From positions 6,045,501 to 6,109,500 of the forward strand of contig NC_061795.1 of the NCBI RefSeq assembly GCF_021462225.1: DNA of 64,000 nt, in the 5' to 3' direction. A program made the translations under genes and the position numbers. Shown here piece after piece: positions 1 to 64,000 of this stretch (position 1 is the first letter of the stretch; every line of letters begins with the position of its first letter). Origin of the DNA: Girardinichthys multiradiatus (lineage: Eukaryota > Chordata > Actinopteri > Cyprinodontiformes > Goodeidae). The notes below the pieces were generated by a model that made no database searches, had not been told where the DNA came from, and worked only from the letters and a program-made list of their open reading frames with translations.

Positions 1-430
1 CAGTGCCAAAATAAAGACTATTGCACACACAGCGGTGGCTACTTCCTTGTTAATTTTGGCACTGATATTGCACGCCACACCCTATGTGATATACTTGAAA
101 ACTTTGGCTTGACTCAAAATGTTAATTAGCTGACATAGATAGGGGAACTGCGCCATCTACCTTTAAAAAAGAGAAGAAAAAAGGCAGGGTAGTCACTAGC
201 CTCTCCAATGCTATCGCCAGCCTCTTCAAAGCTAACACAAGTGAGTACTTGCCTTCTCATTTGCTGGGGCCAGCCGCTCAGTTACCAGTGCCAGCCTATC
301 GTTAATCAGATCAGTAGCCCGTTGGGTATGCAATAGTCTTCATTGTGGCACTGATACCGCGCCATACCTATGTGACACACTTAAAAATTTTGGCTTGACT
401 CAACATGTTAAATAGTCCCCCTAACACATA
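1..430. repeat. Two diverged direct copies of a non-coding repeat
   Basis: A block at about 61-140 (starting GCACTGATATTGCACGCC) recurs at about 350-420 with scattered substitutions and small indels. Both copies share the stretch TTTTGGCTTGACTCAA followed by a TGTTAA core. The short phrase GGCACTGAT also occurs in both. No reading frame or terminal structure is visible, so this is probably a fragment of a dispersed or tandem repeat cut by the window edge. The 430-960 stretch that follows has no recognisable gene; it ends in a poly-T run at 907-925. Confidence 0.5.
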
Positions 431-962
431 GGAACCTATGTATTATGGACTTAATCATCTGTAAGAGTCTGAACATTTCCAAGGTCTTTGTGGCTGATGT
501 TACCCTATCTGGCTACTTTTTTGTTATCCTTGAAAGTGTCATTTCCATCAACCCAGTTAGACAAAGAGATATTATAAGTAAATGTTTTTTAAGGACAATT
601 CAACTGAAACATTTAATTGAATTTACTATTCCATTTCCACTTCATCCTGTGACTCCATGGATGAGCTGCTAGATAACTTCCTTTCTAAAATTCAGACATC
701 ATTGACTCCATTTCTGCCATAAAGGTAAAGGTTGTCTCTTGTAAGAAGAAATCTGCATGGTGAAATGATCCATAAGTGAGAAGTGAGAAACGAGAGTGTC
801 AAAAAGCTGAATAGAGGTGGCGAAAGACTGGACTCCAGGTTCACTGTGACATCTATAGAGAGACTTCACATGTTTTATTTACAACCAAAAATATGCAAGT
901 GAAGCTTTTTTTTTTTTTTTTTTTTACTGAAATCATCAAAAAAAAGGAGGCCTGCAATTAAT

Positions 963-1831
963 TTGCTAACTTCAGCAGCGGTGCCCCCCAGGGGTGTGTT
1001 CTCTCTCCCACTCCTCTTGTCCCTCTACACAAATGACTGCACCTTAGCGGACTTGCCTGTAAAACTCTTGAAGTTTGCAGATGACACCACTGTTATTGGA
1101 CTGTTCCAGGACAGTGATGAGTCTGCATACAGACAGGAGGTGGATCGTCTGGTACACTGGTGTGGTCAGAACCACCTGGAACTTAACCCACTCAAGATAG
1201 TAGAGATGATGGTGGACTTTAAGAGAACACCACCCCCACATACCCCCCTCACCATCCTCAGCAACACTGTGTCTGCTGTGGACCAGTTCCGGTTCCTAGG
1301 AACCACCATTTCTCGAAACCTGAGATGGTCCTCACACGTAGACAATGTTCAGAAGAAGACCCAGCAGAGACTGTACTTCCTGAGGCAACTCAAGAAGTTC
1401 AACCTTCCACAGGAGCTGCTGGTCATCTTCTGCACTGCCATCATTCAGTCTGTCCTGTCTTCGTCCATCTCAGTGTGGTTTGGCTCATCCTCCAAACAGG
1501 ACAGGTCCAGACTGCAATGAACAATCAGGTCTGCAGAGAGAATCATCAGGGCTGACCTTCCCTCTATCCAGGACTTATATAGGTCTAGAGTCAGGACACG
1601 GTAGACTAAAATCTCTGCAGACCCCACACACCCTGCACACAAACTGTTTAGGCTTTTACCATCAGGTGGCGCTACAGAGTGCTGTCTGCTAAAACCAGCC
1701 ATCACAGAGACACTTTCTTCCCCCAGGCTGTTTCTCTGATGAAAACCTGACAGTCAGAGTTCCAGAGCAAGACCAAGCATACTTGGACTGATCTCACATT
1801 ATAATCTATTGTAAAGTCAATTGTGTATATA
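963..1831 (+). mobile_element. L2/Rex-like LINE fragment, C-terminal reverse transcriptase
   Basis: The frame at 963-1520 encodes the C-terminal half of a non-LTR retrotransposon reverse transcriptase. The catalytic box appears as FADDTTVIG, followed by the thumb-type segments LELNPLKI, FRFLGTTIS and QRLYFLRQLKKF. The frame is 5'-truncated (no palm N-terminus) and closes at a stop at 1518-1520. Further degraded homology (RIIRADLPSIQDLY-type residues) continues in other frames to about 1740. The 3' untranslated tail is displaced to 3462-3569 by a Tc1 insertion. This is a dead copy; the clade call (L2/CR1/Rex group) rests on motif style only. Confidence 0.75.
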
Positions 1832-3459
1832 CGGTGCATTGCGAAAGTACTCAGCCTCCTTGAACTGGTCAACGTCTTGCCACATTTCAGGCTTCAAACA
1901 TAAAGATGTAAAATTCTAATTTTTTGTGAAGAATCAACAACAAGTAAGACACAATCGTGAAGTGGAATGAAATTTATTGGATTTGTCAAACTTTTTTAAC
2001 AAATAAACTGAAAATGGGGCGTGCAATATTATTTGGCCCCCTTGCGTTAATACTTTGTAGCTCCACCCTTTGCTGCAATTACAGCTGCAAGTCGCTTGGG
2101 GTATGTCTCTATCAGTTTTGCACATCGAGAGACTGAAATTCTTGCTCATTCTTCCTTGCTAAACAGCTGGAGCTCAGTGAGGTTGGATGGAGAGCGTTCA
2201 TGAACAGCAGTCTTCAGCTCTTTCCACAGATTCTCGATTGGATTCAGGTCTGGACTTTGACTTGGCCATTCCAACACCTGGATATATTTATCTGTGAACC
2301 CTTCCATTGTAGATTTGGCTTTATGTTTTGGATCATTGTCTTGTTGGAAGATAACTCTCCGTCCCAGTCTCAGGTCTCTTGCAGACTCCAACAGGTTTTC
2401 TTCCAGAATGGTCCTGTATTTGGCCCCATCCATCTTCCCATCAATTTTGACCATCTTCCCTGTCCCTGCTGATGAAAAGCAGGCCCAAACCATGATGCTG
2501 CCACCCCCACCATGTTTGACAGTGGGGATGGTGTGTTCAGGGTGATGAGCTGTGTTGCTTTTACGCAAAACATATCGTTTTGCATTGTGGCCAAACAGTT
2601 CGATTTTGGTTTCATCTGACCAGAGCACCTTCTTCCACATGTTTGGTGTGTCTCCCAGGTGGCTTGTGGCAAACTTTAAACAAGACTTTTTATGGATATC
2701 TTTGAGAAATGGCTTTCTTCTTGCCACTCTTCCATAAAGGCCAGATTTATGCAGTGTACGACTGATTGTTGTCCTATGGACAGACTCTCCCACCTCAGCT
2801 GTAGATCTCTGCAGTTCATCCAGAGTGATCATGGGCCTCTTGGCTGCATCTCTGATCAGTCTTCTCCTTGTTCGAGATGAAAGTTTAGAGGGACGGCCGG
2901 GTCTTGGTAGATTTGCAGTGGTCTGATACTCCTTCTATTTCAATATGATTGCTTGCACAGTGCTCCTTGGGATGTTTAAAGCTTGGGAAATCTTTTTGTA
3001 TCCAAATCTGGCTTTAAACTTCTCCACAACAGTATCTCGGACCTGCCTGGTGTGTTCTTGGTCTTCATGATTCTCTCTGCGCTTTGAACAGAACCCTGAG
3101 ACTATCACAGAGCTGGTGCATTTATACGGAGACTTGATTACACACAGGTGGATTCTATTTATCATCATCAGTCATTTGGGACAACATTGGATCATTCAGA
3201 GATCCTCAATGAACATCTGGAGTGAGTTTGCGGCACTGAAAGTAAAGGGGCCGAATAAAATTGCACGCCCCAATTTTCAGTTTTTTATTTGTTAAAAAAG
3301 TTTGACACATCCAATGAATTTCATTCCACTTCACGATTGTGTCCCACTTGTTGTTGATTCTTCACAAAAAATTAGGATTTTATATCTTTATGTTTGAAGC
3401 CTGAAATGTGGCAAGAGGTTGAAAAGTTCAAGGGGGCCAAATACTTTCACAAGGCACTG
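1832..3459 (-). mobile_element. Tc1-like DNA transposon inserted in the LINE
   Basis: The ends are inverted copies of CGGTGCATTGCGAAAGTA-type sequence (left from 1832, right ending 3459), flanked by TA at 1830-1831 and 3460-3461 as expected for Tc1/mariner. A longer subterminal inverted repeat (TTGAAGCCTGAAATGTGGCA-like) is visible on both sides. The interior encodes a minus-strand transposase. The element interrupts a LINE whose 3' tail resumes directly after the right TA, so it is younger than that LINE. Length is 1628 bp, typical of the family. Confidence 0.88.
2146..3168 (-). pseudogene. Tc1-like DD34E transposase, frameshifted
   Basis: The minus-strand frame at 2146-2832 (228 aa) carries the catalytic core: first Asp in LWSDETKIELFG, second Asp in IFQQDNDPKHKA, and Glu in SPDLNPIENLW, with the family sequence HGGGGSIMVW between. 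The N-terminal paired-type helix-turn-helix region is in a separate frame at 2935-3168 (RFGYKKISQALNIPRSTVQ). At least one frameshift or stop therefore separates DNA-binding and catalytic halves, and the C-terminus is cut at KEE. It is presumably inactive. Family identity is strong; the exact lesion was not mapped base by base. Confidence 0.8.
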
Positions 3460-3461
3460 TA

Positions 3462-3569
3462 TGTAGATTAAAAAACTATTCTTTATTATTGAGAGCAAAG
3501 TGTACCAGAGTCAAATTCCTTGTTTGTCTGAACAAACTTGGCAATAAAGCTGATTCTGCTTTTTTACTG
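3462..3569 (+). mobile_element. 3' tail of the interrupted LINE
   Basis: The stretch AGAGCAAAGTGTACCAGAGT followed by AAATTCCTTGTTTGT and GGCAATAAAGCTGATTCTG matches the LINE tail seen again at 42470-42543, where it ends in GATTCTGATTCTGA. It is the continuation of the LINE at 963-1831 after removal of the Tc1 element. Confidence 0.7.
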
Positions 3570-3639
3570 AGAAAATTCAGATTAGAAGAGTAGTCCAGAA
3601 GAGTAGTCCAGGTCCTCCTCTTGCTGTCTCAATATTTTA

Positions 3640-4130
3640 CCCAGCTATCTCTAAGAAGATTTTGCCAATTATAGTATCTGATTTGATTCAAATAATAAAC
3701 TCATCCATGTTGTCTGGTGTTTTCCTTGAGGCCTTAAAACAGCAGTTGTCAAACCCAAGTTGAAAAAGAATAATATGGACAAATTGATATAGCAACTTTA
3801 CAGCCTTATCTCAAATCTCGGCATTTATCAGTAAGGTTATTGAAAAAGCTGCATTTGAACAGTTAAATACTTTCTTAACAATAACCAGCCACTTTGACAT
3901 CTTCCAATCAGGTTTCCATGCCTACCACAGTACCGAGACTGTCCTTGTCAAGGTGTTCAATGCCATCTGCATAAATGCAGACTTTGGAACATTTACAGTG
4001 CTCATATTACTGGACCTTAGTGCAGCATTCGACACTGTTTATCATGTTATATTATTGAAGCGACTGGAGAACTGAGTCGATCTGTCTGGTACAGCACTTG
4101 ACTGGTTTGAGTCTTATTTGAAGGGCAGCA
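3640..4130 (+). pseudogene. LINE reverse transcriptase fragment (palm/fingers part)
   Basis: Translation of the + strand shows typical non-LTR RT fingers/palm residues: ISKVIEKAAFEQL, DIFQSGFHAYHSTETVL and LILLDLSAAFDTVYH, the last carrying the first catalytic Asp region. In-frame stops (for example the TGA near 4075) and the lack of flanking domains mark it as a dead fragment. It ends at about 4130, where transposon-like sequence begins. It is a different RT segment from the LINE at 963. Confidence 0.65.
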
Positions 4131-4800
4131 TGATCGGATTGGGGGCATACCATGGAGGGATGCACTGACCTGTACAGAATAAATGATGGAACCCTGACTG
4201 CCATTATGTATCAGAAATAAATCCTTAGACCCATTGTTAGACCCTTTGCAGTGGCAGTGGGTCCTGGGTTCCTCCTGGAGCATCATAATGTCTGGCCTCA
4301 TGTGGCAAGAGGCAGGCAAGTAATTTCTGGAGGATGAAGGAATTGATACCACTGACTGGCCTCCACGCTCCCCTGACCTAAGTCCAATAGAACATCTGTG
4401 GGACATCATGTTTAGGTCTATATGATGCAACCAGGTTGCATTGTCTATGGGCTCAGTGATGCCTTGGTTGGGATCTGTGAGGAGATATCCTAAGACACTA
4501 TATGTCATTGTATAGTGAGCATGCTCTGACGTTGTCAGCATGCATACAAGCACATGGGGGCCATACAAACTGCTGAGTGTCATTCTGAGTGGCTGGAATG
4601 GCATTTCAGCAAATTGGACTAGCCTGCTGCATCAGTTTTTCATCTTTAATTTCTTGGTTGATTTCAGGTTAAGCCTTCTGTGAGCTGATCATTTCCATCA
4701 AATCCTTTTGTTCCTAACACATTACCCAAACATACTTAAATTTTTTAATTGGGATCTTATGTGTGTACAAGGCATACACACATCATATTGAACATTTTTA
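4131..4800 (+). pseudogene. Tc1/mariner-type transposase remnant
   Basis: A degraded + strand translation around 4340-4430 reads DEGIDTTDWPPRSPDLSPIE then HLWDIMF, the region around the catalytic acidic residue of Tc1/mariner transposases. It is followed by stops and a long decayed tail (ACATGGGGGCCATACAAACT) of the kind common in fish transposons. No ends or target duplications could be recognised. It is an old remnant with no coding capacity; the minus-strand frame through it is incidental. Confidence 0.55.
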
Positions 4801-4949
4801 AAGTTTAGTCAGTCATTCATCTTCATCATTTTTAAAGGTTTTTTACAATTTTCTGTTTGCTACATTATTCTATATCTGTTCATTCACAGTTTTTAAGCCT
4901 TCAGTGAGAATCTATGTACAGTGTTAATAGTCATGGAGATAAAGAAAAC

Positions 4950-5018
<69 letters not shown>

Positions 5019-5297
5019 CATGATTTGCTTTTTGTTTTTGTTCCTCTGCCTATTACATCCATTGTTATATTTTGTGGCTTTTCCAACCAGAAGGTCTAGT
5101 TCATAAAGATAGCATGATAGCCTAGTTGTGTATGTGCATGTATGGCATTGAGGCCAGATATGCTTTTGGCTGTAAATGGATGTAATGATTGCTGGCTTTA
5201 CACACATTTAACATAGTTTCAGCAGTCAGTTTGCTTTCTGTGACCAAAATGTATGAGCACACGTTCAGTGTTTCAGTCTGACATTTTTTTATTGCAG
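4801..5297. other. Intronic AT-rich stretch with AT microsatellite
   Basis: Between the transposon debris and the first synaptotagmin exon the only structure seen is an (AT)n run at about 4951-5013. Reading frames crossing it are simple-repeat artefacts. The stretch is the intron upstream of the exon at 5298; earlier exons of that gene (C2A, membrane anchor) are not in this window. Confidence 0.6.
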
Positions 5298-5415
5298 GAA
5301 GAAAGCTTGGGGGAGATCTGCTTCTCCCTGTGCTATGTTCCAACAATTAGCAAGCTTACCATATTAATACTCGAGGCCAAAAACCTGAAGAGCATGGACA
5401 TAGGAGGAAGCTCAG
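5298..5415 (+). CDS. syt8: Synaptotagmin C2B exon (first of three in window), probable syt8
   Basis: After a polypyrimidine/TTGCAG acceptor the exon reads [20 protein letters not shown], then [17 protein letters not shown], and ends one base into an Asp codon at a GTAAG donor. This is the start of a synaptotagmin C2B domain (G-E-I/L-x-x-S-L-x-Y-x-P strand and the first calcium-binding loop with Asp in MDIGG). The phase-1 junction joins to the 5788 exon as D-P-Y-V. Synaptotagmins are membrane calcium/phospholipid sensors in vesicle fusion. The syt8 name rests on synteny: tnni2 lies downstream in the same orientation, as SYT8-TNNI2 do in other vertebrates. Family is secure, paralogue less so. 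Upstream exons are outside the window. Confidence 0.8.
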
Positions 5416-5787
5416 GTAAGACTAAAACATTAACCCGTATAATAATTTACGATGAGATAGGTCAGACTCAGTTTTGTTCCCAAATGTTTCTTAAAACACT
5501 TTTTTGGACATATTAAAGGAGCAGAAATAAAATAATTGGAGTTCACTGTCAGTTTGTTAAAGCTAATCAGTTTCAAACCTAGCTTTCAGTCTCATCAATG
5601 TAGCTACATTTTGTACATTCAAGCGATAGTAATTAATTAATAGCTAATTAATGAAATTCTTAAGCATGGCAACCAAAACCTGGTTAATCTGTTTTCTGTC
5701 TGAGCTCTGGGTATTGTTCAGGGACAGAGTTTATGAAATTTGATTCCAGAAATTCTGTGATTTTCTTCCACTTGATGTTTTATATAG

Positions 5788-5921
5788 ATCCGTATGTGAA
5801 AGTACAGCTGGCTTTGGACAAGAGGAAGTGGAAGAAAAGAACAACATCTATTAAAAAGAAATCACTGAACCCCTATTTCAATGAGTCCTTTACTTTTGAT
5901 GTGTCATTGGATCAAATACAG
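5788..5921 (+). CDS. syt8: Synaptotagmin C2B exon (middle)
   Basis: Flanked by TTTTATATAG and GTAAG, this 134-nt exon completes DPYVKVQLALDKRKWKKRTT then SIKKKSLNPYFNESFTFDV and ends in phase 0 after SLDQIQ. It carries the DPYVKV calcium-loop Asp, the lysine-rich strand (KKRTTSIKKK) that binds acidic phospholipid in C2B domains, and the LNPYFNESF signature. Its downstream intron (5922-26129, about 20 kb) holds a complete Maverick element and a Tc1 transposon. Length of that intron is therefore mostly transposon sequence. Confidence 0.85.
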
Positions 5922-6327
5922 GTAAGAATTATTAGTTATATTTAATAAATTAGAAGATTATTGAAAAGTTCATTTGGTTTAGTAACTGAATTTTTTTGTA
6001 ATTAAAATAAGTGAAACAGATGCTACAGATTGATTACACACAGACTGATGTTTTCCAGTCTTTGTTTCTGTTAATTATGATGATTTTCGATACCAGTTAC
6101 AGAAGCTATAAGACCAATGTGGTAATGAGGGCTTAATAAATAGTATGTTTAATACCTCCGTAAAGGTTGTTATTTTGAAAAGGTGCTTTTTGATCTGACA
6201 AAAGAGCCTCATCGGAACACATAACCTATTTTACTGGAAATTATTATACAATTTTAAATTAAAATTGATGTTGCACAAAAAACTGCACTAAAAACTGTTA
6301 GTATACCAGTAGTAATATATATATATA
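5922..6327. other. Intron start and AT microsatellite target of the Maverick
   Basis: Ordinary AT-rich intron with no gene. It ends in a short (AT)n run at about 6313-6327, whose last six bases TATATA (6322-6327) are the left copy of the Maverick target duplication. Confidence 0.6.
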
Positions 6328-6560
6328 AGAGAATTTAAGTACACCCTTTCATCAAACTTTTTGACAGGTGGGTGGGACTTCCGGTGAGGGCGGGATTTCC
6401 GGTGGGGGCCATATGGGCGCCATGTGGTTGCCACGTGGGCAGGAGGTCACGTGGTCAAGCAGGTGGTGTGTCCAAGGGGGGCGTAACAGTGGATGCTGAT
6501 TGGTTGTCGTCATTAGGGGCAATACCTTAAATGAGTCAATTAAAACACAGGGGTGTGTTT
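6328..6560 (+). repeat. Left terminal inverted repeat of the Maverick
   Basis: This is the inverted counterpart of 22356-22568 with scattered substitutions. An extra block of about 20 bases near 6445-6470 (around GGTCACGTGGTCAAGC) is missing from the right copy. It is GC-rich in an AT-rich element and contains two TTCCGGT motifs (6377-6385 ACTTCCGGT and 6395-6403 ATTTCCGGT), the palindromes CCATATGG and GGCGCC, and CACGTG. The inner boundary is where GTGTGTTT stops matching. Confidence 0.9.
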
Positions 6561-6693
6561 GTTATAAATAGAACAAGACAAATATGGTATTATCGGAAAC
6601 TGTTTGGCATCAGCACCAATTAAAAATAGAGGGGGTGTGTTTGTAAGCATCGTTAAACCTTGAATAACCCAATGAAAACAATAGGGCGTGCCT
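6537..6693 (+). repeat. Iteron-like triple repeat beside the left terminus
   Basis: Three related copies of CAATtAAAA-n-AGGGgTGTGTTT occur at 6537-6560, 6617-6642 and 6669-6693. The third is the most diverged (GGGCGTGCCT). The first belongs to the terminal repeat; the other two are internal. Related copies lie at the right end. Spacing and AT-rich flanks resemble origin or promoter iterons; function is inferred only. Confidence 0.5.
6563..6570 (+). promoter_or_regulatory. TATA box TATAAATA for the left-end gene
   Basis: TATAAATA lies just inside the left terminal repeat, about 100 bases before an in-frame ATG at 6672 and about 210 before the preferred ATG at 6777. A second TATA-like TTTAAATA lies at about 6704. 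Which start is used cannot be settled from sequence alone. Confidence 0.5.
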
Positions 6694-6776
6694 TAGTGTT
6701 TACTTTAAATACAGAGATAAAACTCTGCACTTTACATGCAGCCTTCGTTGGAAAAAAAAAGAACACCCGTTCAACA

Positions 6777-7730
6777 ATGGCTAGAGTTAAGAGAGTTTAT
6801 CGTCAAGCGGAGGAGAAACGCAACGCGTGCCAAGATGATGATGATGAACAAGCAACTGCATCATATACTTCCTCAACGGAGATACCTATCGGAATTCCCG
6901 TCGTGACATACTCTACCGATGATGAGGATCCAAAATCAACTTCAACAACCATGGTTGAAAATCAGACCTCGGTTCGGCCAAGAGGTATGTCAGTTCTGTG
7001 CGAAACCCCAGTGACCGTCTACCAGTATTCATCCCGTGAATTGAATGCTCCTAAGAAATCAACATACTACATCTGCAGGGTACAAAGACCCCCGTTCAAG
7101 ACTCTGCAGGAAGAATGGTCTTTGGAGCCATATGGCCTGGTTGGCAGCTGGGGTTATATTTTCATGTATGAAATAGGAGAGCTTTGCCTGTATCAATTGG
7201 ATCAAGACGAGGTATTTAATGGATCACTGGCTCTGTGTACACTCACCCACAGCGACTGGGCTGTGTTAAAGCTTGCAATCCCGCACCTTAATGATAGCCC
7301 TGAAAAAGTCTCAAGGCAGGAGAGGGAGAAAGAAGAAGAAGAAGAAAATGAACTGTCTCCTCGACCTGTAAAACGGGCGAGAATGTTTCATATACCATCC
7401 GATGTTGAAATAGCTGAGAGAGAACCTCTCTTTAGCGCAGTGTGGGGGTCAAAAACCACAGCAAATGGCCGCTGGTCTTTTCGGGCAAGCAGACGCAGGA
7501 ACAACCGGACGAGTCCCTCAGATCTGTTTGTGTTGGAGGCTTTCAATCAGGACTGCGGCGTATTCAAGACAATGCTGGCTCTGCCGTTTGAAGCTTGGGC
7601 AGAGAAGATGAGTGAAATTGGACATCGTCTTTCCGACCTTTTCCAAAAGTCACGAAGTTGGATCGATGTCATGTCAGTGAAAAAAACGCTGACGTTTCCT
7701 GTTTTACGTTTAGAACGAACCCTCTTCTGA
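6777..7730 (+). CDS. Maverick left-end protein of unknown function (317 aa)
   Basis: Not recognised as a known family. From ATG at 6777 (ACAATGG context) the product begins MARVKRVYRQAEEKR. An acidic, Ser/Thr-rich N-terminal third (DDDDEQ run) follows, then a more globular middle with LYQLDQDEVF and SDWAVLKLAI, an acidic run (EKEEEEEN), a basic cluster RPVKRAR that looks like a nuclear localisation signal, and a C-terminal part with RASRRRNNR. The frame stays open upstream to about 6660, so an earlier ATG at 6672 is possible. It sits where Mavericks and adintoviruses carry variable accessory genes, so a nuclear early-type role is plausible but unproven. Confidence 0.75.
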   Translation: MARVKRVYRQAEEKRNACQDDDDEQATASYTSSTEIPIGIPVVTYSTDDEDPKSTSTTMVENQTSVRPRGMSVLCETPVTVYQYSSRELNAPKKSTYYICRVQRPPFKTLQEEWSLEPYGLVGSWGYIFMYEIGELCLYQLDQDEVFNGSLALCTLTHSDWAVLKLAIPHLNDSPEKVSRQEREKEEEEENELSPRPVKRARMFHIPSDVEIAEREPLFSAVWGSKTTANGRWSFRASRRRNNRTSPSDLFVLEAFNQDCGVFKTMLALPFEAWAEKMSEIGHRLSDLFQKSRSWIDVMSVKKTLTFPVLRLERTLF

Positions 7731-7747
7731 GGACACGCCCCTTCCTA

Positions 7748-7758
7748 TGATATATATA
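7748..7758 (+). promoter_or_regulatory. TATA-like box before second left-end gene
   Basis: TATGATATATATAC lies 18 bases after the stop of the preceding gene and about 45 bases before the ATG at 7801. That spacing suits an independent promoter with a short leader, and is the reason for choosing 7801 rather than the ATG at 7747, which overlaps the box. Confidence 0.5.
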
Positions 7759-7800
7759 CGGGGGGATAACTGCAAGCTCACAGACACTGAGAATCGTATC

Positions 7801-8640
7801 ATGAGAATGAGTGGACCGACACCATACAGGGATCTCTACAACCACCGAGCAGAGATCCACTTCTCTCCTGAGCACGATGAAAGCTTCAACATTGGACCAT
7901 ATCATCCGCCTTCCCCTGACCTCTTCTCACCATCCACCTCAACATCCTCATTCTCAGAGAACCACTACAGTCCTGCATCACCTACAGGATACAACATGAA
8001 ATATCTACCGCTTTCTCCAGACCTCTGCTCACCATCACCGCTATTCATGGCTGAGTCTGTAGACGCGAATGTCCTGCCTGAAGACATGAAGGTGGTCGTG
8101 GAGGAGGAGGTAGCCACCGGCTACTCACCCTCTACCGAAGCCCCTACACAAACCCTGGAACCGATGGAGGACCCTCAGCCTTCAGCAGAGGATGAGAGTA
8201 ACCAGGAGGACGAAATTGACGGTTGGTTCTCAACCACCCTCATCAATACGGTGAAAACAGCGATACTTCATTTATTCAACATAACCTCTTTGAACTATCT
8301 CAGAGAAACCTGCTATGGATGTATAACGAACCACCCAAGCCAGCGTCAACACCATTGCCTGGAGGTACTGGGGGAGGATTATTACCAAGTCAACTTTCAA
8401 CGCATCGTACGACGACTCGTAACCCCCAAACTCATTCCTGCTATTCAGAATCTTCTGGTACTTCGAAGCATACAAGCGGATGACTTCAGAGTGAAGACGA
8501 TTGCCAAGACGGTTTTATATGAACTGAAATCGGTACAAGGCATCCACAGTGCAATAGTGCACGTTTATGATCGCATGGTCGATGAGAAACATCTCAAACA
8601 ACTTAACTCTGTTTCAGAGTGCTATGGACTGACAAACTGA
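7801..8640 (+). CDS. Maverick left-end protein with C-x2-C/H-P-S-Q/H-C box (279 aa)
   Basis: No family name can be given with confidence. The N-terminal half is Pro/Ser/Thr-rich and acidic, with three SPDL-type repeats (PPSPDLFSPS, LSPDLCSPSP), like an activation or disordered region. After a hinge around NQEDEIDGWF comes a folded C-terminal domain with C171, C174, H178 in NHPSQ, H184/H185 and C186, a likely zinc-binding cluster, followed by predicted helices (VNFQRIVRRLVTP, IQADDFRVKTIAKTVL). A similar CxxC...HPSQ...HxC pattern seems familiar from fish virus-like elements, but that is from memory and unverified. Position next to the preceding unknown suggests an early or regulatory role. Confidence 0.75.
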   Translation: MRMSGPTPYRDLYNHRAEIHFSPEHDESFNIGPYHPPSPDLFSPSTSTSSFSENHYSPASPTGYNMKYLPLSPDLCSPSPLFMAESVDANVLPEDMKVVVEEEVATGYSPSTEAPTQTLEPMEDPQPSAEDESNQEDEIDGWFSTTLINTVKTAILHLFNITSLNYLRETCYGCITNHPSQRQHHCLEVLGEDYYQVNFQRIVRRLVTPKLIPAIQNLLVLRSIQADDFRVKTIAKTVLYELKSVQGIHSAIVHVYDRMVDEKHLKQLNSVSECYGLTN

Positions 8641-8957
8641 TCTCACATGTTTGATGACTTGTTGTTGTATCATTTTTTTTTTTAGTATTCCAGTACTTTA
8701 GTTAATCTGCATTATATGATTTTTCTTCTTTTTTCTTTTTTACTATTAAATACAATTAAAGTAGGAACATAGTAACCTTTCCCAAAAAGTGTTGTTTAAA
8801 AAAGCTAGTAGTGTTTGAATTCATCTGCATTTTATCTGATTTTGTTTTCTGGTTGTTTTTTGTTTATATTAAATAAAAAAAAAAAAATAAAAAAAAATAA
8901 GGATAAATCTACCCTCCTGTGTGTTTTTTCTCATTATTTAACAAGTAATCGGCAGAG
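8641..8957. other. AT-rich intergenic region before the integrase
   Basis: No gene. There are T-rich and A-rich homopolymer runs (poly-T near 8675, AAATAAAAAAAAAATAAA near 8873). Several AATAAA-like signals could end the preceding transcript. No clear TATA box stands out from the general AT-richness. Confidence 0.5.
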
Positions 8958-10046
8958 ATGGCAGGAAGACGGCTGATGAAGAAAGTATATTATAGCCCTT
9001 CAAATCCGGGAAGTTTTGGGGGTGTAGATAGGCTGAGGAGGGTTATGCAAGATGAAACGGGAAAGAAGGTTGCGGTTGAAAAAGTTAAAGATTTTTTATC
9101 AGGAGAAGATACCTATACTCTACATAAACCTGCAAGAATAAAGTTCCCGAGAAACAGAGTTTTTGTCACCAGACCATTGAGGCAGTTCCAGGCCGATCTC
9201 TGTGACATGCAAGCTCTGGCCATGGAAAATGATGGTTATAATTATTTATTAACAGTCATTGACATCTTTTCAAAAAGGGCGTATGTACGAGTTTTGAAGA
9301 GGAAAACAGCCGCTGAGGTGGTAAAGGCATTTGAATCAGTTTTTACAGAAAGTCAGATCCCCAAAAAACTTCAGACTGATGCCGGTAAAGAATTTTTTAA
9401 CAAGAAATTTAAAGTTTTAATGGAGAAACACGGTATTGAACATTTTGCCACAGCGAGTGAAGCAAAAGCTTCAGTGGTCGAGAGATTTAACCGCACATTA
9501 AAAACAAGGATGTGGAGATATTTTACAGCTAACAATACCCGGCGGTACGTCGATGTACTGCAAAACCTAGCTAGAAGCTACAACCATTCCTACCACTCCA
9601 GCATTAAAATGAGCCCTATGGAAGTGACCCCAGAAAATGCCTTTCAAGTGTTTCAGAATCTGTATGATGTCAAGTCCAACAGATATTGCAAGGACTCAGT
9701 GACAACGTTTAAACAAGGGGATCTTGTCACAATATCCAAGGTCCGTGGAGTGTTTGACAAAAAATACGAACAGAGTTTTACGGATGAAGTGTTTACAGTC
9801 TATGACCGGATACCCCGTTCTCCTCCTGTATACAAACTCAAAGATTTGGATGGAGAACCTATCGAGGGTTCCTTTTACGCTGAGGAACTTCAAAAAGTAA
9901 AAATATTTAACGACAAGATGTATCAAGTGGAAAAAATATTAAAACGACGTACGGTCAAGGGAGTCAAACAGGTTTTTGTAAGCTGGAAAAACTGGCCTGA
10001 GAAATTCAACAGTTGGATCAAGTTTGATGAACTTCGAAACGTATAA
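8958..10046 (+). CDS. Maverick integrase, retroviral-type DDE core plus chromodomain
   Basis: The 362-aa product is a Maverick integrase, which inserts the linear element into host DNA. The DDE core shows Asp80 in FQADLCDMQA, Asp141 in LQTDAGKEFF and Glu175 in SVVERFNRTLK, with near-retroviral Asp-Glu spacing. ERFNRTLK and NHSYHSSIKMSPMEV are typical of this integrase family. Residues from about 319 (YQVEKILKRR to FNSWIKFDEL) form a chromodomain, thought to guide targeting to modified histones. There is no obvious N-terminal HHCC zinc finger. The frame is complete, with all catalytic acids kept. It is followed within 40 bases by the penton-like gene. Confidence 0.95.
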   Translation: MAGRRLMKKVYYSPSNPGSFGGVDRLRRVMQDETGKKVAVEKVKDFLSGEDTYTLHKPARIKFPRNRVFVTRPLRQFQADLCDMQALAMENDGYNYLLTVIDIFSKRAYVRVLKRKTAAEVVKAFESVFTESQIPKKLQTDAGKEFFNKKFKVLMEKHGIEHFATASEAKASVVERFNRTLKTRMWRYFTANNTRRYVDVLQNLARSYNHSYHSSIKMSPMEVTPENAFQVFQNLYDVKSNRYCKDSVTTFKQGDLVTISKVRGVFDKKYEQSFTDEVFTVYDRIPRSPPVYKLKDLDGEPIEGSFYAEELQKVKIFNDKMYQVEKILKRRTVKGVKQVFVSWKNWPEKFNSWIKFDELRNV

Positions 10047-10049
10047 AAA
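10042..10049 (+). promoter_or_regulatory. TATA box overlapping the integrase stop codon
   Basis: TATAAAAA includes the integrase TAA stop (10044-10046) and lies about 36 bases before the penton-like ATG at 10085. The spacing fits a start-proximal promoter with a very short leader. Confidence 0.55.
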
Positions 10050-10084
10050 AGGTTTGCACTAAACCTCACAGTTGACACAGCATC

Positions 10085-10858
10085 ATGAACCGTCAGGTAG
10101 AGGATGATGGCTTTTACGTTACTCTTCCATCTAATGCTAGCATGGAAGTGTTTAAAAATAATACCAGTTCAAGTTTCCGTGTAAATTTAGCTCAACACAT
10201 TGATTTAGAAGGCCAATGGATGGTTGCATTAGCCGAGATTTCATACCCTCATACATGGCATAATTTACCGGATTATGATGCCTACTTTGAATGGAGGAAG
10301 GTTGGTGATGTGGAGATCAATACGCAAAGGATCAGAAGTGGCTACTATAACAGCGTTGTTCAACTCGAGACAGAGATGGAAATGTTTTTCAAAAAATTGA
10401 AATCGGGTTTACGCATTAAATTCAGCAAAGTTCAAAAGAGATTTGCATTTCAAGCAAATAGTCCGTATGAAATACGCTTCTTCAGCACTCTAGCTTATAT
10501 GATTGGCGTGAAACCAGGGGAATGGATTCATGTTTCTGAACCAAAACTGGCTCCTTTTCCGGCGGATATAAAGGCTGGTTTCTATCACCTATACTGTTAC
10601 AGCGACGTGGTCAGCCCTCAAATAGTAGGCGACACTTTTGCACCTTTACTGCGGACCGTCAAAGTACAAGGCACATTCAGTGATATGATTACTCAGACGT
10701 TTAACCCCGCCCACTACCTTCCAGTCTCCAGAAGACATATTGAAAATATCAATATAGAAATTAAATCGGACCAAAACGTTCCTGTAAATTTCGTCTATGG
10801 AAAGACCGTCATAAGACTACACTTCAGACCGGTGATATCACAACGTAGCCTGAGATAA
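10085..10858 (+). CDS. Penton-like minor capsid protein (257 aa)
   Basis: The product starts MNRQVEDDGFYVTLPSNAS and continues with SSSFRVNLAQHIDLEGQW then MVALAEISYPHTW, the opening used by Polinton and adintovirus minor capsid (single jelly-roll, penton-type) proteins. The rest is beta-rich with no transmembrane segment or enzyme motif. Length agrees with that family. In the particle model it forms the vertex pentamers alongside the hexon-like protein encoded at 11414. Gene order integrase, penton, small basic protein, hexon, protease is the expected late block. Assignment rests on N-terminal pattern and position; no structure was compared. Confidence 0.8.
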   Translation: MNRQVEDDGFYVTLPSNASMEVFKNNTSSSFRVNLAQHIDLEGQWMVALAEISYPHTWHNLPDYDAYFEWRKVGDVEINTQRIRSGYYNSVVQLETEMEMFFKKLKSGLRIKFSKVQKRFAFQANSPYEIRFFSTLAYMIGVKPGEWIHVSEPKLAPFPADIKAGFYHLYCYSDVVSPQIVGDTFAPLLRTVKVQGTFSDMITQTFNPAHYLPVSRRHIENINIEIKSDQNVPVNFVYGKTVIRLHFRPVISQRSLR

Positions 10859-10887
10859 ATTTTATTTGTATAAACTATTCCAGAGAT

Positions 10888-10897
10888 ATGTATATAA
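10888..10897 (+). promoter_or_regulatory. TATA-like box upstream of the small virion gene
   Basis: TGTATATAAC lies about 75 bases before the ATG at 10971, in the 112-base gap after the penton-like stop. It is the third TATA-like element placed directly before a + strand gene in this element. Confidence 0.4.
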
Positions 10898-10970
10898 CCT
10901 CTAAGATTGATTGGTTATCATTCATATTACGCTGGTCATTCAACACTGCATCAAGCAGGCAAGAGAGAAC

Positions 10971-11414
10971 ATGGCACATCTAAGTCTGAGACGTGATCCA
11001 AATCGCTTTGTAAATTACTATGTAAGTCAATCAGGCGGTAATCTGCCAGGGTTTTATGGGGCCCCGGTCATGTACGGACGCGGAATTGGATCATTATTTT
11101 CAAAATTATTCCGCTTCGTATCCCCTCTGGTTAAAAAAGGATTTGCAATTGCAAAACCCCATCTTAAAACGGCTGCATCAAATATCGCTTCGGATGTCAT
11201 CGGTAGAGCCGTGAGTAAAATGAGTGGTTCTGCACACATCGACGGTCAAGAAGGTTCAGGAATTATGGTTTTATCCAAAAGACCCAGAACAAGACCCCCT
11301 GGTGATCGTTTAAGGACGGTTAAAAAACAACGACAAACGCGAAAAAGGAGATCAGTCGCAGCTGACAAACGAAGAGGAAGGAAGTCATCCGCAAGTTTTG
11401 ATATATTTAAATAA
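10971..11414 (+). CDS. Small basic virion-type protein, adenovirus pVI/pX-like in character
   Basis: ATG at 10971 (GAACATGG context) gives 147 aa. Residues 1-30 are polar; then comes GAPVMYGRGIGSLFSKLF, a Gly-rich amphipathic or hydrophobic stretch, and FVSPLVKKGFAIAKPHLK. The C-terminal third is very basic (KRPRTRPPGDR, KKQRQTRKRR, DKRRGRK), ending FDIFK. Glycine/hydrophobic plus arginine-rich layout is shared with adenovirus cement or core proteins and with small Maverick virion proteins, suggesting membrane disruption or genome binding inside the capsid. The stop codon overlaps the next ATG as TAATG (11412-11416). Function is inferred from composition and position. Confidence 0.7.
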   Translation: MAHLSLRRDPNRFVNYYVSQSGGNLPGFYGAPVMYGRGIGSLFSKLFRFVSPLVKKGFAIAKPHLKTAASNIASDVIGRAVSKMSGSAHIDGQEGSGIMVLSKRPRTRPPGDRLRTVKKQRQTRKRRSVAADKRRGRKSSASFDIFK

Positions 11415-12721
11415 TGGCTCTTTTACATAACAAATTATCAGAGTGCACGCTGGCAGAGTTGGACTTATTTTCTGCCCCGATGACGCAGCTATCGATCGAA
11501 GATAAAATTTACACCGAGATCCAGCCTTTATCAGCAATCACTGATGGAGGCCCGATCGAGTTTTTCATTCCGGGAGACGGAGAAAAGTATCTGGATCTCA
11601 ACGATACGCTGTTGCATCTCAGAGTGAAAATTACTAACGAGAATGGAACAAACCTGCCAGATGATGCACCTGTAGGGCTCATCAACTACCCGTTAAACAC
11701 CATCTTCAGTCAGTGTGACGTCACTCTCGGAGATCGAATGATTTCACAATCCAGCGCTACACATCCATATAGAGCCATGATTGAGACATTGTTAAACTTT
11801 TCTGAAGATTCTTTAAAAACCCAGTTTAGCTCTGGTCTTTTTTATAAAGACACTGCAGGTGCTCTGAACTCTATTGTTACAACTAACGGCCCTAACCAAG
11901 GTCTTAACAGCAGAGCAGGCTTTACGGAAAATTCCAGGGAGGTACATCTCCTAGGCCCCCTGCATGCCGACATATTTTTCTGCGAGAGACTTCTTTTAAA
12001 CTCTGTTGACCTTAAAATTAAACTTACAAGAGCCAACGATGCCTTTTGTCTCATGGCCGCAAGAGACTCCACTTACAAACTCAGGATATTAGGAGCATCT
12101 CTTTTTATCAAAAAAGTTACTGTCTCTCCAGCTGTACGACTGGGGCACGCTTCAGCTTTAATGAAAGCAAATGCTCTGTATCCACTTTCACGTGTGAATG
12201 TAAAAACATATTCCATCCCTGAAAATTCAAGGGTATGCAACCAAGAGAATCTTTTCTTAGGCATCTTTCCCAAGTATGTGGTGATTGCGTTACTGGATCA
12301 TGACGCTTTTACAGGAACACGCAATCTCAATCCGTTTGACTTTAATCATTTTGATATGGAATATTTAGCTTTGTGTAAGGATGGCAGACAAATTCCTGCT
12401 AAAGCCTTCCAGCCAAATTTTAACCAAGGTCATTCAGTGAGAGAGTATTACAACTTGTTTACGGCTACAGGACGACATCTAAAAGATCTTCCACTGAGTA
12501 TATCACGTCAGGAATTTAATCAAGGATACTCTCTATTCACATTTAATCTTAACCCGGGTGAGGACACAGATGCTCTATCTCCAGTTTCCAGTGGGAATTT
12601 AAGATTGGAAATGCGCTTCAGAAACCCGTTGCCATATACCACCACGCTGATCATCTACGCTTGTTATGATTCTATTTTAGAGATTGATTCAAAGAGGCGT
12701 GTGCTGGTGGATTATTATTAA
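11414..12721 (+). CDS. Hexon-like major capsid protein (435 aa)
   Basis: The product contains EKYLDLNDTLLHLRVKI, YPLNTIFSQCDVTLGDRM then ISQSSATHPYRAMIETLL, a block characteristic of the double jelly-roll major capsid proteins of Polintons/adintoviruses. A later segment (LSISRQEFNQGYSLFTFNL) and the terminal LRLEMRFRNPLPYTTTLIIY match the second jelly-roll half. In this family trimers build the hexagonal capsid faces. The frame is intact and of usual length. It begins inside the previous stop codon (TAATG) and is followed 11 bases later by the protease gene, so a shared late transcript is likely. Confidence 0.88.
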   Translation: MALLHNKLSECTLAELDLFSAPMTQLSIEDKIYTEIQPLSAITDGGPIEFFIPGDGEKYLDLNDTLLHLRVKITNENGTNLPDDAPVGLINYPLNTIFSQCDVTLGDRMISQSSATHPYRAMIETLLNFSEDSLKTQFSSGLFYKDTAGALNSIVTTNGPNQGLNSRAGFTENSREVHLLGPLHADIFFCERLLLNSVDLKIKLTRANDAFCLMAARDSTYKLRILGASLFIKKVTVSPAVRLGHASALMKANALYPLSRVNVKTYSIPENSRVCNQENLFLGIFPKYVVIALLDHDAFTGTRNLNPFDFNHFDMEYLALCKDGRQIPAKAFQPNFNQGHSVREYYNLFTATGRHLKDLPLSISRQEFNQGYSLFTFNLNPGEDTDALSPVSSGNLRLEMRFRNPLPYTTTLIIYACYDSILEIDSKRRVLVDYY

Positions 12722-12732
12722 TCTAATCAGGC

Positions 12733-13275
12733 ATGAATAATCATGAAATTGAGAGCCTGATGCGTCATCTGCTGGGAGATTTGTTTTGCGGTGTGTGGCC
12801 GTGCGACCAGCTGCCGCTGCTAGCTGACAAATTCCCAGGGCCGGCCTACTTTATCGTGAATACACATCCTTCACACATGCCGGGGGAACACTGGCTAGCT
12901 CTGACATTGGATGAGAATGGTCAATCCAGCTTTTTTGACTCTTATGGATTCTCTCCGGATTTCGAGTTCTACCCGTCAAGCATCGTAACATTTTTAGAAG
13001 ACAGATCCTCAAAAATATTGTATCATAATAATCAGCTTCAAAACACTCTGTCCACTGTGTGCGGTCACCATTGCATTTTTTATCTATGTCATAGAGCGTG
13101 CGGATTATCAATGCAGCAAGTGTTGTCGAAATACACCGGAGATGTGATTAAGAATGATTTAATGGTATCTAACTTTGTGAAAAAATATCAGAAATGTGTC
13201 ATTAATCAAAGTTGTACATTTTATACTCACGGAACATGCTCTTTGGAGATGTTTCTGGATTGTTATGGAATTTAA
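12733..13275 (+). CDS. Adenain-type cysteine protease (180 aa)
   Basis: Adenovirus-type maturation protease (C5 family) that would process capsid precursors. The catalytic set is visible: His53 in GEHWLALTLD, Asp69 in SFFDSYG (adenovirus has Glu), Gln103 in NNQLQNTL, and Cys110 in STVCGHHCIFYLCH. The Gln-to-Cys spacing of seven equals that of adenain. Length (180 aa) is slightly shorter than the adenovirus enzyme. It is the last + strand gene, followed by T-rich sequence and a polyadenylation region near 13400. All key residues are present, so it could be active. Confidence 0.92.
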   Translation: MNNHEIESLMRHLLGDLFCGVWPCDQLPLLADKFPGPAYFIVNTHPSHMPGEHWLALTLDENGQSSFFDSYGFSPDFEFYPSSIVTFLEDRSSKILYHNNQLQNTLSTVCGHHCIFYLCHRACGLSMQQVLSKYTGDVIKNDLMVSNFVKKYQKCVINQSCTFYTHGTCSLEMFLDCYGI

Positions 13276-13394
13276 AATGTCTTATTTTTTTTTTCATTGT
13301 TTGTTTTTTTTTTCTTCTTATGATTTAATATTTGTGTAATGATATCATATGTTAGTGTGTGAAGTAGAGAACGAAGTTAGACTTGAAAAATATA

Positions 13395-13425
13395 ATCAAT
13401 AAATATTTTATTGAATAAAAGAAAT
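13395..13425. terminator. Convergent polyadenylation signals
   Basis: AATAAA occurs on + at 13399-13404 and 13415-13420, and TTTATT (minus-strand AATAAA) at 13408-13413. All lie in the 180-base gap between the convergent late protease gene and the minus-strand block. One short region can thus end both transcription units. Confidence 0.6.
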
Positions 13426-13455
13426 AGGCTACATGTTTCATTTTCTTATAACGGT

Positions 13456-14289
13456 TTATGGTGAAAATGTAATCCATCGGGGTGGTAGTGTCGTCTTACG
13501 AAGAGACCTTTTTGATCTCCCATCAGCATTTTTTGGATCTTCCAGCTCAGATCTCGACCAGTAGGGAGAATGAGTTATCTGCCTTCTTCTTCTTCTTTTT
13601 CTACTCTGCTTAACGCTGGTGGGTGTACCCCCATTTTCAATCGATGTACCCTCTGTTTTGAAACGTCTATATTCTTCACGAGCATAAGGGTTAATGACTG
13701 AAGATATAGGGATGTTTACTTCTGACATGGAGTGTAGAAAATCAGACCATCCTCGGGTTTGTGATGCTCCAGATTTTTTAAACGGAAGCATGAGATTTTT
13801 CAACAAATCAATCATGTGGGACCCTTTTATAACATTCCCTTTAAATACAAATTCACCTCGCGAAGTCCAACTCTCACTTCTTTCGGATAATTTCTTCAAA
13901 ATGTACTCGGCATTTTTACGATTGTGTTTAGGAAGGCTTTTCAGTACTTCCGTAAGAACCTGATCCTTAGGGGCCTCGTCCTGCCCTGGGCCTTGTTTTT
14001 CTTGGGACCGCTCATGTTCAGGAACCTCTGTGTCACGCTGCAGCGTTAAACTGACCCGCTGTTTTTCTTCTTTGACACCTTGCTTAAGTAAAGTCAGATA
14101 CCTCTGGAGAAGAGCATCGTATCTCTTGATTTTTTCATAAGAAGTCAAACCCGGCTCGTTTAATATCGCTCTCATTTCAGCATCCAAATTCTCCTCCGCC
14201 GTCTGTCTGATGGACGTGTCTGACTGGGTCAGACGCTTGAATTGATGAGGGGAAATGAGAAACATCTTCTGCGATGTTCTGAGAGACAT
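13456..14289 (-). CDS. Conserved Maverick protein of unknown function (277 aa)
   Basis: Not assignable to an enzyme. The product begins MSLRTSQKMFLISPHQFKRL, has a helical charged segment (YEKIKRYDALLQRYLTLLKQ) that may form a coiled coil, a Glu/Gln/Pro-rich linker, and a folded-looking part with LPKHNRKNAEYILKKL, WTSRGEFVFKGNVIKGSHM and IDLLKNLMLPF. The C-terminal quarter holds an arginine run (SRKRRRRRQ) and RSKRSLRK, suggesting DNA binding or nuclear targeting. Similar ISPH-F-RL plus G-x-x-I-x-GS-x-x-x-DL layouts are recalled from other Polintons, unverified. The ATG overlaps the stop of the 113-aa gene as TAATG on the minus strand. Confidence 0.7.
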   Translation of the reverse strand: MSLRTSQKMFLISPHQFKRLTQSDTSIRQTAEENLDAEMRAILNEPGLTSYEKIKRYDALLQRYLTLLKQGVKEEKQRVSLTLQRDTEVPEHERSQEKQGPGQDEAPKDQVLTEVLKSLPKHNRKNAEYILKKLSERSESWTSRGEFVFKGNVIKGSHMIDLLKNLMLPFKKSGASQTRGWSDFLHSMSEVNIPISSVINPYAREEYRRFKTEGTSIENGGTPTSVKQSRKRRRRRQITHSPYWSRSELEDPKNADGRSKRSLRKTTLPPRWITFSP

Positions 14290-14630
14290 TATCTCCTGAT
14301 GATTCCACCCACTAGATCACCGATCAAGGGTGCAAGAGCCGTTAAGATGGGCAGAATAAAACCACCTCGTTGCTTTTTGAGAGCCAACTGTTTAGTTTTT
14401 ATCCCGGTTCTTTTATCACCCAACAATCTGATGATATTTCTTTGTTTCTTCAATTGTCGGTGTTGAGAGGGTGATAGTTTAATGTTACCTTTTAGGATAT
14501 TCAGTGCAATCTCGCACAGAGCCTGAATAAAGTCGGGAGAGCAGTGTGCGAGAATATCTTTACGTTTCTGTGGACAGGCCTGGTACAAAGCTCTGAATAA
14601 TGGTAAATTCCTTTTTATACGCGCTGACAT
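14289..14630 (-). CDS. Small basic protein with hydrophobic glycine-rich C-terminus (113 aa)
   Basis: The product starts MSARIKRNLPLFRALYQACP, has Lys/Arg-rich central parts (KKQRNIIRLLGDKRTGIK), and ends LKKQRGGFILPILTALAPL followed by IGDLVGGIIRR. A basic body plus Q-R-G-G-F and a short hydrophobic Gly tail is reminiscent of adenovirus pX/mu-type or Polinton core peptides, possibly with a protease cleavage site near the GG. It lies seven bases after the ATPase stop and overlaps the next gene by one base. It is probably structural; no direct homology could be tested. Confidence 0.7.
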   Translation of the reverse strand: MSARIKRNLPLFRALYQACPQKRKDILAHCSPDFIQALCEIALNILKGNIKLSPSQHRQLKKQRNIIRLLGDKRTGIKTKQLALKKQRGGFILPILTALAPLIGDLVGGIIRR

Positions 14631-14636
14631 GATGAC

Positions 14637-15308
14637 TTACTTTGTTCTGGGTACGTACACAGCAGGCCACTGCTGAGGAAGTATCCCCGTTCTCAGTCTG
14701 AAATGTTCTGGGCAGGTAGGCGTAAAATCGATGATTAAATATCCATGAGCTTCTCTCGTTGCGTCTTCAAAACTCTCCAAGAAGAGACCCTTTTGAGATG
14801 GAAACATTTGGCGGGCCAGTATATTCAGCTGGAGTTTATCTCTCGGGTTCTTAAACAACACCATATAATTACAGTTCAAACTAATAGTGCGACTGAACTT
14901 TCCCTGATGAAATACATTCTGAGTCAACATCATAACACTCATATTACGATGGTGACGAAACTGGGTAAAGACTTTCATCACGTTTTCATCATCTGAGGCT
15001 TGAGCAATAACATCGTCTAGAATGATCAAATGATTCTGATCAGGAGGAAACAGGTTTTCATCTTCAAAAGAATGAGGCAATCCTTCCACAAAGGTAATAT
15101 TTTTATTCATCTTCTGCAATTCAGCATACATGGGTTGAAAAGATGTGTAAATCCATACAATATTTTCTGGAACAATATCCATGACATGATTACAGTTTTG
15201 TAAAATACTTTTTACAAAGAAAGTTTTCCCGCAGCCGCTGGGTCCAACTATCATACATGAGAAAGGGACTCTAAATCTAGGATCAAAATCAATCTCCTGT
15301 AAATCCAT
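14637..15308 (-). CDS. FtsK/HerA-type genome-packaging ATPase (223 aa)
   Basis: P-loop ATPase that would pump the element genome into capsids. Walker A is GPSGCGKT at residues 22-29 (within MIVGPSGCGKTFFVKSIL) and Walker B is LIILDD at about 94-99 (NHLIILDDVIAQ). A following MMLTQNVFHQGKF has the sensor-like Gln/Asn typical of the A32/Maverick packaging family. Length suits the family. It lies 30 bases after the polymerase stop, and its ATG follows a T-rich stretch. All motifs are intact. Confidence 0.93.
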   Translation of the reverse strand: MDLQEIDFDPRFRVPFSCMIVGPSGCGKTFFVKSILQNCNHVMDIVPENIVWIYTSFQPMYAELQKMNKNITFVEGLPHSFEDENLFPPDQNHLIILDDVIAQASDDENVMKVFTQFRHHRNMSVMMLTQNVFHQGKFSRTISLNCNYMVLFKNPRDKLQLNILARQMFPSQKGLFLESFEDATREAHGYLIIDFTPTCPEHFRLRTGILPQQWPAVYVPRTK

Positions 15309-15338
15309 GTGACTTTTTATTTTATTTCTTCTTCAACT

Positions 15339-18300
15339 CTAATAACCGAAAGGCAGAGTTGTCCCGTCAGAAAAAAGACGTCTCTTATCATACACCAGTC
15401 GAAACTTTTTAAGAAATGTCGCGTTTGTCAAACGGAATCTCTTTTTATCCCTCCTGATCGTGTGCTGAGGGATTTCAATGACACCCTCACTTGACCCCTG
15501 TAAGTAGCCCTCGACCAGCCCTTTGATGCTGTCAAAATTGACCCTCTCGCTGCATTCATGCGTCTGAGTGATGCCTTTAGCACGTATCATTACATTTTTA
15601 CGGTTTTTGGTCTGGTATGCATAACTCTTGGGTCCTGTCGATGCAAACTCCGAAATGCTGTCACCATCTAACTCGTCAGTAAGATCACCCAGATAATTCC
15701 CCAATTCCAGAGGAGTTTCACCACTTTTTGTCACATAAATCAAACTGTCCGTGTCAATATAAATCAATCTGTCCTGTAACTTCTCCATGCTGCTGAGAAG
15801 TTTTAAACGTGCATAAGCGGTGGTGAATGCTGCTATAAACACATTATTTGTCTTACTTGGTGGATATATGACACGTTTATTGAAATTCCACTGCACTACA
15901 CACATTTCAGGGTTGAAAAAATGAAAATAGTTAACCCTGTATTTACTCGAGAACATGAAGCTGAAAAAGTCTTCAGGGTTAGTGATGACTGTGGTCTGAG
16001 ACAGATCGCTTCTTTGCGCAAATTTCCCCCAAAAACTGTTTAAACACAATTTTGCAACCTGCCTTTTGGCAGGATTCATCTCGATTTTCTCAGGGTCTAA
16101 TTGGATGCCCTGATGCAGTTTGTAGTCGCTTATATACTTTGACTTACTCTCCTGATCCACTGCTTCAGATGGATAGCCTGAAGCCTCCTGCTTACCCTTT
16201 AAAAAGCAATGAATGTAACCTTTAAAGATTGTATCACTTCTCTTTTCAAAATGCCACACCTCTGTGATTTTAGCAAGACGATAACCACACTGCAACGCTT
16301 TACAAAACTCTACAGTCACCCACACACCCGTCAGAGCTCTGTCTTCATCATTATGCATGCAGGGACCTGACTGGTAATTTAATTCAGCGCATGAGCGGCA
16401 GAGAGTGAACACAAGTTTACCTTGGGATGTTCTGTAAGGTAAAACAGGGAACAACAGGTTACGTGGTGGGTAGACCACAGCTTTGATTATACCGAAGTAG
16501 CTGCTGGGGTCATCAAAATCTTTGTAAATGATGGTGGGGTGTCCGAGGGGAAAAACGCAGTTGGCGTTTACATAAGGGTACAGAGATGTGTAATCCACAT
16601 AGTGTACAGTTTCATCCGGTTCCGCTGTGTACCTCAACTTCATAGGACAGGTGCGTCCACCATACAGCGCATCCCGGGGGGATAGCGGTTCGGGTGCATT
16701 AACTTTCTCAAGAAAGCTGATCACCCCTGGGTCTGATTTTTTCATTTCAATCCACTCATGCTCCCATATGACTTCGAGACGAAGGCCGTACACAGTTTGT
16801 AACACCTTGCTTCTCTCAACAGTGGCTGCGTAAAACTGTTCAAATGCGACCCCTCTCAACGGACACTTGTCATGAGGCATGTAACACTTTTTACAGCCGT
16901 GGAAAAAACAGCCATAAAATTCAAACGCAACTTTGACACCGTTAATCTCTGCATACCCATCCACTGAATATGGCCCGATTTTCTTTTCACCCCTATTTAA
17001 TGCATGCTCGATAAATATGGCTCTGCTGTCTGCAATCCAGCCGAGCCATTGAATGGACGCGCTGGAGAACGTTTTACTGCTACGTCTGTAGTCCAGAGGT
17101 GATGGAATGGCTAAGGTTTGAGGAGGAAGGAAATTGGTTACAAAAACCTTCATGCAGGCTGATGCTATTGTGATACTTTTAAACGGATCCACACTTGTCT
17201 CCTTAAAGAACTCGTCTCTGAATTTTAAGCATCCTTGAAAAAGAATTTCAACGTCATTTTTACAATAACGAATTGCTTCTTTCTTAAAGTCAAAGACCTC
17301 TTTGCTCGCTTCTCTGTACCAGCTGCTAAACACCTGTTGTTCTTGAAGACTCATGCGTTCTACAGCGTAGCAGGATGGAGGAGGAAAAGCCCCTACATAC
17401 TGGAGATGTTGTTCAGAGGAAAATAGGTGGGGGAAAAAACCCTTGCTTTGATCGGTAAAGCCTAACGCTTTCGGCATGGCACTAAGCTTCATGCACATGA
17501 AGGACAGGCTATCAATGTATTTTAACCTGTAATCAGGGTCGGTTAAACAGAGAACTTTACTCCCTACCATGACGATATGTGGTTTAATGCCTAACTGCAG
17601 CATTGCTGTGAGAATCAGGTAACCATCGTACCCCCGCGCATTGTGCGCTATTAAGGTGTAACCTTTGTACATTGGCCTCCTGAAATGCAGGAGAAATTTT
17701 TGGGTGCAATTCAGTCCATAAGCGTACCATTCATCACCTTTCAACGTTTTAGCACAGACCAGAAAGGGGGTATGCACGCCGCTCTCATTGACGAGGCATT
17801 CGAAATCATAAAAAATCAGTTTATCATCAAGCTGATTAATTGCACTGCAAGGCAGAATGTAACATTTATGATCATCGCATGTAACGTCTAGGCTGGGGGG
17901 TACATTTTCACCGCAAATACTGCATTTTACATTACACACGTGTGGTTTTTTCGGTTTACTGATTGGAATAACGTATATCCGTTTGCATACTTTACACAGT
18001 TTTACCAACTCACAGTCACTGATAGGCCTTTCAGCACTATTTCTGATGCGCGGTTCCCTGTGTCTGCTGAAACATGAAGAATTACGACAGATTCTTTGAC
18101 AGCCTGCACAGCTTACAGGATTGCTAATCTCTTGCATACATTTATATGTTCGACACACTGGACAATAACCTTCACAATGGTGTGTATTGGCATTCTGATA
18201 GCTGGCGTAACAGTAATTACAAATATATCTGCACCCCATAAAACCTTTGAGATTTTTTATCCCATAGTAATGACCTTGAAATAACAGCAAAAACAGAGGG

Positions 18301-19601
18301 TTTGAACGATCGGGGAAACTGGTCTCAAATTTACACAGAGCAGTAGAGCCCGTGGTTCTGTGAAACACTACAATTTTTCTCTTCAGAATGGTTTCAAATT
18401 TACCAATATCACTAAAAGTAACTGCTGTTTGCTCGTCAAGGCCTGCCTGATGGTGCCATCTCCTCCCCAGTTCTACAGCACGGTGATCCGTGAGCTCAGG
18501 ATCAGAGACGTGTGCGAGGCTGATTGCAAAACATAACTGATTACCGGTATTGTTTATAATATACAAATGACGCATTTTCTTATTAAACAGTTCACAGTCT
18601 AACGTTCCTGCAGCTTTACGCTTAGAACCTCCTGCTGGGTCATTAACAACCTGAAGAACAAATTCCATGTTATTATCTACAGGTATATTTGCATTCGATT
18701 GTACTAAATCGTCGAGGAAGTTTTCGAAAGCAGGCAGGATCATATTTCCATCATCTGTAACAGTAAATGTGATGTGACGATTGAGATTTTCACCCACTAA
18801 TTCCAGCTGCACAACGTCGTTACGTCTGGTTAACGATCTCGCAGCGTCGGCTAATTCAATTATAATACGCATGATGTCTGTATAGAATGCTGCTAAATCT
18901 GGAACGTCACTTGGACAGGGCGGCGGTATGGTAAAAGGTCTCCTTATTTCATGGTTATTAAAATGTTCACGTTCAACCACAGCTGGAGGATCTCGCTCTA
19001 TTTGATCAGAACTAACCGCTACTCCCGTATTGAAATTACCCCCGTGATGATCTGCGGAGTGTGACGTAGAAGGATTCTGATGAGTGTCAGGTGAATCATT
19101 TTCCTCAATGCTGCTGTGTGGAGACGGTTCGCTGTTCAAATCGGAAAGAGCCTGATTGATTACGTTTAAAACGTCACCGTGCCGATCTGCGGCGTGTGCA
19201 GGTGAATCATTTTCCTCAATGCTGCTGTGTGGAGACGGTTCGCTGTTCAAATCGGAAAGAGCCTGATTGATTACGTTTAAAACGTCACCGTGCTGATGTT
19301 CATTTATTAAATTTTCACTGTTAGCAGGAGATGCATTAACGGGGATTTCGTTAAGTTCATTAACTAAATTTCTTATTTCATCCAGGGCAAGTCTGATTAC
19401 TTGATCAGAACTAACCGCTACTCCCGTATTGAAATGACCCCCGTGATGATCTGCGGAGTGTGACGTAGAGGGGTTATGATAATTTTGCTCAATGCTGTGT
19501 GGAGACGGTGTGCTATTTTCTTCTGCATTAACGGGAATTTCGTTAAGTTCATTAACTAAATTTCTTATTTCATCCAGGGCAAGTCTGATTCGGTTATCCA
19601 T
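15339..19601 (-). CDS. Protein-primed family B DNA polymerase with long repeat-bearing N-terminus (1420 aa)
   Basis: The replicase of the element. The exonuclease domain starts near residue 598 with FYDFECLV and later LIAHNARGYDGYLI. Polymerase motif A is DYTSLYPYVN (about 1001), motif B KLCLNSFWGKFA (about 1182) and motif C YIDTDSLIY (about 1281), so all catalytic acids are present. Residues about 455-590 form a cysteine-rich region (CNYCYASYQ, CPVCRTYKC, CAGCQRIC, CSICGEN), probably zinc-binding. Around 900-960 VKVAFEFYGCFFHGCKKC and LEVIWEHEW resemble the nuclease-like insertion of Maverick polymerases. The first 215 residues hold duplicated acidic modules. A splice-acceptor-like TTATGTTCATAG abuts the ATG at 19601. 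The frame is fully open. Confidence 0.95.
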   Translation of the reverse strand: MDNRIRLALDEIRNLVNELNEIPVNAEENSTPSPHSIEQNYHNPSTSHSADHHGGHFNTGVAVSSDQVIRLALDEIRNLVNELNEIPVNASPANSENLINEHQHGDVLNVINQALSDLNSEPSPHSSIEENDSPAHAADRHGDVLNVINQALSDLNSEPSPHSSIEENDSPDTHQNPSTSHSADHHGGNFNTGVAVSSDQIERDPPAVVEREHFNNHEIRRPFTIPPPCPSDVPDLAAFYTDIMRIIIELADAARSLTRRNDVVQLELVGENLNRHITFTVTDDGNMILPAFENFLDDLVQSNANIPVDNNMEFVLQVVNDPAGGSKRKAAGTLDCELFNKKMRHLYIINNTGNQLCFAISLAHVSDPELTDHRAVELGRRWHHQAGLDEQTAVTFSDIGKFETILKRKIVVFHRTTGSTALCKFETSFPDRSNPLFLLLFQGHYYGIKNLKGFMGCRYICNYCYASYQNANTHHCEGYCPVCRTYKCMQEISNPVSCAGCQRICRNSSCFSRHREPRIRNSAERPISDCELVKLCKVCKRIYVIPISKPKKPHVCNVKCSICGENVPPSLDVTCDDHKCYILPCSAINQLDDKLIFYDFECLVNESGVHTPFLVCAKTLKGDEWYAYGLNCTQKFLLHFRRPMYKGYTLIAHNARGYDGYLILTAMLQLGIKPHIVMVGSKVLCLTDPDYRLKYIDSLSFMCMKLSAMPKALGFTDQSKGFFPHLFSSEQHLQYVGAFPPPSCYAVERMSLQEQQVFSSWYREASKEVFDFKKEAIRYCKNDVEILFQGCLKFRDEFFKETSVDPFKSITIASACMKVFVTNFLPPQTLAIPSPLDYRRSSKTFSSASIQWLGWIADSRAIFIEHALNRGEKKIGPYSVDGYAEINGVKVAFEFYGCFFHGCKKCYMPHDKCPLRGVAFEQFYAATVERSKVLQTVYGLRLEVIWEHEWIEMKKSDPGVISFLEKVNAPEPLSPRDALYGGRTCPMKLRYTAEPDETVHYVDYTSLYPYVNANCVFPLGHPTIIYKDFDDPSSYFGIIKAVVYPPRNLLFPVLPYRTSQGKLVFTLCRSCAELNYQSGPCMHNDEDRALTGVWVTVEFCKALQCGYRLAKITEVWHFEKRSDTIFKGYIHCFLKGKQEASGYPSEAVDQESKSKYISDYKLHQGIQLDPEKIEMNPAKRQVAKLCLNSFWGKFAQRSDLSQTTVITNPEDFFSFMFSSKYRVNYFHFFNPEMCVVQWNFNKRVIYPPSKTNNVFIAAFTTAYARLKLLSSMEKLQDRLIYIDTDSLIYVTKSGETPLELGNYLGDLTDELDGDSISEFASTGPKSYAYQTKNRKNVMIRAKGITQTHECSERVNFDSIKGLVEGYLQGSSEGVIEIPQHTIRRDKKRFRLTNATFLKKFRLVYDKRRLFSDGTTLPFGY
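19003..19591 (-). repeat. Three interleaved duplications in the polymerase N-terminal coding region
   Basis: Near-identical DNA pairs are visible. The pair at 19088-19183 and 19199-19294 encodes DVLNVINQALSDLNSEPSPH, 111 bases apart. The pair at about 19003-19075 and 19401-19473 encodes STSHSADHHGG-FNTGVAVS. The pair at about 19335-19399 and 19527-19591 encodes IRLALDEIRNLVNELNEIPV. All keep the reading frame. Confidence 0.9.
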
Positions 19602-19604
19602 TTT

Positions 19605-19645
19605 CTATGAACATAAGAAACGAAAATAAAAAAAAAACTAACCTA
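19605..19645 (-). promoter_or_regulatory. Possible splice acceptor directly before the polymerase start
   Basis: On the minus strand a T-rich tract followed by CTTATGTTCATAG ends three bases before the polymerase ATG (AG at 19606-19605, then AAA-ATG). The polymerase mRNA could therefore carry a spliced leader from an upstream donor. Confidence 0.35.
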
Positions 19646-19691
19646 CAGAAAAAAAAACAAACAAAAAAAAAAAAAAAACACAGTGATCAGT

Positions 19692-19950
19692 TCAGTTTAA
19701 AATCACCTTGATGTCACCAAAATGCTTCTTTAACAGAATCTGACATGCAGCCAGAAGCGTTAACGATGAGGTCTTATTACGAAGATTCCGTGAGGCTGTA
19801 GAGACTGTCTTCCTGCGCTGTCTGTTTCTGTGACCAATCTGTCCTACCATCAACGTAACCTCTGTAAGGAGAATGAACAAAAAATAAATAAATAGATAAT
19901 AAATATATATATATATATATATATATATTGAAATAATCACATTAAAGCTG

Positions 19951-19987
<37 letters not shown>

Positions 19988-20848
19988 GAATTAAAATTAA
20001 TTCAGTATGTATGTATGAATTAAAACGTACCGTTCATTAAACCACTCACTAGCGTTGCTCGGGTTTGTAGCGCAAAGAGTCGCTGTCTTTTGGCCGGGGT
20101 TAAATATTCTGTAAAAACAGAAGACAATAAAAAGTTATCTTACGCTGCGCAGCACAGCGTTCATAAATAAAACGAAAATAGTTTTTAAAATACACAAGTT
20201 TTTTTTTAATCTTACTCCGATTCTTTGCGGTAAAACCTCCAGATTTCACTTCTTGTTGGACTGAAACTGTGCCGTTCTGCTGAAAGCTGTCTTGATCTTT
20301 GAAAAGCGACCTTCTGGTGGGCGGATTTAATGTGGCATCTTTGGATGTATCTGTAAACAGGTTTATATGACATTTTTATTGAACTATGCTTAAAATACAT
20401 ATATATATATATATATATTGTTTTTATTTAATTTTTATTTCCTTACCTTGCTCCTGCTCGACAACTATGTCTTCCACAGAGCTCTCAGTCGAATCTGTAA
20501 AAAGTTTTATCTGAGGTTTAAAACAAAAGTCTCTAATAACACATAAATAAAATACATTCACTCTCAAAGAAAAACAGTTAGTTCTTAGGACTTACTTTCT
20601 GGAGGTGCCGGTAACTTATCCGGTGTGTCTTCAGGGGAAATGATGATAATTGGCGGAGGAGTATTCAAAGAATCTGTCGTAATTTCTGTGTTAGAAGAAA
20701 GTTCAGATGTAGTTGGGAGTTTTTCTTGTTTGGAGATAATTCGCCTTCTTAATTTGGAGTGTCGATTCCAGCAGCTGAACCCTCCAACTTGATCATTCGG
20801 GTTTACCTCTCTCATCAAATCTATAAATTGAAACATTGTCAAGGATTA

Positions 20849-20893
<45 letters not shown>

Positions 20894-20978
20894 ATTGCAT
20901 TTAACATTTACTTACCATAATCTGATTGTGTCAAGATGAAATCATCAAGGTCATCAGCGGTGGGTTCTATGACAAAGA

Positions 20979-21021
<43 letters not shown>

Positions 21022-21167
21022 AATATATATAAACAAAATTTGAGAACATTCACATGCATTTAATGATACTTACTTACTTACTTACGTTTTAAGATGTCAT
21101 TGTGCTTTTGTGAATTATCAGAAGAAGAAGCCACAATTTCCGGGTTTCCTGAAATATTTACCGACAT
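19692..21167 (-). CDS. Seven-exon spliced Maverick gene, unknown function (262 aa)
   Basis: No single frame covers this gene. Minus-strand exons are 21167-21086, 20966-20916, 20820-20596, 20494-20447, 20350-20216, 20108-20031 and 19861-19692. Every intron (about 95-169 bases) begins GTAAG, GTAAGG or GTACGT and ends AG. Every junction is phase 1, and the joined frame has no internal stop. The product begins MSVNISGNPEIVASSSDN and is acidic in exon 2 (ADDLDDF). Exon 3 has CWNRHSKLRRRIISKQEK and a Pro-rich acidic tail. It becomes basic near the end (TPAKRQRL in exon 6, HRNRQRRK in exon 7). It is possibly a nuclear DNA-binding or regulatory protein, but no family was recognised. A TATA box lies 124 bases upstream, and the polymerase gene starts 90 bases downstream on the same strand. 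Confidence 0.85.
20852..21017. repeat. AT microsatellites inside introns of the spliced gene
   Basis: (AT)n runs at about 20852-20890 and 20984-21017 lie in introns 2 and 1 of the seven-exon gene. Similar runs at 20399-20419 (intron 4) and 19903-19928 plus a poly-A run near 19952 (intron 6) also fall in introns. Exons are free of them. Confidence 0.8.
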
Positions 21168-21290
21168 TTTTTCTTGTCAGTACTGGTATTTTTCAATGTA
21201 ACAAGTGTTATGGTTCAAAGACATTCAGCATTTGAAGACCCTGACACTGAGGTTAACCAATGAAACAGAGCCCCCAACATTTACACACAG

Positions 21291-21298
21291 TATTTATA
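21291..21298 (-). promoter_or_regulatory. TATA box for the spliced minus-strand gene
   Basis: TATAAATA on the minus strand (21298 to 21291), followed 124 bases later by the ATG at 21167. The sequence is identical to the left-end TATA at 6563-6570. Confidence 0.6.
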
Positions 21299-21332
21299 CC
21301 AGAACATGACAGTGTTATCTCAACTGCAAAGA

Positions 21333-21964
21333 CTATGTTTTTAAGACCAAAACCCTTCTTGAGTTCAAAGGTGATATGTTATCTAAGAAACAGACGTAAC
21401 TGCCCCTTCCTGACATCGCCCCTAACAGTTGGGATATAGAATAACTGTAACCCTGTAACTCTAAGATGAAAAAGTAAAATGTTTTAGAAAAGCTACAGGT
21501 AACTAAAATTATCATTCCTTTTTCCTAAAATGGAGTCTCTCATGATTCAAAAACAAACACATCATTGCTAGTCAATTTGTAACTTGGAAACAGTATACTG
21601 ATGTTCTTTTTTTTTCTGTTAATCTGATATTCGTCTTACCTATTTCAGCTGCCTATGTTTTTAAGACCAAAACCCTTCTTGAGTTCAAAGGTGATATGTT
21701 ATCTAAGAAACAGACGTAACTGCCCCTTTCCTGACATTGCCCCTAACAGTTGTAACCCCCTGTAACTCTAAGATGAAAAAGTAAAAATGTTTTTTAGAAA
21801 AGCTACAGGTAACTTAAATTATCATTCCTTTTTCCTAAAATGGAGTCTCTCATGATTCAAAAACAAACACATCATTGCTAGTCAATTTGTAACTTGGAAA
21901 CAGTATACTGATGTTCTTTTTTTTTTCTGTTAATCTGATATTCGTCTTACCTATTTTCAGCTGC
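21333..21964. repeat. Tandem duplication with 320-base period upstream of the spliced gene
   Basis: Copy one (21333-21652) and copy two (21653-21964) are nearly identical. Differences are small homopolymer changes and a deletion of about 15 bases in copy two (the GGGATATAGAATAAC stretch). Both copies contain, on the minus strand, CAGCTGAAA-TAG followed by GTAAGACG, a good splice donor (exon ends 21640 and 21951). The block may be a duplicated leader exon or promoter for the minus-strand genes. Confidence 0.8.
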
Positions 21965-22289
21965 TTTTCCAGTATGTTGACGCAGAAGCTGAAGGTTTTT
22001 CTCGTTCCATCGATGTAGTGAAGCACAATTTTTTTTTATTTACTTTTTTAGGTCTTTTCTATTTTGAACGGATTTAGACTGGCTCATATATTCAACAAAT
22101 AGGTCCTGCTGTAAAGCAAAATTAACTTACAATTCTGTCAGGTTACACAGTTCCTTTATTAGGATTTCATGTGATAGGTCAACATTAAGTTGATTATACC
22201 TTTAAAAATATAAAAGGATGCATGTCTTTTTTTTTGTTGTTTTGTTTTTTAGATGTATTAACGCCTGAAAAAACATACAGATTATTAAT
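21965..22289. other. Maverick right-end non-coding region
   Basis: AT-rich, with no convincing gene. On the minus strand an ATG at about 22003 opens only a short frame (17 codons) that ends just before the donor at 21951. TATA-like sequence (TTTTATATTT) lies near 22205-22215. This is most likely promoter or leader sequence. Confidence 0.4.
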
Positions 22290-22402
22290 AACACCCTTAA
22301 ACACACCCCTGTGTGTTTTAATTGGCTCATTTAAGGCCTTCCCCGTAACACCCTTAAACACACCCCTGTGTTTTAATTGACTCATTTAAGGTATCGCCCC
22401 TA
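22290..22402 (-). repeat. Subterminal tandem repeat at the right end
   Basis: Two consecutive units starting AACACCCTTAAACACACCCC lie at 22290-22346 and 22347-22402, each followed by TTTTAATTG-CTCATTTAAGG. The outer unit overlaps the right terminal inverted repeat. They are the right-end counterpart of the iteron-like copies near 6537-6693. Confidence 0.75.
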
Positions 22403-22568
22403 ATGACGACAACCAATCAACATCCACTGTTACGCCCCTTGGACACACCCCCCCTGCCCACATGGCAACCACATGGCGCCCATATGCCCCCCACCGGAAG
22501 TCCCGCCCTCACCGGAAGTCCCGCCCACCTGTCAAAATGTTTGATGGAAGGGTGCACTTAAATTCTCT
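22356..22568 (-). repeat. Right terminal inverted repeat of the Maverick
   Basis: Inverted match to 6328-6560. It ends ACTTAAATTCTCT directly before TATATA (22569-22574). It keeps two ACCGGAAGT motifs (22493-22501 and 22511-22519) but lacks the extra CACGTG-containing block of the left copy. Confidence 0.9.
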
Positions 22569-22576
22569 TATATATA

Positions 22577-23821
22577 CAGGGGTTGGACAATGAAACTGAA
22601 ACACCTGGTTTTAGACTACAATAATTTATTAGTATGGTGTAGGGCCTCCTTTTGCAGCCAGTACAGCGTCAATTCGTCTTGGGAATGACATATACAAGTC
22701 CTGCACAGTGGTCAGAGGGATTTTAAGCCATTCTTCTTGCAGGATAGTGGCCAGGTCACTACGTGATACTGGTGGAGGAAAACGTTTCCTGACTCGCTCC
22801 TCCAAAACACCCCAAAGTGGCTGAATAATATTTAGATCTGGTGACTGTGCAGGCCATGGGAGATGTTCAACTTCACTTTCATGTTCATCAAACCAATCTT
22901 TCACCAGTCTTGCTGTGTGTATTGGTGCATTGTCATCCTGATACACGGCACCGCCTTCAGGATAAAATGTTTGAAACATTGGATGCACATGGTTCTCAAG
23001 AATGGTTCGGTAGTCCTTGGCAGTGATGCGACCATCTAGTATTGGGCCAAGGGAATGCCATGATATGGCAGCTCAAACCATCACTGATTCACCCCCATGC
23101 TTCACTCTGGGCATGCAACAGTCTGGGTGGTACGCTTCCTTGGGGCTTCTCCACACCGTAACTCTCCCGGATGTGGGGAAAACAGTAAAGGTGGACTCAT
23201 CAGAGAACAATACATGTTTCACATTGTCCACAGCCCAAGATTTGCACTCCTTGCACCATTGAAACCAAAGGTTTCCAAAGGTTTGGCTATAGCAGCCCGG
23301 CCGTGTATATTGACCCTGTGGAGCTCCCGACGGACAGTTCTGGTGGAAACAGGAGAGTTGAGGTGCACATTTAATTCTGCCGTGATTTGGGCAGCCGTGG
23401 TTTTATGTTTTTTGGATACAATCCGGGTTAGCGCCTGAACATCCCTTTCAGACAGCTTCCTCTTGCGTCCACAGTTAATCCTGTTGGATGTGGTTCATCC
23501 TTCTTGGTGGTATGCTGACATTACCCTGGATACCGTGGCTCTTGATACATCACAAAGACTTGCTGTCTTGGTCACAGATGCGCCAGCAAGACGTGCACCA
23601 ACAATTTGTCCTCTTTTGAACTCTGGTATGTCACCCATAATGTGTGCATTTCAATATTTTGAGCAAAACTGTGCTCTTACCCTGCTAATTGAACCTTCAC
23701 ACTCTGCTCTTACTGGTGCAATGTGCAATCAATGAAGACTGGCTACCAGGCTGGTCCAATTTAGCCATGAAACCTCCCACACTAAAATGACAGGTGTTTC
23801 AGTTTCATTGTGCAACCCCTG
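22577..23821 (-). mobile_element. Tc1-like transposon abutting the Maverick end
   Basis: Ends are CAGGGGTTGGACAATGAAAC and the inverted GTTTCATTGTGCAACCCCTG, flanked by TA (22575-22576, 23822-23823). The minus-strand transposase is broken. The C-terminal part at 22629-22988 keeps YQDDNAPIHTA (second Asp) and SPDLNIIQPLW, where the usual catalytic Glu is replaced by Gln. N-terminal parts are scattered over other frames to about 23640. Only two bases separate it from the Maverick target duplication. Same family as 53744-55012. Confidence 0.9.
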
Positions 23822-23823
23822 TA

Positions 23824-26129
23824 TATATATATATATATATATATAGATATATATGTATATTAATACAAACTGGAAGAACAAATTAAAATAAGCATTATTA
23901 ACTGGATTAAAAAAAAACTCAATTCTCTTAGACATTGTGGGACATGATGTGAAAAAGGGTAGATGATCAAGTAAAATGTGCGCCAGTCCAAATATGTCAA
24001 CATGCAAAACTAATAACACGCGGGCCAAGTATGCATTACAACTGCAATAAGTATCTACCACCACTTTTAAAGATAATCTTTAAATAAAATAAGCTTTTCC
24101 TTTAATGTAGTGTAACGTTTTTATGTTTGAACAACTGCACGTGAACATCATTAACAAGGATATGCAAACATGTTTTAAAAACCTGGTACAGTGTTCAGGA
24201 TGTGCAAATATGTCCAAATACATTTAAATAATATAAGATAAGCACTACTGGCAACACTACCAACTGTCTACTCTCATTCTCCACCTCTTTAAACTCTGAG
24301 ACCAACAATTTGAGCTTTATTTCTGTCACATAAACAAAATATACATTTATTTTATACACAGTAGAGATTTTTGACTTAGAAGACCAGCATGGTCACAGCT
24401 TTGGCCCTTTCGGATTGCACAATGCTGCCCTCTGCTAAAAACTCTCTCTGACTGGTGGCTAAGATGCAGAGATAATGCTTTACTAGAAGGCTGACCCTAG
24501 AAAACACAGCTGTGTGGAATTTTCACATTCCGCGGGACTAGTTTCACTGTTCACACAAGGAATTTGGAGGCAGTTTTCAAGTTGGTCACAGGTTAGAGCT
24601 ATTAGCTACTCCCTAAATACATCACAAGCCATGCCATGACAGCTTATAGCCATAAGGTGTCTGGTCTGCTTGTCTCTAGCCTTTTCCAAATATATGGCTC
24701 TTTCCATCCTGCTGTCTTCTGTAGCTCCTGATATAGATAAAAATTAAATAACTTAACTTAACTTAGTAATAATGGTAAAAGCAACAATGATGTTATAGCT
24801 TTATGGAGTTGTAATCCAATTAAACTGTGAATAAACTGAACCGAAATTGAATAAACTAGAAGGTTAGTTTGAAGGATTGAGTATTTGAGATGTGCACAAA
24901 GCACAATCAGTGCTGTATATTAGTGAACAACCAATCCCTGACATAAGAATGCTGATCTACCCAACAACTCTCGCCTCATCTAATATAAATAATAAACACA
25001 CAAGCAAACAAATAAATAAATGATCTAATCTCATGTCTGAAGCACTGAAGCTCTGTTGCTTTGCACTCTGTCATAATGAGGATAATGATCTCCTGCTGGT
25101 CTTCTCTAAGCCCCCAGGATGATGGTGCACCCTGATTTACCACCGCAATGGCTTCTACTCTTTGGGCCTCTGGAAAATAGGAAGTTTGAAAACATGTGTC
25201 AGGCAAATGCCATTCTGTGACACTTAAGTATTGCTCAGATAGCCAACTTATCCAAAGGTCCTGACGATTTTGTATTCTGTCTCTGACCTCTCCTGACCTT
25301 TATTGTGGAGCTGTGGGAGTGCAGTTTGAGAGAAATGTTTTTGGCTGGGGAGCTGATACTATGGGTCCACAGTTCCATGAATCCTTCTTTTTCAATCAAA
25401 CCATTGAATGTAAAACACAAACCTGCAGGTGCAACATGACTATGCCATAAGATAAAATCCAATATTTAAACAAAGTTTGTGTGTTTAAAATGTGTTACTT
25501 TCATTAATTAATTACCATTAATAAATATAATATTATACATCATTACTAGGACTTGTGTCAAAGTAAAACTAACTAAAAGACAAAAACAGGTGCTGCACAA
25601 ACATGCCCTTTAAAAAAATCATAAAATGGGAAAAAAACAACATGTTGGAGCATTGCTTTGTGCTTTCACTGTCTGGTGGGCAAATAAAATCAAAATTATG
25701 GAAGAGATTGGTTGGCCTGTCTGGTGAGATACTGTTATGGGGTTATTAGCAGTAAATATTTTAGCTACAGGAGACAACTCTTAATATCTTCACTTTAATA
25801 ATAAAACATTTGCTTTAGTGTTATAATAGATACTTTCTCCAGCCAAATACACAACTTATTCTGTTTTGCAGTGCTCCTTTTATATGGGATTTTTATTGTT
25901 ATGGACCAATAAAATCCTATAGACTTCCAATAAAAAATATTTTCCTTTTTCTTATCTTTGTTAAAAAATGAGGAAAAGAAGAAATTCTGAAAGAATTTAG
26001 TTTAAAAAAAACTTTTAACAATTATTGTGAAAAAAAAAACCACAAAAAACTATACAACCCTAAAAATAAACACCCCATTTATTTGCTGTTTTTCAGTGTG
26101 ATTGTCTTGTTTCTGTCTGTTGTCCTCAG
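23824..26129. other. Remainder of the last synaptotagmin intron
   Basis: After an (AT)n run (23822-23850) no gene, RNA or element with recognisable ends was found. Short open frames here have no family features and no splice context. Confidence 0.5.
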
Positions 26130-26393
26130 AGGGTGAACCTGGTGATCTCAGTTTGGGACCACGATGCCATGACCAGGAATGACACCATGGGAAAGGTTTC
26201 CCTTGGTTGCGATTCCACGGGAAATCAACTGAGGCACTGGGCTGACATGCTGTCCAACCCGCGACGGCCAGTTGCTCAGTGGCACAGCCTGCTGTCAGCT
26301 GAGCAGGTCAATGCCACCCTTGCACTGAAAAAAACATTCCCAGTGCCCAGCAAATTTAAAGAAAATAAACTGTTAAACAAACATTTTAAATAA
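26130..26393 (+). CDS. syt8: Synaptotagmin terminal exon (end of C2B)
   Basis: After GTCCTCAG the exon continues in phase 0 as RVNLVISVWDHDAMTRND, then TMGKVSLGCDSTGNQLRHW and RPVAQWHSLL, to a TAA at 26391-26393. VWDHD-x5-D is calcium-binding loop 3; together with the Asp residues in the two upstream exons, all five expected C2B ligand positions look acidic. WHSLL is the synaptotagmin C-terminal signature. The tail after it (about 30 residues) is longer than in the best-known synaptotagmins. An AATAAA at 26823-26828 could serve polyadenylation. Confidence 0.88.
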   Translation, partial: RVNLVISVWDHDAMTRNDTMGKVSLGCDSTGNQLRHWADMLSNPRRPVAQWHSLLSAEQVNATLALKKTFPVPSKFKENKLLNKHFK

Positions 26394-27519
26394 ACAAAAA
26401 TGTAATTTGAAGAAACATTTAGTGATGATATTGATTATCCAGCAGGAACTCAAATTTGGACAGCAGTTTCAAGCTGAAACTGTGTAAAAAAAAGTGTTTA
26501 GATTTCCATTGAAATTATAAGGGCACACAAAGAAAATCTCCTTAAATGGTGCAACAGGACATGTAGTGTCTCTCTGTGCTGGTCAATTTTAACCATATTT
26601 AAGAGTTTTTATGTGTACATTTTTGGGAAGTCCTCCCAGGTTTACTATATGAAGAAATAATTTTAAAATATTCATATCTCCTGAACCTTTTCACATTTTA
26701 TGAAGGTATAACCAGAAACTTCAATGTATTTTATTGTGATTTTATGTGAGAAACCACCACAAAGTGATTGAACAGTGGAAGCAAAATTTGCTGCTTTCAG
26801 TTTTTGTTTTTATTTTTTTAACAATAAATCTAAAAAGTGTGTCCTGTAGTGGTAGAACCACATCTTAAGTCTTTGTAGTATGTCTCTACTTGCCCATTCT
26901 TTTTTGTAAAATAGCTCAGACTCAGTCAGATTGTTTGTAACTCTGACGAGCTTTCATGCCCCTGCTTATGTGCTGATATTTAACTTTCCTTCCCAACAAG
27001 GTAGAGCTTAATATATTAAAATCTTTTAACTCTTTTAGCACTTTTTCCCCTTTCCTGAACTCTACTGGCTGTCTGTGAGAAAACAAACACATCATTCCGT
27101 TAGTTGAATAAGTTACAAACTACAATGTAGGTTGCAGAGCTTTGGATATTAGTAATTTAACTTGGCACAGTCATTGAAGTAATGCCATTTTAGTGGTATA
27201 GTAACTTTACAGCCTCCACATAAAATGTTTTTAAATGTAACATGCATTGGCATGGCAACACTGTCAGGTTGTAAGTAGAATTAGTAATGTTCAGCTGTTT
27301 GCAGCCGGCTGCTCTCACTATTTAAGGATTTCTTTGCAGCTGTTTTCTGGCTTCTGAAATATTAGCGCTGTAATATTCAAATACTCTTCAATTTACCTAC
27401 ATGCCTGGTCCCGCTCTGTTTATTTATGTAACAGCATCATTAAATGGTCTTGCTTTTATTACTTTACTATACCTGCTCCATGCGCACAAAAAAACAAGAT
27501 GGCCGCAGTCCACAATATA
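26394..27519. other. 3' flank of the synaptotagmin gene with old transposon debris
   Basis: Sequence at about 26690-26990 (AACTTCAATGTATTTTATTG; TGCCCATTCTTTTTTGTAAA) resembles the decayed 3' part of a Tc1-like element read on the minus strand. No ends or coding capacity remain. The remainder holds no recognisable feature. Confidence 0.45.
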
Positions 27520-29129
27520 CAGGTCATTCTCAAAATATTAGCATATTGTGATAAAGTTCATTATTTTCCATAATGTCATGATGAAAATTTAACATTCATA
27601 TATTTTAGATTCATTGCACACTAACTGAAATATTTCAGGTCTTTTATTGTCTTAATACAGATGATTTTGGCATACAGCTCATGAAAACCCAAAATTCCTA
27701 TCTCACAAAATTAGCATATTTCATCCAACCAATAAAAGAAAAGTGTTTTTAATACAAAAAACGTCAACCTTCAAATAATCATGTACAGTTATGCACTCAA
27801 TACTTGGTCGGGAATCCTTTGGCAGAAATGACTGCTTCAATGTGGCGTGGCATGGAGGCAATCAGCCTGTGGCACTGATGAGGTCTTATGGAGGCCCAGG
27901 ATGCTTCAATAGCAGCCTTTAGCTCATCCAGAGTGTTGGGTCTTGAGTCTCTCAACGTTCTCTTCACAATATCCCACAGATTCTCTATGGGGTTCAGGTC
28001 AGCAGAGTTGGCAGGCCAATTGAGCACAGTGATACCATGGTCAATAAACCATTTACCAGTGGTTTTGGCACTGTGAGCAGGTGCCAGGTCGTGCTGAAAA
28101 ATGAAATCTTCATCTCCATAAGGCTTTTCAGCAGATGGAAGCATGAAGTGCTCCAAAATCTCCTGATAGTGTGCTGCATTGACCCTGCCCTTGATAAAAC
28201 ACAGTGGACCAACACCAGCAGCTGACACGGCACCCCAGACCATCACTGACTGTGGGTACTTGACACTGGACTTCTGGCATTTTGGCATTTCCTTCTCCCC
28301 AGTCTTCCTCCAGACTCTGGCACCTTGATTTCCGAATGACATGCAGAATTTGCTTTCATCCGAAAAAAGTACTTTGGACCACTGAGCAACAGTCCAGTGC
28401 TGCTTCTCTGTAGCCCAGGTCAGGCGCTTCTGCCGCTGTTTCTGGTTCAAAAGTGGCTTGACCTGGGGAATGCGGCACCTGTAGCCCATTTCCTGCACAC
28501 GCCTGTGCACGATGGCTCTGGATGTTTCTACTCCAGACTCAGTCCACTGCTTCCGCAGGTCCCCCAAGGTCTGGAATCGGCCCTTCTCCACAATCTTCCT
28601 CAGGGTCCGGTCACCTCTTCTCGTTGTGCAGCGTTTTCTGCCACACCTTTTCCTTCCCACAGACTTCCCACTGAGGTGCCTTGATACAGCACTCTGGGAA
28701 CAGCCTATTCGTTCAGAAATTTCTTTCTGTGTCTTACCCTCTTGCTTGAGGGTGTCAATAGTGGCCTTCTGGAAAGCAGTCAGGTCGGCAGTCTTACCCA
28801 TGATTGGGGTTTTGAGTGATGAACCAGGCTGGGAGTTTTAAAGGCCTCAGGAATCTTTTGCAGGTGTTTAGAGTTAACTCGTTGATTCAGATGATTAGGT
28901 TCATAGCTCGTTTAGAGACCCTTTTAATGATATGCTAATTTTGTGAGATAGGAATTTTGGGTTTTCATGAGCTGTATGCCAAAATCATCCGTATTAAGAC
29001 AATAAAAGACCTGAAATATTTCAGTTAGTGTGCAATGAATCTAAAATATATGAATGTTAAATTTTCATCATGACATTATGGAAAATAATGAACTTTATCA
29101 CAATATGCTAATATTTTGAGAAGGACCTG
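27520..29129 (-). mobile_element. Complete Tc1-like transposon with long near-perfect inverted repeats
   Basis: Ends CAGGTCATTCTCAAAATATT and the inverse AATATTTTGAGAAGGACCTG are flanked by TA (27518-27519 and 29130-29131). Inverted repeats run for about 200 bases (27520 to about 27722, and about 28927 to 29129). I count only two mismatches: the A/C near the tip and an A/G near base 140. Total 1610 bp. The interior is a single full-length minus-strand transposase. Low divergence points to recent insertion. Confidence 0.95.
27797..28801 (-). CDS. Intact Tc1-like transposase (334 aa)
   Basis: Cut-and-paste transposase with no stops or frameshifts. It starts MGKTADLTAFQKATIDTLKQ with paired-type HTH segments (KEISERIGCSQSAVSRHL, and a second one around ETSRAIVHRRVQEMG) and a GRKR linker (GKSVGRKRCGRKR). 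The catalytic triad is Asp in LFSDESKF, Asp in FQHDLAPAH and Glu in SADLNPIENLW, spaced as DD34E. The family sequence QSVMVWGAVSAAGVGPL is present. The ATG sits in CCATGATTGG context near the right end, and length matches active Tc1 enzymes. It could be functional, though activity cannot be judged from sequence. Confidence 0.93.
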   Translation of the reverse strand: MGKTADLTAFQKATIDTLKQEGKTQKEISERIGCSQSAVSRHLSGKSVGRKRCGRKRCTTRRGDRTLRKIVEKGRFQTLGDLRKQWTESGVETSRAIVHRRVQEMGYRCRIPQVKPLLNQKQRQKRLTWATEKQHWTVAQWSKVLFSDESKFCMSFGNQGARVWRKTGEKEMPKCQKSSVKYPQSVMVWGAVSAAGVGPLCFIKGRVNAAHYQEILEHFMLPSAEKPYGDEDFIFQHDLAPAHSAKTTGKWFIDHGITVLNWPANSADLNPIENLWDIVKRTLRDSRPNTLDELKAAIEASWASIRPHQCHRLIASMPRHIEAVISAKGFPTKY

Positions 29130-29237
29130 TAGTTGTGCAACATTTTATGATGCATTCACTTAATGTGGGAATCTGATATTTTCCCTTGTAAACCATCAAG
29201 CATCTATCTAGATGGCTAAAAAGAGTAAGAAAATAAA

Positions 29238-31380
29238 ACTCACTCGTCACCTCGCTGGGGGAGAAGGAGCCTGAGCTTGTGCGGGAGGTTGAGAGATATT
29301 GACTAGAAATAGTCGGACCCGCCTCCACGCATTACGTGGGCTCTGGAACCCATCTCCTCGAGAGGGGCTGGACTCTCGTCTTACTTTGAGTGGCTCATGG
29401 GGAGAGGCGGCGAGCTGGGGTGAGTTTGCTTTTTGCCCCCCAGCTCAGCCGTCTCGTTTTGGAGTTTACCCCAGTGGATGAGAGGATCGCATTCCTGCGC
29501 CTTCGGGTTGCGGACAGGTCTCTGACTGTCGTTTCGGCTTATGGGCGAGCGGTAGTGCGGGGTACCCTGCCTTCTTGGTGTCCCTGTCGGAGGTGCTGGA
29601 TAGTGCCCCTCCTGGGGACTCCATTATTCTGCTGGGGGACTTCAACGCCCACGTGGGAAACGACAGTGACACTTGAAGAGGCGTGATCGGGAGGAATGGC
29701 CTCCCGATCTGAATGAGTAGTGTTTTGTTATTGGACTTCTGTGCTAGTCATGGATTGTCCAAAATGAACACCAAGTTTAAGCATAAAGGTGTTCATCAGT
29801 GCACTTGGCACCAGGACACCCTAGGCAGGTGGTCGATGATCGCTTTGTCGTGTCGTCAGACCTTCAGCCGCATGTTTTGGACACTCGGGTGAAGAGAGGG
29901 GCTGAGCTGTCCACTGATCACCACCTGGTGGTGAGTAGGATCCGCTGGAGAGGAGAAATCCGGACAGACTTGGCAGGCCCAAGCGCATAGTGAGGATCTG
30001 CTGGGAATGTCTGGCAGAGCCCTCGGCCAGCGATATATTCAACTTCCACCTCCAGGAGAGCTTTGACCAGATTCCCGGGGATGTTGGAGACATAGAGTCA
30101 GAGTGGACCATGTTCTCTGCATCTATTGTCAATGGTGCTTACCGCAGCTGCAGCCGGAAGGTCTGTAGTGCCTGTCGCGGTGGCCATCCCCTAGCCCGGT
30201 GGTGGACACCGGCAGTAAGGGACGCTGTCAAGCTGAAGAAGGAGTCCTATCATATGTGGTTGGCTTGTGGGACTCCTGAAGCAGCTGACAGGTACAGTGA
30301 GGCCAAATGTGCCGTGGCCCGGGCTGTGGCAGAGGCAAAAACTCAGGCCTGGGAGGAGTTCGGTGAGGCCATGGAGAAGGACAACCGGTTGGCCTCGAAG
30401 CAATTCTGGCAAACCATCCGGCGCCTCAGGAGAGGGAAGCAGTGCTTTGCCAACACTGTTTACAGTGGGGGCGGGAAGCTGCTGACCTCGGCTGGGGATA
30501 TTATCGGGTGGTTGAAAGAGTACTTCGAGGATCTCCTCAATCCTGTCATCACGCATTCCCTGTCCTTTTATGGACAGGATTTGTAGGTGCAGCCAAGGGC
30601 CGAAGGGGGTCTGGTTTGGGGACCAGTGGATTTTGTCTCTTCTTTTTGCAGATGACATGGTCCTGCTGGCCCCCTCTAGCCAAGACCTACACCATGCACT
30701 GGGGCGGTTCGCAGCCGAGTGTGAAGTGGCTGGGATGAAGATCAGCTCCTCCAAGTCCAAGGCCATGGTTCTCTACCAGAAAAGCGTGGCTTGTCCTCTT
30801 CAGGTTAGAGGAGAGTTCCTGACTCAAGTGGAGGAGTTCAAGTGTCTCGGGGTCTTGTTCACTAGCGAGGGAAGAATGTAGCAGGAGATCGACAGATGGA
30901 TCGGTGCGGCTGCCGCTGTTGTGGGGGCACTGTGTCTGTCCATTTTGGTGAAGAGAGAGCTGAGCTGAAAAGCGAAGCTCTCAATTTACAGGTCGGTCTA
31001 TGTTCCTACCCTTACCTATGGCCATGAACTTTGGGTCATGACCGAAAGAACGGGATCCTGGATACAAGCGGCTGGAATGAGCTTCCGCCGCAGGGAAGCT
31101 AATTCCTGCTCCTCCACATCGAGAGGAGCCAGGTGAGGGGCTCAGGCATCTATACCGGATGCCTCCTGGACGCCTTCCTCGGGAGGTGTTCCAGGCACGT
31201 CCGACCAGGAGGAGGCCCAGGCGACAGCCCGGACACGCTGGAGAGACTATGTCTCTCGGCTGGCATGGGAACGCCTAGGGCTCCCCCTGGAGGAGCTGGA
31301 GGAGGTGTCTCTGCTGAGTCTGCTGCCCCCGCGACACGGTCCCAGATAAAGCGGAACACGACAAGTATGACAAAATAAAA
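29238..31380 (+). mobile_element. Non-LTR retrotransposon, endonuclease and RT remnants
   Basis: The + strand encodes, in several frames, APE-type endonuclease parts: TPVDERIAFLRLRVADRSL, LLGDFNAHVGN at about 29630, and a TDHHLVVSRIRW end at about 29920-29950. A linker region at 29990-30586 is open. An RT C-terminal piece has FADDMVLLAPSSQDL at 30648-30690 and EEFKCLGVLFTSEGRM. The central RT palm is missing between about 30586 and 30600, so the copy is internally deleted as well as frameshifted. The 3' part ends near an ACAAAATAAAAA tail at 31380. It is a dead LINE of uncertain clade. Confidence 0.8.
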
Positions 31381-31414
31381 ACTACATATTAACAAGCACA
31401 CTGATTGCCTTTTA

Positions 31415-34400
31415 CAACCCCAATTCCAATGAAGTTGTGATGTTGTGTAAAACGTAAGTAAAAACTGTTGGGTTTATGATTATTGATTGATTAATCTTGA
31501 TCAATAATTATAATTACAGATCATGACCTGACAAAATCAATTTCTTAACCAAAAATCCTCATTTATGAATCGAGATCAGAGATGTTTCTGGTGTTGTAAT
31601 TGCGGCTCAACGCCTTTGACAATTACAACCGTTAAATACTCCGTAATAATTAATAATTATTGCCGGAGATGTCACTGTTTAATTGACCGTTTCTGCCGAA
31701 ACGTGTGGAACTTGAACCTTATTTTGACTGACCAATCACTTTCGCACACAATGAAACACAAAACGCTCTCTCTTTATCTATGTGAATATTTATTAATTTT
31801 CACCTACCCAACATGCAAAATTCTACAAACACAGGGGTAACACATCTAAATAAGCAAAAATCAACAAACGGTAGTGGGTATGTATTGAATCAACCAGCAG
31901 TTTATGGCACTACAGACGAAGGAAATGAGAATATGAGTGGTGGTGTGGTGGCGAGTGGTGGGGGGTTGGAGCGCAGCTCCGACTGTCCTTTATGGTCATC
32001 TGATCATAAAATTTCCCCCTAACTCCTGAGCACAAAGGATTCTAACTTTTGGCGGCAAGCTAGCACAGTGAGATTGAAGACAAAGGGGAGATGGAGAATT
32101 TTACCATGAGGTCGTTTTAACAGTCCAGTCTAACAACGCACCCGCGTTGACTCTCAGATAGTAAACACAAGCAGCTCCAGGACCGCGGCGGATCCCAATA
32201 TCAACATAACACATCAAAGTTTCAATAAGCAAGGTTACATGCACATATTATTCAGAACACATGAGATCCTAACCAGCGATTCTGATCGCTTCTACAACCT
32301 CTGACCCTGCCCAGGCCTTCTAATAAAGAAATAAAAGATTAAATAAAAGATGGGTTTTACTTGGTGTCGTCTTCTTCCTGAGCGAGGGAATTCGAGCGAG
32401 GAAAAGTGGGGGTAAGTTAATTGTGCGTCCACAATTAACTTCAGGGAAAGCGGTCAGTCTTCGTCCTTTGGTCTTCTTGACAAAAAGGAAAAATATGATC
32501 TGACCATCAAAGTCGACTTGGAAATGAAACACGGTAGCGGTTCGTCTCTCCGAAACTCCGTGTTCTCAGTTACGTGTTCAACTCATGTCTTCGATCGGCA
32601 AAGTGAAATCTCTTGCCTTCTTAGTCCAAAAACCTCAGTTATGAATTATTCGTTGTCCAACGAGAGAGAATGAATGAACTCTGCAAAGAGCTCTTCTCTT
32701 GAAGTGGCGCACTTCAGTCACTAGTCCGGTTCCTAGCAGAAGGCGTATGTTCAAAGTGAGCGCCTTCCTATATAGCGTCCTGTGACGTCAGACTTGGGAC
32801 GCCCAGTCATATCAGTCGCAATGCTCGATGGGATATGTAGGAGCGGGCTGTCCTGGGTACAAAATGGCCGATGCCATTGGAGGGGCACAGTGACGTCCAA
32901 CAACGTGCAGATAGTCCAATACTCAGCAAACAAGTGGTCCAACAAAACAAAATACAATGATCTGCAAATCCAGTTCAACCTATATGCAACTGAACACACT
33001 ACAAAGACAACATATTTAATGTTCAAAGTGATAAAGTTTTTTTTTGCATGTATTAACTCATTTAGAGTTTGATGCTCGCAACACGTTCCAACAAAGCTAG
33101 GACAGGAGCATGATAACCACGGTGCTCCATCACCTTTCCTTTTAACATCACTGAATAAACGTTTGGGAACTGAGGACTGATTATTGAAGCTTTGTAGTCG
33201 TAATTCTTTCCCATTCTTGCTTAATGTACATCTTCAATTGCTCAACAGTTCGGGTTCTCCGTTGTCATATTTTGCACTTCATCATGCGCCACATATTTTC
33301 AATGGAAGACAGGTCTGGACTACAGGGAGGCCAGTCCAGTGACCGCTCTCCTTTTACTACGAAGCCACGCTGTTGTAAAATGTTGCTTGGATGACAGAAG
33401 ATGTTGTTCCAAAATGTCATCGTTTTACCGAGCTTCTTGACCCACATGCAGAAACTTTCAGGAGATAAATGAAGTTTTAAGAGATTTATTTAGAAGGGAT
33501 ATGACATGAATGAGGAATTCAGGGCAGCTCTGGCGGAACGTCCTCTGAGGAGGGAAATCAGAACGGTGAGTATTGTTTCAGAGTGAGGAGGGGTAGATTG
33601 AGTGATGAAGGCTTACTGTTGCTGGCTGGAATGGAGTCCAGGAGGGGTGGTCAGTTCTTGGATGGAAGGTCCTTGTTTCCAAAAGGTAAGCAGTTCGTTG
33701 GAGGGTGGACAGGTTAGGCAGCTGAGCATCTAGAACCCGGTGCCTCCTTCAGAAGGAGAGTGAGAACAGGTTGCACAGGAACCACCAGAAGGATCCAGGA
33801 AGGCACCTTAAAAAAGGAACAGAGCTAGGTCACAAGAAGACCTAAGAGAGCTTGTAAAACAAGAACAGGATACAGGGCTTGAGGTACCACAAATGACGAC
33901 ACTCCGGCGTCAAATGCTCGGCAACCCTCTCCTTAAGAAGCTGCCATAACGACCCTAACGACTCACAGGTGTGAGAAGCAGTGCGCAGCTCCTCCCTCCA
34001 ACTGAACCTGCTGAAAAAAAACACAAAGTGGAACAGACACAGACAGATCCTGACAGTATGTACCTTTTAGCATTAATGGTGCCTTCACAGATATGAAAGT
34101 TAGCCATGCCATGGGCACTAACACCCCCATACCATCACTGATGCTGGCTTTTGAACTTTGCCCTGATAACAATCCAGATAGTCCTTTTCCTCTTTGGCCC
34201 AGAAGGTTTCCCAAATAATTTGAGATGCGGACTCATCAGACCACAGCACACTTTTCCACTTTGTGTCCGTCCATCTCAGATAAACTAGGGCCCAGAGAAG
34301 CCAGCGGCTGTTTCCTTTTTCAGCACTGCTCAACTTTCCAAGTCTTTTGTTGCCCCTGTCGCACTTGTTTTGGAGCCTCAAACTGAAAATGAGTGAATAT

Positions 34401-34555
34401 TGGCAAGAAAACTATAAGGTTTATCAGTTTGAACATTAAATATATTTTCTTTGTAGTGTATCCAGTTGCATAAAGGTTGAACAGGAGTTGCAAATAATCA
34501 TATTCTGTTTTGTTATGTTTTACACAATGTCCTAATTTCATTGGAATTGGGGTTG
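31415..34555 (-). mobile_element. Old Tc1/mariner-type transposon with two internal insertions
   Basis: Terminal sequences CAACCCCAATTCCAATGAAG (left) and TTTCATTGGAATTGGGGTTG (right) are inverted and flanked by TA (31413-31414, 34556-34557). Subterminal AACAAAATACAATGATCTGC and the inverse also match. Minus-strand transposase debris includes KWKSVLWSDESASQIIWE (34118-34381) and WPPCSPDLSSIENMW (33265-33447). It is interrupted by a candidate solo LTR (31466-32944) and by unrelated sequence at roughly 33450-34060, so it is long dead. Confidence 0.75.
31466..32944. mobile_element. Candidate solo LTR (1.48 kb)
   Basis: It begins TGTTGGGTTTATG and ends GTGGTCCAACA, a TG...CA inverted tip (TGTTGG/CCAACA), flanked by AAAC at 31462-31465 and 32945-32948. 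The insertion cleanly interrupts the subterminal sequence of the surrounding transposon. No retroviral genes accompany it. A TATA-like CCTATATAGC lies near 32768. Structure supports a solo LTR of an endogenous retrovirus or LTR retrotransposon; family and orientation are undetermined. Confidence 0.6.
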
Positions 34556-35190
34556 TAAACAGTACATAGTAAGATGTAACACAAGCTGTAATCAAGAGAA
34601 TTTTAATAACTGCAGTTTAATTACATGTTTCCATCAGTCACTGTAATGAATTACAGTTACTTGTATTTCGTAATTAGGTTACAGAATATCATAACATGTA
34701 GCTAGTTACTACCCAAACCTGCGGGAATATAAACTTGGGTAGGGTCAGAATGTCCTATTTTAGACTGTTCTACAACTGGAAACACACTGTAGCATTACAG
34801 GTGTTAAGAAAACTGACCTTTTATATACATATGCCGACACACACAGATACCCACAGATGTGCACCTTTCATCCACTGGCCAGGAGTGTGGAAAAAGCCTT
34901 CATTATGACTTTAAATTGAGCTAAAACCATTTATTTCAAAGAGGATGGCACTTTGATTGTCAAACCGATATGACTCTGAAGCTATTACTATACACAGTTT
35001 TTTTGGATGCACGTCAATATGTGCCAAATTATGCTCTTTAATCTAAATGATCCTATTCTGCAAGTTACTCATTGATGATCTTATCCAAGCTTTGTTATAA
35101 CTCAGTGCTCTCTGAAATGTAAAGAAAAGGTTTTGAAAAAAATGCTGAATCTATTTTCCTAATTGTTATCTTTGAAAAAATGGTAAATAT
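34556..35190. other. Intergenic, no recognised feature
   Basis: AT-rich sequence with no gene, splice-flanked exon or transposon end that I could recognise. Confidence 0.5.
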
Positions 35191-35890
35191 TCCTCTGTTG
35201 TCAGTGATGGGATGATTACTTAGACCTCTAAGTGCTGAGTCAGTGCAACGAGAGACTGAGTAAGAATCGTGGCCTGACTATGATTAAAGTCCCATTTACA
35301 GTTTGCTACAAACTATTTAGGGGACATAGCAAACATGTAGAAAAAGTGCTCTGGTCAGATGAGAAGAGAATCTAACTTTTTGACCACCATGGAAAATTCA
35401 GTTTGGTGAAAAACTAACACTGCACATCACTCTGAAAACAACATCCCCATGATGAAACATGGTGGTGGCAGCATCATGCTGAGGAGATGCTTCTGATCAG
35501 CAGAGACTCAGAGGCTGGTCAGAGTTGATGGGTAGGGTTCCACCTTTCAGCAGGACAACGATAATAAACATATAGCCAAAGCTAAAATGAAATGGTTATG
35601 ATCAAAGCCTCTATAGCTTATGTGTTAGAATGGCCTAGACAAAGTCCAGACCAAAATCTCATAAACTGTGGCAAGATTTGTTGCCACAGCTTTTGTTCCC
35701 AGATGCTGTCCATCTATTCTGACTGAACCTAAAGGACCTGCAAGAAAAACTGTCAAGACTTTGGAACTAATGGTTTGTGTGATATGGATGAATATCTCTG
35801 TAAAGAGGTAAAGTATGAGGGGAAGGTGAAATGAAGCAAGGGTGAATTATTGTACATGTTTATGTAAACTATTTGTGTATATTAAAACTG
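35190..35890 (+). pseudogene. Tc1-like transposase pseudogene
   Basis: Translating + frames gives VLWSDEKRI near 35345 (first Asp), MMKHGGGSIML near 35450, FQQDNDNKHIAKAKM near 35548 (second Asp) and EWPRQSPDQNLI near 35630, where the Glu region is decayed. Multiple stops and frameshifts separate these. No inverted ends were identified. It is an old dead copy of a Tc1 family. Confidence 0.7.
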
Positions 35891-35919
35891 TTCCAAAAAA
35901 GAAACTACAACCCCTACAA

Positions 35920-36180
35920 CTGACTTAAAGATACTTAAGCACGATCTTCCTGCTGGCATTAAAGGAACTGAGCTTCCTCAAGAAATAGTCTGCTCAGTCC
36001 CTTCTTGTAGAGAGTATCACTGTTCCAGTTTCATTTGAGTTTATTGTCCAGGAGAACCCTTGAGGTATTTTCACTCCTCCGCCAACTCCACTTCTACAAG
36101 AAAGCTCGGATTAGCTAGGAGTATATTGAGCTGCCCAGGGTTTGTGCCTCTCAGTTTCAGTTTTGATATTCCCTAACCCA
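35920..36180 (-). pseudogene. LINE reverse transcriptase remnant
   Basis: The minus strand shows decayed residues equivalent to the segment YKKGLSRLFLEEAQFL and a leading VLLDNKLK-type piece. This is the same RT C-terminal region seen better preserved at 53342 and 55020. It has no open frame. Confidence 0.45.
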
Positions 36181-37960
36181 ACAATATAAAAGATGGAAGA
36201 AGAAATATGTAATTTATTATTTAAATGTTCTAAATAAAATCTCAAGCATGTGATGAAGCATGCCCATCCCTTTGCTAATGGCCCAGGCCGATCTGTTACC
36301 TAACATCTTTTTCATGGACCTGACCTCTTTCTTCCATTTTTTACTGTCTTAATCTCATTCATTAGCGTTGTATTGTTCTCTACAGCCTATTATCCCTCCC
36401 AGGCCATCTCCAGGAGCAGATATCCAGTACCTCTTTATTTGGTTTAAACAACATGTCTACATGTTACATGGCAGGTTCTTTCCATGATAACATAGACAGT
36501 GAACATTAGGTTGGTTTTGCACAGCAGTACAGGGTTATTGTAAACATTATTTACTGTGTGCATGAGTTTCTGAGAATTTCCACTGCATTTGCATGGGGGC
36601 GATTTATTTCTTTTGAAAAAATTTTTGGGATTGAGTTTTGGGTTTCTTTTATGTTTCAGTTTTCCCCTGTCGTTTATCCGTTTAGTTTGTTTGTGGATTT
36701 GGTTCTTAATTTGTTCTTGTGTTCTATGTACATTTTGTATTAATTCTGCTCGATTTCTTCCCTGTGTTTCTCAGTGTTCAGATTCTGCTCATTACTTTCA
36801 TCCCCTCAGTATTCTCTGCCTTCATTTGTCTCAGCTATTCTTCATCTCCAACTGATTACTCTCAGTTGTTTTGCCATGTTTTTCTCCACACTTCCCTCTG
36901 CACATAACCTCTCTGGTTGTCATACTCTTTGCTGGTTCCTTCCATTGCATTTCCTGTGTTCCGTTTTTTTATTATGCCATTTGCTTCCCGTTGTATCCAT
37001 GACCCATTCCTCTGGTGCAGCTCTGCAAGTTTGCTTTCATTTTTATTAAATATTTTCACCTCTTTATCTCTGGCTTCGTTCTGCAGTTTGGTCTTACTAC
37101 AAACCTTACATCACAATTTATTGTCCATTGTAATGATTTCATTCAATTAAGGATCATATTTATTTAAGCAGTGTCATTTAATTCATGTTTGGTGTAACAC
37201 TGTCAGCCTGAAAATAATAGAAGTTTCCATTTTAGTCACTCTGGATGTGTGTTTATTGCTGCCATTTGAGACAACACCGCCATGGCCGCTTGACTAGTGT
37301 AACAGGAAATTTTTGGCTTAGTGATCACCGTTGTTTGTACTAAAATGAAGACATTTTTCTTTTCTCCAAGTGACCCTAATACTCCGTAGAAGACTTCTGA
37401 ATTAAAGCTGCAGTAAAGTATCTTCCTATCAGGAACCCAAACCTAAATACATCAGTCATTAACAGATATCACCTCACACAAAGGAAAATGTTTATGTGGG
37501 ATTTGTGGACACTTGCTTGCACACATTGTACCCTGGGATTACTTTCATAGCACATGTTGACTTGTTCTGGATATCAGTACCTGGAAAAACTACCATTTTT
37601 AGCTTAAAGTCCTTGTTTCTCCTTCCATCCCTCTGCTGGCTTGGCAGGCACGTTGGTTGAAAATCTCAAACACAGATCCCTTTTTTCCACTATTGGCAAG
37701 ACAATAATTCTAAACTGGAAATCAAAGAAACCTACCTCGGGACGAAGCCATTCATTAAAAAAAACAAAAAACAAAACAAAACATTAATATTGCTGTATAA
37801 CCAATAAAATAAATAAGAGATAATATTATGTATTGCACAGTTGCTGTTCTCTTGCATTTGTTTGCAATAAAAACAGTTCTAAAAAATTATAATATAAGCA
37901 ACTAGTTTAAGTCTTGTATGACGTTTTGTAAGTCTTTTATTTTTATTGTTTTCTACGTTT
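36181..37960. other. Intergenic, pyrimidine-rich in the middle
   Basis: The stretch 36560-37150 is T/C-rich, which produces several open frames of hydrophobic low-complexity peptides with no family features. Nothing else was recognised. Confidence 0.5.
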
Positions 37961-38445
37961 TCCTCAAGCATTCACGCAATTCCTCAACGACGCGTAAAAA
38001 GCCAGATGTTTTTTGGTCCTGCTGACTTCCCATATCCACCAACCAGCAGCAGTTAGCTGGTGCGCATTCTGTCTTCGTCCCGTTCAGCTGGACCAATATA
38101 ACTGCTTCATTCCTCATGTCAGTCCAGGCTGGCTGTGAGCATGTCTTCTCTCATTTTACCCCGGATTCTCCCACCGTGCTAACCGACTGGCTTTAACTCC
38201 CAGTGAGTTAGCTGGTGCTCGGCTAGCAGCGAACCGAGCTGCTAAAGGCTGGAGCGATGCTTGTGGGATGCAGCTGAAGTGCTGTTCGGCCTGGCAAAGA
38301 TGACGTGCCTACTGCGCCTGGGTGATGTTCCTCTGTCAGCAGGAGGTAGAACATGGAAACCAGGGACGAGTGGACAAAAGAACCGAGCGCTCACGAACTT
38401 CTGAAGCCGGAGTTGCTTTGCAGACACAATGGGAGAATCGGTAAG
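37960..38445 (+). promoter_or_regulatory. Possible promoter and first exon
   Basis: This stretch is locally richer in GC and CpG than its surroundings (GACGCG, CCCGTTCAGC, GACGAGTGG). It ends in ACACAATGGGAGAATCG followed by GTAAGAG, a strong splice donor four codons after a well-placed ATG (38429). It could be the 5' end of the phosphatase-like gene downstream. However, that short coding piece ends in phase 0, and I could not join it in frame to the next plausible exon. Confidence 0.35.
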
Positions 38446-38619
38446 AGATATGTTCTGTGATGTCTTTAACACTGGTCGGGTGAATGGTTTGGTTTGGTTC
38501 CCAGCAGCAGCAGATGTAGAAGGGAGCCCACAGCCTCCAGTAAACCCAGAACACGTTGCTGACTCGGTTCATCACGATTTTCGCGGTTTAGACACAAAAA
38601 CCCCACTCTAATAATGTTA

Positions 38620-40790
38620 GGTTGCATCGCATGATTTAATGTATTCTGTTATTACGAAGGAGATGAAATCGCGGTTTATTAAAGCATCACATTAACTAAG
38701 GGTCGGTAATGACTGAGTCAGCGATGCCGTTCAGACATGGAGATATTCTAGTCCTAGGGGAACACTTGTGATCAGGCCTCATTTACCTGCTCTGTTTGTG
38801 GTACCAGCTCAGCTGATGTTTCTGTAAAACCCAGGTTTTATTCTGCAACCTCTGCTGTGTCATTGTGGCAAATGTTTTATGAGAGACATAAATGAAGCCA
38901 TTATTACCTGATGCACTTTGTTTTGAGCCTGAGTTTTACTAGTTGGAAGGGAAAAGTGTTCTTACCTCTTAAGATTTGGAGCCAGACCTGTCACAATACT
39001 CTAAACTGGCAGGTCTCTATCACTATGCTATGGCATTCATCTTGTTTATAAACCATAATCCTGGAATTGTAAAAAAAACAGGATGGATAGAAGCGGAAAT
39101 CCTTGCTGCACTAATTATTCAATGCTTATAATGTGCTGCATGCTCAAATTGCTACAGAACCGGTGTTTCTTCAAAACTCTTCTATAAATTTGCATGGTGT
39201 CACTAATCATGGCTGGGAGACTGCAGTACACTGATGAGGGTAATTACATGTGATTCATGGCTTTCAACAAGCAGCAGTTTAATGCAGTTTGTACAGTTAG
39301 TTGAAGTATTCCTCGATATTTTTCAGTTATATGGTATTATATGGTACTCTCACTGCTAAAGGCTTTTAGATAATGATCACTGACTGTGCTGCACTTGTTT
39401 TTTTTATGTAGAAATGTCAAAAAATAAAACTATCCTATCCAGTGTTTACAGCAGTCAGTGTTGTTACCTCAAACCTCGTCACAGTTTATGTGTTAATCTG
39501 TGGTTCACATCACCCTGATGATCACCAGGGGGAGAGGAATGTGATGGTGAGAAAACTGTGATGGAATGTTGTGCTGACTTTGATTTAAGATTTAAGTTGG
39601 CTTATAGACCTTTTATATTAATGTGAGCAATCCTTATGTATAGTTATAGCTCATCAGTGCAAGCATAAATAGCACTGCCATTTAGAATATGTGTGATAAA
39701 GTCGATCTATGATTAAAGTTTAATATAAAGTGAAATTGAATGTCTGAGAAGAATCATGATGCAGTGTGGCTTCAATTCCCCGCCTCGCCATCTGCGTTGC
39801 CAGTCTCCACCTTCTCCAAAACGAACGTACATATGGGTCTCCCGTCATGTTTGGTTTTTATAGAACACAACTTTGTGTGGAAAGTGACGAACGGCAGTTT
39901 CTGGCCCTGGTCTGTGCGTACGCAACGTTTCTAAATGAGACTCCTGGATTTTCTGACATTGTAAAACAAGGTAAATTGTGTTAAATGCACTGAAGAAATC
40001 AAACAACGTGATCCTTCCAGTGCTGCCTAATTTATCCAGAGGATAGTAGGTTTGTTTAAGCAAATGTATGATCTATTATTGAACTTGCAAGCAAAAAATG
40101 TATTTGATGAAGTAGAAGTTATAAAGAAGGAAAAAAGCAGCAAAGTTAATATCAGTCATATTACAATTTCCACCTCTGAAGTCCACACTACAGAGAAAAC
40201 TCACTCTTCCACCGCCTCGTGTGACCCTCTGATTTAAAAATAAATAAATGAATGGTGACAACCAAGAGGCCCAGGGTAGGAAGCAGAATTGTAGATTAAC
40301 ACACCTCTCTGCAGCTGCTGTATTTTTACCCACCCATCAACCCATTGAGGAAATGTCCTGCTAACATTCGAAATTAAATAGATTAACAGCAAAATTAAAT
40401 GGAGTAAGATGATGATAATCGCATAAAAATAAATCCTACTTTAACTGAGAAAAAAATAAAACTATTCATTATGCTTTGTTGTATGGAGGTAAATTTGTCT
40501 CAATATTATTCAATCAAAAAAAACTAATCTCAATCAAAAAATATTAAGTTGTGATCAAAACTTTCAGAGTTGTAACAATTTTGTTTTTTATGGAATATTT
40601 TATTTCGGTGAGAAAAAAAAATTGTTTGAAAAAACTTTTTTTGATTAAATTGACAAATTTTTTCTCATAAAGAGAAAAAAGTTATTTGCAAAACATAAAC
40701 TTTTATTTGCGCATGTCAAAAATCTTTGGCTACGACTCGCTCTTTTGGTTTTGACGCTCTCTGTTTTTGGTTGAACTCAAAGAATTTTGA
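38620..40790. other. No recognised gene
   Basis: Likely intron or intergenic sequence. A frame at about 39740-39984 is open but has neither family motifs nor convincing splice sites. The A-rich stretch near 40590-40690 is low complexity. Confidence 0.45.
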
Positions 40791-40910
40791 GTGCTGGGAA
40801 CATGAACATCCTGGGCGGGGCCTAAAGACGAACGCTGTAAGACGTTAGCGCTGACTAAAGCGGCCGCTCGAACTGCAGGTCTTGTACAGAAGAAAACTGC
40901 GGTCAAGTGA

Positions 40911-41043
40911 GCAGACAGTCAGAAATACGTGGTGACGCCAGCCGACACCAGCTCTCTCTTAAAGATTAGCGTCGGCCCTACAAGTTGCATTACTTATGGA
41001 GCAGAAAGGACCCTGATCCTGGCAACGGTTGAGAAAACAAGAG
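40911..41043 (+). other. Possible upstream coding exon of the phosphatase-like gene
   Basis: A frame reading KYVVTPADTSSLLKISVG then AERTLILATVEKTR runs to an AGAG/GTAAAC donor and ends in phase 1. That is exactly the phase needed to join the exon starting at 41792 (giving G-S-C-P-N-V before the Met at 41812). It follows a CpG-bearing stretch (GGGCGGGGCC near 40815) that could be a promoter. No upstream in-frame ATG is present after the TGA at 40908, so it is either preceded by another exon or non-coding. Confidence 0.35.
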
Positions 41044-41811
41044 GTAAACAGAAAAGGAACCTACAGAACATTTATATTAATTACATTTTTACAACTTTTA
41101 CATTCATGTTTTATGTAAAATAATAAATATTTAATATTTTACTGTACAGTTTTGGAGAAATATCTTGTCAAAATACCTAAAAAATGCTCAACCATTATAT
41201 GCATTTGTCCCACTTTCAGGAATTTATTTCTCCCAAAACCATGAGAGGCGACAACACAATCTCTTCAGATTATATTAGAGGGTTATCTATATTATAAACA
41301 GAATTAGTATTTCATAATCTCACTGTAGATTTCTGGAGAAATACACACAACTCCTGTCATCTGCAGAAATACTCATACAACTCCCACAACTGCAGAGTCA
41401 TCTTAGATGGATATGAAGAGAGCAATTTGACAGCAGTGTGGCATGGTGTCAAAGTAATTCAGGCTGCAGGGTGTTGGGAAAACATGCGATATCCGTCAAT
41501 ATTGGTGAATTTTGTACAAATTATTTGACTTAAGAGAAATAAACAAATGATTAAAGTCTTACACTCTTCTAGCTTTAGCTTCATAGCAAACATAGACCCC
41601 AGATATTGAGTAGAGCTACAGGAAACAATGACATTCATTATTTCATTTATTTCATGGTACATACATAATAAGGTAACACTTATTGGAGTTCTAGCATTTT
41701 TATTTTAATAAATGAAAAAAAAAATGTTTTGAAGTGACGTTTGAACAGTGTTCCCTCACTCGTTGTGACATGTAACCTTTGTGTATTGCAGGCTCTTGTC
41801 CTAATGTAAGA

Positions 41812-44800
41812 ATGAGTAGGAGCGAGCATACTAACACAAGGCATGTCCCTGTGGCCCTCACCCCCCAGCTACCTCTTAGAGCCCATCGGCCCCTGTGTGC
41901 GTCGGTCTCCTCCGACAGCAGTGGCCGCTTCAAGGCTCTGGAGACTCAGGAGTGGAAGAACAACCTTAAAGCTCAGGTACAGGCAAATAAAAGCTTGTTT
42001 TCTCTGGCCTTGGCAACGGTGAACCTGAACAAAACAAATAACTGCTTAATAAAGATTTCTCACTTGACCTAGAAATATCTTAAATTCCTACAACGGGTAA
42101 AATTGTCATCATGATTTTACTGATGTACCACTCCTTTTATTTATTGGTGCATTGAAAAGAAAATATTGTGAAAATTATACATGTTTGTTTGTTACACATA
42201 TTCAGAAAGTGAAACTCATATTAATCAAAGATGGCAAACCTAAAACTGGTACAATATGTTGTCAAAAGTATTGGGTCCCACCAACCAAATCAATGAATGG
42301 TTTCACTAAAACCAGCCGCCACAGAGACAGTTTCTTCGCCCAGGCTGTTTTTCTGTTGAACATTTAATAAAACAACAGCATACAGATGTAGCAAATGCAC
42401 CATTTTATTATATATGTGTATATTGTACATTGTAAATATGTATATTCTGTAATACAAAAACAGAACAAAAGAGCAAAGTGTACCGGAGTCAAATTCCTTG
42501 TTTGTATGTACGAACTTGGCAATAAAGCTGATTCTGATTCTGAATCCTGGTGTTCCAACCACTTCCAGGGCTGCAGGTGTATAAAGGTTGGTGAGGAGAA
42601 ACGTGACTGGGCTGCACAGAGTCCTGACCTCAACCTTCTTGAACACCTTTGGGATGAATTAGAACAGAGGCTGCAGTTCTGGTTTTCTCATCTAACTATG
42701 AACACACTCCTAAACCTTGAGGAAGATGTTTACACAATAGTTAAAGTTGCTGTTGCTGGGAACAATGGGCCCATCAACACATTGGACCTTGGAGATTAAG
42801 AAAAGGATTTTGGCATGTACATGTAAACGTAGAGAGACAAATACTTTTGGCAGTATAGTGTATCAGAACCTGTGTTTCTTCAGAGACACTCAGTACCGTT
42901 CATTAAAAATGCTGTAATCCGGGCACTGAGTGGGTGTCTGGGTTTGAATTGGTACATGCCTAAATCATGGTATAGACTGACACCAAGATGTAAAGGGAAA
43001 TAACCCACAATACATCCCGGCAATGCGGGATGTAATGAGGTGTTGTATGGAATTAATGTCAATGTAAAATTTGCATCGGGATTCTCCCCATACCACTCCT
43101 TTAAAACAAATGGTGAAATAACTCAAAGTAGCGATGTTGTTGTTGGCCAACCAAATGCTTCACATATAAATGAAATGCTGTATCTCATCTTCTTACTCTT
43201 CTCATCTCAAATGATTTTGCTGTCTTCTTTACAATTTTAAATCCTGCGGCTGGCTGGTCGGTCAAACCATAGCTCATCAGTACATCACACCCGTAACCTT
43301 CGAAGCAGTCTTGCCCCAATCGATACAGGCCTGTGACTACCTTGCTTTGGTAAGTCAAATGGTCTAATGAAGGCAGGCTAGCTTCTACCTCCCCCTCGCC
43401 ACATCGATTATTTCAGAAAACACCTTGAAGTGGTTTGTAAAAGGGGCTTTTATTATCTTACGGGTCCGGCTTGGATGCTTGGGCATGGAAACCTATTCCA
43501 TGCAGCTTTCTAGTCACGTTTCAAACGTTTGGAGGTCTGTAGTTTTTGACTGCAGACTGCTGAGGACTTCTGCACTTTTGTTTTCTTTCCCATGATATAG
43601 TTTCCGTTGTTGCTATTTGCTATATATGATACCACTAACAGTGGCCGTGGAACGTTTAGTAGGGAGGACTTATTGCACAGGTGGTGCCGGATCACAGTAC
43701 TACGCTGGAATTCACTATGTTGTTGAGAGCGACCCATTCTTTCACAAAAGTTTGAGGAAGCATTCTGCCTGCCTCAGTGCTGGATGGTATTTGTCTGTGG
43801 CCATGCAACTGATTGGAATACCTGAATCCACTGATGTGGAGGGGTAAGTCCACATTAGTGGACCAAATACTGCCTAAGTAGACCATCCATGCTGCACGTT
43901 TTCATATCTGAGAATGATTACAAAGGACATCCACAGATTTTTTTGCATTTTAAGAAAATTAGGCTTTAAAAATAGTTAAAACTGGGATAAGTTTCTATGA
44001 GGACTTTAAACACTACATTACTTATTTTATCATACTGAAAGTTAGCAAACTAAAAGCTTAGAATTGCAGATGTGTGTTTTTCTCTGAGGTATTGTTACAT
44101 TTGCAAATGCTGATCTGATGTTTTGGAACCAACTAAAAATAAAAAACATTTTCTGTCCACCTAAAAATGACACACCTTGAGAAATAAAAAAATGTTGGCA
44201 GCAGATTGAAGGGTGTGGACTGGACTATCAAGATGTCAAGATTCATATCAGCTGTTTATGTGTTATTACAGATGGAGCTGGCCCACAGTGCAGGAGCTGC
44301 CAGCAGCACAGGTTCTCTAGAGCGAGCATCGATGTTCTGTGCCTCAGCATCTACCACGTTGTCCAGCTCTGGCCTGCCCAGCCCTGTGGAGATCTTCAAC
44401 AAGAGTAAATCCTCCAGCCGCTTCTCTCTGTTCTCTCCACCATGGAACAGCAGCTCGGAATCAGACTCGAATCCCCCGTCACGCACTGGCTCCAAGAAGC
44501 TGCGCAATTACAGTAGGAGAGCTGCCACAGGGCCGGCTGGAGCCAGGGCCCCTGATGTGCTTGAGCCCAAACCAAGCGGCCCAGAACACTTCCAGTACTC
44601 TGAACCGGTCATTTCCAAAGTGACAGATTACATCTACGTTGGCAACCTGAATGCAGCATACAATGGACGTACACTGTGTCGTAACAATATTGACAGCATC
44701 ATTGACATGAGCAGTGTGCCTGGAGAGCCAGCCCCCTCCCTCAGCCTCATCCCCTGCACCTGCTCCCGCGGTTCCCGGCACTGCTGGTCCCGCCTCAAGG

Positions 44801-45153
44801 TGGACATTGGGGACATGCCGGACACTCTGGCTGACCACCCAGCTCTCAAGCACTGCTGCTTTGAAGACATCAACGAGTGCATAAACGCGTCCACGGAGAA
44901 GAGGAAGCGTGTTCTAGTCCACTGTCGGGACGGTTTCTCTCTGGCACCGATGTGTATCATACAGTATCTGATGGTGAAGCAGAACATGAGGCTAATTGCT
45001 GCTTATGAGCTGCTGAGGGCCAAGTACCCGGTCAACATCAAAGAACGCCACCAGAACGTTCTAGTGAGCCTGGAGAGAGCTCTGTGGCCTGGCGGTGAAG
45101 TTGACCCCGAGTGCTTCAAACAGGCTCTCTCCCGCAAAGTGGCCTGGACATGA
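41812..45153 (+). CDS. Dual-specificity-phosphatase-fold protein lacking the catalytic Arg
   Basis: Exons 41792-41976 (ATG at 41812) and 44272-45153 join in phase 0 to a 348-codon frame. The N-terminal half is Ser/Arg/Pro-rich and probably disordered (SVSSDSSGRF, FSLFSPPWNSSSESD). From about residue 175 the DSP fold begins: ISKVTDYIYVGNLNAA, then DSIIDMSSV and LKVDIGDMPDTLADH, with the signature loop VLVHCRDGFSLAPMCI. The Cys is kept, but the Arg of HC-x5-R is Leu, so catalysis should be lost or very weak, as in STYX-type pseudophosphatases. The end YPVNIKERHQNVLVSLE is typical of the fold. It lies between the synaptotagmin and troponin I genes, all on +. Exact orthologue not recognised; further 5' exons are possible. 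Confidence 0.8.
42252..42860 (+). mobile_element. Tc1-like remnant with nested LINE tail, inside the phosphatase-like gene intron
   Basis: Inverted ends (left near TGTTGTCAAAAGTATTGGGT, right near ATACTTTTGGCAGTATAGTG) have TA flanks at 42250-42251 and 42861-42862. The + strand interior reads DWAAQSPDLNLLEHLWDELE, the last catalytic region of a transposase. A LINE 3' tail occupies about 42308-42543, ending GATTCTGATTCTGA. Both lie in the intron between exons 41976 and 44272. Confidence 0.65.
43380..43850. repeat. Probable MITE-like dispersed repeat
   Basis: The stretch contains CCACTAACAGTGGCCGTGGA, CGACCCATTCTTTCACAAA and GTGGCCATGCAACTGATTGG, wording recalled from a common fish non-autonomous DNA element. 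Short open frames on both strands show no domain. Boundaries are approximate and the recollection is unverified. Confidence 0.4.
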
Positions 45154-46401
45154 TGCATCTTACAGTCTACTTGGCTGTTACTTTCCTTGGTTTTTGACAT
45201 TTTCCACTAAAACAACCAACTTGTCCCTCTGGATATTGTTGGACCTTCTTTTAATTCATTTGGTAAAGATGAGTAATTTCCATGTTTTTCAAATCTTTAA
45301 ATGGAATCTGGTTGTGACTTTCTTCTCCATCTTTTCTGGACAGGACATGCAATAGCCCCTTGATTTGACAGTGTTTTATTTGGGGCTGTACAGTGGGCTT
45401 TTCCCTGTTTCAGTTCTATGTCATGCTTCTGTGCTGTTTCTCTATATCAGGGCAAATTTTCAGTGGGATTTCTCAGGAGACTGTTGATGTCAAAGTGATG
45501 CAGCGTTTAAATTCTTCTTTTGCGACATTCACAAATAGAAGATGCCTCGGAATACTGGGAGTATTTTATGGTGAAAGTCGAAGTTTAGACATTAATCTCA
45601 GCTAAGTTGTGCGGATAATCTAAGTGGAGCAAAATGTCCACAGACCAAAACTAAGATGATGGAGATGTGCATTAAGAACATCTAAACAGAGAAATTTTAG
45701 ACATGGTAAGCATGCCAGTGGTTGACCCATACAAGTTTTTTATTGTCTGGTGCTGACTGTGGATCAGTGGTTCCCAGCCTTTTTTCTAGTGATTTGTTTC
45801 TGTGAACCAGTACTGTCATACAGGATTCTGCTGCAGAGTTTTATACCATCAGTTTTACGACCTCAGCAATTGCAACATGCAAGTTGTTCTGTGGTTACGT
45901 CTGGTTATGAAGGATTTGCGTTCTGCTTGTTCTGATTGTTGTAGTTGTGCATTGTAGGAGCATTATTTTCTTCACTGCAAGGAGAGCAACATTGACTTTA
46001 GCACTTCACAACCAGTGATAATGACTTCTCAGCTCCTTAGAGCCATAACTAGTGGTAGACTAGATTTTGTCATAATCATGTCTGAACCTGTCTATTGCAT
46101 AGCTTGACATAATGGTCCAAATGTGTTTGCATTTATAGATCTCATATAAATTACATTAATGAAATCTGTCCAAATTAGTTGTTCCTATGCTTTAATTACC
46201 ATCAGTACCATCATTTTGCTATATTGTAAGAGCAAAGCTGCACAAGCTAAAAGTAACAGCTGTTACCATTGGCTAGTCTTTTGGACTAAAACTGATGTGG
46301 TGGGTTACACAGTGGAGGTACCAAGAGAAACGGGGTCGAGACTTTATTGAAGGGAGCTGGTGATGCACCGAGACATTCATTCCACTGCCTGATGAAAATT
46401 T

Positions 46402-46403
<2 letters not shown>
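45154..46403. other. 3' flank of the phosphatase-like gene
   Basis: Probably 3' UTR and downstream sequence. No further exon with splice signals or recognisable domain was seen. Confidence 0.45.

Positions 46404-46468
<65 letters not shown>
46404..46468. repeat. GT microsatellite
   Basis: An almost uninterrupted (GT)n run of about 65 bases, preceded by TTTAACGTG. Polymorphic in length in most fish; no coding role. Confidence 0.95.
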
Positions 46469-46469
<1 letters not shown>

Positions 46470-46628
46470 CTAGCATTTGTTACAGTGTAAGGCCCATGTT
46501 CCCCAACATGTACTACGTTGTGAGGACCCACTACTCCTAATAGGGCCCCCCCTTCATAAAGTCTTGTCCTGCTTTATGAAGATGCTAACTTTAACCTGGA
46601 CTTGTTGCTCCCTCGACCTGATCTCTGA

Positions 46629-47740
46629 TAATATGGATGGATGGATGGATGGATAGAGGGGTAGATGGATGGATGGTGGGGTAGATGGATGGGTGGGTGG
46701 ATGGATGGAGGGGTAGATGGATGGATGGAGGGGTAGATGGATGGGTGGATGGATGGATGGTGGGGTAGATGGATGGATGGAGGGGTAGATGGATGGATGG
46801 AGGGGTAGATGGATGGATGGATGGGTAGATGGATGGGTAGATGGATGGATGGTGGGGTAGATGGATGGGTGGAGGGGTAGATGGATGGGTGGAGGGGTAG
46901 ATGGATGGTGGGGTAGATGGATGGATGGTGGGGTAGATGGATGGGTGGGTGGATGGATGGAGGTGTAGATGGATGGGTGGATGGATGGATGGTGGGGTAG
47001 ATGGATGGGTGGATGGATGGATGGATGGTGGGGTAGATGGATGGGTGGGTGGATGGATGGAAGGGTAGATGGATGGGTGGATGGATGGATGGGTGGAGGG
47101 GTAGATGGATGGTGGGGTAGATGGATGGATGGTGGGGTAGATGGATGGGTGGGTGGATGGATGGTGGGGTAGATGGATGGGTGGGTGGATGGATGGAGGT
47201 GTAGATGGATGGGTGGATGGATGGATGGGTGGAGGGTAGATGGATGGTGGGGTAGATGGATGGATGGTGGGGTAGATGGATGGGTGGGTGGATGGACGGT
47301 GGGGTAGATGGATGGGTGGGTGGATGGATGGAGGTGTAGATGGATGGGTGGATGGATGGATGGTGGGGTAGATGGATGGGTGGAGGGGTAGATGGATGGA
47401 TGGATGGTGGGGTAGATGGATGGGTGGATGGATGGATGGATGGTGGGGTAGATGGATGGGTGGGTGGATGGATGGAAGGGTAGATGGATGGGTGGATGGA
47501 TGGATGGTGGGGTAGATGGATGGATGGAGGGGTAGATGGATGGATGGAGGGGTAGATGGATGGATGGTTGGTGGGGTAGATGGATGGGTGGAGGGGTAGA
47601 TGGATGGGTAGATGGATGGATGGTGGGGTAGATGGATGGGTGGAGGGGTAGATGGATGGGTAGATGGATGGATGGTGGGGTAGATGGATGGGTGGAGGGG
47701 TAAATGGATGGGTGGGTGGATGGATGGATGGATGGAACAT
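46629..47740. repeat. 1.1-kb GATG-type satellite with higher-order units
   Basis: An array of GGAT/ATGG tetranucleotides broken by regular variants (GGGGTAGATGGATGG, GGGTGGATGG, GGAGGGGTAGATGG), giving recurring compound units of roughly 20-50 bases. Because the unit lacks stops, long frames of His/Pro/Ser repeats on the minus strand (46554-47903) and Gly/Trp/Met repeats on + are open. They are artefacts of the repeat. Confidence 0.95.
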
Positions 47741-50700
47741 GGACATTACTTTTGAATAAACCCACAGCTGGTCTAAAATGTCCTTTTGAATGTCTGAAAA
47801 CATTTTCAAATTTTCTGGAAAATTGAATTTTGGGTTGGCTGTTTGCCATAGTTATAAACAAGTATATTGACACTCTGTGTAATGTATACAACATAAGTTT
47901 CACATTTTAAATTGAATTCCTAAAAGAGACCTGGACTGGTATTATGGTGACAGAGATTTGTCACAACATTTACCTTTACTGTGAAAACATGAAAAGTGGC
48001 AATTTTATTGTTTTGTTTTAAATCAGGACCACCTTAATTTTTGACTAGCCTAAATAATTATATATTAATCTTAGAAAACTAAGCTTGGATTTGGAACTCC
48101 TGCTCAAAGGAACAACACAAAGGTACTCTTGGTTTATTAAAATATGTTAAAATGCGTTTCTTGCAGACACAAACCCAATATCTTGTATTGTCTTACCTGG
48201 CTTGGAAGCTTAGTGCATCGTTACATGTCCTTTTGTCATGAAAATATTTGATGTCAGCTCCAAGGACCCAGCCTTTTTTCACTGCGGAGGAATTCCATGA
48301 CCCAAAGGATGGAGATGCACAGCTTTCGTGCTTCCTTTTAACGAGTATGTGTTGAATATGAAGTCAAAGAAACAAAAACATGTCTTCATCAGAATCACTG
48401 TGGCTTTCTGTTTTATGCTTTTCCCACTCTGTATTCCAGTTTCCACACAGGGAAACAACAAGCAACAACTTTATTGGTAACATTTCAGATGGTTAGAATT
48501 ACCGTTACAGTTTCTTTAAAATCATATTCATGTCCGCCTTGTTAAAACCTTTAGTGTTACACTTACAATTGATATTTACCTTAGAGACATTGGCTAGATT
48601 CGTTAACTTTAGTAGTCACTGCCTGTAAAAAAAAACTTCAAGCTGCAGTAGGCCGTTCCAAGAAAACCGATGACTTGGCCTGAAAATTTAACCAAGCACA
48701 CGTTGCAGGTCCCTGTCCCCTGCTCTCCCTCCCTCCACAGCGGAGCCTGCCGTGAACGCTCGGCTTGCTTTTCCTCATCGGTCTTCAAACATAGCTTTGA
48801 ACATTCAATTCATATGAGTTTGTTAATTTTACAAAGCTGTGCTTTCTGTCTTTGTACTTAATACTAAAGGAGTTCTGCTCTAGTCATAGGCTGAAAAATA
48901 TTTTTCATGAAAATTGATGCCAATATTCTCACCTGTCAAATTAATTTACCCTAATCAGGTTAAGGCAATGAATCAGCAGTATGGACTCACCTTTACATTC
49001 ATGGTAACCATAGATTCTGCCCACATCTCAGCTGAATGAAGGACGAGATGCTGATAATACAAACTTTGGTTTGTGTTTTTGAACACTTGAGGTTAATCAT
49101 CTAAATTTCGAACCTGTTCCATGCCATGCCATGCCATTTATGTCAAAGTCAAATTTATTTGAATAGCGCATTTAATAGCAACGCCTAATGTTGACCAAAG
49201 TGCTTCACTAAATGCAAACAAAATAACTACATGAGATGGACGTAAAACCAAAAAACCGACAACATCTGATTAAATCTGCCCTTGTCTGAGGTTTTGGTTC
49301 AGTTGAATGGCGTTGTCTTGGCGGGTTTCCAGTTGTGCCATTCTCTTTAAATGTTCTGATTGTTGCCGTTTAAATTCGGTAGGTGTTACAGTTCGGCTGC
49401 AGCTTATTTTGGTAGTGGGATTATGACCCAGCTGATGTAAAACAGTCGTAGCTGAGGTATCCTTTGTGACCCGATCCTGGCCCATTCAGTACTTTAAATT
49501 AACCCCCCCCTCCAAAAAAAAAAAAAAAAGTTATTTTAATGGCCGCATTTGAGTTTCAGTGTCCAGTTTGGTCACAAAGTTATTCTCTTCTCAGATTTTT
49601 ATATGTGGAGCTGATTCTTTCATAAAACTTTTTTCAACATAGGTTTTAAACGCTGCATTTTTACTTCAGTAGGAAACGGAACCATAGCAGCTACAGTTCA
49701 TCTCTCATGAAGGTGTGGTATTTTGTAATTTGCTTCATTTGATTTTGCTTGAGTCACATTTTAGTATTTGCTATATTTGGTACCTATCAGACTTTCTAAG
49801 CACATTAGTCATGTGAAAGGTGTGGTAGGAGTGGAAGTATGGTGCCTTTATTCACCGTTGTTTTGTACCCATGTGGTGACATTTGCACAATTTGTATGAA
49901 GTTAACCTCTTGATATCTTGTACAGAATCAATAAATATTTCTGGATGTTTTATTTTGATCGAAGGCGTGCATGTGACATTTGAGTGATGTGGTTTTTGCT
50001 GTTCTAATCAGTGGTTATGAAAGCCAGGTAGAGGAGCAGATGGTGAAATATGCTGTAAAATCAGCAGTGTTTTGATGTCTTCTTGTTGTAAATGATCCAC
50101 ATCAGTCAGATGCTAATTTGTTCTCTCAGGTGATTTCTTACTGGCCCACAATGTTTTCAATGAATGCAATGTTTAAAAAATGTGAAACAATTCATTTTTC
50201 ATCTTAGTTTTCTTAAGTTTGTTTTTATTTATATTGTTGAAACATTAAAAAGCTGCTGCACTCCTTAGTTGACTTGTTTTTTATGACCCATTTAGTCGTA
50301 CACTAGTTAACTTTGTTTCCTAACATGATAAAAGAGAACTTTTTTTTCTGTAAAAATCCTGAGTGGACATGGATCTCATCTTTGTGTTTCAGCGGTCCAT
50401 CTTTTAGGGGGCTTGGAAAACCCCCACCATCAAAGAAGCTCTCTAATATCCTCCACCTGCTGTAACCTCAGTTTTCAACACCATTGCTCCCTGGTGTCCC
50501 GAACCCATTAAAATTAACCACCATCCATTTTCTTTCTACATAAACCTTTTCAGTTGTACAAAGCAACATTCAAGACGAGCAGTTAGTTGCAGTACAACCA
50601 TAAAGGGAGAAGATTGTTTTTGGATGAGGGGTGGCCAGATATAATTTCTCCAGGGCTTGGAAGCTCATTGGTGACTAGAAATTTCATTTCCAAAAATGGA

Positions 50701-52030
50701 CATTTGGGTATATGAGGAAATGAATATTTAAGACCTTATGGAACCAGAAATTGAGTTGCTATCTAACACTGTCACTTGGTTCTGAGAAAGGTAAGTCATC
50801 TTTGTTAGCACTTTTGTCATTGATATTTTTTGTTCTGCCATTAACTTCCTAGTTCTTTTTATTAACTTTAAACAGGATGTGTTTCTTTTGGTTATGAGTG
50901 GGTAAACTGTAAGGATATAGCACCACCTGTATAGACTGGAGTTCTTGGATGTTATTGTTGATGTAAAACAAGCAGTGCTACATTATGATGAAGAAAGAAA
51001 GCGTCGAAACTGCCACAGCTGGAGGAGGGTCCTGGGAAGCTTGAGTTCCAATGCTTTTAATTATTCTCCAAGATTCAAAGAGCTAGTGTGGTATGGATCT
51101 CCAATCTACATCTTTACTACAGTTAAACCCACACAACTTTTATTAGGATTACAGTGACATCAGCAAAAGTAGTCGTATATAAATGTAAAGGAATTTGATC
51201 GTAGGCAACAAAATAACTAGCCTTGATTAAAGGCATCAAGAAATAAAACATGATGTTTTATTATAGAATAGTCTTAAGGAAAATGTGCAGTAAGGAAATC
51301 CTCTGAATGTGTGACATTATATATGCCTATACTTGATACAGAAGTGTTTTGTGTTATTGCTGTTGCTTTTTAGGTCTTTATTTGACTTTTGGATAATTGC
51401 TTTCTGTGTTTATAAAAACTGTTCATCTGTTATTCTACAGTAATCCTAATAAATACTTTAGACAGTCCTACAAGAGTAGGACAATGTGTTTATGCAGTTC
51501 TATGAAAATGGTGGTGAATTGTGCTCTTATTTACACTGCAAAAAAACTAAAATCATAGAAGTCTTTATATTATTGAGATGATTTTTAAAATTAAATTAAG
51601 GCATTTGCATGTGTCTGTACATGTACTGTAGTAAGGAAATTCAGTTTGAATGCAGTCATTGTTAATTTATTTGCTTTTTGCCCCTATTGTCATACTGTCA
51701 GAGGTATTTCCATCAGCAGCGAACGTATCAGCTGTTTGCTGCTGATCTTTTAATGTCGGTGGTGGTGGGTGGGGTTATTTGAGGGGCTTTACGTGATAGG
51801 CTTCCCTTAGGGAGAACAAGATTTTAGTTCTTATCCTCATAAGACAAGAGAATTCTGCCTGAAGTGGCTTGTTGAAGCTTCTGTCGGGTTTCTCTGACCT
51901 GGAAGCATTATTTCCTCAGAATCAATGCTTTCTTGAATAGGTTTTACACTCACTTACCTGCACTAGGATTTCCACAATCATCTGTTTCTGTAAACTCTAT
52001 TTATCTTCAGTTTATTATTTGACTTCATAC
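47741..52030. other. Intergenic between phosphatase-like and troponin I genes
   Basis: No gene with recognisable domain. At 49142-49210 a short stretch (AAATTTATTTGAATAGCGCA) resembles a common dispersed repeat, and a further copy of that type is at 60553-60650. AATCAATAAATATTT near 49928 contains an AATAAA. Non-coding upstream exons of the troponin I gene may lie here but cannot be identified. Confidence 0.45.
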
Positions 52031-52058
52031 AGGGATTTAAAGCCTAATCAACACCAAG

Positions 52059-55000
52059 ATGTCAGAGTGAGTAATTCAGACCTTTTATGGTTACTGGCCA
52101 AATTATGTAAATTGAATAGAATTGTTGGTCCTAACAAATGTTTTCTTGTATAATCAAGGAAAAAGTTGTCTTCATGCCGCAAGCATCATCTAAAGGTAAA
52201 ATACTTATATTCCTATTATATTTATTTAAGATAAATATGTTTTTCAGAAAAGTGAGGAAAACTTGTTGAGAAGGCCTCTAAATACTTTTTTTTTTGTTGT
52301 TTGTAAGAGTTTGATACTGGCCATTGCTAAAGGTTTACTAGAGGAGGAAGAAAGAAAGCGGAAGGAGGAGAGGAAGAGGTACATGGCGGAAAGCTGTCCT
52401 CCTCTGCCCTTGCCCAGATCCATGCACGAGCTGCAGGTGTGTCACCAGTCATCATGTATCGACACACTTACACCTGTTTTCATACATGTTAACACTAATT
52501 CGTAAACCCGACCAGATTGGTTCCAGTGGTAGCACACGGAGTCACAGCTCTGTATCTGATCAGTCAAATAAAGATTGACATCCAGACCTCTTTTCACTAA
52601 ACTTCATTCCAAAGCAAATTACAACTTCATTTAGTAGGACTGTTTACTGTGCCACAGTGCTGTAATCTCAGCGCATAACTTGCTCCTTCCTGTTTTGTTT
52701 TGTTGAACTTTATTATTAAATAGAACATTTTTACCTGCAATCAGGACCAAAATTAGTCATTCCCCTGGTGTATTTAGATTAGTTTGAATTAATCAACATG
52801 TTTCTTCTGTCTGAAAGTACAGTCTGAAGACATTCTGGAGTGCAACAAGCTAAAGAATGGGGCAACACTTTTGAGGCGGTGCACCCTTTTTTTCTGTAAG
52901 ATTTTGTCATTTGACTTTAAAACAGGTCTGCCTTAAACATGAGACCTTATGCCTTAATGGGATTATCTGTGTAGAAAAGTTTTAAGTAGGAAATAATTTC
53001 GAACATTATGAAAAATAGAATAATCCTGCAAAAATATAGAATGAGTTTTATTTTTGTTAAGCAAAGAAGGAAAGACCAATTCTAAATGTATTAAATGCTT
53101 GTACCTGTGACACTAAAAAGTCTTAAAAGATATTTTTCCTTTCACCCTATTGAGATGAAACAGCCAAAATTTCCCTCATTTGGGGATACATTTTGGTGGA
53201 AGTTCCTTCAAGTGAAAACTAAAAAAGATTTTGAAACCTCTTTCAGTCATAAAATCTCTGGAGTAAAGATAAATTCAATTCAAAATTCTATTCAAAAATA
53301 CTTTATTCATCTCAAAAGGAAAATAAATGTTGTAGCTCATATTATGCAGGTTTCTTCAAAGAGCCGTTGTAGATGCTGATGGCTGTGGGCAGGAAGGATC
53401 TCCTGTAGCGGTCTGTCTTACAGCAGATCTGATGAAGCCTCTGAGTGAAGACACTCTGTTGTTGTAGGACAGTCTCATGAAGAGGATGCTCAGGGTTCTC
53501 CATAATGTTCTTCATTTTATGAAGATTCCTTATTTGCACAGTGATCTCCAGAGGTTCCAGAGGAGTCCCCAGAACAGAGCCAGCCTTTTTTATCAGATTG
53601 TTGAGCTTTTTTAAGTCCGTGGCTCTGATGCTGCTTCCCCAGCAGATGATGGCAGAAGAGATCACACTCTCTACAACAGACTTATTGAAGATATGCAGCA
53701 TCTTGCTGCAAACACCAAAGGACCTAAGCTTCCTCAAGAAGTACAGGGGTTGGACAATGAAACTGAAAACCTGTCATTTTAGTGTGGGAGGTTTCATGGC
53801 TAAATTGGACCAGCCTGGTAGCCACTCTTCATTGATTGCACATTGCACCAGTAAGAGCAGAGTGTGAAGGTTCAATTAGCAGGGTAAGAGCACAGTTTTA
53901 CTCAAAATATTGAAATGCACACAACATTATGGGTGACATATCAGAGTTCAAAAGAGGACAAATTGTTGGTGCACGTCTTGCTGTCGCATCTGTGACCAAG
54001 ACAGCAAGTCTTTGTGATGTATCAAGAGCCACGGTATCCAGGGTAATGTCAGCATACCACCAAGAAGGACGAACCACATCCAACAGGATTAACTGTGGAC
54101 GCAAGAGGAAGCTGTCTGAAAGGGTGTTCGGGTGCTAACCCGGATTGTATCCAAAAAAACATAAAACCACAGCTGCCCAAATCACGGTAGAATTAAATGT
54201 GCACCTCAACTCTCCTGTTTCCACCAGAACTGTCCGTCGGGAGCTCCACAGGGTCAATATACACGGCCGGGCTGCTATAGCCAAACCTTTGGTCACTCAT
54301 GCCAATGCCAAATGTCGGTTTCAATGGTGCAAGGATCACAAATCTTGGGCTGTGGACAATGTGAAACATGTATTGTTCCCTGATGACTCCACCTTTACTG
54401 TTTTCCCCACATCCGGGAGAGTTACGGTGTGGAGAACCCCCAAAGAAGGGTACCACCCAGACTGTTGCATGCCCAGAGTTAAGCATGGGGGTGGATCAGT
54501 GATGGTTTGGGCTGCCATATCATGGCATTCCCTTGGCCCAATACTTGTGCTAGATGGTCGCGTCACTGCCAAGGACTACGGAACCATTCTTGAGGACCAT
54601 TTGCATCCAATGGTTCAAACATTGTATCCTGAAGGCGGTGCCGTGTATCAGGATGACAATGCACCAGTACACACAGCAAGACTAGTGAAAGATTGGTTTG
54701 ATGAACATGAAAGTGAAGCTGAACATCTCCCATGGCCTGCACAGTCACCAGATCTAAATATTATTGAGCCACTTTAGGGTGTTTTGGAGGAGCGAGTCAG
54801 GAAACGTTTTCCTCCACCAGTATCACGTAGTGACCTGGCCACTATCCTGCAAGAAGAATGGCTTAAAATCCCTCTGACCACTGTGCAGGACTTGTATATG
54901 TCATTCCCAAGACGAATTGACGCTGTATTGGCCGCAAAAGGAGGTCCTACATCATACTAATAAATGATTGTGGTCTAAAACCAGGTGTTTCAGTTTCATT

Positions 55001-58000
55001 GTCCAACCCCTGTACAGTCTGCTCTGTCCCTTGTAGATGGCTTCATTGTTGCATCTCCACTCCAGTCTTTTGTCCAGGTGAACATCGAGGTATTTGTACT
55101 CCTCCACAACCTCCACTTCTTCTCCCATGATGGAAATAGTGTTTGACCTATTCTTGTTTCTCTTGTTTACAATCATCTCCTTTGTTTTATTCACGTTCAA
55201 GATGAGATGATTGTTTCCACACCTTGCCACAAAGTGGTCCACCAGCTCCCTGTATTCAGCTTCTTGTCCATCTCTGATTCACTCCACGACTGCAGAATCA
55301 TCCGAGTATTTCTGCAGGTGACAGGAGTCTGTCTTGTACTGAAAGTCTGAGGTGTACAGAGTGAAAAGGAATTCGTATAAGAATAAATTATAATGGAATA
55401 AGGCAGAGAAGATCTAGCCATCACACCTCCTACTGGACATAAAATATTAATGAGGGAAATTGTTTCTGGAACAAATTAAGACTTATAAATACCCCAGACC
55501 TTAGGCATTGAAAAATCTGACTGTAAGGAAAACCTCAAAATTATTTGTTGAAATGTTCAATGAATCACATGTCTTGCCATGGGTAAACACATAGACCATT
55601 AGAATAACTGTAGAATTACTTTTCTTTGTATTTCAAGGGTAAACCCTGTGCTACACCACTATCAAGTGCCTTAACCTAACCAGAAGAACATGCAATTCAG
55701 TGATGAAGGCAGTCCTTTTAAATTATATGTTTATATTTTTCCAAAGGTTCTCTTTAACTCAGTGTATTTTATTAAATTTTTTTAACCTGTTTTCATTGTG
55801 GTCTGATGCAATATAATTCCATTCTGCAGTGCACATGTGATGTTATCTCTGAATAACAATAACATATAAAGCTGCAAGCAGCATTGGAACACCCTCGCAG
55901 CTTCACATGACTTTCTGTCATGCAGAATTCTACTTCAGTGAAAAGCGTTCAAAATTTGGACGAAATCCAATCTTCCTGTGTGAATCTGCGCTCACTTCCT
56001 GTTTGGTGGCAAAGGATGACAAAGACTTCCTGTCATGCTTTAGAATGTCATCTAAAATTAGTATGTCTTATCAGACATTCTCTGAAATCTCTGGAGACTG
56101 TCAAGAAAGGTCAATCACCTAAGAATGATCTAATTTGGTTCTCGGTGGGCGGAGCTAAAGTGATGTCATCAATTGACCATACCAGCGTGTTCAACATTCC
56201 TCCACGATGATGCATGCAAAATTTGGTATGGATCCTATAATCTATGCGGGAGATAAAGCGGTTGAATTTTCTTAGGGGGCGCCATTGATCCAATTTCCAA
56301 TGTAATCTAACAGAGCTGTTTGGGGGTTACAAAGATCAACGATGTTCAGTTTGGAGTAAATCAAACCATGCGTTTGTTATTTAGAACCAAACATCAGGCA
56401 ATGGCGTGACGTCAGACTTCGCCATGCTTCGGCCACACCCTCCAGCCAAACCTCTCAGAGACCAACTTAGACCATCATGTTATCTGTCACTGGGGACAGT
56501 TTCACACTTCCTGTTTTCAGGGAGTGAGTTCAACGATGTCAGCATTCAACCATTCACTATTGTTCAGAGCCCAATGTGGATCAAGAATGTTTCATGTCTC
56601 TGCAACTTTCCTTGTAGGAGCTATAACAGTTTTGTCTTTATGGCAAGTAGTCATATTTTGAGGCTTGGACATGCCCACATAGCTTTTGATAACTCTTTAA
56701 TCCCCAATGCCTTGAGAGTATGCTTAGTCATTTTGAAGTCTGTAATGCCTGGTTCACATGGCAGGATTTTTATGCTGATTTTTGCCCCAATCTTCCCCTT
56801 CCGACATGCCCCAATTATCGTGATGACTCTCAAAATAATCCAGTGAGATAATCCTGCTCTGTGTGGTGTGTTAAGAGTGTTCTAGTCTACTTGGAAGGAC
56901 GTCGGGACCGCTCCAACCTCAATTCAGGGATATTCAACATATTGGATTGTCTTGCCTCGATTCCTGTGGGGTGTCCCTCTAGCCAAAGCTCTCAGAACTG
57001 GAGACCAACTTAGACCATCATGTTATGTGTCACTGGAGACAGTTTCGTGTTGATTAGGTGGAGGGGGTCAAATATGGACCTTCCAAAGTAAAACATTACA
57101 CTCCCTGTTCTCAGGGGGCGGGTCTTCTATGATGTCAGGATTTGACCAATGAATATTTGGCCAAATGTGGATCAGTTCCAGAAGGTTTAATGTCTCTGCA
57201 ACTTTCTTTGTAGGAGCTATAACAATTTCTTTTTTTTTGGTGAGAAGTCAAACTTTGAGGTCTGGCTCCGCCCCTTCAACATACATGAAACCCTTAAAAT
57301 ATGTGAATTTTCACCAGGACTGACGTGTGTGCAAAATGTTTGGATTTTCCGTATATGTTTAGGCTTCCAAAATGGTGCTTTTTTTTTTGGGAAGAGAAAA
57401 ATAATAAACATTCGAATTACAATATGCCTTTGCAGCGCTTCGCTGCGCCGGCCTAATTACCTTAGGTGGAGTAAAACACCAGAAAATAACTGAAACATTG
57501 CTGAGACTATTCATCTAAAAGAAAATGTTTCCACTCTTTTCCCATGAAGCTCCACATGGTAGGTTCACGGTAGTTTCTAAAGTGCCTCCTTTCATAAAAC
57601 GCTGCTGAAGCTTAGAACCTAATGGTCCCTGGTACCATATGGCTCATTACTTTGGTGCGTAACCTGAGACCCTGAAAGCTATTTTGGTGGCACAAATAGG
57701 GCAATAGTTCTGAAGTTTGCTAAAGTATCCAGTCTGTCCTCTCTGGCTTACGTGGACCCTTGTGGAAGTCACATATGCAGCTTCAGAAGCTTTGGCTCAA
57801 AATAGTGGTTTTAAAGCAGCTGGTTTTCTTAATCTCCCCTTTCAAAACTTGCCAATTTCCTAACACATTGGAAAAAAAATGTTTAACAAGGTAAAAGGTT
57901 TATAAAGTATTCACACATGATGCAGGGTGTGTTTATTTTCAGGAACTGTGTAGGGAGATCCACCACAAGATCGATGTTATTGATGAGGAGCGATACAACC

Positions 58001-61000
58001 TGGAGATCAAAGTCAACAAAACCAACAAAGAGGTATGGTAGCCATAAAATACCAGACATGGAGTGATGTCATGAAATCAGCCTAGTTTAAACAGCTGCTG
58101 TGTGTTATTAACACAGCCTGTGACAGACAAGCTGCACATCCTATACCTGTCTAACATTAGAGGCTGTTGGTCATGTTGGCTCAATGTTAGCTTTCTACAC
58201 CATAAATGAACTTTGGCTTTGTCACTAACAGTTCTAACTCACTACTGATTGTATCTTAATCATAATTATTATTGCAGTATAAAACTTATATATATTTTAG
58301 AATTGTAAGGGCTTATATAATACTTTCTCAATCATCATGCAACCCATGTTCTTGCTTAGAAAACATAATATAGGGATAATGTAGCAACTAAAATTAGATA
58401 TTATTAGGTGTATTCTCTCTCCTTTTGTAAGCAGCTGATCCTGTTGAAGCATTACTGTGGCCCTAAGTAGGTCATTAGGGGGCTAGAAGTAAATGTCAAC
58501 AAACAAATTCATGCTTTAGGTTCCAGTCTCTACTCCGTCTCATAATTATTCATTATAGAGCCTTTATCACCTAAATAAATTTCAGCTCATGAATATACCA
58601 TGTTAGAATTTTGGTAAAACTTTTAAAATTATTTAAAAAAATTCACTAAAAGCTTATTGATAGAGCTTTAAGTACTCTAAAACTTTAAGTACTAGATGTA
58701 CTGTTGGATACCATTTAGCTTCTCCTCAAATGTATAAATACCTTGACTATTTCTGTTTATTATGATGATGTTGCCTGCAGGTAATGAAAACAGGACATTT
58801 AACACAAAAATATTACATTAGACCAATAGAAAATACAGAAATAATATGGAAATCTGGAATTAATGAAAGGTATGTGTAATACTTGCATAAAGGAAGTTAT
58901 GTTTTAAACTTACTTTTAATCTGACAAATAAGCCTCAAAGGAATGCATGTTCTTTTTTTTTTTTACTGAAAAAGACTGTATATATAGTTGTCCTGTGCAA
59001 TGCTTTGCATTTTCCTTATTTTTTGATGAATAAATGTTTCAAACTGTTGTCTTAGTAATGTTTGGACATGGTGAGGACTGAATGATATTTTTTAGTTTAA
59101 ATAAGTACATCTTTAGGCTTGTAAGAAAATGTACTTGTTTTTTGAACATGATTGCTGATAAAAAATATTTTATTCCATAACATTAACCATATAATATGAA
59201 GGTTATTCAAAATAGTTTTATAAACCCAGACCATTGTTTGACGAGTAAAATGAAATTTATTTTACTTCTTACTTGAAAATGTTTTTCGGTTACTTAGTGA
59301 GTCAGATGTTGCAATCTGAAAAATCAGATTTTAAGTGAAATCCGTAGATTTTCTTAACTGGACAGTAAACAAATTGACATTTTCTAAAGATTATAAATAT
59401 ACTCAACCTGCTGTTAAATTAATTTAAATGTAAGTGAAAATATTTAAAATTTTAATCAATTGTATTACTTTTGGATAGAATGATTGTACCTGAGTAAAAA
59501 CAAAATCAATATTGTAAATAAAGGCAATTGAATTTTATATAATATAACTACACTCAGATGGTTTTGTCTGCACTTTTATTTTACAGATCGATGACCTGAA
59601 GATCAAAGTTCAGGACCTTACGGGGAGGTTCAAAAAGCCCGTCCTGAGAAAAGTCCGTATGTCAGCGGATGCAATGCTAAAGGCTCTGCTGGGCTCCAAA
59701 CACACAGTCAATCTTGAACTGAGGGCGCACTTAAAGCAAGTCAAGAAGGACGCCAAAGAGGAAGTGAGAAATAATCTGTTAATTTTGAACTGGATTTGAT
59801 CCAATTATGTAAAGTAGAAGATTTTGTGGTTTTTAGTTTATGGTTTTCTGTCTTTAGCTAGTGATGCTTGCCTCTTATGTTGACAGTGGATGAAATATTA
59901 CAGTATATTAAAGAATTTATCAGACATATTGAAAGTGAGATTGAAATATCTGTTTTTGACGTAAAACAAATCCAGACCAACATTTGTTTTCTCGTTCTAT
60001 TGACAGAACAGCTTACAGGTCAATGCCAGTGTCCAGTATAGTTACCGTATATGGTACTTTCTAAACAAATAGTTTTGCTGCACAGCATTGCTTTAACAAA
60101 CAAAGAGCATAACTTAACCACTAATTACACAGAGATCTAGGTTAACATGAGAATAATCTCATTTTGTATTATAGTACAGTTCCAAGTAATGTTTCTGTTC
60201 AACTGTGAGCCTATCTCTCCTTTTGGGCCTTTCTATTATTTCAGTACAGTTAAATTAGAAGCTCCATTTCAAGTAAAATACCAACCTGAGATCCATTAAT
60301 TGCTTAGCTACTTAGTTTTACAAACAGCAGGGTCAATCACTTTGACTCAAGTAAGAACCCCAGACAGTCAGCGTTATGTTTGTTTAATCAGGCATATTAT
60401 AAAGGATGTTAACTTTAGGAAAGGATCAACATGTTTAAGTTGAATTTATAAATCACAAAACATAGAATTATGATTTTATTGATATTTCTTTATTAGGTGA
60501 TCCTGTTTCCGACATGTGGAGTAAATTAACAGTTTTTGTGGTCTCATTTAAGGCAAGGCGAGTTTATTTGTATAGCATTCAACAACAACACAAATCAAAG
60601 TGCTTTACATGATGAAAAAGGTGCATTACAGTGGCATGAAAAAGGAAAGTAAAGCTGGACTAAAAACTGAAAAAAATGTATGCACTCAATGCTTTTAGAT
60701 CCCTATTTTCTTAACATAAAATCAAGTTTTTCTCCCTGCAGAGGAGGAAACTCCTAGGAACTGTTATGAACCATTATGCGTCTCAATAATGGGGGGATTT
60801 CCTTTTAAACCTGGTCCACGTCTGGACCAAAAGTCAGACTTCCTGGTGCTCTGTACCTTCCTGGTGTGGTATATAGTAAACTGTAAAGACTGGGAAAGGT
60901 TTAAAAACTGTTGGGTGTTAAAAAAAAAGAAATATTACATGTCATATTATATCATAAACATTGTCGAAAGGATTCATTCACTGGAAAGTATCGTTACCAG

Positions 61001-61214
61001 ACCAGTTATTGTTTTCCTGTATAGATGGCTCAGAGGACATTCTAAATCTGAGAACTAATGATATCGCATTATTAAGCCACATGTCTAAGCTAAATTTTGG
61101 GATGTTTTGCTGTTTCAGGATAAGGAACTTTGGGACATTGGTGATTGGCGCAAAAACATTGAGGACAAATCAGGAATGGATGGGAGAAAGAAGATGTTTG
61201 AGGCTGAAGCGTGA
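52059..61214 (+). CDS. tnni2: Troponin I, fast skeletal type (complete, 178 aa)
   Basis: Six coding exons join without error: 52059-52066, 52159-52195, 52308-52436, 57943-58032, 59587-59763 and 61119-61214 (TGA at 61212-61214), each with GT/AG borders. The exon holding the ATG starts after a TTCATACAG acceptor at about 52032, so a non-coding first exon lies upstream. The protein is the inhibitory subunit of the troponin complex on the thin filament of striated muscle. MSEKKLSSCRKHHLKSLIL is the N-terminal troponin C-binding helix. RYMAESCPPL and the IT-arm helix ELCREIHHKIDVIDEERYN follow. FKKPVLRKVRMSADAML is the inhibitory and switch region, and GDWRKNIEDKSGM is the C-terminal actin-binding part. 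Length matches fast isoforms without the cardiac N-terminal extension. Intron 3 (52437-57942) is filled with transposons. Confidence 0.95.
53272..55430 (-). mobile_element. LINE fragment split by a Tc1 insertion
   Basis: The minus-strand RT C-terminal part reads NNHLILNVNKTKEMIVNKR then VEEYKYLDVHLDKRLEWRC (54952-55424) and resumes beyond the Tc1 as FLRKLRSFGVCSKMLHIF and SAIICWGSSI (53342-53737). The break falls in the conserved QSRLYFLRKL segment, so the two halves were contiguous. The 3' end lies near 53272 with an ATTCAA-rich tail. The copy is 5'-truncated, lying in intron 3 of troponin I. Confidence 0.8.
53744..55012 (+). mobile_element. Tc1-like transposon nested in the LINE
   Basis: Ends CAGGGGTTGGACAATGAAAC and TTTCATTGTCCAACCCCTG are flanked by TA (53742-53743 and 55013-55014). 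The 1269-bp element carries a + strand transposase in two main frames: 53929-54138 (HTH; MGDISEFKRGQIVGARL and VSRATVSRVMSAYH) and 54145-54777 (FPDDSTFTVFPTSG, HGGGSVMVWAAISW, YQDDNAPVHTA). A frameshift near 54140 and a TAG at 54775 before the acidic region's end disable it. The same family is at 22577. Confidence 0.9.
55863..57456. repeat. Non-coding dispersed element with hairpin-like ends
   Basis: It opens AAAGCTGCAAGCAGC and closes GCAGCGCTTCGCTGCGCC, both self-complementary. Internally, blocks recur in the two halves: GACCAACTTAGACCATCATG at about 56460 and 57005, and TCTCTGCAACTTTC-TTGTAGGAGCTATAACA at about 56600 and 57195. No transposase is encoded; short frames are incidental. It is probably a non-autonomous element, sitting in troponin intron 3. 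Confidence 0.55.
58033..59586. other. Troponin I intron 4
   Basis: AT-rich intron between the 57943 and 59587 exons. No embedded gene or recognisable transposon. Confidence 0.6.
59764..61118. other. Troponin I intron 5
   Basis: Intron containing one common dispersed repeat at 60553-60650 (GGCAAGGCGAGTTTATTTGT; CAAAGTGCTTTACATGATG). No gene. Confidence 0.55.
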
Positions 61215-61314
61215 AACGAGTTACATTATTTACCATCGACAGTTTCATTTTTTACAAGATGTGCAAGTTGAAATTTGCAACAACTGAAGAAGAAGGTGTT
61301 TGTCTTCTTGCAGA

Positions 61315-61320
61315 AATAAA
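61315..61320 (+). terminator. tnni2: Polyadenylation signal of troponin I
   Basis: AATAAA lies 100 bases after the troponin I stop codon, a suitable position for the 3' end of a short muscle transcript. Confidence 0.65.
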
Positions 61321-61455
61321 ACGTTTTTGGAACAATCAGGACTAATTGAGTAATATTACTGAAGTCCATACATTTGTGAAATGTATCTCATATATTTATT
61401 TTTGTAAAACAATTCCATACAATACTGGGAAGGTTCTGAATATTAAGGTTTCTTA

Positions 61456-62540
61456 CTGACTTATTCAATTCAATTCAATTCAAAGATTCTTTATTGATCC
61501 CCGAGGGGAAAATTAGAATTCCAGTACAACCCATCCAAATATACATCATGACACAAGACAAAGGGGGAACGGGTCACCGAGGCTTTGCTGCCCACTCACA
61601 GGCTCTGCCCTTGTTAGATGAGAAAAGAGGCCACATTAGGTAAGTACAGGGAAAAAAATCATATTTCACACTTTATCCTTAGTAGGATACAGTTTGAGAT
61701 TGCAAAAAAACCTCAGCACAAAGAAGCAACAAGTTTACAAAACAACATCATGCCGGGAACGGTGAAGGTGGTGTGAGGGGGTGCATATGTTTATCTTGAG
61801 CATGTGTGTGTGTGCAAGTGAGTGTGTGCAAGTAAGTCCATGAAGCATTGTCACAGAGGCCATTGTCCTTGATAGTACGTTGGAATGTTCATCAACCGGC
61901 CTCAAAGTTTTGAGCAGGTCCATAGATGTCCTCAGTGAAGGGAGGGAGCGTCATGTTTACATAACTTCCAGGAGAAGTTGAAGATAGCCAGCCATCAAGG
62001 CCATGCAGGGGAGCCAGATTCAGAAAAACAATAATTATTTGGGTTAGGCTGACTCTTAATTTTCCGTCAGCCTTGAGAGTCTCGCTGGTGCTTCTCAAAG
62101 GCAAATCCAAACAGCCAAATTCCTGGTCTTTCGCCAGATCCGAGCGAACAACTTTCTCCAAGATTTATCCCATTTCACCCCTGTGTCCAGTAACCGCAAC
62201 CTGCCTGCGATCCTGTGTAAGGATCACATCCAGTCTGCGATTCAGCTCACATAACATCTCAGTCAAAGTGCTGATCGCACTGAAGATCCCATCACACATG
62301 CCAGGCAGCCTCACAATTGCCAGAATAGCTGCTGACATTCTCCGAATTTCTCGATATGCCAGGTAACCGCTGACTCCAAAAAGCAGAAATCCTGATATCA
62401 AACATCCAATTATATACATATCTTCCACATCCTCGACTGACATTATCGACAGACATACAATCCTCCACTTCTGCCAGGAGTCCATTGTGTATTGATTGGT
62501 GAACATTGATATGCCCACAAATATTGTTCGGCTGTTTGTT
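61456..62540 (-). repeat. Retroelement-like repeat with a small membrane-protein frame
   Basis: It starts with ATTCAATTCAATTCAATTCA followed by TTCTTTATTGATCCCCGAGG, a tail type found at 3' ends of fish LINE/SINE elements read on the minus strand. Internal wording (CATCATGCCGGGAACGGTGA) seems familiar as a dispersed fish repeat, unverified. A minus-strand frame at 62165-62506 is described separately. Confidence 0.5.
62165..62506 (-). CDS. Unidentified small open frame with one hydrophobic segment
   Basis: From ATG at 62506 (or the second Met at 62485, MDSWQKWRIVCLSIM) this frame gives about 113 aa. One clear hydrophobic segment (MYIIGCLISGFLLFGVSGYL) is followed by basic AYREIRRM and a helical part with heptad-like leucines (ISTLTEMLCELNRRLDVIL). 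It lies inside a repeat-like block, so it may be a retroelement accessory frame or envelope-like stalk remnant rather than a host gene. There is no family match from memory. Confidence 0.35.
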   Translation of the reverse strand: MFTNQYTMDSWQKWRIVCLSIMSVEDVEDMYIIGCLISGFLLFGVSGYLAYREIRRMSAAILAIVRLPGMCDGIFSAISTLTEMLCELNRRLDVILTQDRRQVAVTGHRGEMG

Positions 62541-63613
62541 TTAACATAACTTAGAGATTAAAAGAGGAAGAACAAAAAAACATTCACTGTTGTAGGTTTT
62601 TTTTTCAGTAGTGTAAAAACCAAATAAAATAATTGTTATGAAGTTTGTCCATGGTATGAGTAAACTAAAGTTTTTCATGAGGACATGTTGTACAAAGATA
62701 TAAAGAATAACCAACCCAAGCTTTTATAGCCATCGCTGAAAGTGAATTTCAATCCGTCTACATGATTGCATTGTTTTGATTTTATTATACATTTCTGCAA
62801 TATGAAATTGACTGGTTTTTCATCCTTGAGAAGCACCACAACATAAATAAACTAAATTGTCATATTGTAAACAAAACCCAATGTGCTTGTCAATAAGATA
62901 GCTTTAGGTTCAATTTTGTTAATTCTAGTCCCCATTTTTAGACCAAGTCGTCCCTTTCTACTTCCATTTCCCACCTTAGAACAAACCATTTCAAATCTAT
63001 TTATATAATACCCAGCACAGACCCGGCTCTAGCCCTGTTGTTTCCCAAGGCAAGATAATGGTTTGGTGTCCCCCTTCACCCCTCTCTCTTAACGGACCTA
63101 ACAGCTGTGTGTAATAAAGGTTTAATTATGTCAGTAGGTTCTTCCAGCTTTTAATATGTCCTGTAGAAAACTTGAATACATATTGTACTCTGCTTAGCTT
63201 TAGAAAAGTGTAAAGGTTTAGCCATTTTAATAGGCACAGTAAAAATTGACTAAGTGAGGACACATTTAGCAACAAAAAAAATCCTCAGTGCATCTGTCCA
63301 GGACAGATTGGGAATATACAGCATTTACCTGTTGCTATACTGTGTGCAAAACACAATGGTGCTGCAGACAGACTACATGATATGTTCAACATAACACATT
63401 ACCATGTTCAGAATGAGGATTTATAAAATAAAGAATGTCTCACTCACGTACACAGAAATAGACGAAAAGATCAGAGAATGAACTAAGCGTCTGTTTTGAA
63501 GTTGAAAAAATAGCACAGCAAGTATGACAAGTTCTGAAGTGCTGAATGAAACAGATTGATGCTACCAAGAAGACAACAGTCAACTTGTAATTTTGATCCA
63601 ACCTTTTTGCAAG
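62541..63613. other. Intergenic, no recognised feature
   Basis: No coding exon, RNA gene or transposon end recognised. Confidence 0.5.
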
Positions 63614-63811
63614 TTTTCCAACTCGTTCAATATGTGCTGGATTAATGCCACAATGCAGAGCATTCTGAACCTGAGCATTGCCAAAAGGTTTGTGTCACAG
63701 TATCCCGAAGATATTTTTGGAGCTTTGTCAGGAACTCCATTATGTGCCAGCCTTCTACTAACAGTCACACGCCATCCAGGGAAGCCTTTTCCCTACAAGA
63801 AATTCACCAAG
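63614..63811 (+). CDS. Possible ubiquitin-specific protease exon (Cys box)
   Basis: After a TTTTTGCAAG acceptor a 66-codon open stretch begins FSNSFNMCWINATMQSILNL, which fits the USP Cys box (N-x-C-W/Y-x-N-A-x-x-Q-x-x-L-N-L) including the catalytic Cys. It continues RFVSQYPEDIFGAL to an AAG/GTCAAA donor. USPs remove ubiquitin from proteins. Only this one exon is visible, so it may be part of a gene running off the window or a lone pseudo-exon. The GTCAAA donor is weak. Confidence 0.4.
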
Positions 63812-64000
63812 GTCAAACTACTACTCACAAAAACCCAGAACAATAAGAAGTAAGCAGTATTTTTATTGGAAAAAAACAACAAAAAAACTAACATAAAAAG
63901 AACCATAATAAATAAATAAAAGTAACAAAATCATTATTATTTTATTATGATTAAAAAACATTTTGTTTTGTACTAGAAAATGATGTTTTATATACCGAAA

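What the first reader, a model, noticed from the sequence alone, without database searches (positions are those of the whole stretch)
19692..21167. A seven-exon, six-intron gene inside a Maverick element
Virus-like Maverick genes are usually single open frames. Here seven short minus-strand exons, each with good GT/AG borders, join into one 262-codon frame with no stop, behind a TATAAATA box. Each exon alone is too short or ordinary to be noticed. The product has acidic N-terminal and basic C-terminal parts and matches no family I know. A spliced gene next to the polymerase suggests a nuclear, temporally controlled function such as a regulator or replication cofactor.
Basis: partly seen in the sequence, partly recalled or inferred. 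Interest (0 to 1): 0.9.

Follow-up and report, generated by a model that had tools for sequence, protein, structure and literature searches.

The report
Seven-exon spliced gene in fish Maverick
Next to the DNA polymerase gene of a virus-like mobile element (a Maverick) in a genome that is likely a fish's, there is a gene cut into seven exons whose pieces recur in the same order in predicted proteins of goodeid fishes; it is predicted to be spliced into one message and likely makes a nuclear regulatory protein, although a survey of intact vertebrate Mavericks reported seeing no introns.

Summary
Seven minus-strand exons (21167-19692) with six GT-AG introns, all phase 1, give 262 codons just upstream of polB in a Maverick. 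A simple gene finder recovered exons 1-6 exactly, scoring 71.4 against at most 24.1 in 500 shuffles, but did not pick exon 7. Exon 3 searched alone, then a profile, found 37 relatives, all gene models of eight goodeid fish genera. They keep the exon order; each of the six junctions is spanned by 2 to 18 models; 12 of 14 that reach the C-terminus end DIKxxxN like the window. I read it as a separate accessory gene, not the start of the polymerase and not the terminal protein. Its kin are predicted mostly unstructured with two long C-terminal helices. Conserved islands look like a cyclin-docking RxLF, two CDK sites and a SUMO-interacting motif. Best guess: a nuclear early regulator of the E1A style; that role is inferred. 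Some models skip exon 3 or 6, which the common phase allows in frame. No transcript and no DNA of relatives was seen; the own-genome search did not complete (16 tries).

The parts
21086..21167 (-). Exon 1 with ATG
   Evidence: similar N-termini in P0128 and P0157; P0126 appears to read it in another frame
20916..20966 (-). Exon 2, acidic
   Evidence: 6 of 37 relatives match
20596..20820 (-). Exon 3, with IIIISPEDTPDK (SUMO-interacting-like motif and CDK-type site)
   Evidence: 10 of 37 relatives match
20447..20494 (-). Exon 4, acidic
   Evidence: no direct match by itself; position between exons 3 and 5 in relatives read
20216..20350 (-). Exon 5, with RRSLF (cyclin-docking-like RxLF)
   Evidence: 22 of 37 relatives match
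20031..20108 (-). Exon 6, with YLTPAKRQRL (CDK-type site, basic cluster) and first long helix
   Evidence: 22 of 37 relatives match; helix
19692..19861 (-). Exon 7, basic stretch, second long helix, ends VILN and stop
   Evidence: 19 of 37 relatives match; C-terminus
21291..21298 (-). TATAAATA box 124 nt before the ATG
   Evidence: role not tested
15339..19604 (-). polB ORF, stop to stop; begins exactly behind the AG at 19605
   Evidence: (DNA_pol_B_2, E 9.7e-44)
19605..19706 (-). Possible alternative intron that would link exon 7 to polB in phase 0 (rival reading)
   Evidence: donor 4.3, acceptor 5.7 bits
6308..6560 (+). Left terminal inverted repeat, begins AGTAGT
22356..22576 (-). Right terminal inverted repeat, outer tip cut off by a Tc1-like insert at 22577
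8949..10046 (+). Integrase with chromodomain
12727..13275 (+). Adenain-type protease
14637..15332 (-). Packaging-type ATPase (best Pfam match Pox_A32)

Best explanation
It is a seven-exon accessory gene of a Maverick, lying just upstream of polB and with relatives in goodeid fishes, which is predicted to be spliced and whose product likely acts in the nucleus as an early regulator that would dock cyclin-CDK through an RxLF motif, be phosphorylated at two TPxK sites, bind SUMO through IIIISPE, and dimerise or bind DNA with its two basic C-terminal helices. Shown: the exon chain, its uniform phase 1, the related gene models, their junctions and the conserved islands. Predicted: splicing, lack of structure in the N-terminal part, the two helices. 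Inferred: nuclear site, partners, early timing. In-frame skipping of exon 3 or exon 6 would remove or add a motif block and so give isoforms with different partners; the cell would be brought into a state that favours replication by the element's own polymerase. The gene being real and spliced: about 0.92. The cell-cycle regulator role: about 0.35. The number below is for the whole statement.
For: Exon chain and phases and chance controls. 37 relatives at E 10 or better, 36 of them at 4.5e-8 or better, with exons in the same order, 52-100% identity per match. Junction patterns in 4, 2, 9, 12, 15 and 18 of 37 models for junctions 1 to 6, with the single split-codon residue at junctions 2, 4, 5 and 6 checked. 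14 of 37 reach the C-terminus: 12 end DIKxxxN, 9 of them DIKVILN. One relative, P0126, is an NCBI model called isoform X2. Conserved islands in kin that carry the exon: IIIISPE 9-10 of 10 per residue, TPDK 9-10 of 10, RRSLF 18-20 of 20-21, T and K of TPAK 21 of 22 (P 16, A 17). Skipping: exon 2 to 4 in P0126, P0128, P0157, exon 5 to 7 in P0149, P0150. Long helices only in the exon 6-7 part of P0126 and P0139 (plus two short ones in P0126). Viral RxL docking to cyclin A2 is documented for HCMV pUL21a and pp150 (PMC4231158, passages); RXL and SPXK/full CDK sites go together in substrates (PMC6170502, passages).
Against: No RNA and no DNA of relatives seen; the relatives are annotations, many partial; P0122 appears to keep intron 3 and P0126 appears to read exon 1 in another frame. 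Motif counts alone are weak: fraction of shuffles reaching them 0.056 (RxLF), 0.051 (TPxK), 0.005 (IIIISPE-type), and 0.61 and 0.38 for the broader cyclin and SUMO patterns. A diverged branch (P0142, P0152, P0153, P0155) lacks TPAK, and none of P0142, P0152, P0155 shows RRSLF. No LxCxE motif in the exon pieces or in any of the 37. Model confidence is modest: pLDDT 61 and pTM 0.34 for P0126, 77 and 0.49 for P0139. No relative outside Goodeidae was found, so it is no core function of Mavericks.
Confidence: 0.4

Rival explanations
1. The seven exons are the 5' part of polB: a seventh intron 19706-19605 would link exon 7 in frame to the polymerase ORF, always or as one of two isoforms.
For: Exon 7 leaves phase 0 at a GT (19706, 4.3 bits) and the polB ORF opens exactly behind an AG at 19605 (acceptor 5.7 bits), also in phase 0. 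P0152 ends DIKECEL rather than DIKxxxN, as if spliced on after DIK.
Against: 12 of 14 relatives that reach the C-terminus read on from DIK to a four-residue end, and two of these (P0126 G, P0145 M) cannot have GT at that place. polB relatives begin with a similar start of their own, for example P0004. None of the 120 listed of 586 polB relatives matches an exon piece better than E 0.14; no goodeid is among the 120, so this is a weak test.
Confidence: 0.1
2. A host gene with its introns was captured by the Maverick, or the relatives are a host gene family and not Maverick genes at all; its function would then be the host gene's.
For: Six vertebrate-type introns of one phase are unusual for a virus-like element; I could not see whether the goodeid models lie in Mavericks.
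Against: No relative outside Goodeidae and no Pfam or PDB match, whereas a captured host gene should have host relatives in many fishes; up to 10 divergent models in one species (Goodea) suit a mobile element; only candidates sharing most words were scored.
Confidence: 0.2
3. It encodes the terminal protein that primes replication, since phage terminal protein genes lie next to their polymerase (recalled) and are of similar size (recalled).
For: Position and size only.
Against: The terminal-protein domain of polinton polymerases is published as the N-terminal part of the polymerase (PMC11071308, abstract and passages), and a priming protein should be present wherever polB is, not only in goodeids.
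Confidence: 0.03
4. The exon chain is a chance product of choosing splice sites in A+T-rich DNA.
For: Four of twelve sites are weak and settings of the gene finder change the chain; an 8-exon chain outside the element scored 58.8.
Against: 0 of 500 shuffles and 0 of 148 outside segments reach the score; 37 related gene models with the same exon order.
Confidence: 0.02

Closest known systems
Uncharacterized goodeid gene models such as GOODEAATRI_032141, XENOCAPTIV_022607 and Girardinichthys LOC124871093 isoform X2
   Same: Homologous: exons in the same order, 52-100% identity per match, same C-terminus in most that reach it.
   Different: Named only hypothetical or uncharacterized; their link to Mavericks rests on this window alone; no function given.
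Accessory genes of vertebrate Mavericks (PMC8097293)
   Same: Lies in the flanking accessory region beside the polymerase module, outside the published core set int, ppolb, atp, pm, pz, pro, Mcp, pw, mcp.
   Different: Six introns; the survey saw none in genes of intact elements. Its gene models were built from profiles of eight core genes (section 17), so spliced accessory genes could have been missed.
Spliced early regulators of small nuclear DNA viruses (adenovirus E1A, polyomavirus T antigens, papillomavirus E6/E7; recalled)
   Same: Works-like comparison only: nuclear splicing, isoforms, disordered motif-rich part, presumed cell-cycle target.
   Different: No sequence relation found; no LxCxE motif; role not tested.
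HCMV pUL21a and pp150 (viral RxL proteins binding cyclin A2)
   Same: RxL-type motif followed by a bulky hydrophobic residue (PMC4231158 passages).
   Different: Unrelated protein; pUL21a lacks full CDK sites and resembles an inhibitor, whereas this product has two TPxK sites and would resemble a substrate.

Membership tests
Maverick/Polinton (surrounding element) | rve integrase, with chromodomain | tested here: met
   PF00665 1.3e-11 and PF00385 1.5e-07 at 8949-10043
Maverick/Polinton (surrounding element) | Type B viral DNA polymerase | tested here: met
   PF03175 9.7e-44; relatives include Larimichthys croaker adintovirus PolB
Maverick/Polinton (surrounding element) | Adenain protease and packaging ATPase | tested here: met
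   PF00770 7.8e-06; PF04665 5e-08
Maverick/Polinton (surrounding element) | Capsid proteins | tested here: inconclusive
   ORFs in the right places, no Pfam or PHROG match; assigned by position only
Maverick/Polinton (surrounding element) | Terminal inverted repeats | tested here: met
   6320-6560 against 22356-22576, 90-94% complementary
Maverick/Polinton (surrounding element) | AGT/ACT end motifs and 6-bp target duplication | tested here: inconclusive
   AGTAGT at the left end 6308; right tip lost at a Tc1-like insert, no matching ACTACT found behind it
Core genes of vertebrate Mavericks | Conserved, intronless ORF present across intact elements | tested here: not met
   Six introns; relatives only in Goodeidae
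Terminal protein of protein-primed replication | Terminal-protein fold and priming residue | not tested
   Published as a domain of polinton polymerases
RxL cyclin-CDK substrates or inhibitors | RxL followed by a bulky hydrophobic residue | tested here: met
   RSLF in exon 5, 18 of 21 kin keep L and 20 of 20 keep F; one strict match, 0.06 expected in shuffles
RxL cyclin-CDK substrates or inhibitors | Binding to cyclin | not testable with these tools
   needs a binding assay
E1A/E7/T-type oncoproteins | LxCxE motif for Rb binding | tested here: not met
   absent from the 7 exon pieces and the 37 relatives
Any Pfam family | Score above the curated cut-off | tested here: not met
   Best are below cut-off: YwqJ-deaminase 0.0098 (2 of 37), COE1_HLH 0.042 and bHLH_HIF1A 0.13 (1 of 37 each)

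The most novel reading that the evidence does not exclude
A Maverick carries its own spliced early region: an intron-rich gene of phase-1 cassette exons that drops cyclin, CDK and SUMO motif blocks in and out by in-frame exon skipping, so that an element described as intronless steers its host's cell cycle in the manner of small nuclear DNA viruses.
Probability: 0.3. Interest if true: 0.85.

Novelty: new variant of a known kind. Interest (0 to 1): 0.62.

Why it matters
Vertebrate Mavericks are described as intronless and their accessory genes are mostly unnamed. A gene with six introns and skippable exons would mean that at least one step of the life cycle needs the host spliceosome and a nuclear transcript, and it gives a testable handle on how these elements treat the host cell cycle. 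It also shows that ORF scans and core-gene profiles overlook Maverick genes. The literature searches listed no paper on a spliced Maverick or adintovirus gene as far as titles and abstract starts show; the adintovirus founding paper was not held.

Tried and rejected
Rejected with reasons under the rivals: 5' exons of polB, terminal protein, chance chain. Tried without result: viral contigs with polB alone (nothing) and with alignment A1 (6 distant loci at 22-29% identity, not read further); viral contigs with A4 (no stretch conserved enough); Pfam, PHROGs and PDB by sequence; similarity of exons to other parts of the window (best other match E 0.14); search for papers on goodeid Mavericks (10 listed of 193, none with the word Goodeidae); structure library search (never accepted). 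A tree of exon 7 with 15 relatives put the window copy among 8 rows (support 90/86) on the longest end branch, 0.25, with 1 of 13 inner branches strongly supported; the host species stays unproven. Exon 5 as an alignment row aligned wrongly and was left out of A3; exons 1, 2 and 4 were not rows either.

Full report
The element. Between inverted repeats at 6308-6560 and 22356-22576 lies a Maverick: integrase with chromodomain, adenain-type protease, packaging-type ATPase and type B DNA polymerase match Pfam, in two modules that face each other as published for vertebrate Mavericks (PMC8097293: abstract, passages, part 1 of the Discussion and the Gene Prediction section seen). The capsid genes are assigned by position only. 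The outer tip of the right repeat is cut by a Tc1-like insert that begins CAGGGG at a TA (22577); its match to an inverted copy at 53742-55014 spans 22575-23823. The left end begins AGTAGT; a target duplication could not be shown.

The gene. On the minus strand, upstream of polB, seven exons chain through six GT-AG introns. Every intron is in phase 1, so each of exons 2 to 6 could be skipped without loss of frame. The frame closes at 19692 with VILN and a stop, 262 codons. TATAAATA lies 124 nt before the start. A chain finder, trained on codons of the element's other genes and with splice matrices from memory, found exons 1 to 6 exactly: 71.4 against a mean of 8.4 and a maximum of 24.1 in 500 shuffles and a maximum of 62.7 in 148 segments outside the element. 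It did not choose exon 7; other settings gave other chains, and under strict cut-offs 3 of 98 outside segments reached the score.

Relatives. Exon 3 alone found two goodeid proteins. A profile of these two plus window exons 3, 6 and 7 as separate rows found 37 proteins with those two among them, all named from Goodeidae: Goodea 10, Xenoophorus 8, Ameca 5, Ataeniobius 5, Ilyodon 3, Xenotaenia 3, Characodon 2, Girardinichthys 1. Only the 7991 candidates sharing most words were scored, so distant relatives elsewhere may have been missed. The exons recur in order. By pattern, junctions 1 to 6 are spanned in 4, 2, 9, 12, 15 and 18 of 37 models. Of 14 that reach the C-terminus 12 end DIKxxxN, 9 of them DIKVILN; P0142 stops at DIKVI and P0152 ends DIKECEL. 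Three models go from exon 2 to exon 4, two from exon 5 to exon 7. Against: all are annotations, many partial; P0122 appears to keep intron 3, and P0126 appears to read exon 1 in another frame.

Product. Net charge runs from negative in exons 1-4 to positive in exons 5-7. Conserved islands stand out from variable stretches: LNTPxxIIIISPExTPDK in exon 3, RRSLFKDQD and VQQExKSG in exon 5, most of exon 6 and the second helix in exon 7. AlphaFold2 models of relatives P0126 and P0139 give long helices only in the part from exons 6 and 7, with modest confidence. No Pfam match passed its cut-off and no PDB match was better than E 2.9. RxL docking of viral proteins to cyclin A2 is documented (PMC4231158 and PMC6170502, passages); the reading of IIIISPE as SUMO-interacting and of KRQR as a nuclear signal is recalled. 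Motif counts alone are only weakly above chance; their conservation is the better argument. LxCxE is absent.

Which reading. A separate accessory gene is favoured over 5' exons of polB because most relatives read through the would-be donor to the same end and two of them cannot have GT there. The terminal-protein reading is disfavoured by PMC11071308 (passages). A captured host gene, or a host family, stays possible at about 0.2. A nuclear, early, motif-based regulator is the best single mechanism, at about 0.35; it is inferred.

Novelty. [quoted passage not shown] its models came from profiles of core genes, so accessory genes were not modelled that way. The searches listed no paper whose title or abstract start speaks of a spliced Maverick or adintovirus gene; in PMC8363768 the one 'splice' passage concerns host reads. 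Starrett et al. 2021 on adintoviruses was not held, so an earlier mention there is not excluded.

Noticed in passing
46539-47906: Long G-rich minisatellite with 8- and 12-nt spacing, GC skew 0.66 over 46001-48000, with long open frames overlapping on the minus strand.
   Followed up: no
18999-19590: Near-exact internal repeats (67-99 nt units) in the N-terminal coding part of the polB ORF.
   Followed up: no
21333-21925: Tandem duplication of about 310-320 nt, 99-100% identical in its parts, upstream of the spliced gene and reaching its promoter region.
   Followed up: no
22575-23823 and 53742-55014: Two Tc1/mariner-like copies in inverted orientation; one sits in the tip of the Maverick's right inverted repeat.
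   Followed up: partly
6657-7730 and 7714-8640: Two ORFs in the left accessory region without Pfam or PHROG match.
   Followed up: partly
P0017, P0025, P0026: Maverick polymerases of Sarotherodon galilaeus carry source names Nanog, olfactory receptor and histone H2B, which look like annotation errors.
   Followed up: no
59200-61092: An 8-exon chain on the plus strand scored 58.8 in the gene finder, perhaps a host gene.
   Followed up: no
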